DNA of 64,000 nt from assembly GCF_004343505.1 (NCBI RefSeq), contig NZ_SLXU01000005.1:1-64000 (forward strand), in the 5' to 3' direction. A program made the translations under genes and the position numbers. This document shows, piece by piece, positions 1-64,000 of the stretch. The stretch's first letter is position 1, and each line of letters begins with the position of its first letter. Below the pieces are notes generated by a model. The model did no database searches. It was not told the origin of the DNA and worked only from the letters and a program-made list of their open reading frames with translations. Source of the stretch: Rhodovulum bhavnagarense (GTDB taxonomy: Bacteria; Pseudomonadota; Alphaproteobacteria; Rhodobacterales; Rhodobacteraceae).

Positions 1-347
1 AAACACTCAGCCCTCGGCTGGAAATCACCCGTGGCCTTCGAACAGAGGGCCGCCTAACATGAGCACCTGACCGGAACAGAACCGGTGCAGGTCCACTGGA
101 GCGCGACCTTGTTGCATTCCTGGCGGGTAACAAACGATTGAGGGCTCTCCACGACCGGCATGAGATTTGAGCACGTGCTCCTCATCGTTCAGCCCGCGAG
201 ATGGCCAAGGCGGGGTATCCATGGGCTTTGCGATCTCGACCCCGCCCTGTGCCTGTCCATGGTTGACCAGATCCGACCGCGTCCAATTGTCAACGCATGG
301 TGGCGCCAGTATAGCGGGGGCAAGACGGAAAAGAGTGAGGACCCCCG
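1..347. other. Region upstream of fumC without a convincing gene
   Basis: This stretch has open frames on both strands, but none has a good ribosome binding site or a recognisable product, and they look like chance frames in GC-rich DNA. It contains a perfect 12-base palindrome (GAGCACGTGCTC, 169-180) of unknown role and the likely fumC promoter near its right end. The window starts inside it, so the gene to the left is not visible. Confidence 0.5.
287..315 (+). promoter_or_regulatory. Probable housekeeping promoter of fumC
   Basis: A -35 box TTGTCA (287-292) and a -10 box TATAGC (310-315) are separated by exactly 17 bases. Transcription would begin near 322. A ribosome binding site GAGG (337-340) follows, 7 bases before the fumC ATG. 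The fit to the sigma-70 consensus is good but was judged by eye. Confidence 0.55.
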
Positions 348-1742
348 ATGACCGCCACCCGCACCGAGACCGACAGCTTTGGCCCGCTGGAGGTGCCCGC
401 CGACAAGTATTGGGGCGCCCAGACCCAACGCAGCCTGATGAATTTTCCGATCGGATGGGAAAAACAGCCCACAGCCATCGTGCGCGCGCTTGGCGTCGTC
501 AAACAGGCCTGCGCCGAGGCGAACATGAAGCTCGGCACGCTGGACGAGACGCGGGGAAAGGCCATCGTACAGGCGGCCTCCGAGGTGATCGCGGGCCGGT
601 TCGACGAGAATTTCCCGCTGGTCGTCTGGCAGACCGGGTCGGGCACCCAGTCGAACATGAACGCCAACGAGGTGATCGCCAACCGCGCGATCGAGATCCT
701 GGGCGGCACCATCGGGTCAAAAGATCCGGTACACCCGAACGATCATTGTAACATGGGGCAGTCCTCGAACGACACCTTTCCCACCGCGATGCATATCGCC
801 ACGGCGATGAGCGTGCGCGACGTGCTGCTGCCGGGGCTAGAAAAGCTGCTCGCAGGGCTGGAGGCGAAGTCCGACGAATTCAAGGACATCATCAAGATCG
901 GCCGCACCCACACCCAGGACGCCACGCCCCTGACGCTGGGGCAGGAATTCTCGGGCTATGCCCAGCAGATCCGGCAGGGGATCACGCGGGTAAACGCGGC
1001 AATGCCCGGCATCTACGAACTGGCGCAGGGCGGCACAGCCGTCGGAACCGGGCTGAATACGAAAAAGGGCTGGGGCGAGGCGGTCGCGGCCAACATGGCG
1101 CGCATCACCGGCCTGCCCTTCGTCACCGCGCCCAACAAGTTCGAGGCGCTGGCCGCCCATGACGCGATGGTGTTCCTGTCGGGCGCGCTCGCGACGGTGG
1201 CGGGGTCGTGCTACAAGATCGCCAACGACATCCGGTTCCTAGGGTCGGGTCCCCGCTCGGGTCTGGGCGAATTGATCCTGCCCGAGAACGAACCGGGCAG
1301 TTCCATCATGCCTGGCAAGGTCAATCCCACCCAGGCCGAGGCACTGACCCAGGTCGCCGCCCATGTGATGGGCAATGATGCGGCGATCAAGTTCGCAGGT
1401 TCTCAAGGCCATTTCGAGCTGAACGTCTACAACCCGATGATGGCTTACAACCTCTTGCAATCGATCCAGCTTCTAGGGGATGCGGCCGACAGCTTCACCG
1501 AACGGATGCTCAACGGCATCAAGGCCAACGAGGCCCGGATCGAGAGGCTGATGACCGAAAGCCTGATGCTGGTCACCGCGCTTGCCCCCGAAATCGGCTA
1601 TGATAACGCCACCAAGGTCGCCAAGACCGCGCACAAGAACGGCACGACCCTGCGCGAAGAGGCGGTCAACCTGGGCTTCGTGGACGAGGCGACCTTCGAC
1701 CGTGTGGTCCGCCCCGAGCAGATGATCGGACCCAAGGACTGA
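348..1742 (+). CDS. fumC: Class II fumarate hydratase
   Basis: The 464-aa product interconverts fumarate and malate in the TCA cycle in the cytoplasm. It has the full length usual for the homotetrameric iron-free class II enzyme and begins with the family's typical start ([12 protein letters not shown]). The superfamily signature [11 protein letters not shown] sits around residue 320 and carries the flexible catalytic serine loop. [12 protein letters not shown] supplies the active-site histidine region. The ATG at 348 is preceded by GAGG at 7 bases. The stop codon shares one base with the ATG of the next gene (TGATG), so the two are translationally coupled. The aspartase and argininosuccinate lyase relatives are less likely because the match to FumC is end to end. 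Confidence 0.97.
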
Positions 1743-1924
1743 TGGCCGGCGGCGTCGTCAACCTGCGCGCCGCCCGCAAGGCCCGCGCCCGCGCCGAAAA
1801 GCGCGCCAAGGGGGATGAAAACGCCGCCAAGCATGGCCGCACCAAGGCGCAGCGCGCGCGGGAAGAGGCGGATGCCACCCGTGCGCGCAGCCAACTGGAT
1901 GCGCACAGGCGCGGGAACGAATGA
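1742..1924 (+). CDS. DUF4169 family small basic protein
   Basis: This 60-aa protein is dominated by Arg, Lys, Ala and Glu and is predicted to be one long charged helix. Motifs such as VNLRAARKARARAEK near the N-terminus and GRTKAQRAREEADA in the middle match the DUF4169 family, which is widespread in Rhodobacteraceae and usually sits downstream of fumC. The function is unknown; the basic helix could bind nucleic acid or ribosomes, but that is speculation. It overlaps fumC by one base and the following gene by four (ATGA), so it lies inside a tight operon. Confidence 0.8.
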   Translation: MAGGVVNLRAARKARARAEKRAKGDENAAKHGRTKAQRAREEADATRARSQLDAHRRGNE

Positions 1925-2136
1925 GCGGGCGGCCGGTCAAACGCTCGCTCACCCTGCGCGGGCATCGCACCAGCGTTTCGCTGGAGGATGAGTTCTGGGA
2001 TGCCTTCCGCGAGATCGCCGAGACGGAAGGCAAGCCGATCAACGCGCTAGCCGCAGAGATCGACGAGGCGCGGGGGATCGAAATGGGGCTGGCCTCGGCG
2101 ATCCGGCTTTTCGTTTTGCGCCATTTCCGGCGGTAA
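1921..2136 (+). CDS. Ribbon-helix-helix domain protein
   Basis: This 71-aa protein fits the RHH_4 family of small ribbon-helix-helix proteins. A short N-terminal strand (HRTSVSLEDEFWDAF) is followed by two helices (REIAETEGKPINALAAEIDEA). Such proteins usually dimerise to form a two-stranded sheet that enters the DNA major groove, so a role as a small transcription factor is plausible, although no target is known. Its ATG overlaps the stop of the DUF4169 gene by four bases. The conserved pairing with fumC and DUF4169 is common in the family's genomes. Confidence 0.75.
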   Translation: MSGRPVKRSLTLRGHRTSVSLEDEFWDAFREIAETEGKPINALAAEIDEARGIEMGLASAIRLFVLRHFRR

Positions 2137-2170
2137 TGCCGCATTAACACGTTTGCGGCAGGATCGGGGC

Positions 2171-2401
2171 ATGACCCGGCTTCCCGATCACATGACGCCC
2201 GAGATCTGGATGGGCCAGATCTTTTCATCGAAATCCGCGCGTGAGGGCGGCATCGTCCGCCGCAAGCTGCGCGATGTCGAGCGGCTGATCGGTTGGGAGG
2301 CCTTCGAAACCGAACTGCGCCGTCGGGGATATCATGCCATCGAGAATTCCGGGCAGATCGTGATCTTCTGCAACAACGCGCCGGTGCGGGTGGTGTGTTA
2401 G
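2171..2401 (+). CDS. Conserved small hypothetical protein
   Basis: The product is about 76 aa from the ATG at 2171 (MTRLPDHMTPE) or 82 aa from an in-frame upstream ATG at 2153. I prefer 2171 because a weak GGATCGGGG element precedes it and homologues as I remember them start at this point. No signal peptide, membrane segment or catalytic motif is visible. The sequence reads as a small alpha/beta domain (MGQIFSSKSAREGG, VRRKLRDVERLIG). Similar short roseobacter proteins are sometimes labelled as phosphoribosylanthranilate isomerase, but this one is far too short for that enzyme and the label should not be transferred. It is the last gene of the fumC group and ends in front of paired hairpins. 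Confidence 0.6.
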   Translation: MTRLPDHMTPEIWMGQIFSSKSAREGGIVRRKLRDVERLIGWEAFETELRRRGYHAIENSGQIVIFCNNAPVRVVC

Positions 2402-2414
2402 GCAGATCTGGGGC

Positions 2415-2461
2415 GCAAAATTCTTGGGAGAATTTTGCCAAGGCTTTTCGAAAAGTCTTGG
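2415..2461. terminator. Two back-to-back hairpins between convergent genes
   Basis: The first hairpin has perfect 10-base arms (GCAAAATTCT at 2415-2424 and AGAATTTTGC at 2429-2438) around the loop TGGG. The second runs from 2438 to 2461 (CCAAGGCTTTT and AAAAGTCTTGG) with one G-T wobble and a 2-base loop. They lie between a plus-strand stop at 2401 and a minus-strand stop at 2470. Because both read the same way on either strand, they could terminate transcription from both sides. Confidence 0.65.
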
Positions 2462-2469
2462 CCCAGATC

Positions 2470-3816
2470 CTAGCGCGGGCGCAGCCTCAGCCAGATCCCG
2501 TCTTTAGAACGGACGGTCAGATGCGCCACCGGCACCGGGTCGCACCCCTCCAGCCGTTCGAAGCGGAAGGCCTTGACCAGCATCGCGATGAAAAGCGGCC
2601 CCTCGACCATGGCAAAGCCCGCGCCGGAACAAACGCGTGGGCCCTCGGAAAACGGGATGAACGCCTCGCGCAACCCCGACCTGCCGTTTTCAGTCTGGAA
2701 CCGGTCAGGATCGAACGCATCGGGTCGATCCCAGATCCGTTCATGCCGATGCAAATGCCAAGGGCTTAGAACGATTTGCGCGCCCTTCTCGATGTCGCGG
2801 TCACGAAAGCGTTCTTTTTTCGTGGTCTCACGCACCATCATCGGCACAGGTGGGTATAGACGAAGGGCTTCGCGGAATACGTCGCGCACGAATGACAGCT
2901 TCTTGAGGTCCGCGAAATCGGGATTGTCAGGAAACTGTGCAACCTCTGCAGCAACCCGATCCTGAATCTCTGGGTAAAGAGCCAAGAGGTATAGTGCCCA
3001 GGCCAATGACGAGGCCGAGGTTTCGTGCCCGGCGAGAAAAAAAATCGCCACCTGGTCGACCATCTCTTGCGCGTCAAAGGTCTTGCCCGTCACAGGATCG
3101 GCAGTCGTCATGATCTTTGTTGCAAGGTCATCTGGCGCGGTTCCGGCCGCGATTTCTGCCCGGCGCGCCTCGGTCAGTTGCAGGATCAGCCCCCGGATCG
3201 CGCGCGCTGTCTTGCGCGTGCGCGCCCGGTGCAGCCTTGGCATCCAGGGTGGCCCCTGAACGAAGGCCGCAAGGTTCAACAAGGGCTGGCTGCGCTGGTA
3301 GGCGCGGAACTGGGTAAAGGCGGCGGCGGCAACCTCGTCTTCGATCGGGATGGAAAACAGCGTGCGAAAGATCACGTCGGCGGCGGCATGGCTGGCCTCG
3401 GCCTCGATCTCGGTGATACCTTCGTTCAGTCGGTTCACCGCCGCGTGTCCCGCTGCGACCATCGCCGGAAAGGTGTCGCGCAATCGTCCGCCCTCGAATG
3501 CCGGGTCGATGATGCGACGCTGGCGCAGCCAGGTCTCGCCATTGGTCAGAAAGACCGAGTCACCCAGAAGCGGGCGCAGACCCGCCCCCACCCGGTCCGA
3601 CTTTGGAAAATCCATCGGACGTTCGATGAGAACCGTCCTGACCAGGTCAGGCTGGTTGACGAGATAGGACCGAAAGAAAGGCGTGCGAAATTCTGCCATT
3701 CTGGCGCGATAAAGCCGGGCCGGCTGTGCCGAGAGGATATCGCGCCGAAACCGGCGGACATAGCCGATCAGCGAAACCTTTTGCGGACGTATCGCGGGCT
3801 TGGGCGGCAGGGTCAT
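2470..3816 (-). CDS. Cytochrome P450
   Basis: This 448-aa haem monooxygenase has all the core P450 motifs. The I-helix oxygen-activation motif AGHETS is at 262-267 and the K-helix ExxR is E316 to R319. The haem-binding loop FSEGPRVCSG spans 389-398 with Cys396 as the iron ligand. There is no fused reductase and no N-terminal membrane anchor, so it is a soluble class I type needing separate ferredoxin partners; none is encoded nearby. The overall look is closest to fatty-acid hydroxylase-like P450s, but the substrate is not deducible. The ATG at 3816 has ATGGAGT upstream and overlaps the stop of the hydrolase-like gene by four bases, so the two are coupled. Confidence 0.93.
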   Translation of the reverse strand: MTLPPKPAIRPQKVSLIGYVRRFRRDILSAQPARLYRARMAEFRTPFFRSYLVNQPDLVRTVLIERPMDFPKSDRVGAGLRPLLGDSVFLTNGETWLRQRRIIDPAFEGGRLRDTFPAMVAAGHAAVNRLNEGITEIEAEASHAAADVIFRTLFSIPIEDEVAAAAFTQFRAYQRSQPLLNLAAFVQGPPWMPRLHRARTRKTARAIRGLILQLTEARRAEIAAGTAPDDLATKIMTTADPVTGKTFDAQEMVDQVAIFFLAGHETSASSLAWALYLLALYPEIQDRVAAEVAQFPDNPDFADLKKLSFVRDVFREALRLYPPVPMMVRETTKKERFRDRDIEKGAQIVLSPWHLHRHERIWDRPDAFDPDRFQTENGRSGLREAFIPFSEGPRVCSGAGFAMVEGPLFIAMLVKAFRFERLEGCDPVPVAHLTVRSKDGIWLRLRPR

Positions 3817-5024
3817 GGGTACTCCATAGAGGTAAAGCCACTCAGCGGACGGGTGATACGACTTGGCGACGGGGTGCGCCCGGCAAAGCGAGCGGCAAGC
3901 GTTTGCGGACCGGCGGTAATGCGGAAATAGTCATAATCCCCGGGAAGGTCGAAGGCGCATAGATACTGGAAATGCAGCCTGAAAAAGCGCCAGCGTAGCG
4001 CGCGCCACCGCGTGGGCGACAGCGTCCTGCTAAAGGCCGCCGAAACGATCAGCGGCCATTTCTGGCCTTCGGGCGCGACCCCCGATACCGCCACCGGATC
4101 GCATAGCGCAAAGGCACAGCCATCGCCCGGCCCGGTTACATCAACCCAGGCAACCCGGTCCTGCGCGGCCATCAACGCGAGGTCAGCCCTCAGCCGGCGC
4201 GCACGCGGCAGGAAACTGATCATCGGCACCACCTGACCTAGCGACAGTAACCCCACCGCCGGACCGTCAGCGGGCAACCGACCTGCGCGGACAAGATCGG
4301 CCAGGACGGACACACCCAGATGCGCACCCGAGGAATGCCCCACGATCAGCACCTCGTCGGCCCCACCAGCGGCCGCATCCGCCACCCGCTCGCCGAACTC
4401 CCTCAACCGCCGCGCAAGATCTGGGGGATAGGCGCCACCATGGCGCGCCGAATGAGCATAATCATGCATCAGGTAATAGGCAAAGACCTTGTTGTCACGT
4501 GACCGGAACCATGTCAGCACGGGCCAGATCGCGACCAGCCCCAGCCAGCCTATGAACGGCACGCCCGTCGCCCCAAGCACCGCGCCAAGACCACGCGCGA
4601 TCAACAGCGCAAGGCAAAGTTGTGCCAGCAGGAAGACAATCGGATAAAGAGCCGCGATCGTCGGCCCTTTTCGCAGCCGCGCCAGCCTGAAAATGGCGCC
4701 GGAACCTATATAGATCGCCGCCGTCCTGAGCAGCTGAAAATAGGTGGCAAGGATAGAACGGCCCATCGAGTCGCGCACCAGATCGGCCCAGATCAGAACC
4801 TCGACCTCGGTATCGACCTCCTGCCCTTCTATCCTGGCGTTGACATGCCATCCATAAGGCCCGCCACCGCGCTTGGCACTCAGGGCGATATCATGCCCTG
4901 AAACCGCCGATTGCGCGGCGGCCTCCTTGCGATAAAGTTCGCGGTAACGTCGCGGATGAAATGGATCATAACCGGGGATGTAGAACACCCGACGATGCCG
5001 CACCCGCTTAGGATCATCTGACAT
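3813..5024 (-). CDS. Alpha/beta hydrolase-like protein with membrane segments
   Basis: This 403-aa protein has an N-terminal soluble part (RRVFYIPGYDPF). Two hydrophobic helices follow at about 122-146 and 150-172, and then a C-terminal domain with the nucleophile elbow GHSSG (Ser231 at its centre) after the strand DEVLIVGHS. This is the layout of a serine esterase or lipase of the alpha/beta hydrolase fold anchored in the inner membrane. I cannot assign the acid or the catalytic histidine with confidence, so activity is inferred. It is the first gene of a two-gene operon whose second member is the P450, overlapping by ATGA. This suggests the pair act on the same lipid-like substrate. Confidence 0.7.
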   Translation of the reverse strand: MSDDPKRVRHRRVFYIPGYDPFHPRRYRELYRKEAAAQSAVSGHDIALSAKRGGGPYGWHVNARIEGQEVDTEVEVLIWADLVRDSMGRSILATYFQLLRTAAIYIGSGAIFRLARLRKGPTIAALYPIVFLLAQLCLALLIARGLGAVLGATGVPFIGWLGLVAIWPVLTWFRSRDNKVFAYYLMHDYAHSARHGGAYPPDLARRLREFGERVADAAAGGADEVLIVGHSSGAHLGVSVLADLVRAGRLPADGPAVGLLSLGQVVPMISFLPRARRLRADLALMAAQDRVAWVDVTGPGDGCAFALCDPVAVSGVAPEGQKWPLIVSAAFSRTLSPTRWRALRWRFFRLHFQYLCAFDLPGDYDYFRITAGPQTLAARFAGRTPSPSRITRPLSGFTSMEYP

Positions 5025-5065
5025 TGCGCCCCCGGTTTCGTCCAGCCGCGGGCAGGTTAGGCCGC

Positions 5066-5818
5066 TCAGCCAAGCATGGCCAGTGTCGGAAATGTCTCAA
5101 GCAGCCAATAGGACAAGACGCTGAACGCCCCGGTGACAAGCGCAAGGCCAACCGCGATCAGCAGGCCGCCCATGACCTTTTCAATCAGGCCCATATGCCG
5201 TTTCAGCCGGTTCATGACACCCATCGCGCGCTGGATGAAAATCGCCGCCATCAAGAACGGTATTCCCAGCCCCGCGGCATAGACCGCCAAAAGGATTGTC
5301 CCGCGCGCGAGGTTCGCCTCGGATGCGGCAAGTGACAGGATCGCGCCCAGTTGCGGGCCGATGCACGGCGTCCAGCCAAAGGCAAAGGCCAACCCCAGAA
5401 GGTAGGCGCCAAGAGCCGACCCCCCCCGGTCGCCCGCGTCAAGCCGCGCCTCTCGATCGAGGATCGGGATACGGAACACCCCAAGAAAATGCAGACCGAA
5501 CCCGATCACCACCAAACCGGCGATCCGGCCGAAAAGAACCTGGTTCTGCAAGAAGAACGCGCCGAAAGCCGAGGCGGTGAACCCCAGCAACAAGAAGACC
5601 GTCGACAACCCCAGCACGAAGAACAGCGCCGAAAACACCGCACGGCGTCTTGCTCCCGAGGCAGAGGTGAGATCGCCCATGGAAATCCCGCCCATATAGG
5701 CCAGATAGGGCGGCACGATGGGCAGGACGCAAGGGCTGAGAAAACTCAAGAGCCCCGCAGCCAGCGCCACGAACATACCGGGCAAGAGCCCCGCGTCGAT
5801 CAACTCGATTCCGAACAT
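5066..5818 (-). CDS. ccdA: Cytochrome c biogenesis protein CcdA
   Basis: This 250-aa polytopic membrane protein is of the DsbD transmembrane-domain family. It passes electrons from cytoplasmic thioredoxin across the inner membrane to periplasmic thiol-disulfide proteins used for haem attachment to c-type cytochromes. Six or so hydrophobic helices are visible. The redox pair is Cys30 in FLSPCVLP and Cys152 in GWTPCIGP, both in the characteristic proline-flanked setting. It has the normal length for free-standing CcdA. A strong ribosome site (AGGAGGGG) precedes the ATG at 5818. It stands alone, with no thioredoxin-like gene beside it. Confidence 0.93.
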   Translation of the reverse strand: MFGIELIDAGLLPGMFVALAAGLLSFLSPCVLPIVPPYLAYMGGISMGDLTSASGARRRAVFSALFFVLGLSTVFLLLGFTASAFGAFFLQNQVLFGRIAGLVVIGFGLHFLGVFRIPILDREARLDAGDRGGSALGAYLLGLAFAFGWTPCIGPQLGAILSLAASEANLARGTILLAVYAAGLGIPFLMAAIFIQRAMGVMNRLKRHMGLIEKVMGGLLIAVGLALVTGAFSVLSYWLLETFPTLAMLG

Positions 5819-5925
5819 CGCCCCTCCTGTCTGGCCCCGGCATAGCCTAGCCGGGACTGTTCGTCACGCGGCCAAGTCTCACAAAACCGTGGACAGGGGG
5901 ACGCGCCCGCCCTACCCCAGCGCGC

Positions 5926-6189
5926 ATGAACGAGACCATTGAAATCGACGCGCGCGGCCTGCGCTGTCCGCTACCGGTTCTGCGTTTGCAAAAGGCGCTG
6001 CGCCAGATAGCGCCCGGCGCAACCGTGCAGCTGATGACGGATGATCCGGTCGCAGTAGTGGATATTCCGCATTTCTGCATCGCGGCCGGGCATATCCTTG
6101 TCGAAACACAAGAACACGGTGCGGCGCACGTTTTCATCGTGCGCCGCACCCCCGTGACATTCGCGAAAGACGAGCATCCAGACCGTTAA
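5926..6189 (+). CDS. TusA-family sulfur carrier protein
   Basis: This 87-aa protein begins with the family signature IDARGLRCPLPVLR. Cys14 in the CPxP motif is the predicted persulfide-carrying residue. Members relay sulfur between cysteine desulfurases or rhodaneses and acceptors such as the 2-thiouridine pathway or sulfur oxidation enzymes. Which branch this one serves is unknown, because it is not in a tus or sox operon. A glutamate- and aspartate-rich tail follows the fold. Its stop codon overlaps the stop of the convergent rne gene in a shared GTTAAC hexamer. No good ribosome site precedes the ATG. Confidence 0.85.
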   Translation: MNETIEIDARGLRCPLPVLRLQKALRQIAPGATVQLMTDDPVAVVDIPHFCIAAGHILVETQEHGAAHVFIVRRTPVTFAKDEHPDR

Positions 6190-8864
6190 CGGCCCAGCGA
6201 CCACCAGCCGCGTTTCTTGGGCTTGTCATCGTCCTCATCCGCCGCGGCACTGCCGGCCGGGCTGGGATCGGGTGCAGGCTGTAACCGCGTATCGCTCGCA
6301 GGCGCCGGTTCGGGCGCGGGCTGAGGGGCGGCAACAGCTTCGGATGATGCCTCTGGCGCAGGACGAGCTGCCAGGTCGGATTCTGCTTCGGCTTCGGCTA
6401 TGGGCGCCTCGGCCGGGGCGGAAACGACCTTTTCAGGCTCGTTCTGCAAGTCCGGCGTATCTTGCGCGGAAATTTCAATACCAGGCTCGGCCTCGGCCGG
6501 TTCGGCATCGCGAGAAGCAGAATCAGCCTCTTGGACCGTTGCCTCGTCGGTGACTGCCTCCTCACGCGTATCTGCGCCGTTTCCGCTATCGTCGCCCGTG
6601 CCCGGTTTCTTTTTCCGACGACTGCGGCGGCGACGTTTCTTTGACTTTGCTCCACCGGATTTATCGGTCTCGCTCTCGGCATCGGCGGCGTCAACGTCTT
6701 CTTCCTCGGCAACCGCTTCGGGCAATTCAGACGTGTCGACAGAAATCACCGGCGCGGCCATGTCGGGGACGGGCCGGGTTGCGGTCTTGAAACGCTCGAT
6801 GTTGAAATCCGGCGGGATCAGGAAGGCATCCGCCTCGATCCGAACCGAGATGCCATAGCGAGCCTCGATCTGCGCGATATGCTCGCGTTTCTGGTTCATC
6901 AAGTAATTGGCGATGCTCACTGGCACCTTGACCAACACCTCTTTGGACCGGCCGCGAACGCCCTCTTCCTCGATCTGGCGCAGGATCGACAGTGCCAGAC
7001 TGTCATCGGAACGGATCAGCCCGGTGCCATGGCAATGTGGACAAGGCTGGGTCGTGGCCTCGATCATGCCGGGGCGCAGGCGCTGGCGCGACATTTCCAA
7101 AAGGCCAAAGCCCGAGATGCGCCCGACCTGGATGCGCGCGCGGTCATTTTTCAGCTTTTCTTTGAGGCGCTTCTCGACGGCGGCGTTATTCTTGCGCTCT
7201 TCCATGTCGATGAAATCGATGACGATCAGCCCGGCAAGGTCGCGCAGCCGCAACTGGCGCGCCACCTCTTCGGCGGCCTCCAGGTTGGTCTTGAGCGCGG
7301 TTTCCTCGATCGAGCCTTCCTTGGTCGCCCGGCCCGAGTTCACGTCGATCGCCACCAGAGCCTCGGTCACGCCGATCACGATGTAGCCGCCCGATTTCAG
7401 CTGGACGGTCGGGTTGAACATCGAAGACAGGTAGCTTTCCACCTGGAACCGCGCAAAGAGCGGCATCGCCTCGGTGTAGTGCTTCACGTTCTTGGCATGG
7501 GACGGCATGATCATCTTCATGAAGTCCTTGGCCACACGATAACCAGCCTCGCCCTCGACCAGCACCTCGTCGATCTCGCGCGAATAGAGATCGCGGATCG
7601 ACCGCTTTATCAGGTCGCCTTCCTCGTAGATCGGTGCAGGCGCGATCGATTTCAGCGTCAATTCGCGGATCTGTTCCCAAAGCCGCATCAGGTATTCGTA
7701 GTCACGCTTGATCTCGGACTTGGTGCGCTGCGCACCTGCTGTTCGTATGATCAGGCCCGCGCCCTCGGGCACGTCCATCTCTGCCGCGATTTCCTTTAGC
7801 TTCTTGCGGTCGGCGGCATTGGTGATCTTGCGCGAAATGCCACCGCCGCGCGCGGTGTTGGGCATCAGGACGCAATAGCGGCCCGCGAGGCTGAGATAGG
7901 TGGTCAGCGCAGCGCCCTTGTTGCCGCGCTCTTCCTTGACGACCTGGACCAGCATGATCTGCCGGACCTTGATGACCTCCTGGATCTTGTAGCGACGCGG
8001 ACGCGGTTTGCGAGGGCGGATTTCCTCGGTCACGTCCTCATCGGCCACCGATTCGATCTGGTCATCGCGTGCTGCCGCGTCTGCGGTGTCCGCGTTTTCG
8101 TCCCCGTCCTCATTACCGGACTGGGGCGCTGCATCGGGCCTTTCGCCAACGCCGGCGGGTTCGACCAGTGTCATTCCCTCGGCCTCGTCGACCGTCACGG
8201 AATCGTCGCCTGCGCCCAGGTCTACGACATCCATTCCAGCGATACTGACGGATGGATCGCGCGTTTCCACCGGATCGTCACTCTTGGCGGCAGCAGCGAT
8301 CGTGGTGGGGGGACTATTCTTTGCCGTGTCCTCGTCTTCGGAGATGCCGCCGGTTTCGGTCGGTTCGGAATTATCCGCCTGATCGGCCGCGCCCGCGTCA
8401 TGGCCAGCGGTGTCCGACGCAATGGCCGCATCCGCGGGCTGCGGCATGTCATCGGTCAAGTCAGGCTGATCCCCCTTGGACGACTCGGGTTTCTTGCGGC
8501 TGCGTGAACGCGAGCGAGAGCGTTTCGGCTTTTCCTTTTCCCTCTCGGCCGGCTCCTCTTCTTCAAGCGCTTCGGCATAGGCGCGTTCTTCGGCCAACAG
8601 CGCCTCGCGGTCGGCAACCGGGATCTGGTAATAATCGGGATGAATTTCCGAGAACGCCAGGAAACCGTGCCGGTTGCCGCCATACTCGACGAATGCCGCC
8701 TGGAGCGAGGGCTCCACGCGGGTGACTTTGGCTAGGTAGATATTGCCGGCGAGCTGGCGTTTGTTGACCGACTCGAAATCGAACTCGTCAACCTTGTTTC
8801 CGTCCACCACAACCACGCGGGTCTCTTCCGCATGGGTGGCATCGATAAGCATTTTCTTTGCCAT
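6186..8864 (-). CDS. rne: Ribonuclease E
   Basis: This 892-aa endoribonuclease is the core of the degradosome and processes rRNA, tRNA and mRNA. The N-terminal S1 domain (from MLIDATHAEETRV) is interrupted by a long acidic insert of about 200 residues, typical of alphaproteobacteria. The 5' sensor and DNase I-like catalytic parts follow, including VDVNSGRATKEGS and LIVIDFIDMEERKN with the metal-binding aspartate. The zinc link CPHCHGTG comes next. The C-terminal tail is disordered, rich in Ala, Pro and Glu, with an arginine-rich patch (KKRRRRSRRKKK) expected to bind RNA or partners. I chose the ATG at 8864 over a GTG at 8882 because AAAGAG sits just upstream and homologues start MAKKMLIDA. 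Confidence 0.95.
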   Translation of the reverse strand: MAKKMLIDATHAEETRVVVVDGNKVDEFDFESVNKRQLAGNIYLAKVTRVEPSLQAAFVEYGGNRHGFLAFSEIHPDYYQIPVADREALLAEERAYAEALEEEEPAEREKEKPKRSRSRSRSRKKPESSKGDQPDLTDDMPQPADAAIASDTAGHDAGAADQADNSEPTETGGISEDEDTAKNSPPTTIAAAAKSDDPVETRDPSVSIAGMDVVDLGAGDDSVTVDEAEGMTLVEPAGVGERPDAAPQSGNEDGDENADTADAAARDDQIESVADEDVTEEIRPRKPRPRRYKIQEVIKVRQIMLVQVVKEERGNKGAALTTYLSLAGRYCVLMPNTARGGGISRKITNAADRKKLKEIAAEMDVPEGAGLIIRTAGAQRTKSEIKRDYEYLMRLWEQIRELTLKSIAPAPIYEEGDLIKRSIRDLYSREIDEVLVEGEAGYRVAKDFMKMIMPSHAKNVKHYTEAMPLFARFQVESYLSSMFNPTVQLKSGGYIVIGVTEALVAIDVNSGRATKEGSIEETALKTNLEAAEEVARQLRLRDLAGLIVIDFIDMEERKNNAAVEKRLKEKLKNDRARIQVGRISGFGLLEMSRQRLRPGMIEATTQPCPHCHGTGLIRSDDSLALSILRQIEEEGVRGRSKEVLVKVPVSIANYLMNQKREHIAQIEARYGISVRIEADAFLIPPDFNIERFKTATRPVPDMAAPVISVDTSELPEAVAEEEDVDAADAESETDKSGGAKSKKRRRRSRRKKKPGTGDDSGNGADTREEAVTDEATVQEADSASRDAEPAEAEPGIEISAQDTPDLQNEPEKVVSAPAEAPIAEAEAESDLAARPAPEASSEAVAAPQPAPEPAPASDTRLQPAPDPSPAGSAAADEDDDKPKKRGWWSLGR

Positions 8865-8883
8865 TTCAACTCTTTGCACCACG

Positions 8884-8912
8884 GCGCGGCGCCCCCTGGC
8901 GGGGCGCCGCGC
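8884..8912 (-). promoter_or_regulatory. GC hairpin in the rne leader
   Basis: A perfect 12-base stem (GCGCGGCGCCCC and GGGGCGCCGCGC on the plus strand) encloses a 5-base loop. It lies about 20 bases before the rne start codon in the transcript. It is followed by the ribosome site rather than by a U-run, so it is not a classical terminator. RNase E autoregulates through leader hairpins in Escherichia coli. A similar role here is an inference from position only. Confidence 0.5.
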
Positions 8913-9274
8913 GATCGTGGATGTCTTGCTGGGGCTAGGACGCGCGGGGTAAGGGCGCGGGCGGCGGCCATTGGCCTGCCCCGTCCCTGCCTGTCATGCC
9001 TCGCGCTGTCCATCGCGGTTCTTCTCCGATGCCGCGAAAGGTGCGACATCCTCTGGTTTGACCCCGGTAAAGGCCATTACCCACCGGGAATGCGGTTGGC
9101 CCTGGGGGCCCGATCGGTCTGTTTCGCAACGGTCCGGACGATCATGCCTCTGGAATGCGCGAAAAACAGCGAATCTCTAATATGCGGGCGCGCCGAATGG
9201 CGCGCATGACCACCAGATGACATTAGCGGGGAAGACGCGGCAAATACAATGCTCTTTTTCCTGTTGCAGGAAAA
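8913..9274 (-). other. Long rne leader and promoter region
   Basis: About 360 bases separate the dctD stop from the rne hairpin. No open frame here looks coding. A short stem (GCGCGCC 9188-9194 and GGCGCGC 9199-9205, loop GAAT) lies in the middle. I could not place a convincing -35/-10 pair. The region presumably holds the rne promoter and a long untranslated leader. Confidence 0.45.
9256..9274 (-). terminator. Weak hairpin after dctD
   Basis: The inverted repeat TTTTCCTG (9256-9263) and CAGGAAAA (9267-9274) with loop TTG lies directly after the dctD stop codon. In the minus-strand transcript the stem ends in A-rich then U-poor sequence, so it is a possible 3' end stabiliser or weak terminator rather than a strong one. 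Confidence 0.4.
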
Positions 9275-10606
9275 TCACAGGTAATCGGATCGCGAGAGCC
9301 CGTATTTCGCCATCTTTTCGTTCAGCGTGCGTCGCGGCAGGCACAGCTCTTCCATGACCGCCGCAATTGACCCCTTGTGGCGCCGCATCGTGTTGTCGAT
9401 CAGCATCCGCTCGAACGCCTCGACATATTCCTTGAGGGGTTTTCCCTCGGTGGTCATCACCGGGCGCGTGGCCTCGTTATCGGCCATCAAAAGGCTGGCG
9501 ATGGTGCCCGAGCCGCGGCGGTTTTGCAGCACCGCACGTTCGGCGACATTGATAAGCTGGCGCACATTGCCAGGCCAGGGCGCCTGCATCAGCTGCGCGG
9601 CCTCTTGCGCGGTTACATCGGGCGCGTCGCAACCGTATTCCTCGGCGAACTGATCCGATAATCGCGTGAACAGCGCCAGTATATCCTCACCCCGGACCCG
9701 CAGCGGTGGCAAGGTAATGCGCATCGCCGCCAGGCGATAGAACAGGTCGGGACGCAGCGCATCCTCGACCGTGCGATCCTGTTCTTGCAGATTCGAAACC
9801 GCGATGATGCGGGTCTCGGCCGGACTTCCCTGTTCATTGAGAAAGGTCAGCAGGCGGGCCTGAAGCGAGGCCGGCAATGCCTCGATGTCTTCAAGGCAGA
9901 GCGTGCCACCGCGGGCTTCCTCGACCGCGGGCAGCGCGCCGCCCTCCTGCGGCGGGCCGAAAAGACGCGCGGCGAGTGCCTCTGGGGCGTGCGCGGCACA
10001 GGCGATCTGAACGAACTTGCGCGCCGCACGGGGGCCGACCGCATGCAGCGCATGCGCCACGAGTGTCTTGCCCGTACCGGTTTCCCCGTCAATCAGCACA
10101 TGGCCATCGGCCTGTCCGAGATCGAGAATATCATCGCGCAACCTCTCCATCATCGGAGAAGACCCGATGAGTTTTTGCACCATTCCCGGACCATTGGCCA
10201 ACTCGCGGCGCAGCGCGCGATTGTCCAGCGTAAGCCGCCGGGTGCGCGTCGCGCGCTTTGCCAAGTCTGTCATCCGGTCGGGATTGAACGGTTTTTCCAG
10301 GAAATCGAAAGCCCCGATACGCATGGCCTCCACCGCCATGGGCACGTCTCCATGGCCGGTGATCATAATCACCGGCAGGCTTGAATCCTGCCCCATCAGA
10401 CGCTTGAGAAAGGCCATTCCGTCCATACCCGGCATTTTGATGTCGGTCACCACCACGCCGGGGAAATCCGGGCCGATTTCCTTTAGCGCATCCTCGGCAC
10501 GAGCAAAGGTTGTGGTGTCAAATCCGCTCAGTGCCAGCCACTGGCTGATCGACTGGCGCATGTCCTGCTCGTCATCGACAATCGCGATCTTCATGGATTG
10601 TGCCAT
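9275..10606 (-). CDS. dctD: DctD-type response regulator with degenerate sigma-54 motif
   Basis: This 443-aa regulator is paired with the DctB kinase encoded upstream. It has a receiver domain with phospho-acceptor Asp55 (VVVTDIKMPG), an AAA+ domain with Walker A DGETGTGKT at 173-181, and a C-terminal Fis-type helix-turn-helix (CLPRRTLNEKM). The GAFTGA loop that contacts sigma-54 is missing: the segment after LFG reads PPQEGGALPAVEE. The Walker B motif reads LCLEDI instead of the usual LFLDEI. It may therefore not activate sigma-54 promoters in the standard way. The start at 10606 (MAQSMKIAIVDDE) has CGGAGA upstream; a longer in-frame extension to 10702 lacks homology. Confidence 0.85.
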   Translation of the reverse strand: MAQSMKIAIVDDEQDMRQSISQWLALSGFDTTTFARAEDALKEIGPDFPGVVVTDIKMPGMDGMAFLKRLMGQDSSLPVIMITGHGDVPMAVEAMRIGAFDFLEKPFNPDRMTDLAKRATRTRRLTLDNRALRRELANGPGMVQKLIGSSPMMERLRDDILDLGQADGHVLIDGETGTGKTLVAHALHAVGPRAARKFVQIACAAHAPEALAARLFGPPQEGGALPAVEEARGGTLCLEDIEALPASLQARLLTFLNEQGSPAETRIIAVSNLQEQDRTVEDALRPDLFYRLAAMRITLPPLRVRGEDILALFTRLSDQFAEEYGCDAPDVTAQEAAQLMQAPWPGNVRQLINVAERAVLQNRRGSGTIASLLMADNEATRPVMTTEGKPLKEYVEAFERMLIDNTMRRHKGSIAAVMEELCLPRRTLNEKMAKYGLSRSDYL

Positions 10607-10628
10607 GTTACGCTGTCTCCGCTTATTG

Positions 10629-12392
10629 TTATCCCGTGGCTTCCATGTCCTGTTCCAGTATCGGAAGCTGAACCTCGAAGACTGCGCCCCTCTCGCGCGC
10701 ATTGCGCGCAGTCAGCCTGCCGCCAAGATCGCTTACGATCCCAGAGGAAATCGCCAGGCCTAGCCCCACTCCATCGCCCGGCGCCTTGGTGGTGTAGAAC
10801 GGCTCGAACAATTGGTCGATATCCTCGATACCCTGGCCATTGTCCCGCACCGTCATGGTCGCGGTCTCGCCCGCCGAAAGGATGATGTCGATCTGCGGGT
10901 CGGCAATGTTGCGCGTGGCATCCAGCGCATTGCGCAACAGGTTGATGATGACCTGTTCCAACCGGATGCGGTCGCCCATGACCATGACCGGCTCGCGCGG
11001 CAAGGACCGCGTGATCGTGACGCGATGACGTTTTAGCTGAGCCTCCATCATCGACAACGCCCCCGAGACGCAGGCACGCATGTCCATGGGTTCGACCGCA
11101 TCGCCGCCCTTGCGCGCATAGCTTTTCAATTGTCGCGTGATCGCGCCCATCCGCTCGATCAGGTCGTCGATCCGCTGAAAGGATGACAGCGCCTCTTCGG
11201 GACGGCGGCGCTGCACCAATAGCCGCGCCCCGGCCAGGTAGGTCTTCATCGCTGCAAGTGGCTGGTTCAACTCGTGGCTGACAGCGGCCGACATCTCGCC
11301 CAAGGCCGCCAGCTTGGAGCTTTGCGCCAGGGTCTGTTCCGCAACCTCGAGATTTTTCTCGGCCCGCTCGCGTTCGGCGATCTCTCGTTGCAATCGAGCG
11401 TTGAGTTGACGCAACTCAGCGGTTTCGCGCTGAAACACGACCGAACGCAGCTGGGCCCGGCGCGACAACAGGTAAAAGCTCAACGCGAGAAGGATCGCGA
11501 AACCCATGATTTCCAGCGCCAAAACCGCGTTCACCCGGTCGCGGATCGAAACGTAAGAGGTAAACGACGTGATCCGCCAGCCCCGAAAAGGAATGCGCGC
11601 GTCGTTACGCATCACCGCTTCGCCCATCAGGTAGGCATCGGGCGGCAGCGTGCCCCAGTCGGTTGTCGCCTGGATCGCGCGGGCAATCGCCGAGGGCGCA
11701 GAGCGTGCAACCAGCGCCTCGGCAATGGTCAGACCCCGCCAGCGCGGCTCGGTGGACAGGATGATCTGACCCTCACTGTCGGTCACGAGGATAGCGTCTG
11801 AAATGCCGGCCCAGCTTTGTTCGAACTTGGCAAGGTCAACACCTACGACGATGACCCCCAGCTTTTTTCGGTCTGCATTGATCGATCGCGCATAGCTGAA
11901 CGTGAACCCCCCCGCATCGGTGCGCGAGATCAAGAATACGGTGTCATTTGACCGCTGCGCCTCGACGAACACGCCAGAACTGCGCAGGTTCGCACCGATT
12001 TTCGCCCGATCGCTGGCCGCCACCACCCGACCGGCATTATCCAGAAGTTGCAACGAAGCCGCCCCGATCTCGTCGACATAGGAAATCAGACGTTGCGAGC
12101 TTTGACTGAAATCGCCCGATCCAAGCGCGCCGATCAGCGTGGGATCGCGTGACAGCAACAAAGGCACCACGGATGCGCGCTGCAACTCGCTGACAACGTT
12201 CCCGGAATACAGGGCAAGCCTGACCTGCGCGCGGTTGCGCGTACTTTCGGTGAGCCTTTCGGTCAACCAGTTATTGGTATTCCAGACGGTCGCAACGGCA
12301 ATCGCGAGCAGCAGGACCAAGGCAAGGCGCGGGGGCCAGCCCCTGCCGGGTGGCCACGCATACCGGACAGGGGATGTACCGCGTCGAACCAT
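10629..12392 (-). CDS. dctB: DctB-type sensor histidine kinase
   Basis: This 587-aa membrane kinase senses C4-dicarboxylates in the family. It has an N-terminal membrane helix (about 22-38), a periplasmic PAS-like sensor of roughly 250 residues and a second helix near 300 (LALEIMGFAILLALSFYLL). A coiled coil (RLQREIAERERAEKNLE), the HisKA box SHELNQPLAAMKT with the phosphorylated histidine, and an ATPase domain (NLLRNALDATRN, DNGQGI, GLGLAIS) follow. It lies 22 bases upstream of dctD in the same operon. The usual transporter partners dctPQM are not in this window, so the inducer is assumed from homology only. Confidence 0.88.
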   Translation of the reverse strand: MVRRGTSPVRYAWPPGRGWPPRLALVLLLAIAVATVWNTNNWLTERLTESTRNRAQVRLALYSGNVVSELQRASVVPLLLSRDPTLIGALGSGDFSQSSQRLISYVDEIGAASLQLLDNAGRVVAASDRAKIGANLRSSGVFVEAQRSNDTVFLISRTDAGGFTFSYARSINADRKKLGVIVVGVDLAKFEQSWAGISDAILVTDSEGQIILSTEPRWRGLTIAEALVARSAPSAIARAIQATTDWGTLPPDAYLMGEAVMRNDARIPFRGWRITSFTSYVSIRDRVNAVLALEIMGFAILLALSFYLLSRRAQLRSVVFQRETAELRQLNARLQREIAERERAEKNLEVAEQTLAQSSKLAALGEMSAAVSHELNQPLAAMKTYLAGARLLVQRRRPEEALSSFQRIDDLIERMGAITRQLKSYARKGGDAVEPMDMRACVSGALSMMEAQLKRHRVTITRSLPREPVMVMGDRIRLEQVIINLLRNALDATRNIADPQIDIILSAGETATMTVRDNGQGIEDIDQLFEPFYTTKAPGDGVGLGLAISSGIVSDLGGRLTARNARERGAVFEVQLPILEQDMEATG

Positions 12393-12437
12393 GACGCCAA
12401 GGTAAGCCCTGGCACTGGCCTGCTCAAGCAGAAGGGC

Positions 12438-13106
12438 TCAGGCTGGCGTCAAGGCGCCGATCAACGCGCGGAAAAGCGCCGCCCCGTCAGTATTTCCATG
12501 TGCCGGTTCCGCGGCGCGTTCCGGGTGGGGCATCAGACCAAGAACACGGCGGTTTTCGCTCAGAATGCCCGCGATATCGGCCACAGAACCGTTGGGGTTG
12601 TCGCAATAGCCAAAGGCGATGCGATCCTCGTCCCTGAGTCGTGCAACCAGGTCGTCGGGGGCCACGTAATTGCCGTCATGATGGGCCACGGGAATGGTGA
12701 TCCGCTGTCCCATCTCATAGCCGCTGGTAAAGATGCTGTTGGTGGTGCTGACCGTCAAGTCAACGGGCTTGCAAACGAATTTCAGGCCCGCGTTGCGCAT
12801 GAGCGCCCCGGGCAGCAGCCCGGTTTCGGTAAGAACCTGAAAGCCGTTGCATATCCCGAGCGCATAACCGCCGCGATGCACGTGCTCGACCACGGCCCGG
12901 CAGATCGGCGAGCGGGCGGCAATCGCCCCGCAGCGCAGGTAATCGCCAAAGGAAAACCCTCCGGGAATGCCAACAACATCCACGCCTTCGGGCAGCGCGC
13001 TGTCCTTGTGCCAGACCATGGTGACATCCGCGCCCGCGTTGCGGAAGGCGACGGCAAGATCCCGGTCGCAATTGGAACCGGGAAAAACGAGAACGGCGGC
13101 TTTCAT
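12438..13106 (-). CDS. purQ: Phosphoribosylformylglycinamidine synthase subunit PurQ
   Basis: This 222-aa glutaminase subunit supplies ammonia to PurL for the fourth step of purine synthesis (FGAR to FGAM). It is a class I glutamine amidotransferase: the nucleophile cysteine is in [10 protein letters not shown], the oxyanion region is [13 protein letters not shown], and the histidine-glutamate pair is in [10 protein letters not shown]. The length is that of the separate-subunit form, which goes with a small PurS and a short PurL. The ATG at 13106 has AGGAG upstream. It follows purS by about 20 bases in the order purC, purS, purQ; purL is not in the window. Confidence 0.96.
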
Positions 13107-13127
13107 CGGGTCACTCCTGCGTCCGGC

Positions 13128-13367
13128 TCAGCCGATCTCGATGTCGTAGCGTTCGATCACGGTGTTGGCGAGCAGCTTCTCGCACATTTCGCGCACCTTG
13201 GCCTCGGCGGCGGCGATGTCGGTCTCGGCAAGATCCAGATCGATCACCTTGCCTTGGCGTACATCGTCCACCCCCTCGAATCCGAGTGCCCCGAGAGCAT
13301 GGGCCACCGCCTGGCCCTGCGGGTCCAGGACGCCGTCCTTCAGCATGACATGAACGCGGGCTTTCAT
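13128..13367 (-). CDS. purS: Phosphoribosylformylglycinamidine synthase subunit PurS
   Basis: This 79-aa subunit bridges PurQ and PurL in the three-part FGAM synthase. The sequence MKARVHVMLKDGVLDPQGQA is a textbook PurS start, followed by the conserved DVRQGKVIDLDL strand and the MCEKLLANTVIE helix. It lies between purC and purQ on the same strand with short spacers and AAAGGA upstream of its ATG, consistent with one transcript. Confidence 0.95.
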   Translation of the reverse strand: MKARVHVMLKDGVLDPQGQAVAHALGALGFEGVDDVRQGKVIDLDLAETDIAAAEAKVREMCEKLLANTVIERYDIEIG

Positions 13368-13381
13368 CGGCGGCGGTCCTT

Positions 13382-14143
13382 TCAGTTGATCAGCGTGGGC
13401 TTGGTGGCATGTGTCACGTTGGAGGGCAAAACCCCCAATCGCCTTGCCACTTCGGTATAGGCATCGGTCAGATTGCCAAGGTCACGGCGAAACACGTCCT
13501 TGTCCAGTTTTTGACCTGTCTTGATGTCCCACAGCCGGCAGCTATCGGGCGAAATCTCGTCGGCAACGATCAGGCGCATGAAATCACCCTCCCAGATGCG
13601 ACCGATCTCGATCTTGAAATCAATCAGCTTGATGCCGACCGCCAGCATCACGCCCGAGAGAAAGTCGTTGACCCGCAGCGCCAGCGCCACGATGTCGTCC
13701 AGATCCTGTTGGCTGGCCCAACCAAAGGCGATAACATGTTCCTCGGTGACCAGCGGGTCGCCCAAGGCATCGTCCTTGTAGTAGAACTCGATGATCGGAC
13801 GCGGCAATTGCGTCCCCTCTTCGATCCCCAGCCTCTTTGACATGCTGCCCGCAGCCACGTTACGCACGACCACCTCTAGAGGGATGATCTCGACCGAGCG
13901 GATCAATTGTTCGCGCATGTTGATGCGCTTGATGAAATGGGTCGGAACGCCAATCGTGTTAAGACCGGTCATGAAGAACTCGGACAGGCGGTTGTTCAAC
14001 ACCCCCTTGCCCTCGATCACGTCATGCTTCTCGGCATTGAACGCAGTGGCATCATCCTTGAAATACTGCACCAGCGTGCCGGGCTCCGGCCCCTCATAGA
14101 GAATCTTTGCCTTGCCCTCGTAGATCTTCTTGCGCCGTGCCAT
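13382..14143 (-). CDS. purC: Phosphoribosylaminoimidazole-succinocarboxamide synthase
   Basis: This 253-aa SAICAR synthase joins aspartate to CAIR using ATP in purine synthesis. It starts [18 protein letters not shown], the glycine-rich ATP loop of the family, and carries [17 protein letters not shown] and [10 protein letters not shown] as further signatures. I place the start at the ATG 14143, which has GGAG nearby. The open frame runs on to 14422 without homology, so the extension is not coding. It is the first gene of the purC-purS-purQ operon. Confidence 0.96.
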
Positions 14144-14160
14144 GGAAACTCCGATCCGGT

Positions 14161-14180
14161 GCGCGGGGTAGTCCCCGCGC
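14161..14180 (-). promoter_or_regulatory. GC hairpin in the purC leader
   Basis: Perfect 8-base arms (GCGCGGGG and CCCCGCGC) surround the loop TAGT, ending 17 bases before the purC ATG in the transcript. It has no U-run. It may affect leader stability or translation; function is not shown. Confidence 0.4.
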
Positions 14181-14381
14181 GGTCTGGATGCGCTTTTAGG
14201 GCAATGCGCGGGGTGCCGCAAGGCACGTGGGCTGACCCGCTTCCGCGCGCCGGTCCTGCCCTGATCCGAACCGCGCACCATGCCGCGCGCCAAGGATGCA
14301 TTTAGATGCAACAAGGCTAGGCATGGCGCGCATCTTCCCTTAAATGGCACGGGAAACCGGACTAAAGGAGGGCCAAGGCCG

Positions 14382-14696
14382 ATGACCACCTTCGACGACC
14401 GCGAAAACGCGTTCGAAAACAAGTTCGCCCACGACTCTGAACTTCAGTTCAGGGCAGAGGCGCGGCGTAACAAGTTGCTCGGCCTCTGGGCCGCTGACCT
14501 GATGGGCATGTCCGAAGAGGCCGCTCTCGATTATGCCAAGCAGGTTGTGAAGGCCGATTTCGAAGAGGTCGGCGACGAGGACGTGTTCCGCAAGGTGGCG
14601 GGCGACCTGGGCGACAAGGCCGACGAGACCACGATCCGCAGCAAGATGGCGGAACTGATGGCCCTGGCCAAGGAACAGGTCATGAGCGAATCCTGA
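14382..14696 (+). CDS. F1-ATPase zeta inhibitor family protein (DUF1476)
   Basis: This 104-aa protein belongs to the alphaproteobacterial DUF1476 family. Its characterised member, first described in Paracoccus denitrificans, is the zeta subunit that inhibits ATP hydrolysis by F1Fo-ATP synthase. The N-terminal segment [18 protein letters not shown] is the inhibitory part. A helical bundle follows ([33 protein letters not shown]). The ATG at 14382 follows a strong AAGGAGG at about 11 bases. An upstream in-frame ATG at 14280 lacks a ribosome site. It is transcribed divergently from purC. Confidence 0.88.
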
Positions 14697-14828
14697 GGCG
14701 GGCGCCTCGCGACCGGCCTCAAGATCATTATGACGAAAACGCATTTGCGAAGGTGGGTCAGGCATGGCACCCCTTCGCAGTAATGCCGCCCGGCGGTTCG
14801 CCGCACCGGGCACTAAAGGAGTTTACAG
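14697..14828 (+). promoter_or_regulatory. Structured leader before the homocysteine methyltransferase
   Basis: Two stem-loops precede the ribosome site AAAGGAG. The first pairs TGCGAAGG (14746-14753) with CCTTCGCA (14772-14779). The second pairs GCCCGGCGG (14788-14796) with the run 14801-14811 around a UUCG loop, with a small bulge. It does not match the SAM-II, SAM/SAH or SAH riboswitch consensus as I remember them. It may be an undescribed regulatory leader or simple spacer structure. Confidence 0.4.
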
Positions 14829-15842
14829 ATGAGCGACGCGCTATCCCGCATGCTGGCCGACCGCGACTGGCTGATGGCCGACGGCGCGACGGGCACCAAC
14901 CTGTTCAACATGGGACTCAGCTCGGGCGATGCCCCCGAATTGTGGAACGTCGACAAACCCGAAAATATCCGCGCGCTCTATCGCGGCGCGGTAGAGTCGG
15001 GCTCTGACATCTTCCTGACCAATTCTTTCGGCGGAAACGCGTCACGTCTGAAACTGCATGACGCTCAAGGCCGGGTGGGCGAACTCAATCGCGTGGCTGC
15101 GGAACTTGGCCGAGAGGTCGCCGACAATGCGGGGCGCGAGGTCGTCGTCGCCGGCTCGATGGGACCGACCGGCGAGATCATGGAACCGATGGGCCCCCTA
15201 TCCTACAGCACCGCGGTCGAGATCTTTCACGAACAGGCCGAGGCCCTCAAAGCGGGCGGCGCGGACGTTCTTTGGGCCGAAACGATCAGCGCCCCGGAGG
15301 AATTCAAGGCCGCCGCGGAGGCCGCGAAACTCGCCGGCATGCCCTGGTGCGGCACGATGAGCTTTGACACCGCTGGACGTACCATGATGGGCGTCACCGC
15401 AACCGACCTCGCGGAAATGGTCGACAAGTTGCCCTATCCGCCACTGGCATTCGGTGCCAATTGCGGTGTCGGTGCCTCGGACCTGCTCCGTACCGTGCTG
15501 GGTTTCGCGGCGGCAGGCACCGAGAGGCCGATCATCGCCAAGGGCAATGCCGGCATTCCCCGGTATGTCGAGGGACATATCCACTACGACGGCACGCCCG
15601 AACTGATGGCTGACTATGCCGTTCTGGCTCGCGACTGCGGTGCACGGATCATCGGCGGTTGTTGCGGTACGACGCCTGCCCATCTCAAGGCAATGCGCAG
15701 CGCATTGGAAACCCGCCCCGCCGGCCCGCGTCCCAGCCTTGAGGAAATCGCCGACAAGCTGGGCGGCTTTTCCTCGGCCCGGGACGGGACCGGCGACGAG
15801 GATGGCGCCCCGGCGCGTCCACGCCGCCGCCGCCGTGGCTGA
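14829..15842 (+). CDS. bmt: Homocysteine S-methyltransferase domain protein (split MetH / Bmt)
   Basis: This 337-aa protein has the homocysteine S-methyltransferase barrel. MADGATGTNLFN is at the N-terminus and the three zinc-ligand cysteines are Cys212 (ANCGVGAS) and Cys278/Cys279 (GGCCGTTP). It transfers a methyl group to homocysteine to make methionine. It is often annotated as betaine-homocysteine methyltransferase. However, the next gene encodes a corrinoid protein, so it more likely acts as the homocysteine half of a split cobalamin-dependent MetH, an arrangement reported for roseobacters. An arginine-rich tail (PRRRRR) ends the protein. The ATG at 14829 follows AAAGGAG. Confidence 0.88.
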   Translation: MSDALSRMLADRDWLMADGATGTNLFNMGLSSGDAPELWNVDKPENIRALYRGAVESGSDIFLTNSFGGNASRLKLHDAQGRVGELNRVAAELGREVADNAGREVVVAGSMGPTGEIMEPMGPLSYSTAVEIFHEQAEALKAGGADVLWAETISAPEEFKAAAEAAKLAGMPWCGTMSFDTAGRTMMGVTATDLAEMVDKLPYPPLAFGANCGVGASDLLRTVLGFAAAGTERPIIAKGNAGIPRYVEGHIHYDGTPELMADYAVLARDCGARIIGGCCGTTPAHLKAMRSALETRPAGPRPSLEEIADKLGGFSSARDGTGDEDGAPARPRRRRRG

Positions 15843-15922
15843 ACGCCAGGTCGCACGCGCAATATGCCATGTCGCACCCGGTAAAGTGACCGGGACGAAA
15901 AGGTTCGAAACTTGATCAATCG

Positions 15923-15941
15923 GGGCGCGAACCACGCGCCC
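15923..15941 (+). promoter_or_regulatory. Hairpin before the corrinoid protein gene
   Basis: Perfect 7-base arms GGGCGCG (15923-15929) and CGCGCCC (15935-15941) surround AACCA and end 22 bases before the ATG of the corrinoid protein. It is the third GC hairpin in this window sitting just upstream of a start codon (see rne and purC). Confidence 0.35.
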
Positions 15942-15963
15942 GGTGAAGCGGAGCAAAGCCAAG

Positions 15964-16668
15964 ATGGCCGAGGAAGACGACGACCTGATCCTTGCGGACC
16001 TGTCCGATGACGAGCTTGTCCCGCAAATGGGCGACGATTTGTATGACGGCCTCAAGGACGAGGTTGCCGAAGGCGTCAACATCCTGCTGGAACGCGGCTG
16101 GACCCCCTACCGTATCCTGACAGAGGCGCTGGTCAGCGGCATGACCGTGGTCGGCAACGATTTCCGTGATGGGATCCTCTTTGTGCCCGAGGTCCTCCAG
16201 GCCGCCAACGCGATGAAGGCGGGTATGGCGATCCTGAAACCGCTGCTGGCCGAAACCGGTGCGCCGCGAATGGGCAAGATGGTGATTGGCACCGTCAAGG
16301 GCGATATCCACGATATCGGCAAGAACCTCGTCGCCATGATGATGGAGGGCGCCGGTTTTGACGTGATCGACCTGGGTATCAACACGGATGTCGACGAATA
16401 TCTAGGCGCGCTGGAAAAGGAACAGCCCGATATCCTCGGCATGTCCGCGCTTCTGACCACCACCATGCCCTACATGAAGATCGTGATCGATACGATGGCG
16501 GAAAAGGGCATCCGTGATGACTATATCGTTCTGGTGGGCGGCGCGCCCCTGAACGAGGAATTCGGCCGCGCCATCGGTGCGGATGCCTATTGCCGCGATG
16601 CCGCGGTCGCCGTGGAAACCGCGAAGGCCTTCGTCGCGCGAAAACATAATCGAATGACGGCAGGCTGA
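15964..16668 (+). CDS. Corrinoid (cobalamin-binding) protein of split MetH
   Basis: This 234-aa protein has an N-terminal helical cap (about 20-100, GVNILLERGWTPYRILTEAL) and a Rossmann-like B12 domain. The domain has the DxHxxG motif D114-I-H116-D-I-G119, His116 being the lower axial ligand to cobalt, and a C-terminal GGAPLN loop. It corresponds to the cap and B12 modules of MetH and would shuttle methyl groups from a pterin-binding partner to the homocysteine methyltransferase encoded just upstream. The ATG at 15964 is preferred over a GTG at 15943 because GGAG lies at the right distance. The acidic start (AEEDDD) is unusual but plausible. The pterin and reactivation domains are not in this window. 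Confidence 0.9.
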   Translation: MAEEDDDLILADLSDDELVPQMGDDLYDGLKDEVAEGVNILLERGWTPYRILTEALVSGMTVVGNDFRDGILFVPEVLQAANAMKAGMAILKPLLAETGAPRMGKMVIGTVKGDIHDIGKNLVAMMMEGAGFDVIDLGINTDVDEYLGALEKEQPDILGMSALLTTTMPYMKIVIDTMAEKGIRDDYIVLVGGAPLNEEFGRAIGADAYCRDAAVAVETAKAFVARKHNRMTAG

Positions 16669-16723
16669 TCGCTCTTGGGCGGGGGCCCTACCGGCTCCAG
16701 CCCTGGTCGACGAAGGACGAGCC

Positions 16724-16882
16724 ATGCCCTTTCACCGTTTCGCAACGATCGTCACAAGCGTGATTGCGGCGGCTGCGCTGACTGTCATGCTTGCGGCTGC
16801 ATTGCCCGGTAACGCGGCGGCCCTTCTCCTGCCGCTGAGCCTGGCCGGCGCCGCGCTCCTGCATCTGCTGCCGCGGCGATGA
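16724..16882 (+). CDS. Undescribed 52-aa membrane protein
   Basis: The frame from ATG 16724 encodes 52 residues beginning MPFHRFATIVTSVIAAAAL and ending LLHLLPRR. Two hydrophobic segments (about 8-27 and 32-49) with a short break at LPGN suggest a helical hairpin in the inner membrane with basic ends. AAGGA lies about 10 bases upstream of the ATG. Its stop overlaps the ATG of the DUF1638 gene by four bases (ATGA), which argues that it is translated and coupled. It lies inside the split-MetH cluster. No family is recognised. Confidence 0.6.
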   Translation: MPFHRFATIVTSVIAAAALTVMLAAALPGNAAALLLPLSLAGAALLHLLPRR

Positions 16883-17514
16883 TTGTGCCGATTGATGGCC
16901 GCCTTGCCCGCAACGGCCTGCCCGCCGCAGGCAATGCTCGTACCCTGGTCATCGCCTGCGGTGCGCTTGCGCATGAAATAACTGCCCTTAAGCGCCTCAA
17001 CGGCTGGAGCCATCTCGACCTGGCCTGCCTTCCCGCGATCTGGCACAATCACCCCGAGCGGATCGTGCCCGGCGTTGAAGAGGCCGTGAGGCATCATCGT
17101 ACCGCCTATGACACAGTCCTCGTGGCCTATGGGGATTGCGGCACCGGCGGGAAACTCGCGCAGACCTGCGCAACGCTCGGCGTCGAGATGATCGCGGCCC
17201 CCCACTGCTATGCATTTTACGAGGGCGCCGACCGCTTTGCCGCCCATCCCGAAGAAATCGCAGCCTTCTACCTGACCGACTTCCTTGCCCGGCAATTCGA
17301 CGCCTTCGTCTGGCGCCCGCTCGGGCTCGATCGCTGCCCCGAGCTGGTGCAAAGCTATTTCGGAAATTACGAGAAACTGGTCTACCTCGCCCAAACACGC
17401 GATCGCGCGCTTAACGCCCGCGCAAGGGATTGCGCAACGCGCCTTGGATTGACCTACGAACGCCGCCTCACCGGCTACGGCGACCTGCCCGCCTTTCTCG
17501 CGCCGCGCGACTGA
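16879..17514 (+). CDS. DUF1638 family protein
   Basis: This 211-aa cytoplasmic protein has conserved cysteine and histidine motifs: ACGALAHEI, CLPAIWHNHPERI, YGDCGTGGK and APHCYAFYEG. These could bind a metal or cofactor. DUF1638 genes are repeatedly found beside corrinoid methyltransferases in bacteria and methanogens, and here it closes the split-MetH operon. A role in cobalamin enzyme assembly, methyl donor use or reactivation is a reasonable inference but unproven. It is coupled by ATGA to the small membrane protein and ends before an AT-rich hairpin. Confidence 0.8.
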   Translation: MIVPIDGRLARNGLPAAGNARTLVIACGALAHEITALKRLNGWSHLDLACLPAIWHNHPERIVPGVEEAVRHHRTAYDTVLVAYGDCGTGGKLAQTCATLGVEMIAAPHCYAFYEGADRFAAHPEEIAAFYLTDFLARQFDAFVWRPLGLDRCPELVQSYFGNYEKLVYLAQTRDRALNARARDCATRLGLTYERRLTGYGDLPAFLAPRD

Positions 17515-17541
17515 TCTTCTTCTTGGTTCAAATACCCAAAA

Positions 17542-17562
17542 CGAATTTTCGTAGAAAATTCG
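17542..17562. terminator. Hairpin between convergent DUF1638 and sufE genes
   Basis: Perfect 9-base arms CGAATTTTC (17542-17550) and GAAAATTCG (17554-17562) with loop GTA lie between a plus-strand stop at 17514 and a minus-strand stop at 17573. The shape resembles the hairpins at 2415-2461 and would work in both directions. Confidence 0.6.
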
Positions 17563-17572
17563 CACCGATCTG

Positions 17573-18004
17573 TCATTGCCCGGCCACGCAGGCCGCCGCC
17601 TGGTCGCGGATGCGCGCGACCATGGCCCGCACCCCGTTCGACCGCTGCGAGGACAGGTGCTCGTCCAGCCCCAGGCGCGCCAGTTCCTCTCCGGCATCGA
17701 CCTTCAGCACCTCGGCAACCTCCAGCCCGTCGTAAAGCGCTTGCAAAACCGCGATCAGCCCGCGCACGATCATTGCATCGCTATCGCCCTTGAACCGATA
17801 GACCGCCCCGGCCCCCACCCCCTCGATCTCGGGCCTCAGCCAGACCTGGCTCGCGCAGCCCTCCACCTTGGTTGCCGGCACCTTGAAGGCCTCAGTCAGC
17901 GGCTCCATGGCGCGACCCAGTTCGATGACATGGCGATAACGGTCTTCCCAATCTTCGAGGAATTCGAAGGTTTCCACGATCTCCTCGAACGCAACACTTG
18001 CCAT
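17573..18004 (-). CDS. sufE: SufE family sulfur acceptor
   Basis: This 143-aa protein accepts persulfide sulfur from the cysteine desulfurase SufS for iron-sulfur cluster assembly. The active cysteine is Cys50 in the conserved KVEGCASQVW motif, and the remaining sequence (FKGDSDAMIVRGLIAVL) fits the fold. The ATG at 18004 follows GGAGG at a normal distance; an upstream in-frame start at 18034 has no such site. It is monocistronic here, away from a suf operon. Confidence 0.93.
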   Translation of the reverse strand: MASVAFEEIVETFEFLEDWEDRYRHVIELGRAMEPLTEAFKVPATKVEGCASQVWLRPEIEGVGAGAVYRFKGDSDAMIVRGLIAVLQALYDGLEVAEVLKVDAGEELARLGLDEHLSSQRSNGVRAMVARIRDQAAACVAGQ

Positions 18005-18135
18005 CGGCCAGCCTCCAATCTTGTCCCTTTCCACTTATGCCCCAGCTTGCGAAAGGTCCAGACCGGGCATCAGGCCAGCCTTTTCAAGAGCCTCCGATTG
18101 GGCTAGGCCGGTGTGAGACATCCCGGGGAGTCCAA

Positions 18136-18597
18136 ATGCGCGCACCGCTCATCGCCATTCTGACCGCAAGTCTTGCGCTTACTGCCTGTTCGGGCGTGCG
18201 CGACTCTCGCCTCAATCCCTTCAACTGGTTCGGACAGGCCCAGGAAACAAGGGCTACAACCGTTACCGCCAGCCCTCAATCCAGCGATCCCCGTCCGCTT
18301 GTCGCGCAGGTGAGCGCCGTTGCGGTTGATCGCATCCCCGGCGGCGCGATCCTCAGAGCAACCGGTCTGCCAACGCGGCAGGGCCATTGGGATGCCGGCC
18401 TGGTCGCCATTCCCAACGATGAGCCTGGGCTGTCCATCTATGAATTCCGCGCCGCCGCCCCCCTGACGGCAACAGCCGCGGGCACACCACAATCGCGCGA
18501 AATCACGGTGGGTCTTTATCTTTCAGACCAGGATCTCGGACCGATCCGCACCATAGTCGTTCGCGGCGCGCAGAATCAGCAGACCGTCCGTCGCTGA
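18136..18597 (+). CDS. Conserved lipoprotein
   Basis: This 153-aa protein has a signal peptide ending in a lipobox (ALTAC, Cys18), so it should be lipid-modified and anchored to the periplasmic side of a membrane. The mature part is a beta-rich domain without recognised motifs (VDRIPGGAILRATGLP, GHWDAGLVAIPND). Similar proteins occur across Rhodobacteraceae without assigned function. The ATG at 18136 is preceded by GGGGAG. An upstream open extension to 17998 is antisense to sufE and is discounted. Confidence 0.8.
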   Translation: MRAPLIAILTASLALTACSGVRDSRLNPFNWFGQAQETRATTVTASPQSSDPRPLVAQVSAVAVDRIPGGAILRATGLPTRQGHWDAGLVAIPNDEPGLSIYEFRAAAPLTATAAGTPQSREITVGLYLSDQDLGPIRTIVVRGAQNQQTVRR

Positions 18598-18623
18598 GCG
18601 GCCCGCCCGCGCAGCGGGCAGGG

Positions 18624-19778
18624 TCAGAGTGAAACGACCGCCACCGAATTGCCCTTCGCGGCCAGCGCGATCTCGCCCGAACACAACCGCAACGCATCCG
18701 CGCCGAAAACCTCGTGGCGCCAGCCCCGCAGGGCGACGACGTCACGTCGTCCTGCGGCAATGGCATCGAGATCCGCCGCATTGGCGATCAGCTTTTGCGC
18801 AACGCCTGTCTCTTCGGATTTTGCTTTCAACAACACTCGCAGCAGGTCTGCCAGCGCAGGGTTAACCTGCAACTTGTCAATGTCGCGGTCGGGTTGGGGA
18901 TAATCCTCGGGCGCGGTATCCTGCGCGGCACCGATCGCGGCGACGATGCCCTCGGCAATCTCGCCTCGCCGCGCCTCGCGCAGCAAAAGCCTTGCGCGCG
19001 ACAGATCCTCGGGGCCTTGCGGCCTTGTCGAGGCCAGTTCCAGCAATGCGTCATCCTTGAAGACACGGGTCCGCGGAATGTTGCGGGACTGTGCATAAGC
19101 CTCGCGAAAGCGGGCCAATTCGCGAACGGCTGCGAGGAACTTGCCCGAATTGGTACGCGTTTTGACCCTTTTCCAGGCCTCAGAGGGGCGCACGATATAG
19201 GTTTCGGGATCGGTCAGAACCGCCAGTTCCTCCTCAAGCCATTTCGCACGCCCGGTACGATCCAGCTCGGTGGCAAGATATTCGTAGATGCCGCGCAAAT
19301 GCGTCACATCGGCCAACGCGTAGGTTTTTTGGGCATCGGTCAGGGGACGGCGCGACCAGTCGGTAAAGCGCGAGGTCTTGTCCAGGTTGGCCTTGACGAT
19401 CTTTCGCACCAGTGTTTCGTATCCAACCTGTTCGCCGAAGCCGCAGACCATCGCTGCAACCTGCGTGTCGAACAGGGGCTGGGGAAAGACCTTGCCCTCG
19501 GTAAAGAAAATCTCCAGGTCCTGCCGCGCGGCGTGGAACACCTTGACGACATTCGCGTTGCGGAAAAGCCGATAAAGCGGCTCCAGCGACAGCTCACCCG
19601 CCAGCGGATCAACCAGAACGGCCTCGCCATCCTTCCCCGGAAGCGCCATCTGAACCAGGCAAAGCTTGGCGTAATAGGTCCGTTCGCGCAGGAATTCGGT
19701 ATCAAGCGTCACATAGGGCGCCTTGGCAGCCATCTCGCAAAAGGCGTCCAGTTCCTCTGTCGTGCTCAGTGTTCTCAT
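18624..19778 (-). CDS. rnd: Ribonuclease D
   Basis: This 384-aa 3'-5' exoribonuclease takes part in tRNA 3' maturation. The DEDD catalytic residues are visible: Asp and Glu in YVTLDTEFLRE (Exo I), KVFHAARQDLE (Exo II) and the Exo III segment LTDAQKTYALADV with the tyrosine of the DEDDy subgroup. An HRDC domain follows (about 215-290, RELARFREAYAQSRNIPR), then a second helical domain. Length is normal for the family. Confidence 0.95.
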   Translation of the reverse strand: MRTLSTTEELDAFCEMAAKAPYVTLDTEFLRERTYYAKLCLVQMALPGKDGEAVLVDPLAGELSLEPLYRLFRNANVVKVFHAARQDLEIFFTEGKVFPQPLFDTQVAAMVCGFGEQVGYETLVRKIVKANLDKTSRFTDWSRRPLTDAQKTYALADVTHLRGIYEYLATELDRTGRAKWLEEELAVLTDPETYIVRPSEAWKRVKTRTNSGKFLAAVRELARFREAYAQSRNIPRTRVFKDDALLELASTRPQGPEDLSRARLLLREARRGEIAEGIVAAIGAAQDTAPEDYPQPDRDIDKLQVNPALADLLRVLLKAKSEETGVAQKLIANAADLDAIAAGRRDVVALRGWRHEVFGADALRLCSGEIALAAKGNSVAVVSL

Positions 19779-19963
19779 GTCTGCCCGTTTCAGTTCCTGC
19801 CTGCCGCAAGCCTCCGTGATAAAGAAACGGCATCGCCTTGGAAAGGGGCGTTGACACCGGCGCGACAGCGCGAAAACAGGCCCCGGCGCGGCCGCTTGGG
19901 AAGTTCAGACGCCTGGGGAGCGTCGCGCAGACAGGGCCGGGCGCAACCGCGTGCCACAGCCGT

Positions 19964-20554
19964 TCACGACAGCATGACCGGCGTCCTGTCGCCTGCCGCG
20001 TAGCGGCGCAACACCTCGGGATAGAGCCGATGCTCCATGGGCAAGACCCGTTCGGCCAGCGTCCGGGCCGTGTCGCCGGGCAGGATCGGCACCCTCGCCT
20101 GTCCCAGCAACGGCCCGCCATCCAGTTCCGCGGTCACCTCGTGCACGCTGCACCCGGCCTGTTCGTCGCCCGCCTCGATCGCGCGGGCATGCGTGTTCAA
20201 CCCGCGATACTTCGGCAAGAGCGATGGATGGATGTTCAGCATCCGCCCTTGCCACGCCGTCACGAACCCCTCGGTCAGAACACGCATGAAGCCCGCCAGG
20301 CAAAGAATATCGGGTTGCGCCCGCTCCAGCTCTTGCTGCAACGCCGCCTCGAAAGCCACGCGATTCTGTCCAAACGGCTTGTGATCGACGACCGCCGTGG
20401 GAATCCCCAATGCCGCGGCCCTTTCAAGGCCGCCTGCGCCGGGTACGTTCGAAACCACCAGAACCGGCCTCGCCGGATGATCGCCCACCATGCTTTCGGC
20501 CAGCGCCACCATGTTGGAGCCCGACCCCGAGATCAGGATCGCGACGCGCTTCAC
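19964..20554 (-). CDS. purN: Phosphoribosylglycinamide formyltransferase
   Basis: This 196-aa enzyme formylates GAR with 10-formyltetrahydrofolate in purine synthesis. Key motifs are [10 protein letters not shown] (phosphate loop), the [10 protein letters not shown] region, and [12 protein letters not shown] with the catalytic Asn-His pair. DGGPLLGQA supplies the third catalytic aspartate region. Its start overlaps the stop of purM by four bases, so purM and purN are translated as a pair. Confidence 0.96.
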
Positions 20555-21597
20555 GACAGGTTCCCGCGATAGCGGATCCCCTGCCCCGGCGCGACCCGGC
20601 CGATATCGAACACCGTTTCTCCTTCGGCGCGCAGCAGCCCGGCCAGAGCCTCGGCCCGGTCGGGCGCCACGACCAGCACCATGCCGATGCCGGCATTGAA
20701 GGTTTTCAGCATCTCGCCGTGCTCAAGCCCGGCCACTTCCGACATCCAGCCGAACACAAGCGGCAGGTGCCAGGCATCAAGATCGATCTCGGCCCCCAGC
20801 CCCTCGGGTAGGACACGGGGCAGGTTCTCGGTCAGCCCTCCGCCGGTGATATGGGCCAGCGCCCGCACCCCGCCAGACCGGATCGCGGCCAAAGCAGGTT
20901 TCACGTAAAGCCGCGTGGGCGTCAGCAATGCCGCGCCGAGAGAGCCATCGGCAAAAGGCGCAGGGTTAGACCAGGACAGCCCCGCGCGTTCCACCACCTT
21001 GCGCACCAGCGAGTAGCCGTTGGAATGCACCCCATCCGAGGCCAGCCCCAAGAGTACATCGCCCTCGGCCACGCCGGCAGGCAGCTCGGTGCCCCGCTCC
21101 ATCGCGCCCACGGCGAACCCCGCCAGATCGAAATCGCCATCGCCATACATGCCAGGCATTTCAGCCGTCTCGCCACCGATCAGCGCACAGCCGGCCCGCA
21201 CACAGCCTTCGGCGATACCCTCGACCACCTGCGCGGCCTCGTCCACGGCCAACTTTCCGGTTGCGAAATAGTCGAGAAAGAACAGCGGCTCTGCCCCCTG
21301 GCAAACCAGGTCGTTGACGCACATGGCAACAAGGTCGATTCCCACACCGCCCACCTCGCCCGTATCTATGGCGATGCGCAGCTTCGTGCCGACCCCGTCG
21401 GTCGCGGCGACCAGCACCGGATCGGCATAGCCCGCGGCCTTGAGATCGAACAAGGCACCAAACCCTCCGAGACCCGACATCACGCCCGGCCGCGCGGTGC
21501 GTTTCGCGGCAGGTTTGATCCGCTCTACCAATGCGTTGCCCGCATCGATATCGACACCCGCTTGCGAATAGGTCAGACCGTTCCTGCGCTCGCTCAT
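20551..21597 (-). CDS. purM: Phosphoribosylformylglycinamidine cyclo-ligase
   Basis: This 348-aa AIR synthetase closes the imidazole ring of purines from FGAM with ATP. It begins with [14 protein letters not shown], the family's start, and contains [19 protein letters not shown], the conserved [18 protein letters not shown], and [13 protein letters not shown]. An AGGAGGG site precedes the ATG. It is the first gene of the purM-purN pair and is divergent from the tRNA. Confidence 0.97.
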
Positions 21598-21701
21598 CGC
21601 CGCCCTCCTGAAATATGGGCCTTGCGTTAGCCGATCCCCCGCCCGCTGTCCACGCCCCCGCTTGACGCCCCGCCCTTCGCGGCCTAGGCAAAGGTCCAGG
21701 C

Positions 21702-21777
21702 GGGCCTGTAGCTCAATGGTTAGAGCAGAGCGCTCATAACGCTTTGGTTGGGGGTTCGAGTCCCTCCGGGCCTACCA
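21702..21777 (+). tRNA. tRNA with CAU anticodon (Met elongator or lysidine-type Ile)
   Basis: A full cloverleaf is visible. The acceptor stem is GGGCCTG with CGGGCCT, the D stem is GCTC/GAGC, and the anticodon stem is GAGCG/CGCTT with anticodon CAT at 21735-21737. The T stem is GGGGG/CCCTC, the discriminator base is A and the CCA is encoded (21775-21777). The D arm and TTGGT after the anticodon stem resemble ileX-type tRNAs in which C34 becomes lysidine, but an elongator methionine tRNA is not excluded. It lacks the three G-C pairs expected of initiator tRNA in the anticodon stem. Confidence 0.93.
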
Positions 21778-21971
21778 TATCGAGACACGGCCCTCGGTGG
21801 GGTTAGGGTGATTACCAGCCGGGCCGGTCTGGTCGCGCCTGAACATCCGACCACAAAGCGCCGGATCGGCTAACTCCTTTAGAATGATTGGATCGACTTA
21901 ATTGCCAATCGATTTCGGCGTCCGGTTGTGGTCTGATACTCAAGGTAATTCTTTGGTTTTACGGCACGAAT

Positions 21972-22520
21972 ATGTTCGACAGAGATAAGAGCGGGGAAAT
22001 CCTGAGCACGGCAGAGGCGCGTTCAAGGACGCTCGTGTCGGATCTGCTGGTGATGACCGAGGCGGGCGATCCCGTTCTGAACGACTATTGCGAGGTGATG
22101 GCCCGGCTGCGGGGCACGACACATGCCTTCGTTGTACTGATCTATGAATCGCAGTTTTATTTCATCGGCCGTTACGGCTATATCGACGTGCGCTGCTCTA
22201 TCCCGACAGAATCTCAGCCTGACTGGCGGGGCGAGGCGCAGGTTGAGTACGTGGACCCCGCCGAAGAAATCCCGGGCGGAGAACTCTACCCGGCCGACCT
22301 CAGGGCGAACAGCTATGTGCATTTCGCCCCTCTGAAGCTGGATGGCATCCCGGTCGGCATGGTCGGTGTTGCCAACCGCGCGCCGATGACAACGGCGACC
22401 CCCGATCAGCGAATCGCATTAGATGTCATGGCGCGGTTGACCGAAACCTATCTGGGCAAGCATCAGACGCTGAAACGCCACACGCAGGAAATTTTCGGCA
22501 TGTTGCAAGGCGACACCTAG
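21972..22520 (+). CDS. Stand-alone GAF domain protein, copy 1
   Basis: This 182-aa protein consists almost entirely of one GAF-like domain. An N-terminal helix (TAEARSRTLVSDLLVMTEAG) leads into the sheet (THAFVVLIYESQFYFIG). A loop with RYGY, the segment YVHFAPLKLDGIPVGMVGVA typical of the GAF C-terminal strands, and a final helix follow. There is no output domain. GAF domains bind small ligands or cofactors; no chromophore cysteine is obvious. It is a close paralogue of the gene at 22663. The ATG at 21972 is chosen because the relationship to the paralogue begins there, although an open frame runs back to 21888. It follows a tRNA gene. Confidence 0.7.
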   Translation: MFDRDKSGEILSTAEARSRTLVSDLLVMTEAGDPVLNDYCEVMARLRGTTHAFVVLIYESQFYFIGRYGYIDVRCSIPTESQPDWRGEAQVEYVDPAEEIPGGELYPADLRANSYVHFAPLKLDGIPVGMVGVANRAPMTTATPDQRIALDVMARLTETYLGKHQTLKRHTQEIFGMLQGDT

Positions 22521-22590
22521 CCGGGCGCGCCGCCTCTGCCTGCGCAATAGGGCCAGCACACCCCCCATTTGAACCACGTTCCATACCGAG

Positions 22591-22622
22591 TTGACAGGTC
22601 TCGGTCCGCTTAAGCGGTATAT
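22591..22622 (+). promoter_or_regulatory. Promoter-like region with palindrome before GAF copy 2
   Basis: TTGACA (22591-22596) is a perfect -35 hexamer. A perfect 12-base palindrome CCGCTTAAGCGG (22606-22617) follows, running into GTATATAAAA. The 12-mer TAAGCGGTATAT (22611-22622) recurs at 23277-23288, upstream of the AAA+ gene. The spacing to the TATA-like box (about 20) is longer than ideal for sigma-70. The palindrome could be a repressor or activator site overlapping the promoter. Confidence 0.5.
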
Positions 22623-22662
22623 AAAAGTAATCATTTGTGTGGTTGGTGCGAGGTAAGGACCG

Positions 22663-23217
22663 TTGGTCGATGATAACAAAAAGATCGTGCGCGAAGTCGA
22701 CCTGACGTCCGAAAGATCGCTGGCTCTTGTTGCCGACCTGTTGATCATGACCGATACCGGCGAACCGGCGCTCAACATGGCATGTGAACTGATGGCGCGG
22801 CTTCGTGGAACGAACCGCGCATTTGTCGTTCTCGTCTATCATTCCGAGGCTTATTTCATCGGGCGCTATGGATATCCCCGTATTTCCTACGCCGTGCCCA
22901 TAGAGGTGCAACCGAATTGGCGAGGCGATGAGCAGGTCGAGTATCTTGATGTCGACAGGGAAATCGCCGGACGGCAGACATACCCTCAGGACCTTCGTGA
23001 AAGCCAATACCTTCATTTCGCCCCGCTCAAGATAGACGGCATTCCGATCGGCATGGTCGGCGTGGCCAATCGTGATCCCCTGCCACCGGCGACGCTCGAC
23101 CAACGCGTCGCGCTGGATCTTTTATGCAAGCTCGTGGCGGAACGGCTGCATCACCATCGACTGTTGAAACGCCACACTCGCGAACTGTTCGGCCTCCTTC
23201 AGGGCGATGCCCCCTGA
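22663..23217 (+). CDS. Stand-alone GAF domain protein, copy 2
   Basis: This 184-aa paralogue of the preceding gene is the same length and more than half identical by eye. Shared blocks include MARLRGT, AFVVL, YFIGRYGY, QVEY, HFAPLK, MVGVAN and a common C-terminus (LKRHT, FG.LQGD). It starts at a TTG (22663) preceded by AAGGA at about 6 bases. It has its own promoter-like region in the 142-base gap after copy 1, so the pair is probably a duplication with separable regulation. No transmembrane or output domain is present, so it must act through a partner. The neighbouring AAA+ protein is a candidate. Confidence 0.7.
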   Translation: MVDDNKKIVREVDLTSERSLALVADLLIMTDTGEPALNMACELMARLRGTNRAFVVLVYHSEAYFIGRYGYPRISYAVPIEVQPNWRGDEQVEYLDVDREIAGRQTYPQDLRESQYLHFAPLKIDGIPIGMVGVANRDPLPPATLDQRVALDLLCKLVAERLHHHRLLKRHTRELFGLLQGDAP

Positions 23218-23524
23218 CAGCATGTCCATGCCAAGATTCCGGTCGCTCAAGGCCGAATGAGACGGAAATCGTGCCATAAGCGGTATATTGGACTCTCAAA
23301 TTCGCCCTCAATACTCCATATAACCACCTGGATGCGGCAGAAAGCACCACTGAAGTCGAACCTGTTCGGGTTAGGTTAGCCGCGTCGCCTACCGAACTTT
23401 CCCCGTGGTGTTGGCGGCATCGGGATCGGTTCTTTTTTTACTTTGACACAGTGAAAGCACCCTGAACACCGGTTTCGCGAAACGGCCTGAGGTCAATGGC
23501 CTGGCTAACAAAGCGAGCGATACT
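23218..23524 (+). promoter_or_regulatory. Intergenic region before the AAA+ gene with two motifs
   Basis: No open frame here looks coding. It contains the 12-mer TAAGCGGTATAT (23277-23288) shared with the GAF copy 2 promoter region. It also has a perfect palindrome GTTTCGCGAAAC (23472-23483) 41 bases before the start codon, and a T-run followed by TTTGACA at about 23440-23450. It is AT-richer than the surrounding chromosome. Confidence 0.45.
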
Positions 23525-24361
23525 GTGTCTGAAACGTTTCACCCGGAAATATCGGCGCGGCTACTGGGCGACTCGCAGGCAATGGTCGAGTTGAAGTCAG
23601 CCCTGACCCGCCTCGCCACCACGACGGCACCGGTTCTTTTGCGGGGTGAAAGAGGCACCGGCAAACAGAGCGCGGCGCGCGCCCTGCATGCCGCATCCGG
23701 TAGAACCGGACCCTTCGTCATCGTCGATTGTTCCGGCATGAGGACCGAGTTTCTCGAACTTGAATTGTTCGGCCAGCATCACTCCAGCCAACGCGGACGT
23801 ATAGAATGCGCCGCTGGTGGCACCCTGTTTCTGGACGAAATCGGAGCAATGCCTGAAAAGTTGCAAGCGCGCTTATCGCACGTCCTAGAAAAGGGAACCT
23901 TCCGTCGCGCCGGCAGCCACCAGGAAATCGCGGTCGATTTCCGCTTCGTCGCCGCGACGCATGAACTTTACGAAACCGCCCTGGCCCACGGTCGTCTCGG
24001 GGACGACCTTCTGTTTCGTATGAACCTGCATGAGATCCACATGCCGCGGCTCGTCGAGCGGGCGCATGACATTCGGATGCTCGTACAGTCGATGCTGGAA
24101 AACCACGCCCAAAGGCAGTTTGATCAGCCTCGTGGGTCCTTTGACGAGACCGCCCTGGAACTTCTTGCCCGGCAGGAATGGCCGGGCAACCTCGACGACC
24201 TCTACAAGGTGGTGTCACGCGCGCTGACGCTTTTTCCCGGCCGCGAGATCGGCGCCGCGCATCTGTTGCAGATCATCGGCCCCGGCAGCCTCGCGCCGGG
24301 GGCACAGCCCCGATCCTTGCCCGACGCGCATGTACCGACGCAACATTTCCTGTCGCGCTAG
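23525..24361 (+). CDS. Stand-alone AAA+ domain of the sigma-54 activator type
   Basis: This 278-aa protein is an isolated enhancer-binding-protein ATPase. Walker A GERGTGKQ is at 41-48, Walker B GGTLFLDEIG at 98-107, a sensor I-like FVAATHEL at 141-148, and an arginine region DLLFRMNLHEIHMPRL at 161-175. It lacks a receiver or sensor domain before it and a helix-turn-helix after it. The GAFTGA loop is deleted: FGQHHSSQR runs straight to GRIECAAGG. Sensor II reads GNLDDL where activators have GNVREL. It therefore probably does not remodel sigma-54 holoenzyme alone. The start is a GTG with only a weak GCGAG upstream. It could be regulated by the adjacent GAF proteins. Confidence 0.75.
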   Translation: MSETFHPEISARLLGDSQAMVELKSALTRLATTTAPVLLRGERGTGKQSAARALHAASGRTGPFVIVDCSGMRTEFLELELFGQHHSSQRGRIECAAGGTLFLDEIGAMPEKLQARLSHVLEKGTFRRAGSHQEIAVDFRFVAATHELYETALAHGRLGDDLLFRMNLHEIHMPRLVERAHDIRMLVQSMLENHAQRQFDQPRGSFDETALELLARQEWPGNLDDLYKVVSRALTLFPGREIGAAHLLQIIGPGSLAPGAQPRSLPDAHVPTQHFLSR

Positions 24362-24494
24362 CAACGAGACCGGCAGGTCCGCCAGCGCCGGCTTGCCCCC
24401 ACGGTTCGTATCGGCCGCATGGGCAGTGTGAACCCCGCCTTGAAAACATTGCAAGAGCTACGTTTTCAAGGTGTTCAGACCCTTTCTTTGGCTG
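24362..24494. other. Gap after the AAA+ gene with an inverted repeat
   Basis: Perfect 10-base arms CCTTGAAAAC (24438-24447) and GTTTTCAAGG (24462-24471) enclose 14 bases. The repeat is 77 bases after the AAA+ stop. It could end that transcript or be an operator for the promoter that follows. Nothing coding is seen. Confidence 0.4.
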
Positions 24495-24523
24495 TTGACG
24501 GCTGTGACCAAAGGCCGTAGCCT
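24495..24523 (+). promoter_or_regulatory. Promoter of the candidate small RNA
   Basis: TTGACG (24495-24500) and TAGCCT (24518-24523) are separated by 17 bases, giving a start near 24530. The match to the -35 box is strong and to the -10 box moderate. Confidence 0.45.
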
Positions 24524-24529
24524 CTGCCG

Positions 24530-24602
24530 CGTTCATAAGGTCGGCCAGTCCGACAGGGAGAAAAAAACAACGGGAAAAGGGCTGCATTGCGGCCCTTTTT
24601 TC
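24530..24602 (+). ncRNA. Candidate small RNA or ialB leader with intrinsic terminator
   Basis: About 70 bases downstream of a promoter-like pair contain a short stem (GTCGG/CCGAC around 24540-24554) and an A-rich single-stranded stretch (24561-24570). They end in a clear intrinsic terminator: AAAAGGGC (24575-24582) pairs with GCCCTTTT (24592-24599) and is followed by T residues. This is the layout of a bacterial trans-acting small RNA. Because ialB begins 91 bases further on, the terminator could instead attenuate ialB. No known RNA family is recognised. Confidence 0.5.
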
Positions 24603-24692
24603 GTCGCCCTAAATGGCCTGAATTGCACGCTGACAGCGCTGGCACGCCATGTTAGAGCGGCAGACAGCAATAGCCAGAAAGGGATGGAACCC

Positions 24693-25304
24693 ATGCGCGA
24701 TCTTCTCAGGCTTGTGACCCTCATGGCCGTGACAGGGTTGGCCTTGCCCGTCGCGGCGCAGGAAACAGCACCCGCGCAAACCGATGAGACCCCGGCCGCC
24801 GAGGCGCCCGCCACGCCCGCACAACAGGCCACGCCAGAGGCCCAACCTCCCCAGCCCTATGTCAAGGAAACCTTTCAGGACTGGCGTCTTGTCTGTGTCG
24901 CGCTGGCGGAAAACCGCGAAAGCTGCACCATGCAGCAGCTGATGCGCGACGCAGAGGGCAACCCCGTCAGCCAGGTCTCTCTCGCGCCGTTGCCGCCTGC
25001 GGCCGCCCCGCGCGCCGCCGCTGTCGAGATCGCAACGCCGCTAGAGACACTGTTGAGCGAGGATCTGCTGATCCGTGTCGATACCAGCGAGGCAAAGCGA
25101 TATCGCTTTTCCTATTGCACCCCGCAGGCCTGCGTTGCCCGGTTTGCCCTGACTGAGGCCGAAGTCGGCGCCTACAAATCCGGCGGCAAGGCGACGGTGA
25201 CGATCGTGCCGCTTCTGGCGCCCGATCAGACGGCCTCTGTCACGATGTCGCTGGCAGGCTTTACCGCCGCCTACGAGGCCGTGACGAAAATCCTCGCGCA
25301 ATAA
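24693..25304 (+). CDS. Invasion-associated locus B (IalB) family protein
   Basis: This 203-aa exported protein has a signal peptide ending near VAAQE and an Ala/Pro/Thr-rich linker to about residue 50. The IalB domain follows, with the typical opening FQDWRLVCV and conserved cysteines (LVCVALAENRESCTMQQ, FSYCTPQACVARF) that probably form disulfides. IalB proteins are periplasmic or outer-membrane associated in many alphaproteobacteria, including non-pathogens, and their molecular role is unclear. I choose the ATG at 24693 over 24684 because AGAAAGGG then sits at a normal distance. Confidence 0.85.
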   Translation: MRDLLRLVTLMAVTGLALPVAAQETAPAQTDETPAAEAPATPAQQATPEAQPPQPYVKETFQDWRLVCVALAENRESCTMQQLMRDAEGNPVSQVSLAPLPPAAAPRAAAVEIATPLETLLSEDLLIRVDTSEAKRYRFSYCTPQACVARFALTEAEVGAYKSGGKATVTIVPLLAPDQTASVTMSLAGFTAAYEAVTKILAQ

Positions 25305-25351
25305 GCGCCCCAGGCGGGGCCGCGCGACAGCGCGCCCTGCCCTCGCCCCAG

Positions 25352-26572
25352 ATGGTCAGCCTATCCACCGCACAACCGCCCGCCCGCCGCAACGTCGCCG
25401 TCCTGGTCATGGCACAGGCCATACTGGGCGCGCAGATGCCGATGATCTTTACGATTGGCGGACTGGCCGGCCAGAGCCTTGCGCCGAATGCCTGCCTCGC
25501 GACATTACCGATTTCCATGATCGTATTGGGTTCGATGCTGAGCGCGACCCCGCTTGCGGCCTTCATGCAGAGGTTCGGGCGGCGGGCAGGCTTCTACCTT
25601 GGCCTTACGGGGGGGGCTGTCGGTGCCGGGATCGGTGCGCTCGGGCTTTATCTTGGCTCGTTCACGCTTTTCCTTACCGGATCGTTCCTGACCGGCGTCT
25701 ATCTATCGGCGCAGGGATTCTATCGCTTTGCCGCCGCAGATACCGCCACCGGCGATTTCCAGCCGAAGGCGATTTCCTACGTGATGGCCGGCGGGCTGGC
25801 GGCCGCGGTGATCGGTCCGCAACTGGTCAAGGTTACGGCCGAGGCGATGGTGATCCCGTTCCTTGGCACCTATCTCGCGGTGATCGGATTGAACGGGCTG
25901 GGCCTTGTTCTCTTTGCCTTTCTCGACATCCCGCGTCCGCCCGCGCGCGACCCGGCCCATCACCAAGGCCGGAGCCGGGGCGAATTGCTGCGCGAACCGA
26001 CGATCGCCGTGGCGATCATCTGCGCGATGGTGTCCTACGCGCTGATGAACCTCGTGATGACCTCGACACCGTTGGCCGTGGTCGGCTGCGGTTTCGATAC
26101 CGGAACCGCAGCCGATATCGTCACGGCACATGTTCTGGCCATGTATGTGCCCAGCTTTTTCACCGGGCACCTGATCGCGCGTTTCGGCGACCGGCTTATC
26201 GTGGCGACCGGTCTGGGCATCCTGGCACTGGCGGGTGGCGTGGCGCTGATGGGGGTCGAACTGGAACACTTCTTCGTTGCCCTGGTCCTGCTGGGGGTTG
26301 GGTGGAATTTCGGTTTCATCGGTGCAACGGCGATGCTGGCGCGCGCCCACTCACCCGAGGAACGCGGACTGGTGCAGGGGGTCAATGACATGATCGTGTT
26401 CGGTGGGGTAACTATCGCCTCGCTGGCATCGGGCGGGTTGATGAACTGTTCAGGCGGCACGGCGATCCAGGGCTGGACGGCTGTCAACCTTGCCATGGTC
26501 CCGTTTCTCGTTTTGGCAGGCGCTGCGCTGATATGGCTGGCACTGCGCCCCCGCGATATCAGCCAGGCCTAA
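25352..26572 (+). CDS. MFS transporter
   Basis: This 406-aa membrane protein has about twelve hydrophobic helices and the major facilitator layout. A cytoplasmic loop QRFGRRAGF between helices 2 and 3 and the repeated loop ARFGDRLIVAT in the second half mark the two halves, split by a hydrophilic segment (DIPRPPARDPAHHQGRSRG). Substrate cannot be told from sequence. No strong ribosome site precedes the ATG. Its stop overlaps the stop of the convergent TSUP permease gene. Confidence 0.87.
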   Translation: MVSLSTAQPPARRNVAVLVMAQAILGAQMPMIFTIGGLAGQSLAPNACLATLPISMIVLGSMLSATPLAAFMQRFGRRAGFYLGLTGGAVGAGIGALGLYLGSFTLFLTGSFLTGVYLSAQGFYRFAAADTATGDFQPKAISYVMAGGLAAAVIGPQLVKVTAEAMVIPFLGTYLAVIGLNGLGLVLFAFLDIPRPPARDPAHHQGRSRGELLREPTIAVAIICAMVSYALMNLVMTSTPLAVVGCGFDTGTAADIVTAHVLAMYVPSFFTGHLIARFGDRLIVATGLGILALAGGVALMGVELEHFFVALVLLGVGWNFGFIGATAMLARAHSPEERGLVQGVNDMIVFGGVTIASLASGGLMNCSGGTAIQGWTAVNLAMVPFLVLAGAALIWLALRPRDISQA

Positions 26573-27393
26573 AACCCAGCCGCTTTGCGTAGCATGTTGC
26601 TGGCCACCAGGATGATGAACAGGGCAAACACGCGTTTCAACGGCTTGGGGTCCATCGCATGGGCGAGCCGAACACCCCAGGGCGCCGTGATCAACGTCAT
26701 CGCAATGATCACCGCAAAGGCCGGAAGGTTCACCGCACCAATGGTATAGGGCGGCTTTCCCTCGGCGGGAATGTCCAAAAGCAGAAAACCGATGACCGAG
26801 GGGACGGCGATCAGAACGCCGAACCCCGCCGCGGTCGCCACCGCCCGGTGGATCGGGGTGTTGAAAAGTGTCATTAGCGGCACCCCGAAACTGCCCCCAC
26901 CAATCCCCATCAGCACAGAAAGAAAGCCCACAACCGGCGAAATCGCCGCGCGGACAATCCCTCCCGGCATCGCGTCGCCCAGCCTCCACCGCGCGCGTCC
27001 GAAGGCCAGGTAAAGCCCGACCGTCACGCCCAGCACGCCGAAAATTCCCTGCAACACCACCGAGCGCAGCATGCTCGCCACCAGCACGCCCAGCACCGCG
27101 CCGACCGCGATCCCCGGCGCCCAGCCCCGCAGGATCGCCCAATCGACCGCGCCCTTCTTGTTATGCGACAGGACCGACCTCAGCGATGTGACGATGATCG
27201 TGGCCAGGGAGGTGGCAAGGCAGATCTGCATCAGCTGCGGGCTGTCATATCCCAGCCCCGAAAAGGCATAGAAAAAGGCAGGAACAAGTATGATGCCACC
27301 GCCCACGCCCAATAGTCCAGCGATCACACCCGCCACCGCGCCGATCGACAAAAGCAGCGCCAGCATCATCAGCATCATCGATAGTTCCGGCAT
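26569..27393 (-). CDS. TSUP family permease (TauE/SafE)
   Basis: This 274-aa membrane protein has about eight helices and the duplicated glycine motif of the family (GLLGVGGGIILVPAF near residue 30 and MGIGGGSFGVPLM in the second half). TSUP proteins export or import sulfite, sulfoacetate and similar organosulfur anions; the substrate here is not known. The ATG at 27393 (MPELSMM) is chosen over an open extension to 27441 because the extension is charged and lacks homology. Confidence 0.9.
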   Translation of the reverse strand: MPELSMMLMMLALLLSIGAVAGVIAGLLGVGGGIILVPAFFYAFSGLGYDSPQLMQICLATSLATIIVTSLRSVLSHNKKGAVDWAILRGWAPGIAVGAVLGVLVASMLRSVVLQGIFGVLGVTVGLYLAFGRARWRLGDAMPGGIVRAAISPVVGFLSVLMGIGGGSFGVPLMTLFNTPIHRAVATAAGFGVLIAVPSVIGFLLLDIPAEGKPPYTIGAVNLPAFAVIIAMTLITAPWGVRLAHAMDPKPLKRVFALFIILVASNMLRKAAGF

Positions 27394-27453
27394 TTTGTCT
27401 CTCGCCCCCGTTTTGGTCCGTTTAGGACAATTGCCCCTCAAGGACCAGCGGGT

Positions 27454-28437
27454 TCAGGCGGCGCCGGGCACGGCATCGAGCGCGGCCCCGACAACCTCTA
27501 GCCCCGCGCCGGGGCGCGTCGCGCCTTCTGACAGGATACGCCGCCAAGCGCGCGCACCAGGCTGGCCGGCAAAAAGGCCCAGCATATGCCGGGTAACGGA
27601 ATGCAGCCGCCCGCCCTGGGCCAAATGCCGGGCAATATAGGGGGTCATTTCATCCACAACCTGCCGGGCGCTCTTGACGCCGGGCAAGCCGAAAATCTCT
27701 TTATCCGCCTGCAAAAGGATCGCGCCGGGATCGTGATAAGCCGCGCGTCCGATCATCACACCGTCAAGGCCCGCATCCAGATGCGCGCGGGCTTGGGCAA
27801 GGGTCTCGATCCCGCCATTCAGGCTGATATGCAGGTCGGGAAAGCTGTTTTTCATCTCGTGTACCAGCGCGTAGTCGAGCGGGGGGATATCGCGGTTTTC
27901 CTTGGGACTGAGCCCTTGCAGCCATGCCTTGCGCGCATGAAGGGTAAAGCGGTTGACACCCCCAGCCCGCACCGTTTCGAGAAAGGCGGGCAGAACAGAG
28001 CGTGGATCCTGGTCATCGACGCCTATCCGGCATTTCACGGTAACCTCGACACGGCTGGACGCGCGCATTGCCGCGACGCATTCGGCCACAAGCTCGGGGG
28101 TTTTCATCAACACCGCGCCAAAGGTGCCCGATTGCACCCGGTCGGAGGGGCAGCCGACGTTCAGATTCACCTCGTCATAGCCCTCGTCGCAACAGATGCG
28201 CGTAGCTTCGGCAAGTTCCACCGGGTCTGATCCGCCAAGCTGAACCGCCACCGGATGCTCGGCTGGATCAAAGGCCAAAAGATGCCGAGCCCCCCCCCGC
28301 ACCAGCGCCGGTGCAGTCACCATCTCGGTATAAAGCAGCGCGCGCGCACTCATGAGCCGGTGAAAATATCGGCAATGCCGGTCGGTCCAGTCCATCATCG
28401 GTGCGACGGACAATCTAGCACTTTGCTTTACTTGCAT
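27454..28437 (-). CDS. dusA: tRNA-dihydrouridine synthase DusA type
   Basis: This 327-aa flavoenzyme reduces uridines in the tRNA D loop using NADPH. The family motifs are APMMDWTDRHCRYFHR at the N-terminus (the DusA pattern), NLNVGCPSDRVQSG with the catalytic cysteine, VKCRIGVDD, and ISLNGGI followed by GVMIGRAAYHDP for FMN phosphate. Length and the DWTDRHCRYF start distinguish it from DusB and DusC. The region upstream of the ATG at 28437 is AT-rich with only a weak ribosome site. Confidence 0.94.
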   Translation of the reverse strand: MQVKQSARLSVAPMMDWTDRHCRYFHRLMSARALLYTEMVTAPALVRGGARHLLAFDPAEHPVAVQLGGSDPVELAEATRICCDEGYDEVNLNVGCPSDRVQSGTFGAVLMKTPELVAECVAAMRASSRVEVTVKCRIGVDDQDPRSVLPAFLETVRAGGVNRFTLHARKAWLQGLSPKENRDIPPLDYALVHEMKNSFPDLHISLNGGIETLAQARAHLDAGLDGVMIGRAAYHDPGAILLQADKEIFGLPGVKSARQVVDEMTPYIARHLAQGGRLHSVTRHMLGLFAGQPGARAWRRILSEGATRPGAGLEVVGAALDAVPGAA

Positions 28438-28942
28438 TTTTATTTATCTTCAAAATGTTGACGGCGGATGTTGCTGTGCTGGACTACGCCCCGATATCAC
28501 CGAATTTATTCTTCTACGAGGGCTCATTGCGCGCATGATAACGGCTTTCACCACCAAGCCCCCGGTGCTTACCGGATTCAGATCACACTAAAGGACCGCT
28601 ACGCGAGCAAAACGTTCCTGCCCCGTGATGACGCCTATGGTTGGGTCGACCAGAGCTTTGGCAAACGCATCGACGGTCGTATAGCCGATATGTGCGAGGT
28701 CGGGAAACCGAAGCGTCGCGGCAATGCTGTCACTCGCATCATGCCAAGGCCGCGCATAGGGAATGGTCTTGCCGATGTTCATCGTACACGATTATTCCGA
28801 TTACCCCAGGCAGGCGCCACGCTCGTTTCGTTTCGGGCGTTGCTTTCGCCGTCAGCGGAATTTGACTCGAAGCCGGGCATGCCGCCTCTGGACGCGGAGT
28901 TCATTTTGCGCTGGACTGCGCCCGACACCAAGGAGAGAGCCG
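28438..28942. other. 505-base gap with a possible small gene
   Basis: This is the longest apparently non-coding stretch of the window. It is AT-richer at its left end and includes the dusA promoter region. Apart from the minus-strand frame at 28588-28782 and the ribosome site AAGGAGAGAG of the next gene, I see no RNA gene, repeat or mobile-element trace. Confidence 0.5.
28588..28782 (-). CDS. Possible small protein or gene remnant
   Basis: A 64-codon frame starts ATG at 28782 and stops at 28588. Its codon use looks like that of real genes nearby and the translation reads like a folded protein (ARPWHDASDSIAATLRF, GYTTVDAFAKALVDP) rather than a shadow. An in-frame stop lies shortly upstream and no strong ribosome site is present. 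I recognise no family. It may be a real small gene, a fragment of a larger lost gene, or chance. Confidence 0.3.
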   Translation of the reverse strand: MNIGKTIPYARPWHDASDSIAATLRFPDLAHIGYTTVDAFAKALVDPTIGVITGQERFARVAVL

Positions 28943-29347
28943 ATGGCCACCGTCAAGATCTGGACTGACGAAGACGTAGTCACCAATCCTCGCGTAAGTG
29001 CCGTTTTCGATGATATACGCGCGACCCGAGGCACCGATTTCGTCAATAATGTCTGGCGTGCCCTGGCCAATCAACCCGATGTCCTCGAGGCCACCTGGGC
29101 GCAGGTCAAGGCGGTGATGGCACAACCGGGGGCCTTGGACCCTCTTGTCAGGGAAATGCTCTACATGGCTGTTTCCATTGCGAATGGCTGTGAGTATTGC
29201 GTGCATTCCCATACTGCCTCGGCGCGCGCAAAAGGGATGACAGAGGCAATGTATTCCGATTTGCTGGCTGTGGTTGGGCTGGCTTCACAAACCAATGCCC
29301 TGGTGACCGCCTTGCAGGTACCCGTCGATTCAGAGTTCGAGGTCTAG
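28943..29347 (+). CDS. Carboxymuconolactone decarboxylase (AhpD-like) family protein
   Basis: This 134-aa protein of the AhpD/CMD fold has the redox motif CEYCVHSH (Cys-x-x-Cys then His three residues later) of alkylhydroperoxidase-like members. It may be a small peroxidase or disulfide reductase; a decarboxylase role is unlikely because those lack the paired cysteines. The ATG at 28943 follows a strong AAGGAGAG. It is separated by only three bases from the quinone oxidoreductase gene, so the two form an operon that fits oxidative stress defence. Confidence 0.87.
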   Translation: MATVKIWTDEDVVTNPRVSAVFDDIRATRGTDFVNNVWRALANQPDVLEATWAQVKAVMAQPGALDPLVREMLYMAVSIANGCEYCVHSHTASARAKGMTEAMYSDLLAVVGLASQTNALVTALQVPVDSEFEV

Positions 29348-29350
29348 GCC

Positions 29351-30322
29351 ATGGAACACGCGATCATCGCCCGCACGCCGGGCACCGCCGATGTTCTGGA
29401 ATGGTCTGAAATCGACATACTCCCCCCCGGCCCCGGCGAGGTTCTCGTGCGCCACACCGCCGTGGGGTTGAACTTCATCGATACCTATTTCCGGTCGGGA
29501 CTCTATCCCTGGCCCAGCCATACGCTGATCCCCGGCGGCGAGGCGGCGGGCGTGATCGAGGCTGTCGGCGCGGGAGTCACAGGGCTGAACCCCGGCGATC
29601 GCGTGGCCTATACCACGCCCAACGGCGCCTGTTCGACCGCGCGCGTTCTGCCTGCCGACCGGCTGGTCGCCCTTCCCGGCACGATCCCCGACGAGATCGC
29701 CGCCAGCGTGATGCTGAAAGGGCTGACCGCGCATTACCTGATCCATTCAAGCCACGCGGTTCAGCCTGGTCAAACCGTTTTGGTCCACGCCGCGGCAGGG
29801 GGTGTCGGGCTGCTGCTCGGACAATGGCTGGCCGCCAAGGGCGTGCGGGCAATCGGCACTGCGGGCGGGCCTGACAAGGTCGCTCTGGCCCTCGCGCATG
29901 GCTACGAAACAGTGATCGACTACCGCGCGGACGAGTTCGCGACGCAGGTCTTGCATGCGACCGGGGGCCAGGGCGTCGATTGCGTCTATGACAGCGTCGG
30001 GCGCGATACCTGGCGCGGATCGTTGAAATGCCTGCGCAAGCGGGGAATGCTGGTCAGTTTCGGCCAGTCTTCGGGGACGCTGGACGATTTCCGGATGAGT
30101 GATCTCGCCACGGGAAGCTTTTCCGCCAACAGGCCGGTACTATTCGATTATATCTCGGATAGCCAAGAGCTTCGCAGCCGTGCAGACGCCCTGTTCAGCG
30201 CAATTTCCGAGGGCGTCCTGACGCCCCGGATCGGCCAGAGCTATGCGTTATGCGATACGGCCAAGGCGCACCGCGCGCTAGAGGCCCGCCAGACCACCGG
30301 CGCAACCGTCCTGATCCCCTAG
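29351..30322 (+). CDS. NADPH:quinone oxidoreductase (zeta-crystallin type)
   Basis: This 323-aa member of the zinc-independent medium-chain dehydrogenase family has a GroES-like N-terminal half (GEVLVRHTAVGLNFIDTYFRSG), then a Rossmann domain. The nucleotide loop is VLVHAAAGGVGLLLGQ, and the signature region AAGGVG matches QOR enzymes. It reduces quinones or enones with NADPH. It lies three bases after the AhpD-like gene. Specific substrate is unknown. Confidence 0.92.
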   Translation: MEHAIIARTPGTADVLEWSEIDILPPGPGEVLVRHTAVGLNFIDTYFRSGLYPWPSHTLIPGGEAAGVIEAVGAGVTGLNPGDRVAYTTPNGACSTARVLPADRLVALPGTIPDEIAASVMLKGLTAHYLIHSSHAVQPGQTVLVHAAAGGVGLLLGQWLAAKGVRAIGTAGGPDKVALALAHGYETVIDYRADEFATQVLHATGGQGVDCVYDSVGRDTWRGSLKCLRKRGMLVSFGQSSGTLDDFRMSDLATGSFSANRPVLFDYISDSQELRSRADALFSAISEGVLTPRIGQSYALCDTAKAHRALEARQTTGATVLIP

Positions 30323-30343
30323 AGGGGTATTTTCAATTTCAAA

Positions 30344-31465
30344 TCATCGCGTTGCCAGGGCATCCTCAAGTGTTGCGCGAAGCAGATCCGCAGGGACATC
30401 ATCGGTGACGAATGCCTCACCGATCCCGCGGGCAAGGATGAAACGCAAGCGTCCGTCCTGTACCTTCTTGTCCTGTGCCATGAGCGCGACAAGCCCCTCG
30501 GCATCGGGCAGTTCGCCGGGGATATCGGAAAGGTCGCGCTTCATTCCCATGCCGGCGAGGTGGGCGCGCACGCGACTTGGATCTTCTTGCGCGCACAATC
30601 CCATTCGCGCTGACAGGTCAAAGGCAAGGGCACAGCCGATCGCCACACCCTCTCCATGCAGCAGGCGCTCGCCATAACCGGTAGCGGCCTCAAGCGCATG
30701 ACCGAAGGTATGGCCAAGGTTCAATAGCGCACGATCGCCCTGTTCGGTCTCGTCACGTGTCACGATCGCGGCCTTCATCTCGCAGGACCAGCGCACCGCG
30801 CGGGCGCGTGCATCCCGATCACCGCGGGCCAGCGCCGGGCCCTCGCGTTCCAGCCATTCGAAAAACGTCGCATCCCCCAGCAACCCGTATTTCACCACCT
30901 CGCCGTATCCGGCCAGGAAATCGCGCGCTGTCAGGGTCTCGAGAACCGCGATATCGACCAGCACCAGGCTGGGCTGGTGAAACGCACCGATCAGGTTCTT
31001 GCCCTGCGCCGAATTTATACCGGTCTTGCCCCCGACAGAGCTGTCGACCTGCGCCAACAGCGTCGTGGGCACCTGAACGAAGCGCACGCCCCGGCGCAGG
31101 ACAGCGGCAGCAAAACCTGCCAGGTCGCCGATCACCCCGCCGCCCAGGGCGACCACGATGTCGCGCCTTTCGATCTTTTGCTCGATCAACCACTCCACCG
31201 CGCGGGAAAACTGTGCCCAGCCCTTGGTGGCCTCACCTGCGGGCAGGGCAAGCGCGGGCGCCTCTATCCCTTGCGCCGAAAGGGCCCCGCGAAACCGATC
31301 GAGGTGAAGCCCCGCCACCGTTTCATCGGTCAGGATCGCCACGCGCGGCCGGGCAAGCAGGGGGGCGATCTGGGCGCCGGCGTGCTCGATCAGGCCGGCG
31401 CCGATGCGGATGTCGTATTCCCGGCCCGGCAGGCCGACATGAACGGTGTCCAGGGGATGTGTCAC
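30344..31465 (-). CDS. aroB: 3-dehydroquinate synthase
   Basis: This 373-aa enzyme converts DAHP to 3-dehydroquinate, the second step of the shikimate pathway, using NAD and a divalent metal. Motifs include DIVVALGGGVIGDLAGFAA, VQVPTTLLAQVDSSVGGKTGIN, and the metal-ligand region LLNLGHTFGHALEA with LLHGEGVAIG. The GTG at 31465 overlaps the aroK stop (ATGTGA), giving a coupled aroK-aroB pair as in many bacteria. An open frame continues upstream over aroK but is not coding. Confidence 0.96.
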   Translation of the reverse strand: MTHPLDTVHVGLPGREYDIRIGAGLIEHAGAQIAPLLARPRVAILTDETVAGLHLDRFRGALSAQGIEAPALALPAGEATKGWAQFSRAVEWLIEQKIERRDIVVALGGGVIGDLAGFAAAVLRRGVRFVQVPTTLLAQVDSSVGGKTGINSAQGKNLIGAFHQPSLVLVDIAVLETLTARDFLAGYGEVVKYGLLGDATFFEWLEREGPALARGDRDARARAVRWSCEMKAAIVTRDETEQGDRALLNLGHTFGHALEAATGYGERLLHGEGVAIGCALAFDLSARMGLCAQEDPSRVRAHLAGMGMKRDLSDIPGELPDAEGLVALMAQDKKVQDGRLRFILARGIGEAFVTDDVPADLLRATLEDALATR

Positions 31466-32043
31466 ATGGCCTCCACAACATCGGGGCGGGTCTTTAGAAT
31501 GGCAAGCACCGCGCCGGCCATCTCGTCGACGGAATAGCGCGGATCGGCTTTCACCGTCAGGTCGGCCAAGGCGTAGAAAGGGCGGCGCTGGTTGTACAGG
31601 TTGCGCAACGTCGCGTAGGGATCGGCGGTGTGCAGCAGGGGGCGACTGTCCTTGTGGCGGACCCGCGCCCACAAGAGATCGAGATCGGCATCAAGCCAGA
31701 TCGCCACCCCGTTGCGCGAAATCTCGCGGCGGTTGGTTTCCGACATGAACGCGCCGCCACCGGTGGAAAGAACCGCCGGCCGCCCCTGCAAAAGTCGGGC
31801 GATCACTTGCGATTCCTTCTGTCGAAAGAACGACTCGCCGTCGCGTTCAAAGATTTCGGCGATCGACATGTTGGCTGCCTTGACGATCTCTTCGTCCGAG
31901 TCGAGGAAAGGCGCGTTCAGCTTGCGGGCAAGCGCCGTGCCCACCGCCGTCTTTCCCGCCCCCATCAGGCCGACCAACGCTATCGTCTTTTTAAGCCGCA
32001 AGCCCAATTGGGCGACCTCCTGCCAGTCTCGATCCTGTGACAC
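31462..32043 (-). CDS. aroK: Shikimate kinase
   Basis: This 193-aa P-loop kinase phosphorylates shikimate with ATP. The Walker A motif GLMGAGKTAVG is at about 24-34. The shikimate-binding DSDEEI follows, then ESFFRQKESQV with the conserved arginine, LSTGGGAF with the substrate glycine loop, and the lid arginine in DSRPLL. The start is a GTG at 32043 with GGAG about 14 bases upstream, a little far, so the exact start is less certain. It is the first gene of the aroK-aroB operon. Confidence 0.95.
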   Translation of the reverse strand: MSQDRDWQEVAQLGLRLKKTIALVGLMGAGKTAVGTALARKLNAPFLDSDEEIVKAANMSIAEIFERDGESFFRQKESQVIARLLQGRPAVLSTGGGAFMSETNRREISRNGVAIWLDADLDLLWARVRHKDSRPLLHTADPYATLRNLYNQRRPFYALADLTVKADPRYSVDEMAGAVLAILKTRPDVVEAM

Positions 32044-32122
32044 ACATAGGCGTGAACTCCGACCGAATGCCAGTTATAATACCGGGTAACAAGCCTGGGG
32101 CAGACAGCAAGGGCCGAGCAGA

Positions 32123-32257
32123 ATGATACGACTTATCAAGATCCTGTTTTTTTTCGTGCTCCTGGGGTTCCTGGGGCTGGTGGGCTATGCCTATCTGGGT
32201 GATCTCGATCCGAACCAGTCCGAACGGACCCAGACCATGACCCTTGATGTCAACTAG
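32123..32257 (+). CDS. 44-aa single-pass membrane protein
   Basis: The frame from ATG 32123 encodes 44 residues: MIRLIKILFFFVLLGFLG begins a single hydrophobic helix (about 5-27), followed by a short polar tail (GDLDPNQSERTQTMTLDVN). GGCCGAGCAG precedes the ATG. It overlaps the next gene by 11 bases, suggesting coupling. Small proteins of this kind sit in front of the same secreted protein and xerD in related genomes as far as I recall. The function is unknown. Confidence 0.55.
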   Translation: MIRLIKILFFFVLLGFLGLVGYAYLGDLDPNQSERTQTMTLDVN

Positions 32258-33797
32258 CCTGCGGCCCTCGCGCATCGGGGCATGCATCCGGGGTATTGCC
32301 CTTTTTCTGGCAGCCGCGCCCGGCGCGGCGAGGGCCGAGGCACCGCTTTCCGCAATAGACTGGCTTTCGGAATCGGTTGCCGCGCCCGGCGTGGTGACGC
32401 CGGGCCCGGCCCTGATCCCGCCGGGCACGCTTGCGCCCATCACGGTCATCCCGCTGGGCCGGACCAGCCCCGATGCGGTGGGTATCCTGCCGGCCAGGCT
32501 GACCGGGCTGGCAAGCAACCTATGGGGGCCGGGGGACCCCTCCACCATTGCAGGCGCCATCAGGGCAGAGCGGGTGGACACCCTGCCCGCCATCCAGGCG
32601 CTGATGCTCAAGATCCTGCTGGCGGAACTTGACCCGCCCACCGGGTCCGGTGGCGAGGGACAGATTCTTTTGGCGCGGCTTGACAAGCTGTTGGACCTCG
32701 GAGCGCTCGATCAGGCGCAGGCGTTGGTCGAACGGGCCGGTCCGACCGATCCCGCGCTTTTCCGCCGCTGGTTCGACATCGCGCTTCTGACTGGGCAGGA
32801 AGACCGCGCTTGCGCCGCGATGCGCGCGACGCCCGGCATCGCACCGACCTTTCCCGCCAGGATTTTCTGCCTTGCGCGGGGGGGCGATTGGAATGCCGCC
32901 GCCTTGACGCTTGAAACCGCCCGCGCGCTTGGTTTCGTAAGCGATGAAGAGGACGCGCTGTTGGCCCGTTTCCTTGATCCCGACCTTGCCGAAGGGGCAG
33001 AGCCATTGCCAGCCCCGACCCGCCCCAGCCCGCTGATCTACCGCATGCGCGAGGCAATCGGCGAACCCTTGCCCAGCGCGACGCTGCCGCTGGCCTTCGC
33101 GCGCGCCGACCTGCGCCGCACCGCCGGATGGAAGGCGCGTATCGCAGCGGCCGAGCGGCTGGCACGAACCGGGGTGTTGACGCCAAACCAGCTTTTGGGG
33201 GTGTGGACCGAGCGCAAACCGGCTGCCTCGGGCGGCCTTTGGGAGCGTGTGGCCGCCCTTCAGGCGTTCGACGTGGCCATGTTGTCGGGCAAGCCGGGAT
33301 CGGTGGCGCGCGCCCTGCCCCGAGCCTGGGCCGAAATGCAGAAAGCCAGGCTGGAAGTCCCTTTTGCAGAGCTTTACGGCCCGCGCCTGTCACAACTCGC
33401 TCTCGATGGCGAGGCCGGTGCGCTGGCGTTCCGGGTCGGACTCTTGAGCAGCGACTACGAGGCCGTCGCCCGCGCGCATGCCCCCGCAAATGCGCAAGAG
33501 GCGTTCCTGGTCGGGCTTGCCCTGGACGCGATAGGCGCGGCCTCGACCGACGACGCGCTGGCCGCGGCTCTCAGGGACGGGTTTGCAGATCGCCCCCTGC
33601 CCCGCGCGCAGGAAAGACTCATCCGCGAGGGACGGCAAGGCGAGGCAGTGTTGGCTGCCATAGACCTGATCACCGACGGGGCGCGGGGCGATATCGCGGA
33701 TATCAGCCGGGCATTGGCCGTTCTGCGGCATCTGGGGTTGAAGGACAGTGCCCGCCAAAGCGCTTTGCAACTCATGCTGCTGGAGCGACGGGGGTGA
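32247..33797 (+). CDS. Secreted hypothetical protein upstream of xerD
   Basis: This 516-aa protein has an N-terminal signal peptide (hydrophobic GIALFLAAAPGAARAEA, cleavage near residue 30). The mature part is rich in Ala, Leu and Arg and strongly helical (LDLGALDQAQALVERAG, DALAAALRDGFADRPLP), resembling a tetratricopeptide-like or other alpha-solenoid protein, though no clear 34-residue repeat could be aligned by eye. The ATG at 32247 is preferred over the TTG at 32244. The stop overlaps the xerD GTG by four bases. Similar genes precede xerD in other roseobacters, without assigned function. Confidence 0.7.
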   Translation: MSTSLRPSRIGACIRGIALFLAAAPGAARAEAPLSAIDWLSESVAAPGVVTPGPALIPPGTLAPITVIPLGRTSPDAVGILPARLTGLASNLWGPGDPSTIAGAIRAERVDTLPAIQALMLKILLAELDPPTGSGGEGQILLARLDKLLDLGALDQAQALVERAGPTDPALFRRWFDIALLTGQEDRACAAMRATPGIAPTFPARIFCLARGGDWNAAALTLETARALGFVSDEEDALLARFLDPDLAEGAEPLPAPTRPSPLIYRMREAIGEPLPSATLPLAFARADLRRTAGWKARIAAAERLARTGVLTPNQLLGVWTERKPAASGGLWERVAALQAFDVAMLSGKPGSVARALPRAWAEMQKARLEVPFAELYGPRLSQLALDGEAGALAFRVGLLSSDYEAVARAHAPANAQEAFLVGLALDAIGAASTDDALAAALRDGFADRPLPRAQERLIREGRQGEAVLAAIDLITDGARGDIADISRALAVLRHLGLKDSARQSALQLMLLERRG

Positions 33798-34726
33798 CGG
33801 ACGCCGATCGCTGGATCTCGGTTTTTCTTGACGCGCAAGCCGCCGAACGGAACGCGGCCAGGAATACAAGCCTGGCCTATGCCCGGGACCTCGCGGATTT
33901 CGCGGGCTGGCTGACTGCGCGCGGGGGCACGATGGATCAGGTCGAAGAGGCCGCGATAATCGACTACCTCGTCGCCTGCGAAACGGACGGGCTGGCCCAG
34001 AGCACCCGTGCCCGCAGGCTGTCGGCCATCAAACAGCTTTTCCGTTTCGCCTACGAGGAAGGATGGCGCACAGATAACCCCGCGCTGCGGATCAAGGGAC
34101 CGGGCCGGACGAGGCGCCTGCCCGGAACGCTGAGCCATGACGAGGTCGACCGCCTATTGGCCGCTGCCGAGGCATGCCCGCGTGATCGGCTCCGCAATAC
34201 CTGCCTGATGCAACTGCTTTACGCGACCGGAATGCGGGTCAGCGAACTGGTCACGCTGCCCGCCGCCGCCGCGCGGGGCGATCCGCGGATGTTGCTGATC
34301 CGTGGCAAGGGCGGCAAGGAACGGTTTGTGCCGCTGTCGCCGCCCGCGCGCGCCGCGCTTGGCGCCTGGTTGGCGCGGCGCGATGAGGCCGAGGATCTCG
34401 CCCGTGCCCAAGGCAGGCCGGCCAGCCGGTTCCTCTTTCCATCGCGTGGCAAGGGGGGGCACCTGACGCGCCACCGCTTTTACGGCCTGATAAAGGAGTT
34501 GGCCATCGCGGGCGGCGTGGACCCGGCGCGGGTGACCCCACACACGCTGCGCCACGCCTTTGCGACGCACCTGCTGGCCGGGGGCGCGGATTTGCGCGCG
34601 ATCCAGACGATGCTTGGCCATGCGGACCTGTCGACAACCGAGATCTATACCCACGTCCTGGACGAGCGCCTGCGAAAACTGGTTCAAGAACACCACCCCC
34701 TGGCCCGACGTCCTGCAACGGGTTGA
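33794..34726 (+). CDS. xerD: Tyrosine recombinase XerD
   Basis: This 310-aa recombinase resolves chromosome dimers at dif together with XerC. An N-terminal SAM-like domain (FLDAQAAERNAARNT, STRARRLSAIKQLFRF) precedes the catalytic domain. Its active residues are Arg in TGMRVSELV, Lys in GKGGKERFVPL, His-x-x-Arg in HTLRHAFATHLL, His in LGHADLSTTE and Tyr in IYTHV. The start is the GTG at 33794 that overlaps the preceding stop; the longer in-frame extension is a shadow of the upstream gene. It is a housekeeping Xer rather than a phage integrase, given length and context. Confidence 0.94.
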   Translation: MTDADRWISVFLDAQAAERNAARNTSLAYARDLADFAGWLTARGGTMDQVEEAAIIDYLVACETDGLAQSTRARRLSAIKQLFRFAYEEGWRTDNPALRIKGPGRTRRLPGTLSHDEVDRLLAAAEACPRDRLRNTCLMQLLYATGMRVSELVTLPAAAARGDPRMLLIRGKGGKERFVPLSPPARAALGAWLARRDEAEDLARAQGRPASRFLFPSRGKGGHLTRHRFYGLIKELAIAGGVDPARVTPHTLRHAFATHLLAGGADLRAIQTMLGHADLSTTEIYTHVLDERLRKLVQEHHPLARRPATG

Positions 34727-34780
34727 ACCGGGGCCGCGCTGTCCCCATAACCTTTGGGTATCACCACCATAGGGATGAAC

Positions 34781-36088
34781 ATGGACAGCCCCGCCCCCCT
34801 GATCGACGCCTCTTTCTGGATCACCTCTGGCGCGATCATCGCCCTCTTGCTCATGTCGGCATTCTTTTCCGGGTCCGAAACGGCGTTGACCGCCGCCTCA
34901 CGCGGCAAGCTGCGTTCACGCGCGGACAAGGGCGATAGCGGGGCAGAGACAGCCCTCAGGATTACCGAAGACAATGAACGCCTGATAGGATCGGTCCTTC
35001 TGGGCAACAACATGGTCAACATCCTGGCCGCCTCTCTTGCGACGGCGCTGTTCACGCGGCTGTTCGGGGAATCGGGCGTGGCGCTGGCAACGCTGGTGAT
35101 GACGCTGCTGGTGCTGATTTTCGCCGAGGTGTTGCCCAAGACCTACGCGATCACCAATGCCGAGCTTGCCGCCGCGCGCGTCTCGCCCGCCATCCGGCTG
35201 GTCATCATGGTCTTTTCGCCAATCGTCGCCGCGGTGCGCCGCCTGGTTAGGCTGATACTGGCGTTGTTCGGGGTCAAGACCGATCCCGATCGCAACGTTC
35301 TTGCGGTGCGCGAGGAAATCGCCGGCGCGCTGCAACTGGGTCATTCCGAAGGTGTGGTCGAAAAAGAGGACCGGGACCGCATCCTGGGCGCGCTTGACCT
35401 GGGCGAACGCACCGTCGAAGAGATCATGTTGCACCGTTCCAAGATCGAGATGGTCGACGCGGATGCCTCACCGGAAACGATCCTGTCGCACAGCCTGGAA
35501 AGCCCGCATACGAGGCTGCCGATCTTCAAGGACGACCCCGAAAACATCGTCGGCGTGATCCATGCAAAGGACCTGTTGCGCGCGATGGACAAGTTGATGC
35601 GCGGACCCGACGCTTGCCCGGAGAAGTTGAAGGAATTCCGCGTCCTGGACGTGGCGATGAAACCTTATTTCGTGCCCGAGACAACGACGCTGGACGACCA
35701 GATGCGCGAGTTTCTGCGCCGCCACACCCATTTCGCGCTGGTGGTGGATGAATACGGCGCACTGAGGGGGTTGATCACGCTGGAGGACATCCTTGAGGAA
35801 ATCGTCGGCGAGATCACCGACGAGTTTGACGTCGATGCCGAGCATCCCCTACGGCGGACCGAGGAAGGCGCGGTTCTGGTCGACGGGGCGATGACGATCC
35901 GCGACCTCAACCGCGCGATGGATTGGTCTCTGCCCGACGAAGAGGCAAACACCATAGCGGGCCTTGTTATCCACGAGGCGCAGTCGATCCCGACACAAGG
36001 CCAGGTGTTTTCCTTCCACGGTTTCCGGTTCGAAGTGTTGCAACGGCAAGCCAACCGGATCACGCGGCTCAAGATCCGCCCATTGTAG
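34781..36088 (+). CDS. CNNM/CorC-type membrane protein with CBS domains
   Basis: This 435-aa protein has an N-terminal CNNM (DUF21) domain with three to four membrane helices (AIIALLLMSAFFSGSETAL is the hallmark start). Two CBS domains follow (EEIMLHRSKIEMVDADAS and the MKPYFVPETTTLDDQM segment), then a C-terminal CorC_HlyC domain (GAVLVDGAMTIRDLNRAM). Members are linked to magnesium or cobalt efflux and to resistance to haemolysin-like toxins. The ATG at 34781 follows AGGGA; earlier in-frame ATG 34775 and TTG 34754 are alternatives. Confidence 0.9.
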   Translation: MDSPAPLIDASFWITSGAIIALLLMSAFFSGSETALTAASRGKLRSRADKGDSGAETALRITEDNERLIGSVLLGNNMVNILAASLATALFTRLFGESGVALATLVMTLLVLIFAEVLPKTYAITNAELAAARVSPAIRLVIMVFSPIVAAVRRLVRLILALFGVKTDPDRNVLAVREEIAGALQLGHSEGVVEKEDRDRILGALDLGERTVEEIMLHRSKIEMVDADASPETILSHSLESPHTRLPIFKDDPENIVGVIHAKDLLRAMDKLMRGPDACPEKLKEFRVLDVAMKPYFVPETTTLDDQMREFLRRHTHFALVVDEYGALRGLITLEDILEEIVGEITDEFDVDAEHPLRRTEEGAVLVDGAMTIRDLNRAMDWSLPDEEANTIAGLVIHEAQSIPTQGQVFSFHGFRFEVLQRQANRITRLKIRPL

Positions 36089-36102
36089 TCCCCCTCGTAT
36101 GA

Positions 36103-36132
36103 CCGTCCCGCCCTATAGATCGCGCGGGACGG
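36103..36132 (+). terminator. Stem-loop after the CorC-type gene
   Basis: Perfect 9-base arms CCGTCCCGC (36103-36111) and GCGGGACGG (36124-36132) enclose 12 bases, 15 bases after the stop. There is no U-run, so it is a possible Rho-assisted terminator or mRNA end structure. Confidence 0.4.
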
Positions 36133-36385
36133 CAGGCCAAATGGTCCCTTGATCCGGGGGCGCCATGAACAAGGCAATATCTGGCAAGCTTGGCGCCAAG
36201 GATCAAAATGCGCCTGCCCTGTGTTTTTCACCTCCCAGATCGCTGAATTGGCATGCTACCTGCACAGCCTTTCATGCCGTGTCTGTGTCTGCGCGGACAT
36301 GAAACGGACCGCACTGTACGCACCGCGCCCGCTTGCCCGTATGGAAAGCCAACGGCACCGTGAATATGTGCAAGCGGAGATCGCC

Positions 36386-36796
36386 ATGTCGGCACTTGCA
36401 AGAACCTTCACCTTTGTCGCGGGGCCGTGGATTTGCGCGGCGGCGTCGGGGGCACACGTCCTGGCCGCTCCTCCTGCCTCGGGTGGCGCGACGACTGGCG
36501 CGCTTCATATCGGGACGGACGTTCCCTTGGTATGCAATGCAGAAATTCTTGATCACGATGATCATCTTTCCCTGAAGGTCCGGTGCAATACCGCCCACCA
36601 GTTGCGCCTTGATCACCAAGGGGATCACGGCAGCGTAGCGCTGACCTGTGACGGGGTGCAACAAACCGTGCATGGCACCTCGGATTCCGCGCTATGGCAG
36701 GTGTCGAAACCTGTAGTCGGCACCTTTCCTCTGGACAGATCGGGGACGGACATCGACGCGCCCCTTGTCACGATCAGCATCGCGCAGGCGAGGTAG
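36386..36796 (+). CDS. Small secreted protein of unknown function
   Basis: This 136-aa protein has a signal peptide (SALARTFTFVAGPWICAAASG, probable cleavage after HVLA). The mature part is about 105 residues, rich in His and Asp (CNAEILDHDDHLSLKVRCNTAHQLRLDH), with three cysteines (in PLVCNAE, VRCNTA and LTCDGV). The His/Asp-rich stretch could bind metal, but this is a guess. The ATG at 36386 has GGAG at 8 bases. The 300 bases before it look non-coding except for the stem-loop after the CorC-type gene. Confidence 0.55.
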   Translation: MSALARTFTFVAGPWICAAASGAHVLAAPPASGGATTGALHIGTDVPLVCNAEILDHDDHLSLKVRCNTAHQLRLDHQGDHGSVALTCDGVQQTVHGTSDSALWQVSKPVVGTFPLDRSGTDIDAPLVTISIAQAR

Positions 36797-37030
36797 CAAC
36801 CGGCAAGCGCGCGCTGTTCCGTCCAAGTGGCGCACGCTCGCCCTCATCCCCGAAAGCGTGACCCTGGACTGGATGGCAATAGTGGTCTGGGTGCTGGCCC
36901 TTCGTTTATGCATCGCGATGGCGTGAGCCTTTGCGCAGAGCCGGGCCATTGCACAAAGGATCGGTCGATTGTAACCATGACCGTGAGGGGTCGCCATTCG
37001 CGCGGCCCGGTGCGGACAAGGATTTGTCGG

Positions 37031-37336
37031 ATGTGGCTGTTTCTGAGCACTTATTTCCTCGCATCGCTCGCCCTGTTGCTGGGCGCGACCGAGCTTGAGC
37101 GGCGCGCCATCGTGGCGCGCAAAATGTGGCCTAACGGCAAGGCGTTTCTCTTTGCCATCGCGTTCTCGGCGATCGTTTCGTTGTTTGTCACCGTAGCGGC
37201 GGCCTATGCCAGTGGCTGGGTCAGCCTGTTGCACGTGCTGGGCCTGTCGATCCTCTATCACGGGTTCATGGGCATCTTCCTGGTACATGGTCTGCAACGG
37301 GTTTCTGCCCGTGTAGCCTGTCAGGCCATGGCCTGA
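37031..37336 (+). CDS. Small membrane protein of unknown function
   Basis: This 101-aa protein has three hydrophobic segments (LFLSTYFLASLALLLGA, AFLFAIAFSAIVSLFVTVAAAY, LLHVLGLSILYHGFMGIFLV). The basic connecting loop (ELERRAIVARKMWPNGK) suggests a cytoplasmic position. AAGGA lies upstream of the ATG at 37031. An open frame extends back to 36827, but that part (rich in Arg, His and Pro) does not look like the same protein. No family recognised. Confidence 0.5.
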   Translation: MWLFLSTYFLASLALLLGATELERRAIVARKMWPNGKAFLFAIAFSAIVSLFVTVAAAYASGWVSLLHVLGLSILYHGFMGIFLVHGLQRVSARVACQAMA

Positions 37337-37389
37337 GAACGGGACGGCCCGCGCAGGCTCGCCCCCGCCCCGCCGGGTCGGCCGCGCGG

Positions 37390-38820
37390 TCAGGCCGGTC
37401 GTGATACCGCCTTGATTTCGCAGAAATCCTCGATCCCGCAAGCACCGCCCTCGCGACCATTCCCCGATAGCTTGTAACCGCCGAAAGGCGAGCCGAACGC
37501 GATGTCCGAGCCATTCACATGCACCATGCCCGCGCGGATGCGCCGGGCCACGCACAGGGCGCGGTCAACGTCGCCCGACTGGATATAGGCGGCCAACCCA
37601 TAGGGCGTGTCATTGGCGATGCGGACCGCCTCTTCCTCGTCCGTGTAAGGGATCATCGCCAGAACGGGGCCGAAGATTTCCTCGCGTGCGATGGTCATGT
37701 CGTTGCTGACATCGCCGAACACCGTGGGGCGCACGAAATAGCCGCGATTCATGCCCTCGGGCCGGCCGGGGCCGCCGGCCAGCAGGGTGGCGCCCTCGGC
37801 GATCCCCGTCTCGATCAGCGCCTGCACCTTGTCATATTGCATCTGCGAGACCAGCGGCCCGATATGACGTCCTTCGGCGGCCGGGTCACCGACCTGCGTG
37901 GCCTTGGCCACCTCTGCGGCGAGTTCCATCGCACGGTCGTACTGCGATGCGGCGACCAGCATCCGGGTGGGGGCGTTGCAGCTTTGCCCGGTGTTCTGGA
38001 AGCAGTGGCGCACGCCGCGTTTCACCGCGTCCTCCAGGTCGGCATCGTCGAGGATGATGTTGGGCGACTTGCCGCCCAGTTCCAGCGTGACGCGCTTGAT
38101 GGTGGCCGCCGAATCCTGCGTGATCGCCGTGCCCGCGCGGGTCGAGCCGGTGAAAGAGATCATCGCAAGGTCCGGGTGACGCGACATCGCCGCACCAACG
38201 TTCAGGCCATCGCCGTTGACGAGGTTGAAAACGCCCGGCGGCACCCCTGCCTCGTGCAGAATCTCGGTATAGAGCAGCGCGTTCAGCGGCGTCAGTTCCG
38301 AGGGTTTCAGCACCATCGTGCAGCCCGCTGCCAGCGCGGGCAGCACCTTCAGCGCGATCTGGTTGATCGGCCAGTTCCACGGCGTGATCAACCCGCAGGG
38401 CCCGATGGGTTCGCGCAGGATCAGGTCGCCCTCGGCGTTGATCTCTTCGAACGCCATCGCCTCCAGCGCGCGGACGAAGCCGTCCAGATGCCCGATGCCC
38501 ACGGCGGCCTGCGCGCGCTGGCACAGCGAGGCCGGTGCGCCCAGTTCCTGGCGGATCACGTCGGCCATCTCGTCATAGCGGCGTTCATATACCGCCCGGA
38601 TCGCGGCCAGCAGGTCCAACCGCTCGGCCTTGGTGGTGGCGGCGAAGCTGTCGAAGGCACGGTTTGCGGCCGCAACGGCGGCGTCCACGTCCACCGCGCT
38701 GCCCATGGCGATCTGGGCAATCGGTTCCTCGGTGGCGGGGTTCAGCACCGGCAGCATCTGGGGCGATACCGGGTCCACCCATGTGCCGTCGATATAGAAC
38801 TGTCCGGTTTTCAGCGTCAT
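37390..38820 (-). CDS. Aldehyde dehydrogenase, polyamine catabolism
   Basis: This 476-aa NAD(P)-dependent enzyme has the catalytic Cys in NTGQSCNAPTR and the general-base Glu in LELGGKSPNI. The cofactor motif FTGSTRAGTAI and the substrate segment TPWNWPINQIALKVLPALAAG are also present. In this locus it most likely oxidises gamma-glutamyl-aminobutyraldehyde or 4-aminobutyraldehyde made from putrescine, like PuuC or KauB. It follows the aminotransferase gene by about 12 bases on the same strand. A strong GGGAGGA precedes the ATG. Confidence 0.9.
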   Translation of the reverse strand: MTLKTGQFYIDGTWVDPVSPQMLPVLNPATEEPIAQIAMGSAVDVDAAVAAANRAFDSFAATTKAERLDLLAAIRAVYERRYDEMADVIRQELGAPASLCQRAQAAVGIGHLDGFVRALEAMAFEEINAEGDLILREPIGPCGLITPWNWPINQIALKVLPALAAGCTMVLKPSELTPLNALLYTEILHEAGVPPGVFNLVNGDGLNVGAAMSRHPDLAMISFTGSTRAGTAITQDSAATIKRVTLELGGKSPNIILDDADLEDAVKRGVRHCFQNTGQSCNAPTRMLVAASQYDRAMELAAEVAKATQVGDPAAEGRHIGPLVSQMQYDKVQALIETGIAEGATLLAGGPGRPEGMNRGYFVRPTVFGDVSNDMTIAREEIFGPVLAMIPYTDEEEAVRIANDTPYGLAAYIQSGDVDRALCVARRIRAGMVHVNGSDIAFGSPFGGYKLSGNGREGGACGIEDFCEIKAVSRPA

Positions 38821-38832
38821 GGTTTTCCTCCC

Positions 38833-40221
38833 TCAGGCCGCTTCCATCAGCCCGTCGCGGTTCACGATATCAAGGGCCTCGTCCAGCGACAGCCGGGCGC
38901 GTTCGATCAGCAGGTCGATTTCGGCCTCGGAAATCGTCAGGGGCGGCGAGATGATCATGCGGTCGCCCACATGGCGCATCACCAGGTTGTTGGCAAAGCA
39001 CCGCTCGCGACAGATCAGCCCGACCGTGCCCTTGTCGGCAGCAAAGGGCGCGCGGCGGGCCTTGTCCGGGGTCAGCGCGATGGAGCCCATCAGCCCGCAA
39101 ATCCTGGCCTCACCCACCAGCGGGTGATCGGTCAGGCTGTTCCACTTTGCGCCTAGGTAGGGCGCGGTGACCGATCCGGCACGTTCTACGATACCCTCTT
39201 CATCCAGGATGCGGAGGTTTTCCAGCGCAACGGCCGCCGCGACCGGGTGACCGGAATAGGTGTAGCCATGGGCAAACTCGCCCTTTCCGATGACGCCTGC
39301 CACCTTGTCACTGACAACCGAGGCACCGATGGGTGCATAGCCCGAGGACAGGCCCTTGGCGATCGTCATGATGTCAGGCACCAGGTCATAGGTTTGCGAA
39401 CCAAACCAGTTGCCGGTGCGGCCAAACCCGCAGATCACCTCGTCCGCGACGAAGAGGATGTCGTATTTCGCAAGGATACGCTTGATCTCGGGCCAGTAGG
39501 TTTCGGGCGGAACGATCACGCCGCCCGCGCCCTGCACGGGTTCGGCGATGAAGGCGGCAACCCTGTCGGCACCGATTTCCAGAATTCTTTCCTCCAGCGC
39601 ACGAGCTCGCGCGATACCGAACGCCTCGGGCGTCATGTCGCCGCCCTCTGACCACCAGTCCGGCTGGTCGATATGTTCAATGCCGGGGATCGGCATTCCG
39701 CCCTGTTCATGCATGAATTTCATGCCGCCCAGAGAGCCCGACCCGACCGAAGATCCGTGATAACCGTTCCAGCGCGAAATCACGACCTGCCGGTCGGGCT
39801 GACCCATCATGGCCCAGTATTGGCGCACCATCCGCAGGTTGGTGTCGTTGGCCTCGGACCCCGAACCAGCAAAGAAGACGTGGTTCAGATCGCCCGGGGC
39901 CAGTTCCGCGATCCGCGCGGCCAGTTCGATGGCCGGGACATGCGAAGTCTGAAAGAAGGTGTTGTAATAGGGCAGTTGCAGCATCTGCCGATAGGCGGCC
40001 TCGGCCAGTTCCTTGCGGCCATAGCCGATATTTACACACCACAGCCCCGCCATCGCGTCGAGGATCTCGTTGCCCTCGCTATCGGTCAGGAACACGCCGT
40101 CAGCCTTGGTTATGATCCGCGCCCCCTTTTCGGCCAGCGCATCGCCATGGGTAAAGGGATGCATGTGATGCGCGGCATCCAGGCGCTGAAGCTCGGCCGT
40201 GGGAAGGTGATTCTCGATCAT
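38833..40221 (-). CDS. Class III aminotransferase, probable putrescine-pyruvate transaminase
   Basis: This 462-aa PLP enzyme of the omega-aminotransferase family resembles SpuC. It has the PLP phosphate region FFAGSGSEANDTNLRM, the aspartate in ILFVADEVICGFGRTG, and the Schiff-base lysine in MTIAKGLSSGYAPIGA. Its place beside an aldehyde dehydrogenase and a polyamine transporter suggests it deaminates putrescine, cadaverine or a similar diamine with pyruvate as acceptor. The ATG at 40221 has AAGGA upstream. The palindrome TTTGATCAAA lies about 110 bases upstream. Confidence 0.9.
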   Translation of the reverse strand: MIENHLPTAELQRLDAAHHMHPFTHGDALAEKGARIITKADGVFLTDSEGNEILDAMAGLWCVNIGYGRKELAEAAYRQMLQLPYYNTFFQTSHVPAIELAARIAELAPGDLNHVFFAGSGSEANDTNLRMVRQYWAMMGQPDRQVVISRWNGYHGSSVGSGSLGGMKFMHEQGGMPIPGIEHIDQPDWWSEGGDMTPEAFGIARARALEERILEIGADRVAAFIAEPVQGAGGVIVPPETYWPEIKRILAKYDILFVADEVICGFGRTGNWFGSQTYDLVPDIMTIAKGLSSGYAPIGASVVSDKVAGVIGKGEFAHGYTYSGHPVAAAVALENLRILDEEGIVERAGSVTAPYLGAKWNSLTDHPLVGEARICGLMGSIALTPDKARRAPFAADKGTVGLICRERCFANNLVMRHVGDRMIISPPLTISEAEIDLLIERARLSLDEALDIVNRDGLMEAA

Positions 40222-40321
40222 GGCAATGGTCCTTGGTGGCTGGTCGCGGGCGTTCGGCGGCTGCCCGGTCCTGCGGCAGGCCGGGACGCGCGCGGTCAGG
40301 ATATGGGCAAATGCCCGGCGG

Positions 40322-41014
40322 TCAACCTTGTTTGATCAAATTATCCTGGCCGGTCACACCCGCCCTCGCGAACAGCGCAAGGCGCACGTTTTCCATACCC
40401 TGCCGAATATCTGCCTCCAGCGCGCGCGCGACCGCCTCTGCATCGCCCCTGCGCAACGCCTCCAGCGCCATTTGGTGCATGTCAGGAAGGTTGCGGGTGC
40501 CAAACAAACCACACATGACGCGCAAGCTTGGCGCTGCGCGCAGCCATAGCGTGCGCACCAGCGGCAACAGGACCTCAGCACCCGATGCCTCGTATAACGT
40601 CATATGAAAGCGATAGTTATGATGGAGATAGCCCTGTGCGTCGCCGCGTTCGATCGCGGCATCAAGCGCCGCATCCGTGGTCGTCAATGCACACAACTCC
40701 TCTACCGTGACGCGGGTCGCGGCAATTCGGGCGAGTTCCGGCTCTAGAATTGTCCTCGCAAAGAGAATTTCGTCGATCTGCGCCTCGGTCAGTTCAGGCA
40801 CCGAGACCCGACGGTTCCCCTGGAATTGCAAGGCGCCCTCGGATGTCAACCGCCGGATTGCCTCGCGCACTGGGGTCATGCCCGCGCCCAGCAATTCGGC
40901 GAGCCCCTGGATCGTGACCGGCTGACCTGGGGCGAAATCCCCGCGCAGGATCATGTCGCGGATCGTGCGATAAACATTTTCATGCGCGGGGGTCTTCTGG
41001 CTATCGTGTTGCAT
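40322..41014 (-). CDS. GntR/FCD family transcriptional regulator
   Basis: This 230-aa regulator has an N-terminal winged helix (YRTIRDMILRGDFAPGQPVTIQGLAELLGAGMTPVREAIRRL) and a C-terminal FCD ligand domain (LYEASGAEVLLPLVRTLW, MHQMALEALRRGDAEAVARAL) with conserved Asp and His positions for a metal-linked organic acid or amine effector. It lies between the catabolic genes and the divergent polyamine transporter genes and probably controls both. The last codons and stop overlap one copy of the TTTGATCAAA palindrome. Confidence 0.9.
   Translation of the reverse strand: MQHDSQKTPAHENVYRTIRDMILRGDFAPGQPVTIQGLAELLGAGMTPVREAIRRLTSEGALQFQGNRRVSVPELTEAQIDEILFARTILEPELARIAATRVTVEELCALTTTDAALDAAIERGDAQGYLHHNYRFHMTLYEASGAEVLLPLVRTLWLRAAPSLRVMCGLFGTRNLPDMHQMALEALRRGDAEAVARALEADIRQGMENVRLALFARAGVTGQDNLIKQG
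40331..40340. promoter_or_regulatory. Palindrome TTTGATCAAA, site 1
   Basis: A perfect 10-base palindrome lies at the 3' end of the GntR gene and 110 bases before the aminotransferase start. The same decamer occurs at 41108-41117 upstream of the transporter operon. It is AT-rich in GC-rich DNA. It is proposed as an operator of the local GntR/FCD regulator. Confidence 0.4.
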
Positions 41015-41107
41015 GGTGGGCGATTCCTTGCGGCGAAGGCCTGGGTCTGAACGGTGAGGACAGCATCATGCCCTCCGGCAAATAGCACATTGCACCAAGA
41101 GGTGCAT

Positions 41108-41117
41108 TTTGATCAAA
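41108..41117. promoter_or_regulatory. Palindrome TTTGATCAAA, site 2
   Basis: A perfect 10-base palindrome lies 45 bases before the ATG of the binding-protein gene, in the intergenic region shared with the divergent GntR gene. Together with site 1 it brackets the regulator gene, which fits autoregulation and control of the polyamine operons. Confidence 0.45.
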
Positions 41118-41161
41118 TGCGAAGATACCGCCCGCAACGCACCAACAGGGGATACCGAAAA

Positions 41162-42244
41162 ATGAAATCAATCTGGCTCTCTGCCACCGCCCTGGTCCTC
41201 TCCGGCACGGCCGCGCTGTCCGAGGAAGTCCGGGTCTACAACTGGTCCGATTACATCGAGGAGTCGCTGCTCGACAAATTCGAGCAAGAGACCGGGATCG
41301 ATCTGATATATGACGTATTCGACAGCAACGAAGTGCTGGAAACAAAGCTTCTGGCCGGCTCGTCGGGCTATGATGTCGTCGTGCCTACCGGCAGCTTCAT
41401 GGAGCGCCAGATCCAGGCCGGCGTGTTCCAGAAACTGGACTACGACAAGCTGCCGAACGCGCAGTACCTGTGGGACCTGATCAAGGATCGCACCGCGAAA
41501 TACGATCCCGACAACGCCTATTCGGTCAACTACATGTGGGGCACCACCGGGCTTGGCGTGAACCTGCCCAAGGTCAAGGAAGTGCTGGGCGAGGATGCGC
41601 CCATCAATTCGCTGGACTTGGTCTTTGACCCGGCGAACATGGAGAAACTCGCCTCTTGCGGGGTGATGTTCCTGGACGCGCCGGACGAGGTCGTACCGGC
41701 CGCGCTGACCTATCTGGGCGAGGACCCCAACACGCAGGACACCGATACCATCGCCAGGATCGAGGAGGTGATCGCGCCGGTGCGCCCCTACATTTCCAAG
41801 TTTCACAGCTCTGAATATATCAATGCGCTGGCCAACGGTGAAATCTGCGTTGCACTGGGATGGTCGGGCGACATCCTCCAGGCGCGCGACCGCGCGGCCG
41901 AGGCCGATAACGGCGTCGAGATCATCTATACCGCCCCGAAAGAAGGCGCCTTGATGTGGTTCGACCAGATGGCGATCCCGGCGGATGCCCCCAACCCCGA
42001 GGCAGCGCACAAATTTCTCAACTTCATGATGGACCCCGAAAATATCGCGGCGGCCTCGAACTACATCTATTATGCCAACGGCAACCTTGCCTCGCAGGAA
42101 CTGCTTGCCGAAGACGTGATCGGGGATAGCGCGATCTATCCCGATGCCGAGTCGCTGAACAACCTTTATACGAAATCGGCCTATGAACCGAAAACCCAGC
42201 GCTTCGTCACCCGTCTCTGGACCAAGCTGAAATCGGGCGTCTGA
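41162..42244 (+). CDS. Polyamine ABC transporter substrate-binding protein
   Basis: This 360-aa periplasmic protein is like PotF/SpuD. It has a signal peptide (LSATALVLSGTAALSEE), then the family start VRVYNWSDYIEESLLDKFEQETG with the Trp-Ser-Asp polyamine contacts. FDSNEVLETKLLAGSSGYDVVVPTG and LMWFDQMAIP carry a further conserved binding aspartate. It delivers putrescine or spermidine to the PotGHI-like permease encoded downstream. The ATG at 41162 follows GGGGATACC. Confidence 0.93.
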   Translation: MKSIWLSATALVLSGTAALSEEVRVYNWSDYIEESLLDKFEQETGIDLIYDVFDSNEVLETKLLAGSSGYDVVVPTGSFMERQIQAGVFQKLDYDKLPNAQYLWDLIKDRTAKYDPDNAYSVNYMWGTTGLGVNLPKVKEVLGEDAPINSLDLVFDPANMEKLASCGVMFLDAPDEVVPAALTYLGEDPNTQDTDTIARIEEVIAPVRPYISKFHSSEYINALANGEICVALGWSGDILQARDRAAEADNGVEIIYTAPKEGALMWFDQMAIPADAPNPEAAHKFLNFMMDPENIAAASNYIYYANGNLASQELLAEDVIGDSAIYPDAESLNNLYTKSAYEPKTQRFVTRLWTKLKSGV

Positions 42245-42324
42245 CCCACTGACCCGCTGGCGCGGCCGGGACTCTCCCGGCCGCGCCTTCCCCGCCCGTT
42301 TCCAATGCCTGACACGAGGTCTTG

Positions 42325-43464
42325 ATGGCGCAACCACAGCCGCAGAACGTTTTTGCCCCGTGGGCCGATCCCGCGGAAAAGCCCTTGATCCGGTTCGAGG
42401 GGGTCACCAAGCGTTTTGGCGACTTCGTCGCCGTCGACGATCTCAATCTCGATATATATGAACGCGAATTCTTCGCGCTGCTGGGGCCGTCGGGCTGTGG
42501 CAAGACCACGTTGATGCGGATGCTTGCGGGGTTCGAAAACCCCAGTGAGGGCAATATCTGGATCGGCGGCCAGAACATGAAGGGCATTCCACCCAACCGG
42601 CGTCCCGTGAACATGATGTTCCAGTCCTACGCGTTGTTCCCGCATCTGACTGTCTGGGACAACATCGCCTTTGGCCTCAGGCGCGAGGGGATGGACAAGG
42701 ACAGAATGCGGGTGCGCGTGGATGAAATGCTGCGCCTGTCGCGGCTGGAAAAATTCGCCGGGCGCAAACCGCACCAGATCTCGGGGGGACAGCGCCAGCG
42801 CGTCGCGCTTGCGCGCAGCCTGGCAAAGGCGCCCAAGCTTCTCTTGCTGGACGAACCGCTGGGCGCGCTCGACAAGAAACTGCGCCAGGACACCCAGTTC
42901 GAGCTGATGGACATCCAGGAAAAGACCGGCACCACTTTCGTGATCGTTACCCACGACCAGGAAGAGGCGATGACGGTTGCAAGCCGCGTCGCGGTCATGG
43001 ACCATGGCAAGCTGGTTCAGGTCGCAACGCCCGCCCATATCTACGAGGCGCCCGAAACCGTCTACGTGGCCGATTTCATTGGCGACGTGAACATCATCGA
43101 GGGCACCGTGATCCCGGCACAGGGCAACCGCGTGGATATCACCTATGCCGAGGGCAAGCCGCCGATCCGCGCGGCCACCGACAAGACCCTTGTGCCGGGC
43201 CAGAGGGTTTCTTTCGCGGTGCGCCCCGAGAAAATCCTTGTCTCTCGCGAAATGGCCACCGAACGGACCAATGCCGTAAAGGGCCGGATCGAGGATATTG
43301 CCTACCTGGGCAATATCTCGACCTATCACGTGCGGCTGGATAGCGGGCACTTGGTCTCGGCGCAGATGACCAACCGCAATCGCCTTGAACGACGGGAATT
43401 CACCTGGGAGGACGAGGTATGGCTAAGCTGGACCGAAACCGCCGGCATTGTCCTGACCGAGTGA
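42325..43464 (+). CDS. Polyamine ABC transporter ATP-binding protein
   Basis: This 379-aa ATPase of the PotG/PotA type has Walker A GPSGCGKTT (about 54-62), Q-loop FQSYALFPH, signature ISGGQRQRVALA, Walker B LLLDEPLGALD, and H-loop VTHDQEEAM. A C-terminal TOBE-like regulatory domain follows (VSFAVRPEKILVSRE). The ATG at 42325 follows GAGG. It is second of six genes running from the binding protein to the oxidase in one direction. Confidence 0.94.
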   Translation: MAQPQPQNVFAPWADPAEKPLIRFEGVTKRFGDFVAVDDLNLDIYEREFFALLGPSGCGKTTLMRMLAGFENPSEGNIWIGGQNMKGIPPNRRPVNMMFQSYALFPHLTVWDNIAFGLRREGMDKDRMRVRVDEMLRLSRLEKFAGRKPHQISGGQRQRVALARSLAKAPKLLLLDEPLGALDKKLRQDTQFELMDIQEKTGTTFVIVTHDQEEAMTVASRVAVMDHGKLVQVATPAHIYEAPETVYVADFIGDVNIIEGTVIPAQGNRVDITYAEGKPPIRAATDKTLVPGQRVSFAVRPEKILVSREMATERTNAVKGRIEDIAYLGNISTYHVRLDSGHLVSAQMTNRNRLERREFTWEDEVWLSWTETAGIVLTE

Positions 43465-43474
43465 GGGCCGCAGG

Positions 43475-44371
43475 ATGAACCCACGCCGCCTGACCCTGAT
43501 CCTGGTGCCTTACCTGTGGCTTCTGGCCCTGTTCCTGGTGCCCTTCCTGATCGTGTTGAAGATCTCGTTATCGGACACCGCGATCGCCATTCCCCCCTAC
43601 ATTCCCAAGCTGGACCTTTCGACGGGCTGGCACGGGATAACGGCGTTTTTCGCCGATCTGGATTTCGAGAATTTCGTTTTCCTGGCCGAGGACGACCTTT
43701 ACTGGAAATCCTACCTTTCAAGCCTGCGCATCGCGTCGATCTCGACTTTGCTGACGCTGTTGGTCGGGTATCCCATCGCCTATGGCATAGCGCAGGCCCC
43801 CGAAGAATGGCGCCCGACGCTGCTGATGCTGGTGATCCTGCCATTCTGGACGTCTTTCCTGATCCGTGTCTATTCCTGGATCGGCATCATCTCGAACGAA
43901 GGGCTTTTGAACCAGGCACTGATCTCTAGCGGCCTGATCGCCGAGCCGATTCAAATCATGAACACAACCCAGGCGGTCTATCTGGGCATCGTCTACACTT
44001 ACCTGCCCTTCATGATTCTGCCGATCTACTCAGCCCTTGACAAGATGGACGTCTCGCTGACAGAGGCGGCGATCGACCTGGGCTGTTCGCGCCGACAGGC
44101 ATTCTGGCTGGTGATCCTGCCGCTGTCGCGGCCTGGGGTAATCGCGGGCTGTTTCCTGGTCTTCATCCCCGCGCTGGGTGAGTTCGTGATCCCATCGCTT
44201 CTGGGCGGATCGGACACGCTGATGATCGGCAAGGTGCTTTGGGAAGAGTTCTTTTCAAACCGCGACTGGCCGGTGGCCTCGGCAGTGGCCGTGATCCTGC
44301 TGGGCATCCTTGTGCTGCCGATCATGCTGTTCCAGCGCAACCAGGAGCGCCAACAGGAGACCGACCGATGA
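43475..44371 (+). CDS. Polyamine ABC transporter permease, PotH type
   Basis: This 298-aa inner-membrane protein has six helices and the EAA loop contacting the ATPase (LTEAAIDLGCSRRQAFWLVILPLSRPG). The large loop after helix 1 (LDLSTGWHGITAFFADLDFENF) is characteristic of PotB/PotH. Its stop overlaps the ATG of the second permease gene by four bases (ATGA). Confidence 0.94.
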   Translation: MNPRRLTLILVPYLWLLALFLVPFLIVLKISLSDTAIAIPPYIPKLDLSTGWHGITAFFADLDFENFVFLAEDDLYWKSYLSSLRIASISTLLTLLVGYPIAYGIAQAPEEWRPTLLMLVILPFWTSFLIRVYSWIGIISNEGLLNQALISSGLIAEPIQIMNTTQAVYLGIVYTYLPFMILPIYSALDKMDVSLTEAAIDLGCSRRQAFWLVILPLSRPGVIAGCFLVFIPALGEFVIPSLLGGSDTLMIGKVLWEEFFSNRDWPVASAVAVILLGILVLPIMLFQRNQERQQETDR

Positions 44372-45186
44372 ACGGGCGGCTGACATGGTTCAACGTGACC
44401 TCGCTCACGCTGGGATTTGCCTTCCTCTACCTGCCGATGCTGATCCTTATCCTCTACAGCTTCAATGAATCCAAGCTGGTTACGGTATGGGGCGGCTTTT
44501 CCGCGAAATGGTATGGCGAACTCTTGCGCAACGAACAATTCCTGGATGCCTTCTGGGTGACACTGCGGGTCGGGCTGATCTCGTCGACCCTGGCGACGGT
44601 GCTTGGTACGATGGCCGCCTATGTCATGGTGCGCGGCGGTCGGTTTTTCGGCCGCACGCTGTTTACCGGCATGATCTACGCGCCGCTGGTGATGCCCGAG
44701 GTGATTACCGGCCTGTCGCTGCTTTTGCTGTTCATCGCGATCGGACTGGACCGTGGAATCTTTACCATCGTCTTGGCGCACACGACCTTTTCGATGTGCT
44801 TTGTCTCGGTCGTGGTATCCTCGCGACTTGTCACCTTTGACCGCTCTCTGGAAGAGGCCGCGCTCGATCTGGGGGCGACGCCGCTCGATACGTTCCGGCT
44901 GGTCACGTTGCCGATCATAACCCCTGCGGTCATCTCGGGCTGGCTTCTGGCCTTTACCCTGTCCCTGGATGACCTGGTGATCGCCTCGTTCACCTCGGGG
45001 CCGTCTTCGACCACGCTGCCGATCAAGATTTTCTCGGCCGTGCGTCTGGGCGTCAGCCCCGAGATAAACGCGCTATCGACCCTTATGATCGCGGTTGTCG
45101 CGCTGGGGGTGATCACGGCCTCCCTGGTATCAAAGAACGCGCTGCGCCGGCAGCGCCGCGAAAAGCAGGAGGCCTTCGCCGCATGA
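44368..45186 (+). CDS. Polyamine ABC transporter permease, PotI type
   Basis: This 272-aa permease has six helices (FLYLPMLILILYSFNES at the start) and the EAA loop LEEAALDLGATPLDTFRLVTLPIITPA. The ATG at 44368 overlaps the preceding stop; an open frame back to 44239 is a shadow. Its own stop overlaps the ATG of the glutamine-synthetase-like gene by four bases, tying transport to catabolism. Confidence 0.94.
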   Translation: MNGRLTWFNVTSLTLGFAFLYLPMLILILYSFNESKLVTVWGGFSAKWYGELLRNEQFLDAFWVTLRVGLISSTLATVLGTMAAYVMVRGGRFFGRTLFTGMIYAPLVMPEVITGLSLLLLFIAIGLDRGIFTIVLAHTTFSMCFVSVVVSSRLVTFDRSLEEAALDLGATPLDTFRLVTLPIITPAVISGWLLAFTLSLDDLVIASFTSGPSSTTLPIKIFSAVRLGVSPEINALSTLMIAVVALGVITASLVSKNALRRQRREKQEAFAA

Positions 45187-46523
45187 GTTTCCTCGACGAA
45201 TACGACGCCTATTGTGCCGAGCATGGCACACCGGAACGGTTGGAACTGCTGTTGCCCGACATAAACGCGGTTTTGCGCGGCAAGTGGTTACCCGGCGACC
45301 AGGCGCGCAAACTACCCGATGGGGTGGTGCGTCTTCCGCTATCGACCTATGCACCAAACATCATGGGGCACGAGGTCTGCGCCTCGGGCTATGGCAGCAA
45401 GGTCGGCGACCCGGATGGGTACCTGACGCCAATCCCCGGCACGTTGCGCCGGATGCCTTGGGTCGGCGGCAATATTGCCCAGGTGCTGTGCGACATGGAG
45501 GAGGAAACCGGCCAGATCACTATCCTTTCGCCGCGGCTGCACCTTCAGCGCGTTCTTGACAGGTTTGCGGCCCATGGCTGGACACCTGTCATCGCACCCG
45601 AGCTTGAATTCTACATCCTGCGCCAGAGGGCGCGCTCTGAGGATGCGCCGCTGCCCCCGACCCGCACCCCGAAGGCGCAGAACTACGACATGGAACTGTT
45701 GCACCGGGCCGAACCCATGCTCAACGACATATTGTCGGCCTGCGAGGTGCAGGGCATTCCCACCGGCGCATTGATCGCCGAATACGGGCCGGGCCAGTTC
45801 GAGGTGAATTTCAAGCATACCGATAACGCGTTGCGGGCGGCCGACAACGTGCTGATGTTCCGCCGACTGGTCCGGGCGGTGGTCGACAGCCACGGGATGG
45901 AAGCCACTTTCATGGCCAAACCCTATGCCGAACATCCCGGAAACGGCATGCATGTTCACGTGTCGCTGGTCGACACCGAGGGGCACAACATCTTTGACAC
46001 CGGCCGCGAAGAGATGTCGGACCTGCTGCGCCACGCCGTCGGCGGAACGCTGACCACGATGCGCGACATGCAGACGATCTTTGCCCCGCACCTGAATTCG
46101 ATCCGGCGCTTCGGGCCGGGCAGTTTTGCCCCCTCGGCGCCGGAATGGGGCTCTGACCACCGGGGGGCGGCGGTGCGCATCCCAGAGGAATACGGAACAG
46201 CCGCGCGGCTGGAACACCGCATTTGCGGCGCGGATGTGAACCCCTATCTCGCACTGGCCGCGATCCTGGGCGGCGTGCTTTACGGCATCGAAAATGCAAT
46301 CGATCCGGGTCCGCCGCTCGAAGGCGAAGAACCCTCCGGTGTTGAACCCCTTGAGGCAGACTGGGCCGGGACGGTGGACCGCTTCACGCGCTCGGCCTTT
46401 GCGCGCGATCTCTTTGGCGAAGAATATTGCCATGTCTACACGGCCGTCCGCCGTGACGAGATCGCGGAATTGACCACCATCATTTCACCCATCGAGTATC
46501 GCTATTACCTGTCGAGGCTCTAG
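45183..46523 (+). CDS. Gamma-glutamylpolyamine synthetase (PuuA-like)
   Basis: This 446-aa protein of the glutamine synthetase family contains the metal and ATP signatures (VIAPELEFYIL, EYGPGQFEVNF, HPGNGMHVHVSL, EHRICGADVNPYLALAAIL). It lacks the adenylylation loop typical of ammonia-assimilating GlnA. With the polyamine transporter before it and an FAD oxidase after it, it most likely ligates glutamate to putrescine or spermidine with ATP, like PuuA or GlnA3-type enzymes. AGGAGG precedes the ATG. Confidence 0.88.
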   Translation: MSFLDEYDAYCAEHGTPERLELLLPDINAVLRGKWLPGDQARKLPDGVVRLPLSTYAPNIMGHEVCASGYGSKVGDPDGYLTPIPGTLRRMPWVGGNIAQVLCDMEEETGQITILSPRLHLQRVLDRFAAHGWTPVIAPELEFYILRQRARSEDAPLPPTRTPKAQNYDMELLHRAEPMLNDILSACEVQGIPTGALIAEYGPGQFEVNFKHTDNALRAADNVLMFRRLVRAVVDSHGMEATFMAKPYAEHPGNGMHVHVSLVDTEGHNIFDTGREEMSDLLRHAVGGTLTTMRDMQTIFAPHLNSIRRFGPGSFAPSAPEWGSDHRGAAVRIPEEYGTAARLEHRICGADVNPYLALAAILGGVLYGIENAIDPGPPLEGEEPSGVEPLEADWAGTVDRFTRSAFARDLFGEEYCHVYTAVRRDEIAELTTIISPIEYRYYLSRL

Positions 46524-47858
46524 GTGCTGCGCCGCATCTACGAGGATGCCGCCTATGCGGCCGGCGCGCTGGATGGATGTTACTGGACACAAACCGCGCC
46601 GGCGCCGGCTTGTCCCAGCCTGCATGGCACGGCCAGCACCGAATTCGCGGTCATCGGGGCGGGGGACACCGGCCTCTCAGCGGCCCTGGCACTTGCCGAG
46701 GCGGGCGCCGATGTTGCCCTGCTTGACCTGCACGCTCCGGGCTGGGGGGCCTCGGGGCGCAATGGTGGCTTCGTCTGTCTTGGGGGCGCATGGCTGGGCC
46801 GCTCGGGTCTCGTCCGGCGCTACGGCGAGGCGGGGCTTGCCGCCTATCGCATGGCCGAGCGCCGCGCCATCGAGGCAGTGGCCGCGCTGATCGAAAACCA
46901 CGGCATGGCGGTGGACCGCCATTCAGACGGCGAAGTGGTTCTTTTGCACAAAAAGGGCGCGATCAAGGTGCTGGAGAAAGCCGCACGGGAAATCCGGCAC
47001 GATCACGGTATCGCCGCGCGCGTGCTGGCGCCCGAGGAACTGGTGGTCGAGGGACTGTCCGGCCCCCGCTTCCACGGCGGTCTGCATGTCGAACTGGGCT
47101 TTGCCGTCAATCCACGCAAACTGGTACTGGGACTGGCTGAAGCGGCTGGACGAGCCGGTGCGCGCCTTTATGCCAACAGCCCCGTTCAACGGATCACGCA
47201 TGAAAACGGTCGTCATGTGCTGGAAACACCCGGCGGCCGGCTCAGCGCGCGAAACGTGATCCTGGCCACCAACGGATATTCGGCAGAGAACCTGCCAGGC
47301 TGGATGCGCGCACGCTATCTGCCGGTGCAATCCAGCGTCCTTGTGACCCGCCCGCTCGGTGCGGACGAGATCGCCGAACAGGGCTGGTTTTCAGAATTGA
47401 TGGCCTATGACACGCGCAGTCTTCTGCATTATTTCCGTCTCTTGCCCGAAAGGCGATTTCTGTTTGGCATGCGCGGAGGTATTGGCTGGACGCCAGCGAC
47501 CCATGCCCGGATAAGGCGACAGATGCGTGCGGATTTCGAGGCGATGTTCCCCGCCTGGAAAAGCATCGAAACGCCTTTTTTCTGGTCAGGGCTGGTCAAC
47601 CTCAACCGCAGCCTGATCCCCTTTGCAGGCCCCATCGCGGGCGACAACACTTTCTTTGCCGCCTTTGGCTATCACGGCAACGGGATTGCCCATGGCATCT
47701 GGGCGGGGGCACAGGTGGCGCGACTGGCCATGGGCCAACCTGCGCCCGACCTGCCCGACTTCTATCGCCAGCCTCCGCCCCGGTTCGAACTTGGCGCCTA
47801 TCGACGGGCGGCGCTGCGCGGGGCCTATCCGCTTTTGACAGTACTCGACCGGCTATAG
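46524..47858 (+). CDS. FAD-dependent gamma-glutamylputrescine oxidase (PuuB-like)
   Basis: This 444-aa flavoprotein of the DAO family has the dinucleotide motif FAVIGAGDTGLSAALALAEAGADVALLD at about 38-65, then WGASGRNGGFVC typical of PuuB/OrdL oxidases, and a C-terminal FAD loop (GYHGNGIAHGIWAG). It would oxidise the gamma-glutamylated polyamine to the aldehyde, which the aldehyde dehydrogenase then uses. The GTG start at 46524 begins immediately after the synthetase stop. Its stop overlaps that of the convergent transporter gene within CTATAG. Confidence 0.88.
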   Translation: MLRRIYEDAAYAAGALDGCYWTQTAPAPACPSLHGTASTEFAVIGAGDTGLSAALALAEAGADVALLDLHAPGWGASGRNGGFVCLGGAWLGRSGLVRRYGEAGLAAYRMAERRAIEAVAALIENHGMAVDRHSDGEVVLLHKKGAIKVLEKAAREIRHDHGIAARVLAPEELVVEGLSGPRFHGGLHVELGFAVNPRKLVLGLAEAAGRAGARLYANSPVQRITHENGRHVLETPGGRLSARNVILATNGYSAENLPGWMRARYLPVQSSVLVTRPLGADEIAEQGWFSELMAYDTRSLLHYFRLLPERRFLFGMRGGIGWTPATHARIRRQMRADFEAMFPAWKSIETPFFWSGLVNLNRSLIPFAGPIAGDNTFFAAFGYHGNGIAHGIWAGAQVARLAMGQPAPDLPDFYRQPPPRFELGAYRRAALRGAYPLLTVLDRL

Positions 47859-48620
47859 CTGCGCGCGCCGATATCCGAGGGACGCTTCCAGCAGGCTTTG
47901 GCTGTAGGGATGGGTCACGCGCATGGCACGCATGTCGGACACGCTCATTTCCTCGACGATGCGACCCTGCTGCATCACGACGATATGCTCGCACATATGG
48001 GCCACCACGACGAGGTCGTGCGAGACCATCAGGAATGTCAGACCGTGCTCGGCACGCAAATCACAAAGGAGGTTCAGGATCTCGGCCTGTACCGACACGT
48101 CCAGCGCCGAGGTCGGTTCATCCAGCAACAAGATCGAGGGTTCGGGGGCCAGCGCGCGGGCGATGGCCACCCTCTGACGCTGTCCGCCCGACAACTGGTG
48201 CGGATAGCGAAAACGAAAGGCAGAACCAAGCCCAACATCGTCCAGAAGCCGTTCTATCCGCGCCTCGATATCGCGAAATCCGTGCAGGTAAAGAACCTCG
48301 CTCAGAACCTGGTCAACGGACTGGCGCGGGTGCAGCGATGCGTAGGGGTCCTGGAACACCATTTGCACGCTCTTGTAAAAGGCACGATCCCGGCCCTTTC
48401 CCCGGTCCAACTCACGGTCCATGACCCTTATCTTGCCAGACCAGTGCGGTGCGAGCCCCGTCAATGCCCGCAGAATTGTCGATTTACCTGACCCGCTCTC
48501 GCCCACCAGGCCAAAGCTTTCGCCGCTTGCGACCTTGAAACTGGCCCCCTGTACCGCGTTCACCCGGTCGCGCCCCTCGCCGAACCATACGTTCAGCCCC
48601 TCGAAATCCAGCGCGCTCAT
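47853..48620 (-). CDS. Peptide ABC transporter ATP-binding protein (DppF type)
   Basis: This 255-aa ATPase has Walker A VGESGSGKSTI, Q-loop FQDPYASLHPR, signature LSGGQRQRVAIA, Walker B ILLLDEPTSALD, and the end signature THPYSQSLLEA of the oligopeptide family. It forms a heterodimer with the upstream ATPase. It is the last gene of the dipeptide operon and is coupled to the previous gene by a four-base overlap. Confidence 0.93.
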   Translation of the reverse strand: MSALDFEGLNVWFGEGRDRVNAVQGASFKVASGESFGLVGESGSGKSTILRALTGLAPHWSGKIRVMDRELDRGKGRDRAFYKSVQMVFQDPYASLHPRQSVDQVLSEVLYLHGFRDIEARIERLLDDVGLGSAFRFRYPHQLSGGQRQRVAIARALAPEPSILLLDEPTSALDVSVQAEILNLLCDLRAEHGLTFLMVSHDLVVVAHMCEHIVVMQQGRIVEEMSVSDMRAMRVTHPYSQSLLEASLGYRRAQL

Positions 48621-49474
48621 GCGACAGGTCCTTTGACGGGCGCCGCGGCCCAGGCAGGGTCCCGGCGCAAAACCTCAAGCCGATTCTGCGGCGCATCGAA
48701 ACGCGGCAGCGAATTGAGCAATCCGCGCGTGTAGGGGTGTTGCGCCTCGTGAAGCTTGTGCGCCTCGCAGGTCTCTACCACCCGGCCGGCATACATGATC
48801 ATGACGCGGTCACAGAACTGGGCGACGAGGTTCAGGTCGTGGCTGATAAAGATAAGACCCATGCCGCGATCCTGCACCAGCCGGTCCATGATCTGAAGCA
48901 CCTGCCCCCGCACCGAAACATCCAGCGCCGAGGTAGGTTCATCCGCGATCAGCAACTCGGGGTCCGGGATCAACATCATCGCGATCATGATCCGCTGCCC
49001 CATGCCGCCCGACATCTCGTGGGGATAGGCACGCATCACGCGCTCGGGATCGCGGATTGCCACGGCCTCCAGCATCTCAACTGCGCGGCGGCGTGCCTCG
49101 GCGCGGCCGCCGCGCGCATGCAGTCGGTACGCCTCTGTCAACTGCTCGCCTATGCTCATCACCGGGTTGAGCGAGAATTTGGGGTCTTGCATCACCATCG
49201 AGATGCGTTGCCCGCGCACCTGGCGCATTTCGGCCTCGGTCTTGTCCAGCAGGTTCTCGCCGTCCAGCCGGATATGGGACGCCTCGACCTGCCCAGGTGA
49301 CCGGATCAGGCGCAGGATGGCCCGGCCCGTCATCGATTTGCCCGACCCGCTTTCCCCCACGATGCCCAGCCGCTCTCGCCCAAGGCGGAACGATACGCCA
49401 CGCACCGCATCAAAACGGCCTTTTCGAGTGGGAAATCGCACCCAAAGGTCTTTCACATCCAGAAGGTCGGTCAT
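48617..49474 (-). CDS. Peptide ABC transporter ATP-binding protein (DppD type)
   Basis: This 285-aa ATPase has Walker A VGESGSGKSMT, Q-loop MQDPKFSLNPV, signature MSGGMGQRIMIAMM, Walker B LLIADEPTSALD and the C-terminal cysteine-poor oligopeptide extension (QHPYTRGLLNSLPR). The ATG at 49474 (MTDLLDVKD) overlaps the DppC stop; the frame extends upstream over dppC but is not coding. Confidence 0.93.
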   Translation of the reverse strand: MTDLLDVKDLWVRFPTRKGRFDAVRGVSFRLGRERLGIVGESGSGKSMTGRAILRLIRSPGQVEASHIRLDGENLLDKTEAEMRQVRGQRISMVMQDPKFSLNPVMSIGEQLTEAYRLHARGGRAEARRRAVEMLEAVAIRDPERVMRAYPHEMSGGMGQRIMIAMMLIPDPELLIADEPTSALDVSVRGQVLQIMDRLVQDRGMGLIFISHDLNLVAQFCDRVMIMYAGRVVETCEAHKLHEAQHPYTRGLLNSLPRFDAPQNRLEVLRRDPAWAAAPVKGPVA

Positions 49475-50385
49475 TTCTCGCTCTTGGGATCGAGGACGTC
49501 GCGCAACCCGTCGCCCAGCAGGTTGAAGGCCAGCGAGACGGTAAAGATCGCCAGGCCGGGCATGGTGGCAACCCACCAGTGATCGAGGATAAATCGCCGC
49601 CCCTCGGAAATCATTGCGCCCCATTCCGGCGAAGGCGGCTGCGCGCCAAGGCCAAGAAAGCCCAGCCCGGCGGCGGCCAGGATGATACCCGCCATGTCCA
49701 GCGTCACCCGAACGATCAGCGACGAGATGCAAAGCGGCCAGATCTGCCGGGTGATGATCCGCAGTGGCCCGGCACCTTGCAGCCTTATTGCGCTGATATA
49801 GTCTGATTTGCGGATGGTCAGGGTCTCGGCCCGCGCGATGCGCGCATAGGGGGGCCAGGCGGTCAGAGATATCGCCAGGATCGCGTTCTCGATCCCGGCG
49901 CCAAGGGCCGCGACAAAGGCCAGTGCCAGCACCAGCCGCGGAAAGGCGAGGAAAATATCGGTGATACGCATCAGGATCATGTCGATCCAGCCACCGGCAT
50001 AGCCTGACACCGTCCCCACCAACAGCCCCGCCAACGGCGCGATCAACGCGACGAGCCCCACGATGTAAAGCGTGATGCGCGCACCGTGGATCAGCCGCGA
50101 AAGGATATCCCGGCCAAGCGAGTCGGTGCCCAGCAGATGGCCCTCTGTACCAATGGGTTGCAGGCGGTTGGCAAGATCCTGCGCAAACGGGTCATGCGGC
50201 GCAAGCCACGGGGCAAAAACCGCGACAGCGAACAGCAGAACCAGGATCGCAAGCCCCAGCATCGCAAGCGGATTGGCCCGGAAGGCCAGCCATCCAAGGT
50301 AAAGTGCCGCTGCCCGCGCCTGAAGACGCGACTGCGGCGCGTCGCTCAGAAGCCAGCCTCGCAAACCATGATGTGCCTCGTTCAT
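49471..50385 (-). CDS. Peptide ABC transporter permease (DppC type)
   Basis: This 304-aa permease has six helices, the periplasmic loop LAPHDPFAQDLANRLQP after helix 1 and LLGTDSLGRDILSRLIHGAR, which is the DppC signature. The EAA loop region SAIRLQGAGPLRIITRQIWP contacts the ATPases. The ATG at 50385 overlaps the stop of the partner permease by four bases. Confidence 0.94.
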   Translation of the reverse strand: MNEAHHGLRGWLLSDAPQSRLQARAAALYLGWLAFRANPLAMLGLAILVLLFAVAVFAPWLAPHDPFAQDLANRLQPIGTEGHLLGTDSLGRDILSRLIHGARITLYIVGLVALIAPLAGLLVGTVSGYAGGWIDMILMRITDIFLAFPRLVLALAFVAALGAGIENAILAISLTAWPPYARIARAETLTIRKSDYISAIRLQGAGPLRIITRQIWPLCISSLIVRVTLDMAGIILAAAGLGFLGLGAQPPSPEWGAMISEGRRFILDHWWVATMPGLAIFTVSLAFNLLGDGLRDVLDPKSEK

Positions 50386-51440
50386 TTCGCCCTCGGGTCG
50401 AAAACCTTGTAAAGAAGATCGGACAAAACGTTCAAAAGAACGAAGACAAGGCCGACGACCACCGTACCGCCCAGAACAGCGTTCATGTCCGCCGACAAGA
50501 GAGCCGTGGTGATGTAGGATCCGATCCCCGGCCATGAAAAGATGATCTCGGTCAGCACCGACCCCTCCAGCAGCCCCGCATAGCTGAGCGCGATCACGGT
50601 GATAAGCTGGACCCGGATATTGCGGAAGGCGTGACCCCAGATCACCTGTCGTTCCGACATGCCCTTCACCCGCGCGGTGGTGACGTATTCAGCCGAAAGC
50701 TGTTCCAGCATGAAAGAGCGCGTCATGCGACTGATATAGGCAAGAGAGTAATAGCCCAACAGCGATGCAGGTAGCACGATATGGCTGAACGCATCGCGCA
50801 GCACCGTCCAGTTGCGCGCGATCATGCTGTCGAGCAGGATCATGCCCGTCACGCTGGGCACCATCCCGTCATAAAAGATCGATACGCGCCCCGGCCCGCC
50901 GACCCATCCGAGTATCCCGTAAAATACCAGCAGCCCCATCAGGCCCAGCCAGAAGATCGGCATCGAATAGCCCACTAGTGCGACCACGCGCGCGACCTGG
51001 TCGATCCAGCTTCCGCGGCGCACTGCGGCGATCACCCCAAGCGGCACGCCCAGAACCACCCCGATCAGCGTGCCCAGCGTTGCCAGTTCCAGCGTCGCGG
51101 GAAAGACGCGGGCGATATCCTCGGCCACCGGCCGCGCGGTCAGGATCGAGGTGCCGAAATCCCCCTGCATCACGTCGCGCAGGTAAAGGCCGAACTGCAC
51201 CAGCAAAGGCCGGTCAAGCCCGAGATCTTGATAGACCTGCTGATAGATTTCTTGCGAAGCGCGGTCGCCGACAATGGCAAGCACCGGGTCGACCGGCATC
51301 ACGCGGCCGATCATGAAGGTGACGAACAACAGGCCAAGCATGGTGACCGCGATGGATCCCAGCGTCAGCCCGGTCTTTGTCGCCCAGCGGGGAAAGGGCG
51401 CCACAAGGCGCCCTTTCCTGTGTATGTCAGGGCTCGGCAC
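50382..51440 (-). CDS. Peptide ABC transporter permease (DppB type)
   Basis: This permease of up to 352 aa has helix 1 LGSIAVTMLGLLFVTFMIGRVMPVDP followed by the family segment QVYQDLGLDRPLLVQFGLYLRDV. The EAA loop is VTTARVKGMSERQVIWGHAF. The GTG at 51440 lies directly after the binding-protein stop. However, the first 30 codons run through a strong hairpin, so translation may begin further in, for example near 51341 or at an internal GTG. Function is clear even though the start is not. Confidence 0.88.
   Translation of the reverse strand: MPSPDIHRKGRLVAPFPRWATKTGLTLGSIAVTMLGLLFVTFMIGRVMPVDPVLAIVGDRASQEIYQQVYQDLGLDRPLLVQFGLYLRDVMQGDFGTSILTARPVAEDIARVFPATLELATLGTLIGVVLGVPLGVIAAVRRGSWIDQVARVVALVGYSMPIFWLGLMGLLVFYGILGWVGGPGRVSIFYDGMVPSVTGMILLDSMIARNWTVLRDAFSHIVLPASLLGYYSLAYISRMTRSFMLEQLSAEYVTTARVKGMSERQVIWGHAFRNIRVQLITVIALSYAGLLEGSVLTEIIFSWPGIGSYITTALLSADMNAVLGGTVVVGLVFVLLNVLSDLLYKVFDPRAK
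51391..51418 (-). terminator. Strong intercistronic hairpin after the peptide-binding protein gene
   Basis: Perfect 12-base arms GGAAAGGGCGCC (51391-51402) and GGCGCCCTTTCC (51407-51418) with loop ACAA lie 23 bases after the binding-protein stop. Such hairpins often protect the binding-protein part of the message and reduce expression of the permease genes downstream, as in maltose and peptide operons. It overlaps the annotated beginning of the permease gene. Confidence 0.6.
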
Positions 51441-53036
51441 TTACTTGGTCACATTCCAGTAGGCGGCATTGGTGATCGCAGCGCCGGTCGTAAAGCCCTC
51501 GATATCGGCGGCCATGGCCGATTGCTCGATGTTCTGGAACATCACCGCGAAGGGCGAGGTCTCGCGGAACTCGGCCTGGATGTCGCGATACATCTGGGCG
51601 CGGGCTTCGCGGTTGTTCTCGACCACCGCGGCCTCGACCTTTTCGGTCAGCCCCCCTGCATCCCAGCTATTTCGCCAGGCAAGAACGCCGGTCAACTGCG
51701 CCTCGTCCGAATTGTCGGGATTCCAGGCAAAGGTCGAGGCGTTGGTCTGCGGGTCAGGATAATCGGGGCCCCAGATGCCGAGGTAAACATCAAGATCGCG
51801 CGCACGGTAACGGCCAAGGATCTGCGCACCCGTGCCCACGGTGATGTTCAGCTTGACCCCGGCCTGGGCAAAGGTGTTTTGCAACGACTGGGCGATCTCC
51901 ATCCGGTCCTGTACCTCGCGCACGCCGATTTCCAGTTCCAGCCCGTCCACCCCGGCCTCGGCCAGCAGCGCCTTGGCCTTTTCGATGTCCAGCGAGAACG
52001 GGTTCTCGTCGACCGAGCCCAGGTAGGACCGCGGCAGGAAGTTTTGCTGAACGGTATACTGCCCCTTGAGGAAGCTGTTCGCCATGCCCTCGTAGTCGAC
52101 CATGTACTTGAAGGCCTGCCGCACCTCGGGGATCGCCAGTTCAGGAACTGCCTGGTTCAGAGAGAAATACATCAGGTAGCCTTTCAGCTCTTCCCCGATC
52201 TTGACACCCTCCATGTCCGCAATCCCCGCGATGTCCTCGGGGTTGAGGTTGCGCGCAATGTCGATGTCGCCCCGTTCCAGCAACAGGCGCTGCGTGGCGC
52301 TTTCGGCGATATGGCGCACGATCACCCGCTCCATTGCGGGCGCGCCCTGGTAGAAATCGGGATTGGCCTCGAAGGTCACGCTTTCGTTGGGTTTCCAGGC
52401 CACCAGCCTGTAGGGGCCGGACCCAGCCGAGTTGGTCGAAAGCCATTTGTTGCCCATGTCGCCATCGGCCTCGTGCTCCATCACCGTTTTCATGTCGACG
52501 ATGGCGCCGATATTGGCAGTCAGGCAGTTCAGCACGAAAGAGGTGGCATAAGCCTTGTCGGTGGTCAGCTTCAGCTTGCCGTCCTCAACCCGGACCATGT
52601 CATCCACGTTCTCGACGGTCAGGCCAAACTGGGTCAGGATGAAGGACGGGTTGAGGTTCAGCTTGACCGCCCGGCGCAACGAGAACGCCGCATCCTCGGC
52701 CGTGACGGGATTGCCGGACTGGAAGGTCACGCCCTGCCGCATGGTAAAGGTGATGGTTCGCCCATCCTCGCTGACCTCCCAGCTTTCGGCCAGGTCAGGC
52801 TGATAGCCCGCCTCAAGGTCCAGGGGGTCGAAGTTCACCAGCTTGCCATACAGGTTGCCGACCACATCGCCACCCGAGAATTCAAAATTCTGCGCCGGGT
52901 CCAGCGAGGTGATGTCGTCGATCCGGTTCGCGATCACCAGCATGTTGTCCGGGGTGGCCGCCCCCGCAGGCAGGCTTGTGACCGCCAAGGCCAGGCCCAG
53001 GGCCGAGCCAGACAGGAATTTCGAGAATGCAGTCAT
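51441..53036 (-). CDS. Dipeptide/oligopeptide ABC transporter substrate-binding protein
   Basis: This 531-aa periplasmic binding protein of family 5 (DppA/OppA) has a signal peptide (LSGSALGLALAVTSLPAGAA). The family features LAESWEVSEDGRTITFTMRQGVTFQSG, the TAEDAAFSLRRA segment, and the substrate-pocket block PEVRQAFKYMVDYEGM are present. AGGAGAGG precedes the ATG. The adjacent dipeptidase suggests dipeptides as cargo. It is the second gene of the operon. Confidence 0.93.
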   Translation of the reverse strand: MTAFSKFLSGSALGLALAVTSLPAGAATPDNMLVIANRIDDITSLDPAQNFEFSGGDVVGNLYGKLVNFDPLDLEAGYQPDLAESWEVSEDGRTITFTMRQGVTFQSGNPVTAEDAAFSLRRAVKLNLNPSFILTQFGLTVENVDDMVRVEDGKLKLTTDKAYATSFVLNCLTANIGAIVDMKTVMEHEADGDMGNKWLSTNSAGSGPYRLVAWKPNESVTFEANPDFYQGAPAMERVIVRHIAESATQRLLLERGDIDIARNLNPEDIAGIADMEGVKIGEELKGYLMYFSLNQAVPELAIPEVRQAFKYMVDYEGMANSFLKGQYTVQQNFLPRSYLGSVDENPFSLDIEKAKALLAEAGVDGLELEIGVREVQDRMEIAQSLQNTFAQAGVKLNITVGTGAQILGRYRARDLDVYLGIWGPDYPDPQTNASTFAWNPDNSDEAQLTGVLAWRNSWDAGGLTEKVEAAVVENNREARAQMYRDIQAEFRETSPFAVMFQNIEQSAMAADIEGFTTGAAITNAAYWNVTK

Positions 53037-53100
53037 GGGTTTGTCCTCTCCTGTTGTTTCTTTTTAACTATCGTTTTGGCCACGCGCACCTTGCCGGGCG

Positions 53101-54159
53101 TTACGCTCCCCAGGTCTTTTCCAGAACCCGCAGCCAGTTGCCGTGACAGATCCCCTCGATCAGTTCATCGCCATAGCCATGCCTCGTCATCGCCCGCCTC
53201 AGCGCCGGTAGCCCGGCCGCCGTTCCGATATCGGAAGGAATGGTCGCGCCATCGAAATCCGACCCGAGCCCAACCCGAGTCTCGCCAAGCCGGTCCAGCA
53301 GATGGTCGAGATGTCGTAACATCGCGTCAAGCCCGGTATCCAGCATGCGTCCGTCTTCGCGCAGGAAGGCCACCGCGAAATTCAGCCCTACCAGCCCGTC
53401 ACTGTCACGAATTGCCTCAAGCTGGGCGTCGGTCAGGTTGCGCGCATGAGGGCAAAGCGCATGGGCGTTGGAATGGCTGGCGACCAGCGGCGCAGTCGAA
53501 ATTCGCGCCACGTCCCAGAACCCGGCCATGGTCATGTGCGACAGGTCCACCAGAATGCCGAGCGCATTGCAGCGCCGGACCAGCCCCTTCCCCGCATCGG
53601 TCAGCCCGCCCCCGGTATCGCCATCGCCCGGAAAGCGGAACGGCACACCCTCGCCGAACGCGGTCGGGCGGCTCCAGACCGGTCCGAGCGATCGCAGGCC
53701 GGCGCGGTAAAGGGTTTCGAGCGCGGCGAGATCGAGCCCGATCGCCTCGGCGCCCTCCATGTGAAACACGGCCGCCAGAACGCCAGTGGCGATGCAGTCG
53801 CGGATCTCGGCCACGCTACGACAGATTTTCAGCGCACCCAGTTCCTCCAACCGGTAGAGAATCGCGGCCTGTTCCAGCGCCACCTTCAGCGCCTCGCCCT
53901 GATCGAGCGTGACAGGCAGCGGCAGGTCATAGGCGGGTTGGCGCATCTCGGCATCCATATCCCGGCCATCCTCGGCCGATGGCACGAACACCGCGAAAAA
54001 GCCCCCCGCCAGCCCGCCGCCACGGGCCTTGGGCAGATCGACATGACCGGCGCAACCAGAAACGAAAGTCTCTGCCGAGCCGACACCACCGGCGCGGTAA
54101 AGTTTCAACAAGACGTCGTTATGCCCGTCAAACACGACTGGCGCGATATTCGCGGTCAC
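53101..54159 (-). CDS. Membrane dipeptidase family (peptidase M19)
   Basis: This 352-aa zinc dipeptidase opens with the metal motif FDGHNDVLLKLY. It contains the bridging glutamate region VFHMEGAEAIG, the histidines in VDLSHMTMAGF and ASHSNAHALCPHARNLTD, and VGLGSDFDGATIP. No signal peptide or membrane segment is visible, so it should act in the cytoplasm on imported dipeptides. The start is a GTG at 54159 behind AGGAGGGG. It heads the transporter operon. Confidence 0.92.
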   Translation of the reverse strand: MTANIAPVVFDGHNDVLLKLYRAGGVGSAETFVSGCAGHVDLPKARGGGLAGGFFAVFVPSAEDGRDMDAEMRQPAYDLPLPVTLDQGEALKVALEQAAILYRLEELGALKICRSVAEIRDCIATGVLAAVFHMEGAEAIGLDLAALETLYRAGLRSLGPVWSRPTAFGEGVPFRFPGDGDTGGGLTDAGKGLVRRCNALGILVDLSHMTMAGFWDVARISTAPLVASHSNAHALCPHARNLTDAQLEAIRDSDGLVGLNFAVAFLREDGRMLDTGLDAMLRHLDHLLDRLGETRVGLGSDFDGATIPSDIGTAAGLPALRRAMTRHGYGDELIEGICHGNWLRVLEKTWGA

Positions 54160-54262
54160 ATCCCCTCCTGCCCCGTGCCAATCCGGGTCCGACTTTCACC
54201 GCAGGCTATCGCTCGCGCCAGGAAATGAAAACGCGAAATCAGGCGCAGAGCTTTCAGTCGAA

Positions 54263-55066
54263 CTACAACGGGCCGGCCATATCCTCGCGGATCGCACGCA
54301 GGCGGTCCCAATGCGCTTGCAGCCGCGGCGAAAGATCGTCACGTCCCAGGGGCGCACCGGCCCCTGCACGCCCCGGCATCACCGGCGGGGACAGCGCTGG
54401 CAGGTCTATCGCGTCGGATTGCCCGTCCCGCGGACCAAGACCGGACACCAGCGGCCCGCGTCCCGGAGACGACATTGCGCCGCGCGCCACGGCGGGGGCC
54501 GGATCGGCCGCTTGCACCGCCATGCGCCGCGGGCTTGTATCGTCCATCGCGCGCCTGACACGGGCCAGGTAACGCCGTCCGCGTTCGGGATCGGCGGAAT
54601 GATAACGGGCGGCCGCCTCGTCCCAACTGCCATGACGCGCCTTCAGCCGGGACAGGAACCGCGCGGCATAGGCCGTATTATGCACCGGGTCCAACATCTC
54701 TTGCAGGGAACCGAACCGCTCGTGGTGCCATCGGTAATTGATCTGCATGCAGCCGACATCAATGTTGCGCACGCCGCGCGCGACCGCATTTCGCAGATAG
54801 TCCAGCGCCTCGTCACGGGTCTTGAAATAAAGTCCCCGGCCACCCTCGTTCAGCGTCCAGGGCCAGGCCGCGACCGCCCCCTTGCCCGAACGATAGGCCG
54901 ATTCCACCCGCGCGATGGCCGGCAACAAGGTTTCAGGCAGCCCGGCAACCCGGCCCGCCTGCGCGGCCAAAGCCTCGCAATCCGCGCCGGCTGCGGCCCT
55001 TGCCGGACCGGCATCGGCACCGGAAAGAAACAACGCCAGGACGATTGTGCCCAAGACCACCCGCAC
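54263..55066 (-). CDS. Lytic transglycosylase, SLT domain, probably flagellar
   Basis: This 267-aa protein has a signal peptide (VVLGTIVLALFLSGADAGPARA) and an SLT lysozyme-like domain from about 30 to 180. The catalytic glutamate is in AIARVESAYRSG, followed by VGCMQINYRWH, YAARFLSRLKARHGSWDEAAARYHS. The tail of about 80 residues is Pro/Arg-rich and disordered. Placed directly after flgL, it probably opens peptidoglycan for the rod. That would supply the muramidase function missing from the short FlgJ, like SltF of Rhodobacter sphaeroides. Confidence 0.85.
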   Translation of the reverse strand: MRVVLGTIVLALFLSGADAGPARAAAGADCEALAAQAGRVAGLPETLLPAIARVESAYRSGKGAVAAWPWTLNEGGRGLYFKTRDEALDYLRNAVARGVRNIDVGCMQINYRWHHERFGSLQEMLDPVHNTAYAARFLSRLKARHGSWDEAAARYHSADPERGRRYLARVRRAMDDTSPRRMAVQAADPAPAVARGAMSSPGRGPLVSGLGPRDGQSDAIDLPALSPPVMPGRAGAGAPLGRDDLSPRLQAHWDRLRAIREDMAGPL

Positions 55067-55075
55067 CGAGACAAC

Positions 55076-56353
55076 CTAGCGCAGATAATCGAACAGCGAT
55101 TGCTGAGCGATCTTGATAAAGCTCTGCTGAGAGGCCTGCTGTGTCAGAAGCCGCTGTTGCAGCTCGGTGATCGCGGCGGCGATATCAAGATCTTCCAGCC
55201 CCGAAACCGCCGTCTTCAACATCACCTGCTGCGCCTCCACCGCGCGGGATTGGATATCCGCCACCTGCCCCAACGCGCCGATCCGGGCGCGCATGTCGGC
55301 AAAATGATCCGCGATGGCCGCCATCGCATCGACCTGTGCCGATTGTCTCAGCCGTTCGGGGATCAGCGCGGTTTCAGGCCCTGCGGGCTGAGCGCTGTCA
55401 TCCAGGGCCACGGCGCGTGCCACGATCTCGTCCGTGGGCAATTCTTGCGGTCCGTTCACTTCAGACACAACGATGACACCTGCTGCCGAAAGATCGAACG
55501 ATTGCCCATCCGGCGACAACACCGCGCTTATCCCCGTATCGGCCATGCGTGCATTGATTGCATCGACCATTGCGCCGGGTGTGTCGGCGCTCAGTTCCGC
55601 GGAAATCGTCGCGCTTCCCCCCGGTCCGGCCAGCGCAATTGACCACTGTGCCGGGATGCGCCCGGGCGACAGCGACAGGCGCATCGCGCCTTCGGCCGAA
55701 AACAGGTCGGGCAGATTGGCGGTTCCGTCCTTGAGCGAAACCGCCAGATCGTCGATCAGGGAAAAAACGTCCCGCCCCGAACCGGTGCCGGGGTCCACGC
55801 CCATGAACACCTCGGCCCCGCTCAGCCCTGTCGCCATCTGGCGCGAGGCTGACACCCGCAGCGTGCCCACCATGCCATCGCCGTGGTATTCGACCCGCCC
55901 CGCGGCATCCTCGGCGAATGGGGTCGCGACCCCGCGCAAACCGGAAAACAGCGCAGAGCCGGTGCCATCCCTGGCATTGGCCAGATCGATCAATCCCTCG
56001 CGCAGTTCCAGAACCTCTAGCCGTAAGGCTTCGCGCGCGTCGGGCGACACGGTATCGTTGGCTGCGTTCAGCGCGATTTCATACAGGCGCTGGCTGATCG
56101 TATTGGCCCCCGACAGCACTGTATCGGCATGGTCCAGACGGTTTGAGACCTGTTCGAGATTGCCCTCATAGCGGTCAAGTTCGTCTTGGCGTTCACGCGC
56201 AACCGACAGGCGGGCGGCGCGCATCGGATCGGCCGAGGCGCGCGGATCGTTCACCCCTGCGGAAATCCGGTCCTGCAAATCCGAAATGCCCGACTGCTGG
56301 CGTGAAAAGGACGCGATATTCAATTCTGAGAACAACGCATTACCGATGGTCAT
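55076..56353 (-). CDS. flgL: Flagellar hook-filament junction protein FlgL
   Basis: This 425-aa member of the flagellin superfamily has an N-terminal helix bundle (SDLQDRISAGVNDPRASADPMRAA, RLDHADTVLSGANTISQRLYEIALNAANDT) and a matching C-terminal helix (SRAVEAQQVMLKTAVSGLEDLDIAAAITELQ). A variable middle part lies between them. It joins hook to filament above FlgK. The ATG at 56353 follows the flgK stop by 10 bases; the frame continues upstream into flgK. No secretion signal peptide is present, as expected for type III export. Confidence 0.87.
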   Translation of the reverse strand: MTIGNALFSELNIASFSRQQSGISDLQDRISAGVNDPRASADPMRAARLSVARERQDELDRYEGNLEQVSNRLDHADTVLSGANTISQRLYEIALNAANDTVSPDAREALRLEVLELREGLIDLANARDGTGSALFSGLRGVATPFAEDAAGRVEYHGDGMVGTLRVSASRQMATGLSGAEVFMGVDPGTGSGRDVFSLIDDLAVSLKDGTANLPDLFSAEGAMRLSLSPGRIPAQWSIALAGPGGSATISAELSADTPGAMVDAINARMADTGISAVLSPDGQSFDLSAAGVIVVSEVNGPQELPTDEIVARAVALDDSAQPAGPETALIPERLRQSAQVDAMAAIADHFADMRARIGALGQVADIQSRAVEAQQVMLKTAVSGLEDLDIAAAITELQQRLLTQQASQQSFIKIAQQSLFDYLR

Positions 56354-56363
56354 GTCAGCCTCA

Positions 56364-59300
56364 TCAGATCGATTGCAGCAGGGTGTCGAACAACTCACCC
56401 GCGATTTTGAGAACTTGCGCATTCGCCTGGTAAGCCTGTTGATAGCTCATCAGCCGCGCCGCCTCGGTGTCCAGATCGACGGCCGAAGCCTCGGCCATGG
56501 CCCGTTCGGCGCGTTCTTTCACGGCCGTCAGGCTGGTGGCGCGCGTTTGCTCGGCCGCAACCTTTGCGCCGATCCCGGTCAGGATCTCGGTATAAAGCGC
56601 GCCGAACCCGCCCTGGCCACTTTCGGGGGAAGAGGTGGCAAGATCGCCCAGGGCACCAAAGGTCCGTCCATCGCCGGGCCCGGCCGCACCGGAATTCAGG
56701 ACAAAGCTGTCGCCAGTGGCGGGATTGCCCGAGATCACGAAATCGAAACCGCCAAACGCGATCCGTCCATCAGCATCGAGAAAACGCTCGCCAATCTGGA
56801 TGCCGGCTTGCGAATCGAACAGCCCCACGCGCCCGGCTGCGCCGTCCAGAACCCGTAATTCCAGCGCGTTAGGGGGATAGGCAGTGGCCGGCGCGATCGC
56901 CCCGGCCAGCCGCAAAGCCCCCTCCCCCGTCATCACGACCAACAGGTCCTCGGGCGGCAGATTTTCCAGCGTTACGCGCTGGCTGGCGAGGCTGGTCGCG
57001 CTCACGCTGACCTCGGGAAGGGTGCCGTTGGCCGTGCGGATCACCAGCGTCGCCCCCTCGACCGCGATGGTCATGTCTGCCGGCACGCCGGGCTCCAGCG
57101 CGGAGGCCAGCGCGCGCGCCACATCCTCTGCCGAGTTCAGATCATCGACAAGGCTGTCCACCGTTGCCGTCAGGTTCAGCCCGCCGGGATCGATGGTCAC
57201 GCCATAGCGGGCGGCACCGGCCGAGCTTGCCCCGTCGCCTGAATCGATACCGGGCTCGTAGGCAAAGTCGAACCGCAAGAGACTGCCGGCCGCATCAAGG
57301 CTTCGCGAAACCAGTGAACCGGCAAAAGGATCGATCGCGATATCGCTGGCAACACCGTCAAGACTGGCCTCGAAATCGCCCGCCGACCGAAGCGTGACCG
57401 TACCCATGATGCGTGCGCTGTCATAGTCGGCACCCAGGGTTATGGCCTCGGCGTCAAGCGCCTGCCCCGCCGCATCCTGCCGCGTCACATCCAGCGGCCC
57501 TCCGGTCAGCCCGCTTATGCCGATGCTTTCGCCGCCCTCATGAACCAGAACCATGCCCAGGCCATCCGCTGTCGCCTCGGCACGGATGCCGGTCTGTCCC
57601 GATAGCGCGTTCACCTTGTCGGCCAGGCCGAAAAGCTGCCCCGCGGTCACGGCTGCTGAAACTGCCAGCGGCGCAAGGTTGTCACCGGTCAACTGAAAAC
57701 CCACCGTGCCATCCGCGGATGCGCTCACATAGGCGCGTGTTTCAGCCTCAGTGGCGATGCCGAAAGCTTCGGAAATGCCAGACGCGGCACTGGCCGCGCT
57801 GCTGCCTCCCGGCAAGGACAACGTACCGAGTGACTGACCGTCACGGAAAACCTCGATTTCCTGCGCTGCGGCGGCGATCGGCGCAGGCGAACCCGACCAG
57901 GCCAAGGTCGCGCCACCGATATCGAGACGGCCTGAATAGAGCCCCTGAACCGACGCCTCGGCAATGGTCATGCCGCGATAACTGGCGCTGGCCAGCGCCG
58001 CGTCGGCATAGCGCGCATCGGGGAAAAACCCGTTCGACTCTGTCAAAAGAGCCGCGGCCGAGGCCGCATCAAGCGGTGGGCCGGCAAGCTGCTGGCCATC
58101 GCGGGTAAACACCATCAACCCGCTGGCCGGGGCGATGCTGCTTTCGGGCGTACCGGGCGTGTCGTCCAGCGCCGCAGCACTCAGCATACCCGTGGCCGCC
58201 GTCAGGATCAGCGCACCGTTCTCGGCACCGGCTTGAAGGCCGAGTTCGGCCAGGCCATGCCCCGCCGCCGTAAAGGTCGCCGCATTGAGCCGCGCGGCAA
58301 GATCGGCCGCATCCGCGAGTTCCGGGCTTGCCCCCGACAGATCGATTGTACGTGCCACGCCATCAAGCGTGAAAGTCAGGCTGCCCGCCCCGGACACCCC
58401 ACCAGGCGGCGAGATCCGAATGGCCGACTGGGTGGCGAGCGTCAAAAGAGTAGCACTCTGTGCGTTCGCAGGCAAAAGCGCCACCGAGCCGTCCGACAGG
58501 AACTCGACCGCCGACAGGGTCTCGGCGGTGGTGCCGAACAGCCCGTCCAGTTCGACAAGCCCCGCATCGGTCGTCACGGAGGGTTGCGCGGTGATCGTGG
58601 CGCCCCCGGCATTGGTCGCGGCCGGCGCCACCGAATAGGCACCGCCCGCGGCCAGGTCATCGTTATCCTCGACCAGCCAGCGCATGTTGACTGCCGAGCC
58701 GTGAGTCGGGGTCAAAAACAGCCGGTCGCCTTCGCTGGCGGTTCCTGTGAATTGAACCCCTAGACCGGGAAGGTCGATCCGATCCGTTCCGCTTGCCAGA
58801 AGGGTGCCTTCGGCGTCACGGGCCTGCCATTGCCCCGAGGCATAGACAAAGCTCAACTCGCCCGCGGGGGCCAGCGCGGCATCGGCGCCCTCGACCGTCG
58901 CAAAGGCAGAGCCTGCATTATTGACGGCCGCGCGCACCGACCAGCCATCAAGCGAAAAGAGCGGCCCGCCCGGTTCGCCCGAGGTGGTCCGCCCCCCGGC
59001 ATGCACCGCGTTCATATCGGCGGCAAGGTTGCGTGCCCATGCGTCGATCTCGGACAAAACGCCGTCGATCGCCCCGATCGCGGTGGCAAGCCCCCCTGAA
59101 AGCCCGGTTTCGGGCCATCGCGTATAGGAAGGGGCGCCCGGTGTGACCGCGCGCACGCTCAGCCTGCCGGCATCATCGACCGTCACCGCCGAGGGCGTGC
59201 CCCGATCGAGCAAAAGCGGCCCGCCCGGGCTGCTGCCCAGCGTGATGCGCACGAGATTATCCGCTTCGGGCAGCACGGTTATGCCAAAGGTCCGGGCAAG

Positions 59301-59924
59301 TTCGTTGACCAGAAGGTCGCGCTGATCCAGAAGCGGGTTCAGCGCCGGGCCGCTGCCGGCCTCCTGGATCCTGACCTGCACCTCGGCGAGACCTTGCAGC
59401 AGGTCGTTGGCGATGCCGACGGCCTGCACTGCCTGGTCGGCCAGCCCTTCGGACATCGCGACGATGTCGCGCGCGATATCGGCGATCGCCCCCGCCATGC
59501 CCTCGCCCGCTGTGCGGATCGCGGCACGCAGGGCGGATGCATCGGGCGCTGCCGCGGCATCGCTGAAACTGTCCATGAAATGATCCAGCATTTCGGTCAG
59601 CCCGCCCATGCCGTCGGTCAATCGGCCCTCCAGCCCCGAAAGCGCGCCCAGCATCGTTTCCGATGCCGCAACGTCTGAATCCGCTGATCGGACCTGTGCC
59701 GCCGCCAGTGCATCCAGCGCGCGACGGATGTCGACGCTTTGCACGCCGGTACCGGACTGGGCAACGCTGGTCAGCGACCCGCGTGCCGCGCCTGCCTCCT
59801 GCGGCAGGGCCTGCCGCCGCACATAGCCGTCGGTCTCGACATTGGCGATGTTCTCACCGGTCACGCCCAGCGCGGCCCGATAGCTTTGCAGGCCGTTCAG
59901 CGCGATATTGGCGATCGTAGTCAT
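56364..59924 (-). CDS. flgK: Flagellar hook-associated protein FlgK, unusually large
   Basis: This 1186-aa protein has the FlgK/FlgE-type N-terminus (IANIALNGLQSYRAALGVTGENIANVETDGYVRR) and the C-terminal rod helix ending AARLMSYQQAYQANAQVLKIAGELFDTLL. It is roughly twice the length of the E. coli protein. The extra length is in a Gly/Ala/Thr/Ser-rich central region of beta-type sequence (roughly 300-1060) that probably forms surface-exposed domains. Large FlgK proteins are also known, as I recall, from the R. sphaeroides fla1 system. It overlaps flgJ by four bases. Confidence 0.93.
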   Translation of the reverse strand: MTTIANIALNGLQSYRAALGVTGENIANVETDGYVRRQALPQEAGAARGSLTSVAQSGTGVQSVDIRRALDALAAAQVRSADSDVAASETMLGALSGLEGRLTDGMGGLTEMLDHFMDSFSDAAAAPDASALRAAIRTAGEGMAGAIADIARDIVAMSEGLADQAVQAVGIANDLLQGLAEVQVRIQEAGSGPALNPLLDQRDLLVNELARTFGITVLPEADNLVRITLGSSPGGPLLLDRGTPSAVTVDDAGRLSVRAVTPGAPSYTRWPETGLSGGLATAIGAIDGVLSEIDAWARNLAADMNAVHAGGRTTSGEPGGPLFSLDGWSVRAAVNNAGSAFATVEGADAALAPAGELSFVYASGQWQARDAEGTLLASGTDRIDLPGLGVQFTGTASEGDRLFLTPTHGSAVNMRWLVEDNDDLAAGGAYSVAPAATNAGGATITAQPSVTTDAGLVELDGLFGTTAETLSAVEFLSDGSVALLPANAQSATLLTLATQSAIRISPPGGVSGAGSLTFTLDGVARTIDLSGASPELADAADLAARLNAATFTAAGHGLAELGLQAGAENGALILTAATGMLSAAALDDTPGTPESSIAPASGLMVFTRDGQQLAGPPLDAASAAALLTESNGFFPDARYADAALASASYRGMTIAEASVQGLYSGRLDIGGATLAWSGSPAPIAAAAQEIEVFRDGQSLGTLSLPGGSSAASAASGISEAFGIATEAETRAYVSASADGTVGFQLTGDNLAPLAVSAAVTAGQLFGLADKVNALSGQTGIRAEATADGLGMVLVHEGGESIGISGLTGGPLDVTRQDAAGQALDAEAITLGADYDSARIMGTVTLRSAGDFEASLDGVASDIAIDPFAGSLVSRSLDAAGSLLRFDFAYEPGIDSGDGASSAGAARYGVTIDPGGLNLTATVDSLVDDLNSAEDVARALASALEPGVPADMTIAVEGATLVIRTANGTLPEVSVSATSLASQRVTLENLPPEDLLVVMTGEGALRLAGAIAPATAYPPNALELRVLDGAAGRVGLFDSQAGIQIGERFLDADGRIAFGGFDFVISGNPATGDSFVLNSGAAGPGDGRTFGALGDLATSSPESGQGGFGALYTEILTGIGAKVAAEQTRATSLTAVKERAERAMAEASAVDLDTEAARLMSYQQAYQANAQVLKIAGELFDTLLQSI

Positions 59925-60247
59925 GGCTTGTCCTCGCCGAGTCCGGCGGCGGGGGCAAACTGGCGAAAGACCGCGTCGGCAATGCCCAGCCTGGCCGAGC
60001 CCGCCATGCCGCGCGCCAGCGCGCTGTCCAGCATCGCCCGCGTGTTCTCGACCGCCGCCCCGCCCATGAGATCCTCGCCCAAAGACCCGGCTCGCCCGGC
60101 CTTGAGAATCTGTTGAAGGAACATCTCCTCGAAGCCGTCGGCGGCCTTGCGCAGGCGCTCCGACTCGCGCGCGTGGTCCTGCGCGGCGTTGCCCGAGGGG
60201 CCAAAGGCTCTGATCCCGGCAAGGTCCATGGCGTGCCCGGAACTCAT
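59921..60247 (-). CDS. flgJ: Short FlgJ, rod-binding domain only
   Basis: This 108-aa protein corresponds to the N-terminal rod-cap domain of FlgJ ([24 protein letters not shown] is the family core). The C-terminal peptidoglycan hydrolase half of enterobacterial FlgJ is absent. It would cap the growing rod in the periplasm. The hydrolase role is probably filled by the transglycosylase at the end of the operon. Four-base overlaps with flgI and flgK show tight coupling. Confidence 0.88.
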
Positions 60248-61368
60248 ATCACGATCAATTCGGCGCGAAGCGCCCCGGCGCGATGCAGCGCCTCGAGGAT
60301 GGCCACGAGATCGGCAGGGCTGGCACCCACCGCGTTGATCGCATCGACAAGCGAGGCAAGCGAAATGCCCGGATCGAACACGAAGGCACGCGCGGGATCC
60401 TGCTGTACGTCGATCCGGGTGTCGGGGGTGACGACCGGATCGCCCGGCGCAACCACGGTGCCACCCGGCCCGTTGACGACGGTGGCGCCCTGATCGACGT
60501 TGAAATCCTCGTTGACACGCACGGTAAGCGAACCATGGGTGACGGCGGCGGGGGTAACCTTGACATTGCCCCCGATGACGATGGTGCCGCTGCGGGCATT
60601 GACGATGACCTGCGCTGGCGGCTCGGCCGGGGCGACCTCGATATTTTCAAGCAGCCCCATGAAGGCAACGCGCTGTGCCGGGTCCGAGGGCACCCTGACC
60701 CTGACCGACGTGCCGTCTATCGCGACCGCAACATCGCCCCCGAAAGTGGCGTTGACGCCATCTGCCACCGCCGCAGCGGTAGAGAAATCATTACGGCGCA
60801 GGTTCAACACAAGGTATTCGGCATCGAGAAAGCTGGAGGAAACCGCGCGCTCGACCGTGCCGCCGCCCGGAACACGGCCCACGGTGGGCACGTTCACCGT
60901 AAGCGACGAGCCGTCTCCGCCCCGGACCCCGAAACCGCCGACCACCAGGTTACCCTGGGCGATCGCGTAAACCTCGCCATCGGCCCCCATCAGCGGCGTC
61001 ATCAACAGCGTCCCGCCCTGGAGCGACTTGGCCTTTCCCACGGTCGAGACGGTGATATCCATCTGCTGGCCCGGCTTGATGAACGGGGACAGTTCGGCGG
61101 TTACCATCACTGCGGCGGCGTTGCGTGCATCAAGCTCGCCCGGTTCGGTTTCAAGTCCCAGCCGCGAGATGATCGAGCGCATGGATTGCCGCGTGAGGCT
61201 CGAATTGCCGTCGCCGGTGCCTGACAGGCCCACGACCAGCCCATACCCGACCAGCGGGTTGGAGCGCACGCCGGCCACTTCGGCCAGGTCCTTGATCCGG
61301 TCGGCCCGTGCCACGCCCGCGCCCCCCAACAACAGGACAAGAAACGCGATTGCAATCTTGCGCGCCAT
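60244..61368 (-). CDS. flgI: Flagellar P-ring protein FlgI
   Basis: This 374-aa protein has a cleavable signal peptide ([17 protein letters not shown]) and assembles the periplasmic P ring around the rod. Motifs: [45 protein letters not shown], and the C-terminal [22 protein letters not shown]. The ATG at 61368 follows AAAGGG. The frame continues upstream but that part is a shadow of flgH. Confidence 0.96.
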
Positions 61369-61382
61369 CGTCAGACCCTTTT

Positions 61383-62030
61383 TCAGAACGGAGAAACCGT
61401 GTTCATGATCTCGCGCAGCCAGCCCTGTTGACCCGCATCCGCGATCTGGCCCGCGCCGATATACTTGATCTCGGCATTGGCGATCCGGTCCGAGGGGATG
61501 ACATTGTCGGCGCCGATATCGGCCTCGCGCACGAGACCCGACAACCGGATATATTCGTCGCCGTTGTTCAGGGTCAGTTTCTTCTGACCCATGATCGCGA
61601 GTATGCCGCCGGGATATTTCCGCACCACGTTTACCGATACCCGCCCCCTGAGCGAGTTCGACTGCGAGGCAGAACCGCTTCCGGCGAAGTTCTGGTCGGT
61701 GCCTGATTGCAGGCTGGCCGCATCGTCGAAGGGACCGGGCAGGTCTATGCTGAAACTGTCGGTCTTGGCCGTGCTTGCATCCTGTGACTTCCGCGCGGCG
61801 AAATCCTCGGTCAGTTCCACCGTCAGAACGTCGCCCACCTCTGCCGCGCGGCGGTCGGTGGCGAAAAGTCCGCCCTTTCCGCCGCGAAAGATCGCCCCGG
61901 TCGACAGGCCCTCGGGCGTGGCCGCGGGAGCTGCGGGAAAGACCGGCGCATAGGTATCCGAAGCACGGTCCTGGACCTGTTGCGAACAGGCGCAAAGCAG
62001 CACCGAGGACAGAAGGAAGGCATATCGCAT
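61383..62030 (-). CDS. flgH: Flagellar L-ring lipoprotein FlgH
   Basis: This 215-aa lipoprotein has the lipobox LLCAC near residue 15 and forms the outer-membrane L ring. The core [19 protein letters not shown] and [30 protein letters not shown] are diagnostic. It follows flgG by 19 bases with no flgA between them, although many roseobacter flagellar operons place flgA here. It has only a weak ribosome site. Confidence 0.95.
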
Positions 62031-62049
62031 TGAAACTGGCCTTTAACGC

Positions 62050-62838
62050 CTAGAGGTTGTTGGACAGGAAGCGCATCATCTCGTCCGAGGCCGAGATCGA
62101 CTTGGAGTTCACCTCATAGGCGCGCTGTGCCTCGATCATGTCGACGAGTTCCTGCACCACGTTGACGTTCGATGATTCCAACATGCCTTGCGTCAGCTTG
62201 CCCGCCGCATCGGCCATCGGCGCGCTGATCGCGGGCGCGCCGCTTGCAACCGTTTCCACCGCCAGTGTCTCGCCCACCGGTTGCAGACCGCGGGGATTGG
62301 CAAAGGTCGCCAGCGTCAACTGGCCGACCTCCTGGGCATCGACCTCGCCGGGCAGCATCACGCTGACGATGCCGTCGCCGGAAATGGTGATCGACTGCGC
62401 ATCGGCCGGGATCTGTATCTCGGGCTGAACGACATAGCCCGAGGCGGTGGTCAGCGTGCCCTCGGCATTCATCGACAGCGCCCCGTTGCGGGTATAGCCG
62501 ATGCGCCCATCCGGCATCAGGACCTGGAAAAAGCCCTTTCCATCGACAGCGAGATCCAGCGCGTTGCCGGTATTGCTGAGTCCGCCCTGGGTATAGAGCT
62601 TGTCAGTCGACACCATCCGCACGCCCGTACCGATAGCCGAAGGCGTGGTCAGACGCGTCGCCTCGGAGGTCTGCGCGCCCGCCGGACGATGAACCTGGTA
62701 CAGCAAGGATTCAAAATTCGCCCGGTCACGCTTGAACCCCGTGGTGTTCACGTTTGCCAGGTTGTTCGAAATGACCTGGATGCGGGATTGCTGTGCGTTC
62801 AACCCGGTCTTTGCGACATGCATCGCGTTTGCAGACAT
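62050..62838 (-). CDS. flgG: Flagellar distal rod protein FlgG
   Basis: This 262-aa rod protein starts AMHVAKTGLNAQQSRIQVISNNLANVNTTGFKRDRANFESLLYQ, the diagnostic FlgG opening. It ends with the common rod/hook C-terminus (MLESSNVNVVQELVDMIEAQRAYEVNSKSI). It forms the distal rod inside the L and P rings. GGAGGG precedes the ATG. Confidence 0.96.
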   Translation of the reverse strand: MSANAMHVAKTGLNAQQSRIQVISNNLANVNTTGFKRDRANFESLLYQVHRPAGAQTSEATRLTTPSAIGTGVRMVSTDKLYTQGGLSNTGNALDLAVDGKGFFQVLMPDGRIGYTRNGALSMNAEGTLTTASGYVVQPEIQIPADAQSITISGDGIVSVMLPGEVDAQEVGQLTLATFANPRGLQPVGETLAVETVASGAPAISAPMADAAGKLTQGMLESSNVNVVQELVDMIEAQRAYEVNSKSISASDEMMRFLSNNL

Positions 62839-62920
62839 CGGTCGACCCTCCTGATCGTTAGCTTGCAGGTATCACTGCAACTGCCGTGCCATGCCGACGC
62901 GGCAGCGCGATATCGCCACC

Positions 62921-63682
62921 TCAACCCTGCGGAACCTGCAACAACCGCGCGCCGCCCTCGTCAATCTCGCGCGCGGCAGAGACCAGTTTGAAATTCAACT
63001 CGAAGCGGCGCTGCATCTCGATCGAGTCGATCAGTTCCTCGACCGCGTTGACATTGCTGCCCTCCAGCACGCCCTGGCTGATCCGCGCGCCCTGGTCGGG
63101 CGGCGGCAGGTCATCACCGGGAACGCGGATATTACCGTCCAGGGATTTTTGCAGCCTGACATCCGGGCCCGGAATCACCGTGCCCAGAGTCGCGGCCAGA
63201 ATACGCTCGTCTTCTTGGCCATTCATGGGCTGAACCCAGATTTCGCCCAACTCGTTGACGACGATATCGCGATGCGGCGGCAAGGTGATCTGCTGTCCAT
63301 CCATGTCCAGCATCGCATCGCCTGCACCGTTGCGCAGCACCCCCTCAGCATCCAGCCGCAGGTCGCCGCGACGGCTGAGGGCCGGCTCGCCATTATCGGG
63401 CAGGATGAAGAAATACCCCTCGTCCGCGATCGCGATATCCATCGCATCGCCCGTCGCCGTCAACGGTCCGGGTTCTTGCGAAAAACCGCGACTGGTGCGT
63501 TCCTGCTGAAAGGCCCGGGTCGAAAACGACCCGACCAGTTCGGCAAAGACCGTTGCCCCCTCGTCGGGCAGGTCGCGCCGATACCCCGGAACGCTCTGGT
63601 TTGCCAGGTTCTGGGCCTGGCTGACCTGGTTGTCGCGCATTCCGCCGATGGCGTTCAGCGCGGTAAAGATCATCCGGTCCAT
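62921..63682 (-). CDS. flgF: Flagellar proximal rod protein FlgF
   Basis: This 253-aa rod protein is related to FlgG (DRMIFTALNAIGGMRDNQVSQAQNLANQSVPGYRRDL at the start, LEGSNVNAVEELIDSIEMQRRFELNFKL at the end). It belongs to the proximal rod. It lies 12 bases after the hook-type gene and 82 bases before flgG. The spacer to flgG has no coding content. Confidence 0.93.
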   Translation of the reverse strand: MDRMIFTALNAIGGMRDNQVSQAQNLANQSVPGYRRDLPDEGATVFAELVGSFSTRAFQQERTSRGFSQEPGPLTATGDAMDIAIADEGYFFILPDNGEPALSRRGDLRLDAEGVLRNGAGDAMLDMDGQQITLPPHRDIVVNELGEIWVQPMNGQEDERILAATLGTVIPGPDVRLQKSLDGNIRVPGDDLPPPDQGARISQGVLEGSNVNAVEELIDSIEMQRRFELNFKLVSAAREIDEGGARLLQVPQG

Positions 63683-63694
63683 GGCCTCTTACCC

Positions 63695-64000
63695 CTAGCC
63701 GCGCATGTTGATGATGGTCTGCGCAAGGCTCGACGAAGTCTCCAGCGCCTTGGCCGAAGCCTGGTAGTTGCGTTGCGAGGTGATGAGATCAACCATCTGC
63801 TGTGTCAGGTCGATATTCGAACTTTCCAGGGCCGCCGAGCGCAGGCTGCCCATACCCTTGCTGTTTGCCCCGCCAAACAGCGCGGCCCCCGAATCCGAGG
63901 TGGCCGAAAAGGCCGCACTGCCGATCGGGCGCAAGCCTTCGGGGTTGTTGAAATTGGCCATCGCCACCATGCCAAGCGCCTTGGCCTGTTGATCGCCATA
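63695..64000 (-). CDS. flgE: Flagellar hook protein FlgE, C-terminal part (cut by window edge)
   Basis: The last 101 residues are visible and the gene runs off the right end. ALGMVAMANFNNPEGLRPIGSAAF and LRSAALESSNIDLTQQMVDLITSQRNYQASAKALETS match the C-terminus shared by axial flagellar proteins. The pattern and position before flgF favour FlgE. The rest is needed to exclude another axial protein such as FlgC. Confidence 0.8.
   Translation of the reverse strand, partial: YGDQQAKALGMVAMANFNNPEGLRPIGSAAFSATSDSGAALFGGANSKGMGSLRSAALESSNIDLTQQMVDLITSQRNYQASAKALETSSSLAQTIINMRG

Follow-up and report, generated by a model that had tools for sequence, protein, structure and literature searches.

A degenerate flagellar-type sigma-54 activator paralogue encoded beside members of an orphan GAF-only protein family in Rhodovulum bhavnagarense

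In regulators of the NifA and NorR type, GAF, AAA+ and HTH domains are carried in one chain. The FleT protein of Cereibacter (Rhodobacter) sphaeroides possesses no DNA-binding domain and, according to the available part of the report, activates within a FleQ/FleT hetero-oligomer and not by itself (PMC11999139). For Caulobacter NtrC, which has no GAFTGA motif, the accessible text describes HTH mutants that raise FlbD-dependent sigma-54 flagellar transcripts (PMC12421884). Mixing of bEBP paralogues is described for the VnfA paralogues (PMC9542535, available part), and the CerN/CerM pair of C. sphaeroides provides a case in which an HTH-less homologue associates with a full-length regulator and counteracts it (PMC11655674, likewise in part).

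The locus described here, found in the genome of Rhodovulum bhavnagarense (3.15 Mb, 51 contigs, 99.8% complete), combines a flagellar-type bEBP paralogue that has degenerated with adjoining members of an orphan family of GAF-only proteins. It lies in the window, the whole stretch of 64,000 nucleotides that was analyzed. With NifA-, NorR- and VnfA-type regulators it shares the GAF fold and the sigma-54 AAA+ fold, here present in one neighborhood; it differs from them in consisting of three separate ORFs with no HTH and no GAFTGA, and in that its AAA+ protein groups with flagellar-type activators that have no GAF domain. Like FleT (Fla1), which in the published account available works through a paralogue, the AAA+ protein of the window is a bEBP-type AAA+ without a DNA-binding domain in a flagellar sigma-54 network. 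However, FleT contributes to activation, whereas the window protein is devoid of GAFTGA and of catalytic residues. A better FleT counterpart in the same genome is an HTH-less bEBP adjoining fliE-fliF (contig C5, 88.2-89.4 kb), because fleT is placed in one operon with fliEFGHIJ in the part of the report that was available (PMC7277832). Caulobacter NtrC resembles the AAA+ protein in the lack of GAFTGA; as far as the available text goes, it differs in possessing a receiver and a native HTH, both absent from the window protein, and in working at sigma-70 promoters, and the precedent it sets is one of activation and not of antagonism. The CerN/CerM pair, in the portion of the report at hand, belongs to the LuxR family and not to AAA+. 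A search of the open-access literature returned no GAF-only/AAA+ module among the matches listed, judged by title and the start of the abstract.

Locus and genomic setting

The original prediction placed three same-strand ORFs next to a tRNA gene, and this arrangement was confirmed by ORF analysis, ARAGORN and Rfam (Table 1). A longer frame of GAF1, starting from TTG 21888, is also possible. The genes are not tightly packed, with intergenic gaps of 142 nt between GAF1 and GAF2 and 307 nt between GAF2 and the AAA+ gene, and the next gene after the AAA+ gene belongs to the IalB family (24693-25304, with ends as cut here). Neighborhoods were obtained with a crude gene caller that ranks ORFs by codon-position GC only, and gene names that do not come from Pfam were assigned by eye.

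Table 1. Features of the locus, in window coordinates.
Feature	Position	Strand	Basis
tRNA-Met (CAT), bordering the variable stretch on its left	21702..21777	+	ARAGORN, Rfam RF00005
GAF1, orphan GAF-only protein, 182 aa, ATG start	21972..22520	+	ORF; without a Pfam match by itself
12-nt word TAAGCGGTATAT, copy 1, upstream of GAF2	22611..22622	+	
GAF2, orphan GAF-only protein, 184 aa, TTG start	22663..23217	+	ORF; fold
12-nt word TAAGCGGTATAT, copy 2, upstream of the AAA+ gene	23277..23288	+	
Degenerate flagellar-type bEBP AAA+, 278 aa, GTG start, without GAFTGA and HTH	23525..24361	+	Pfam, own-genome alignment, tree, motif table
Flagellar cluster, left end: SLT transglycosylase, flgL-type flagellin-domain gene, flgK; rod genes by eye	54263..64000	-	

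The gene order purM followed by tRNA-Met was found in 11 of 15 congeners. Neither a GAF nor an IalB gene was detected in the purM-tRNA-Met stretch of any of the 15, three of these stretches reaching only 0.6-1.7 kb past purM. To the right of the tRNA the sequence varies between congeners, and the tRNA-adjoining site looks variable. Together with the absence of GAF matches and of close AAA+ matches from all 15 congeners, this variation bears out the accessory character that had been proposed for the locus. A 32% AAA+ match located by the tRNA of one congener (G003) was identified in the tree as a relative of the receiver-type protein L012 and not as the AAA+ gene of the window. The 3' 22 nt of the tRNA did not recur in the 64-kb window, as an att repeat would, at up to 5 mismatches.

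A flagellar cluster including flgK, fliE and fliF (some genes named by eye) occupies about 54-110 kb of contig C5, the contig of the window. The gene encoding the HTH-less bEBP introduced above immediately precedes fliE and fliF, and the same cluster includes an rpoN gene next to a flagellin-type gene; a second rpoN is found on contig C4. Unlike in five relatives from other genomes, no bEBP gene was called beside the SLT transglycosylase gene of the window. The AAA+ gene itself, at 23.5 kb of C5, does not belong to the fliE/fliF operon.

Origin and features of the AAA+ protein

Pfam analysis of the AAA+ protein returned Sigma54_activat (PF00158, E=5.9e-41) and its lid (PF25601, E=6.4e-13) and no HTH above the cut-off, in agreement with the predicted stand-alone sigma-54-type AAA+ protein without a regulatory or DNA-binding domain. 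No HTH remnant was found downstream of the ORF in a search whose positive control worked. The best match in the same genome is a 363-residue AAA+-HTH activator on contig C9 (46% identity), whose HTH is HTH_8 by Pfam. Matches at E<=1e-50 were obtained in 9 of 394 family genomes including its own (8 of 393 others), in a search that scored 6 first-look candidates per genome and could therefore miss a match, and none of the 15 congeners contained a match at E<=1e-55. In a species-genome collection, where peptide-pattern scanning is limited to close relatives and possibly omits the own genome, two of 61 pattern matches were relatives, one from an Acidobacteria MAG (41%) and one from Clostridium intestinale (31%).

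The eight foreign relatives from the family show 40-46% identity, and all contain GAFTGA. Five are encoded between an SLT transglycosylase gene and fliD (L066, L067, L068, L071 and L073, the last with an SLT transglycosylase match just under the cut-off), and flagellin-type C-termini further out were confirmed in two of these five. Near L072, a FliS gene and a HTH-less bEBP were found, the latter complete with 49 residues after PGN; the bEBP neighboring L069 is of this second type but is cut off by the locus end, where an HTH could follow, and near L070 there is a CheW-domain gene, with EAL weakly matched. In the phylogenetic tree, the rows L069 and L072 represent these neighboring bEBPs of the other type, which leaves six foreign relatives of the intended type in the tree instead of eight; the motif and relative-rate comparisons used the intended ORFs of both loci.

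The tree pairs the window protein with the C9 activator (90/85) inside an HTH-type flagellar clade (98/97), on a long branch (2.01 vs 0.14) for which the program warns that the placement of long rows is unsure. The second, HTH-less bEBP type groups with the protein whose gene immediately precedes fliE and fliF in the genome of the window (100/99). Together the two types represent a pair of flagellar activators, with and without an HTH, which by description is much like FleQ/FleT. Relative-rate comparisons with six outgroups assigned 55-69 unique changes to the window protein versus 9-16 (chi-square 21-46). Phylogeny and rate identify the AAA+ gene as a duplicate, evolving fast, of the gene for a flagellar-type sigma-54 activator encoded in the same genome, and its divergence suggests that the duplicate is probably old.

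The C9 activator gene is found outside the flagellar cluster and adjoins LuxR-type and ABC-2 permease genes; its flagellar role is therefore assigned by phylogeny only. At E<=1e-75, activators of the C9 type were absent from all 15 congeners and from the 21 other family genomes of the set, and present in four class genomes of the same set.

Motifs of the window protein were compared in PspF numbering with those of 15 other bEBP-type domains. The GAFTGA loop, present in 9/9 flagellar-clade relatives, is deleted in the window protein. Three further bEBP-type proteins encoded in the same genome (L009, L012 and L013) likewise lack the loop or carry it in altered form, so its loss alone is not rare here. 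The switch asparagine N64 is replaced by D, and L012 and L013 differ at this position too. The first arginine finger R162 is replaced by G and the sensor-II arginine R227 by D, at positions where R is kept in all 15 other domains. Only 54 residues follow the PGN motif, compared to 111-137 in the nine flagellar-clade relatives. Retained features are the Walker A lysine, the Walker B DE and the second arginine finger R168. Single-sequence structure prediction of the protein reached a pLDDT of 34. In the available parts of the reports, hydrolysis by PspF needs the fingers, Walker B and N64 to be rightly placed (PMC12054792), and most GAFTGA mutants are unable to activate (PMC7175178). Given these requirements for GAFTGA, finger and N64, it is very unlikely, judged from the sequence, that the window protein activates sigma-54 and unlikely that it turns over ATP normally; that it binds ATP is plausible.

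An orphan family of GAF-only proteins

The two proteins encoded upstream of the AAA+ gene had been proposed to be paralogous and to consist of GAF domains only, and both points were upheld by 59% identity between GAF1 and GAF2 and by the structural matches of a GAF-fold model. Pfam searches gave no match at E<=1 for GAF1 and a GAF_3 match at E=0.01, under the curated cut-off, for GAF2. An AlphaFold2 model built from both proteins was of modest to low confidence (pLDDT 59, pTM 0.57). Structural alignment of this model with the PDB placed GAF-containing chains, recognized by their titles, in the lead among the 50 matches listed (Z 11.0-12.3, rmsd 3.0-6.4), and Foldseek returned E values of 2e-6 to 3e-4 with an rmsd of >10 in many rows. 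No PDB match was obtained by sequence profile. The assignment of a GAF fold, weak by sequence, is thus supported by the modeled fold.

Four full GAF copies are present in the genome, two in the window and one each on contigs C30 and C4. A fifth copy on C9 is a remnant with a 26-residue C-terminal match; over 145 bp it matches the C4 locus at 93% identity, and it breaks off next to an ORF of the IS66 type (by eye). In the joint alignment, the other copies are 53-59% identical to GAF2, and all letters of the tail KRHTxExFGxLQGD are invariant across the four full copies. Pairwise pN values were 0.27-0.32 over the whole length (pS 0.63-0.73) and 0.05-0.22 in the 17-codon tail. The copies look like old duplicates under purifying selection in these comparisons, in which dS is saturated. 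Fold and conservation suggest that the GAF proteins, regarded as small soluble sensors, detect small ligands and pass on their output through the C-terminal tail, and the strong conservation of this tail makes it a ready handle for partner finding.

Relatives of the family were sought in overlapping genome sets; in the large sets only some of the first-look candidates were scored (8 per genome for the family, 11 for the class), so that matches could be missed. A single-sequence search of 121 genomes matched one, the own genome. Profile searches matched 1 of 16 genomes of the genus (its own, with 0 of 15 congeners), 6 of 394 of the family (its own and five weak matches among 393 others, best E 6.5e-9) and 2 of 289 of the class (its own and one weak match among 288 others). 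Four of the five weak family matches are, by eye, GAF domains inside longer kinase-like proteins, as is the weak match of the class set, and the fifth family match is to a tandem protein of small size. No relatives were present in phages, plasmids or viral contigs, and the peptide-pattern scan of the species-genome collection yielded 63 pattern matches and 0 relatives. The GAF family is so far an orphan, confined to its own genome among the genomes searched.

The neighbors of the GAF copies differ from locus to locus, and no common neighbor was seen. On C30, a gene of the polysaccharide chain-length/tyrosine-kinase type (by eye) is found two genes upstream of the GAF copy and a PAS histidine kinase just downstream of it, and the C4 copy adjoins cobalamin-type and transport-type genes (by eye). 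A relative of the AAA+ gene is absent from C30, and the nearest one on C4 is located about 66 kb off.

Interpretation of the locus

The reading preferred here, which is given about an even chance, is that the fast-evolving AAA+ duplicate serves as an antagonist subunit of intact activators and that the GAF sensors have a separate partner, their adjacency maybe being incidental. The AAA+ protein would bind ATP through its retained site and join rings of the intact C9 activator, of the HTH-less activator adjoining fliE-fliF, or of both. A subunit without loop and finger would then stall or dilute the ring, and activator output would be lowered or retuned. The GAF proteins would probably dimerise and act by their C-terminal tail on the separate partner, and their position beside the AAA+ gene may be incidental. 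If the AAA+ protein is functional, we infer by analogy that ring mixing with antagonism is its most likely mode of action; retuning or activation, as described for the HTH mutants of Caulobacter NtrC, would be the alternative mode. Should the protein act, it would constitute a natural bEBP subunit that lacks the sigma-54 loop and a DNA-binding domain, has an incomplete active site and is kept beside intact paralogues. Such a subunit would test the tolerance of the activator ring to crippled subunits and whether duplication yields dedicated anti-activators. The available account of the GAFTGA-less, HTH-mutant NtrC of Caulobacter (PMC12421884) makes this question timely.

The long AAA+ branch would fit slow decay as well. 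It is possible, if somewhat doubtful, that the AAA+ duplicate is a functionless relic heading for loss and that the adjoining GAF genes are unrelated to it. Five features are gone, the branch is long, the relative-rate excess is strong, and the other genomes searched contain no close AAA+ relative. Against decay stand the frame, which is still open over 278 codons despite the large divergence, the retained Walker motifs and R168, and a codon pattern typical of coding genes: differences from the C9 gene at codon positions 1/2/3 are 0.42/0.31/0.66, with a third-position excess, and pN (0.38) is below pS (0.71), in a comparison made against paralogues only, with saturated dS and no orthologue found in another genome searched. 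Open frame, codon pattern and pN<pS favor long maintenance of the AAA+ gene, and recent loss of its function is possible. An AAA+ truncation limited to one strain, which the original prediction had named as contrary to its model, is close to what was found, a degenerate duplicate that has lost the loop contacting sigma-54 and residues for hydrolysis; what differs is that its divergence suggests an old copy and that the frame is open. Among the genomes searched, the AAA+ gene occurs in a single one, as does the GAF family.

Less favored, and unlikely, is that the GAF proteins are cargo of accessory stretches and act in the regulation of the envelope or of polysaccharide, the AAA+ gene being next to two of them by chance. 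The chain-length/tyrosine-kinase-type gene (by eye) and the PAS histidine kinase near the C30 copy would fit such a role, as would the fifth copy cut beside an IS66-type ORF (by eye), but the cobalamin-type and transport-type genes adjoining the C4 copy (by eye) and the lack of a neighbor common to the GAF loci do not.

The original prediction went further and proposed a dissociated device in which the AAA+ protein is controlled in trans by ligand-sensing GAF proteins. Such a device would be similar to a NifA or NorR protein split in three. The genes are indeed adjacent and on the same strand, and the 12-nt word TAAGCGGTATAT occurs upstream of both GAF2 and the AAA+ gene, ending 41 nt and 237 nt before the respective start. 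A word of this length common to both intergenic stretches arose in 1 of 400 mononucleotide shuffles, and a pattern derived from both sites occurs exactly only at these two places in the genome. At up to 2 mismatches, the pattern was found at 4 places versus 6 for the reversed control pattern, and its core words are absent from the GAF loci on C30 and C4. A link between the GAF and AAA+ genes is weakly supported by adjacency and the shared word. Against a device in trans, no AAA+ gene accompanies two of the four full GAF copies, gaps of 142 and 307 nt separate the three genes, and the closest AAA+ relatives are activators without GAF domains, mostly in flagellar settings. Furthermore, the AAA+ protein has lost the sigma-54 loop and hydrolysis residues, which leaves little output for the GAF proteins to control. 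Control in trans is accordingly improbable, and the AAA+ protein more probably blocks the intact copy, or is fading as a duplicate, than works as a sensor-driven motor. Least probable of all is a ligand-gated anti-activator, in which the GAF proteins would bind the pseudo-ATPase by their conserved tail and govern its entry into, and stalling of, the activator ring, with sensing, poisoning and activation divided among separate chains.

Scans of the regulatory DNA produced no promoter candidates for the three genes. A promoter shared by an operon was not indicated: the scan gave no sigma-70-like site (1.1 expected by chance), and the two terminator-like sites are both within coding sequence and no more numerous than in shuffles. 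Three 9-of-12 matches to sigma-54 promoters (+ strand, 21701-24720) all fall inside ORFs and represent background, because the window contains 51 such matches on both strands at that threshold. The sole 12-of-12 sigma-54 match in the window is located at 62891 on the minus strand, before a rod-type gene.

Flagellar genes and sigma-54 elements

The flagellar gene cluster on the window's contig possesses its own rpoN gene and a gene encoding a bacterial enhancer-binding protein (bEBP, sigma-54 activator) without a DNA-binding HTH domain, which is located ahead of fliE-fliF. At E<=1e-75, activators of the C9 type, named after the 363-aa AAA+-HTH flagellar-type activator encoded on contig C9 of the same genome, were detected in 0 of the 15 congeners. 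Given this absence, Rhodovulum bhavnagarense may stand out from its genus by being flagellated. The predicted sigma-54 promoter on the reverse strand is well suited as a reporter target.

Features in the R. bhavnagarense genome and in genome G414
Feature	Location	Strand	Remark
Flagellar gene cluster	contig C5, 54-110 kb (window 54263-64000 and L083-L085)		
Predicted sigma-54 promoter	window 62891	-	perfect 12/12 match; precedes a gene identified by eye as flagellar rod-type
Fifth GAF copy, C-terminal remnant (L005)	contig C9, 22453-22530		
Receiver-type bEBP (L012)	window 9275-10702	-	
Three tandem small proteins	G414, L034 10526-12857		~170 aa each

Dispersed GAF-related sequences

The GAF remnant displays 93% identity to the C4 locus across 145 bp and is truncated beside an ORF that was named IS66-type by eye. 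Several insertion-sequence-type ORFs were recognized by eye on contig C30 (L029, 14.9 kb), which carries a GAF paralogue, a PAS histidine kinase and polysaccharide-type genes. One of the three tandem proteins of G414 shows faint similarity to the window's GAF family (E 1.7e-5), and the C-terminal pattern LxGLxxLIV is common to all three. For one tandem protein no Pfam family was found, no AAA+ gene was recognized by eye in a 20 kb listing of this locus, and the array perhaps includes a fourth small protein of 159 aa.

The receiver-type bEBP

L012 represents a second unusual sigma-54-type AAA+ protein within the window. Motif comparison revealed an altered sigma-54-contacting GAFTGA loop, a Walker B change from DE to ED and replacement of the switch asparagine by A. 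A close relative, which clusters with L012 in the tree, adjoins purM in the congener G003.
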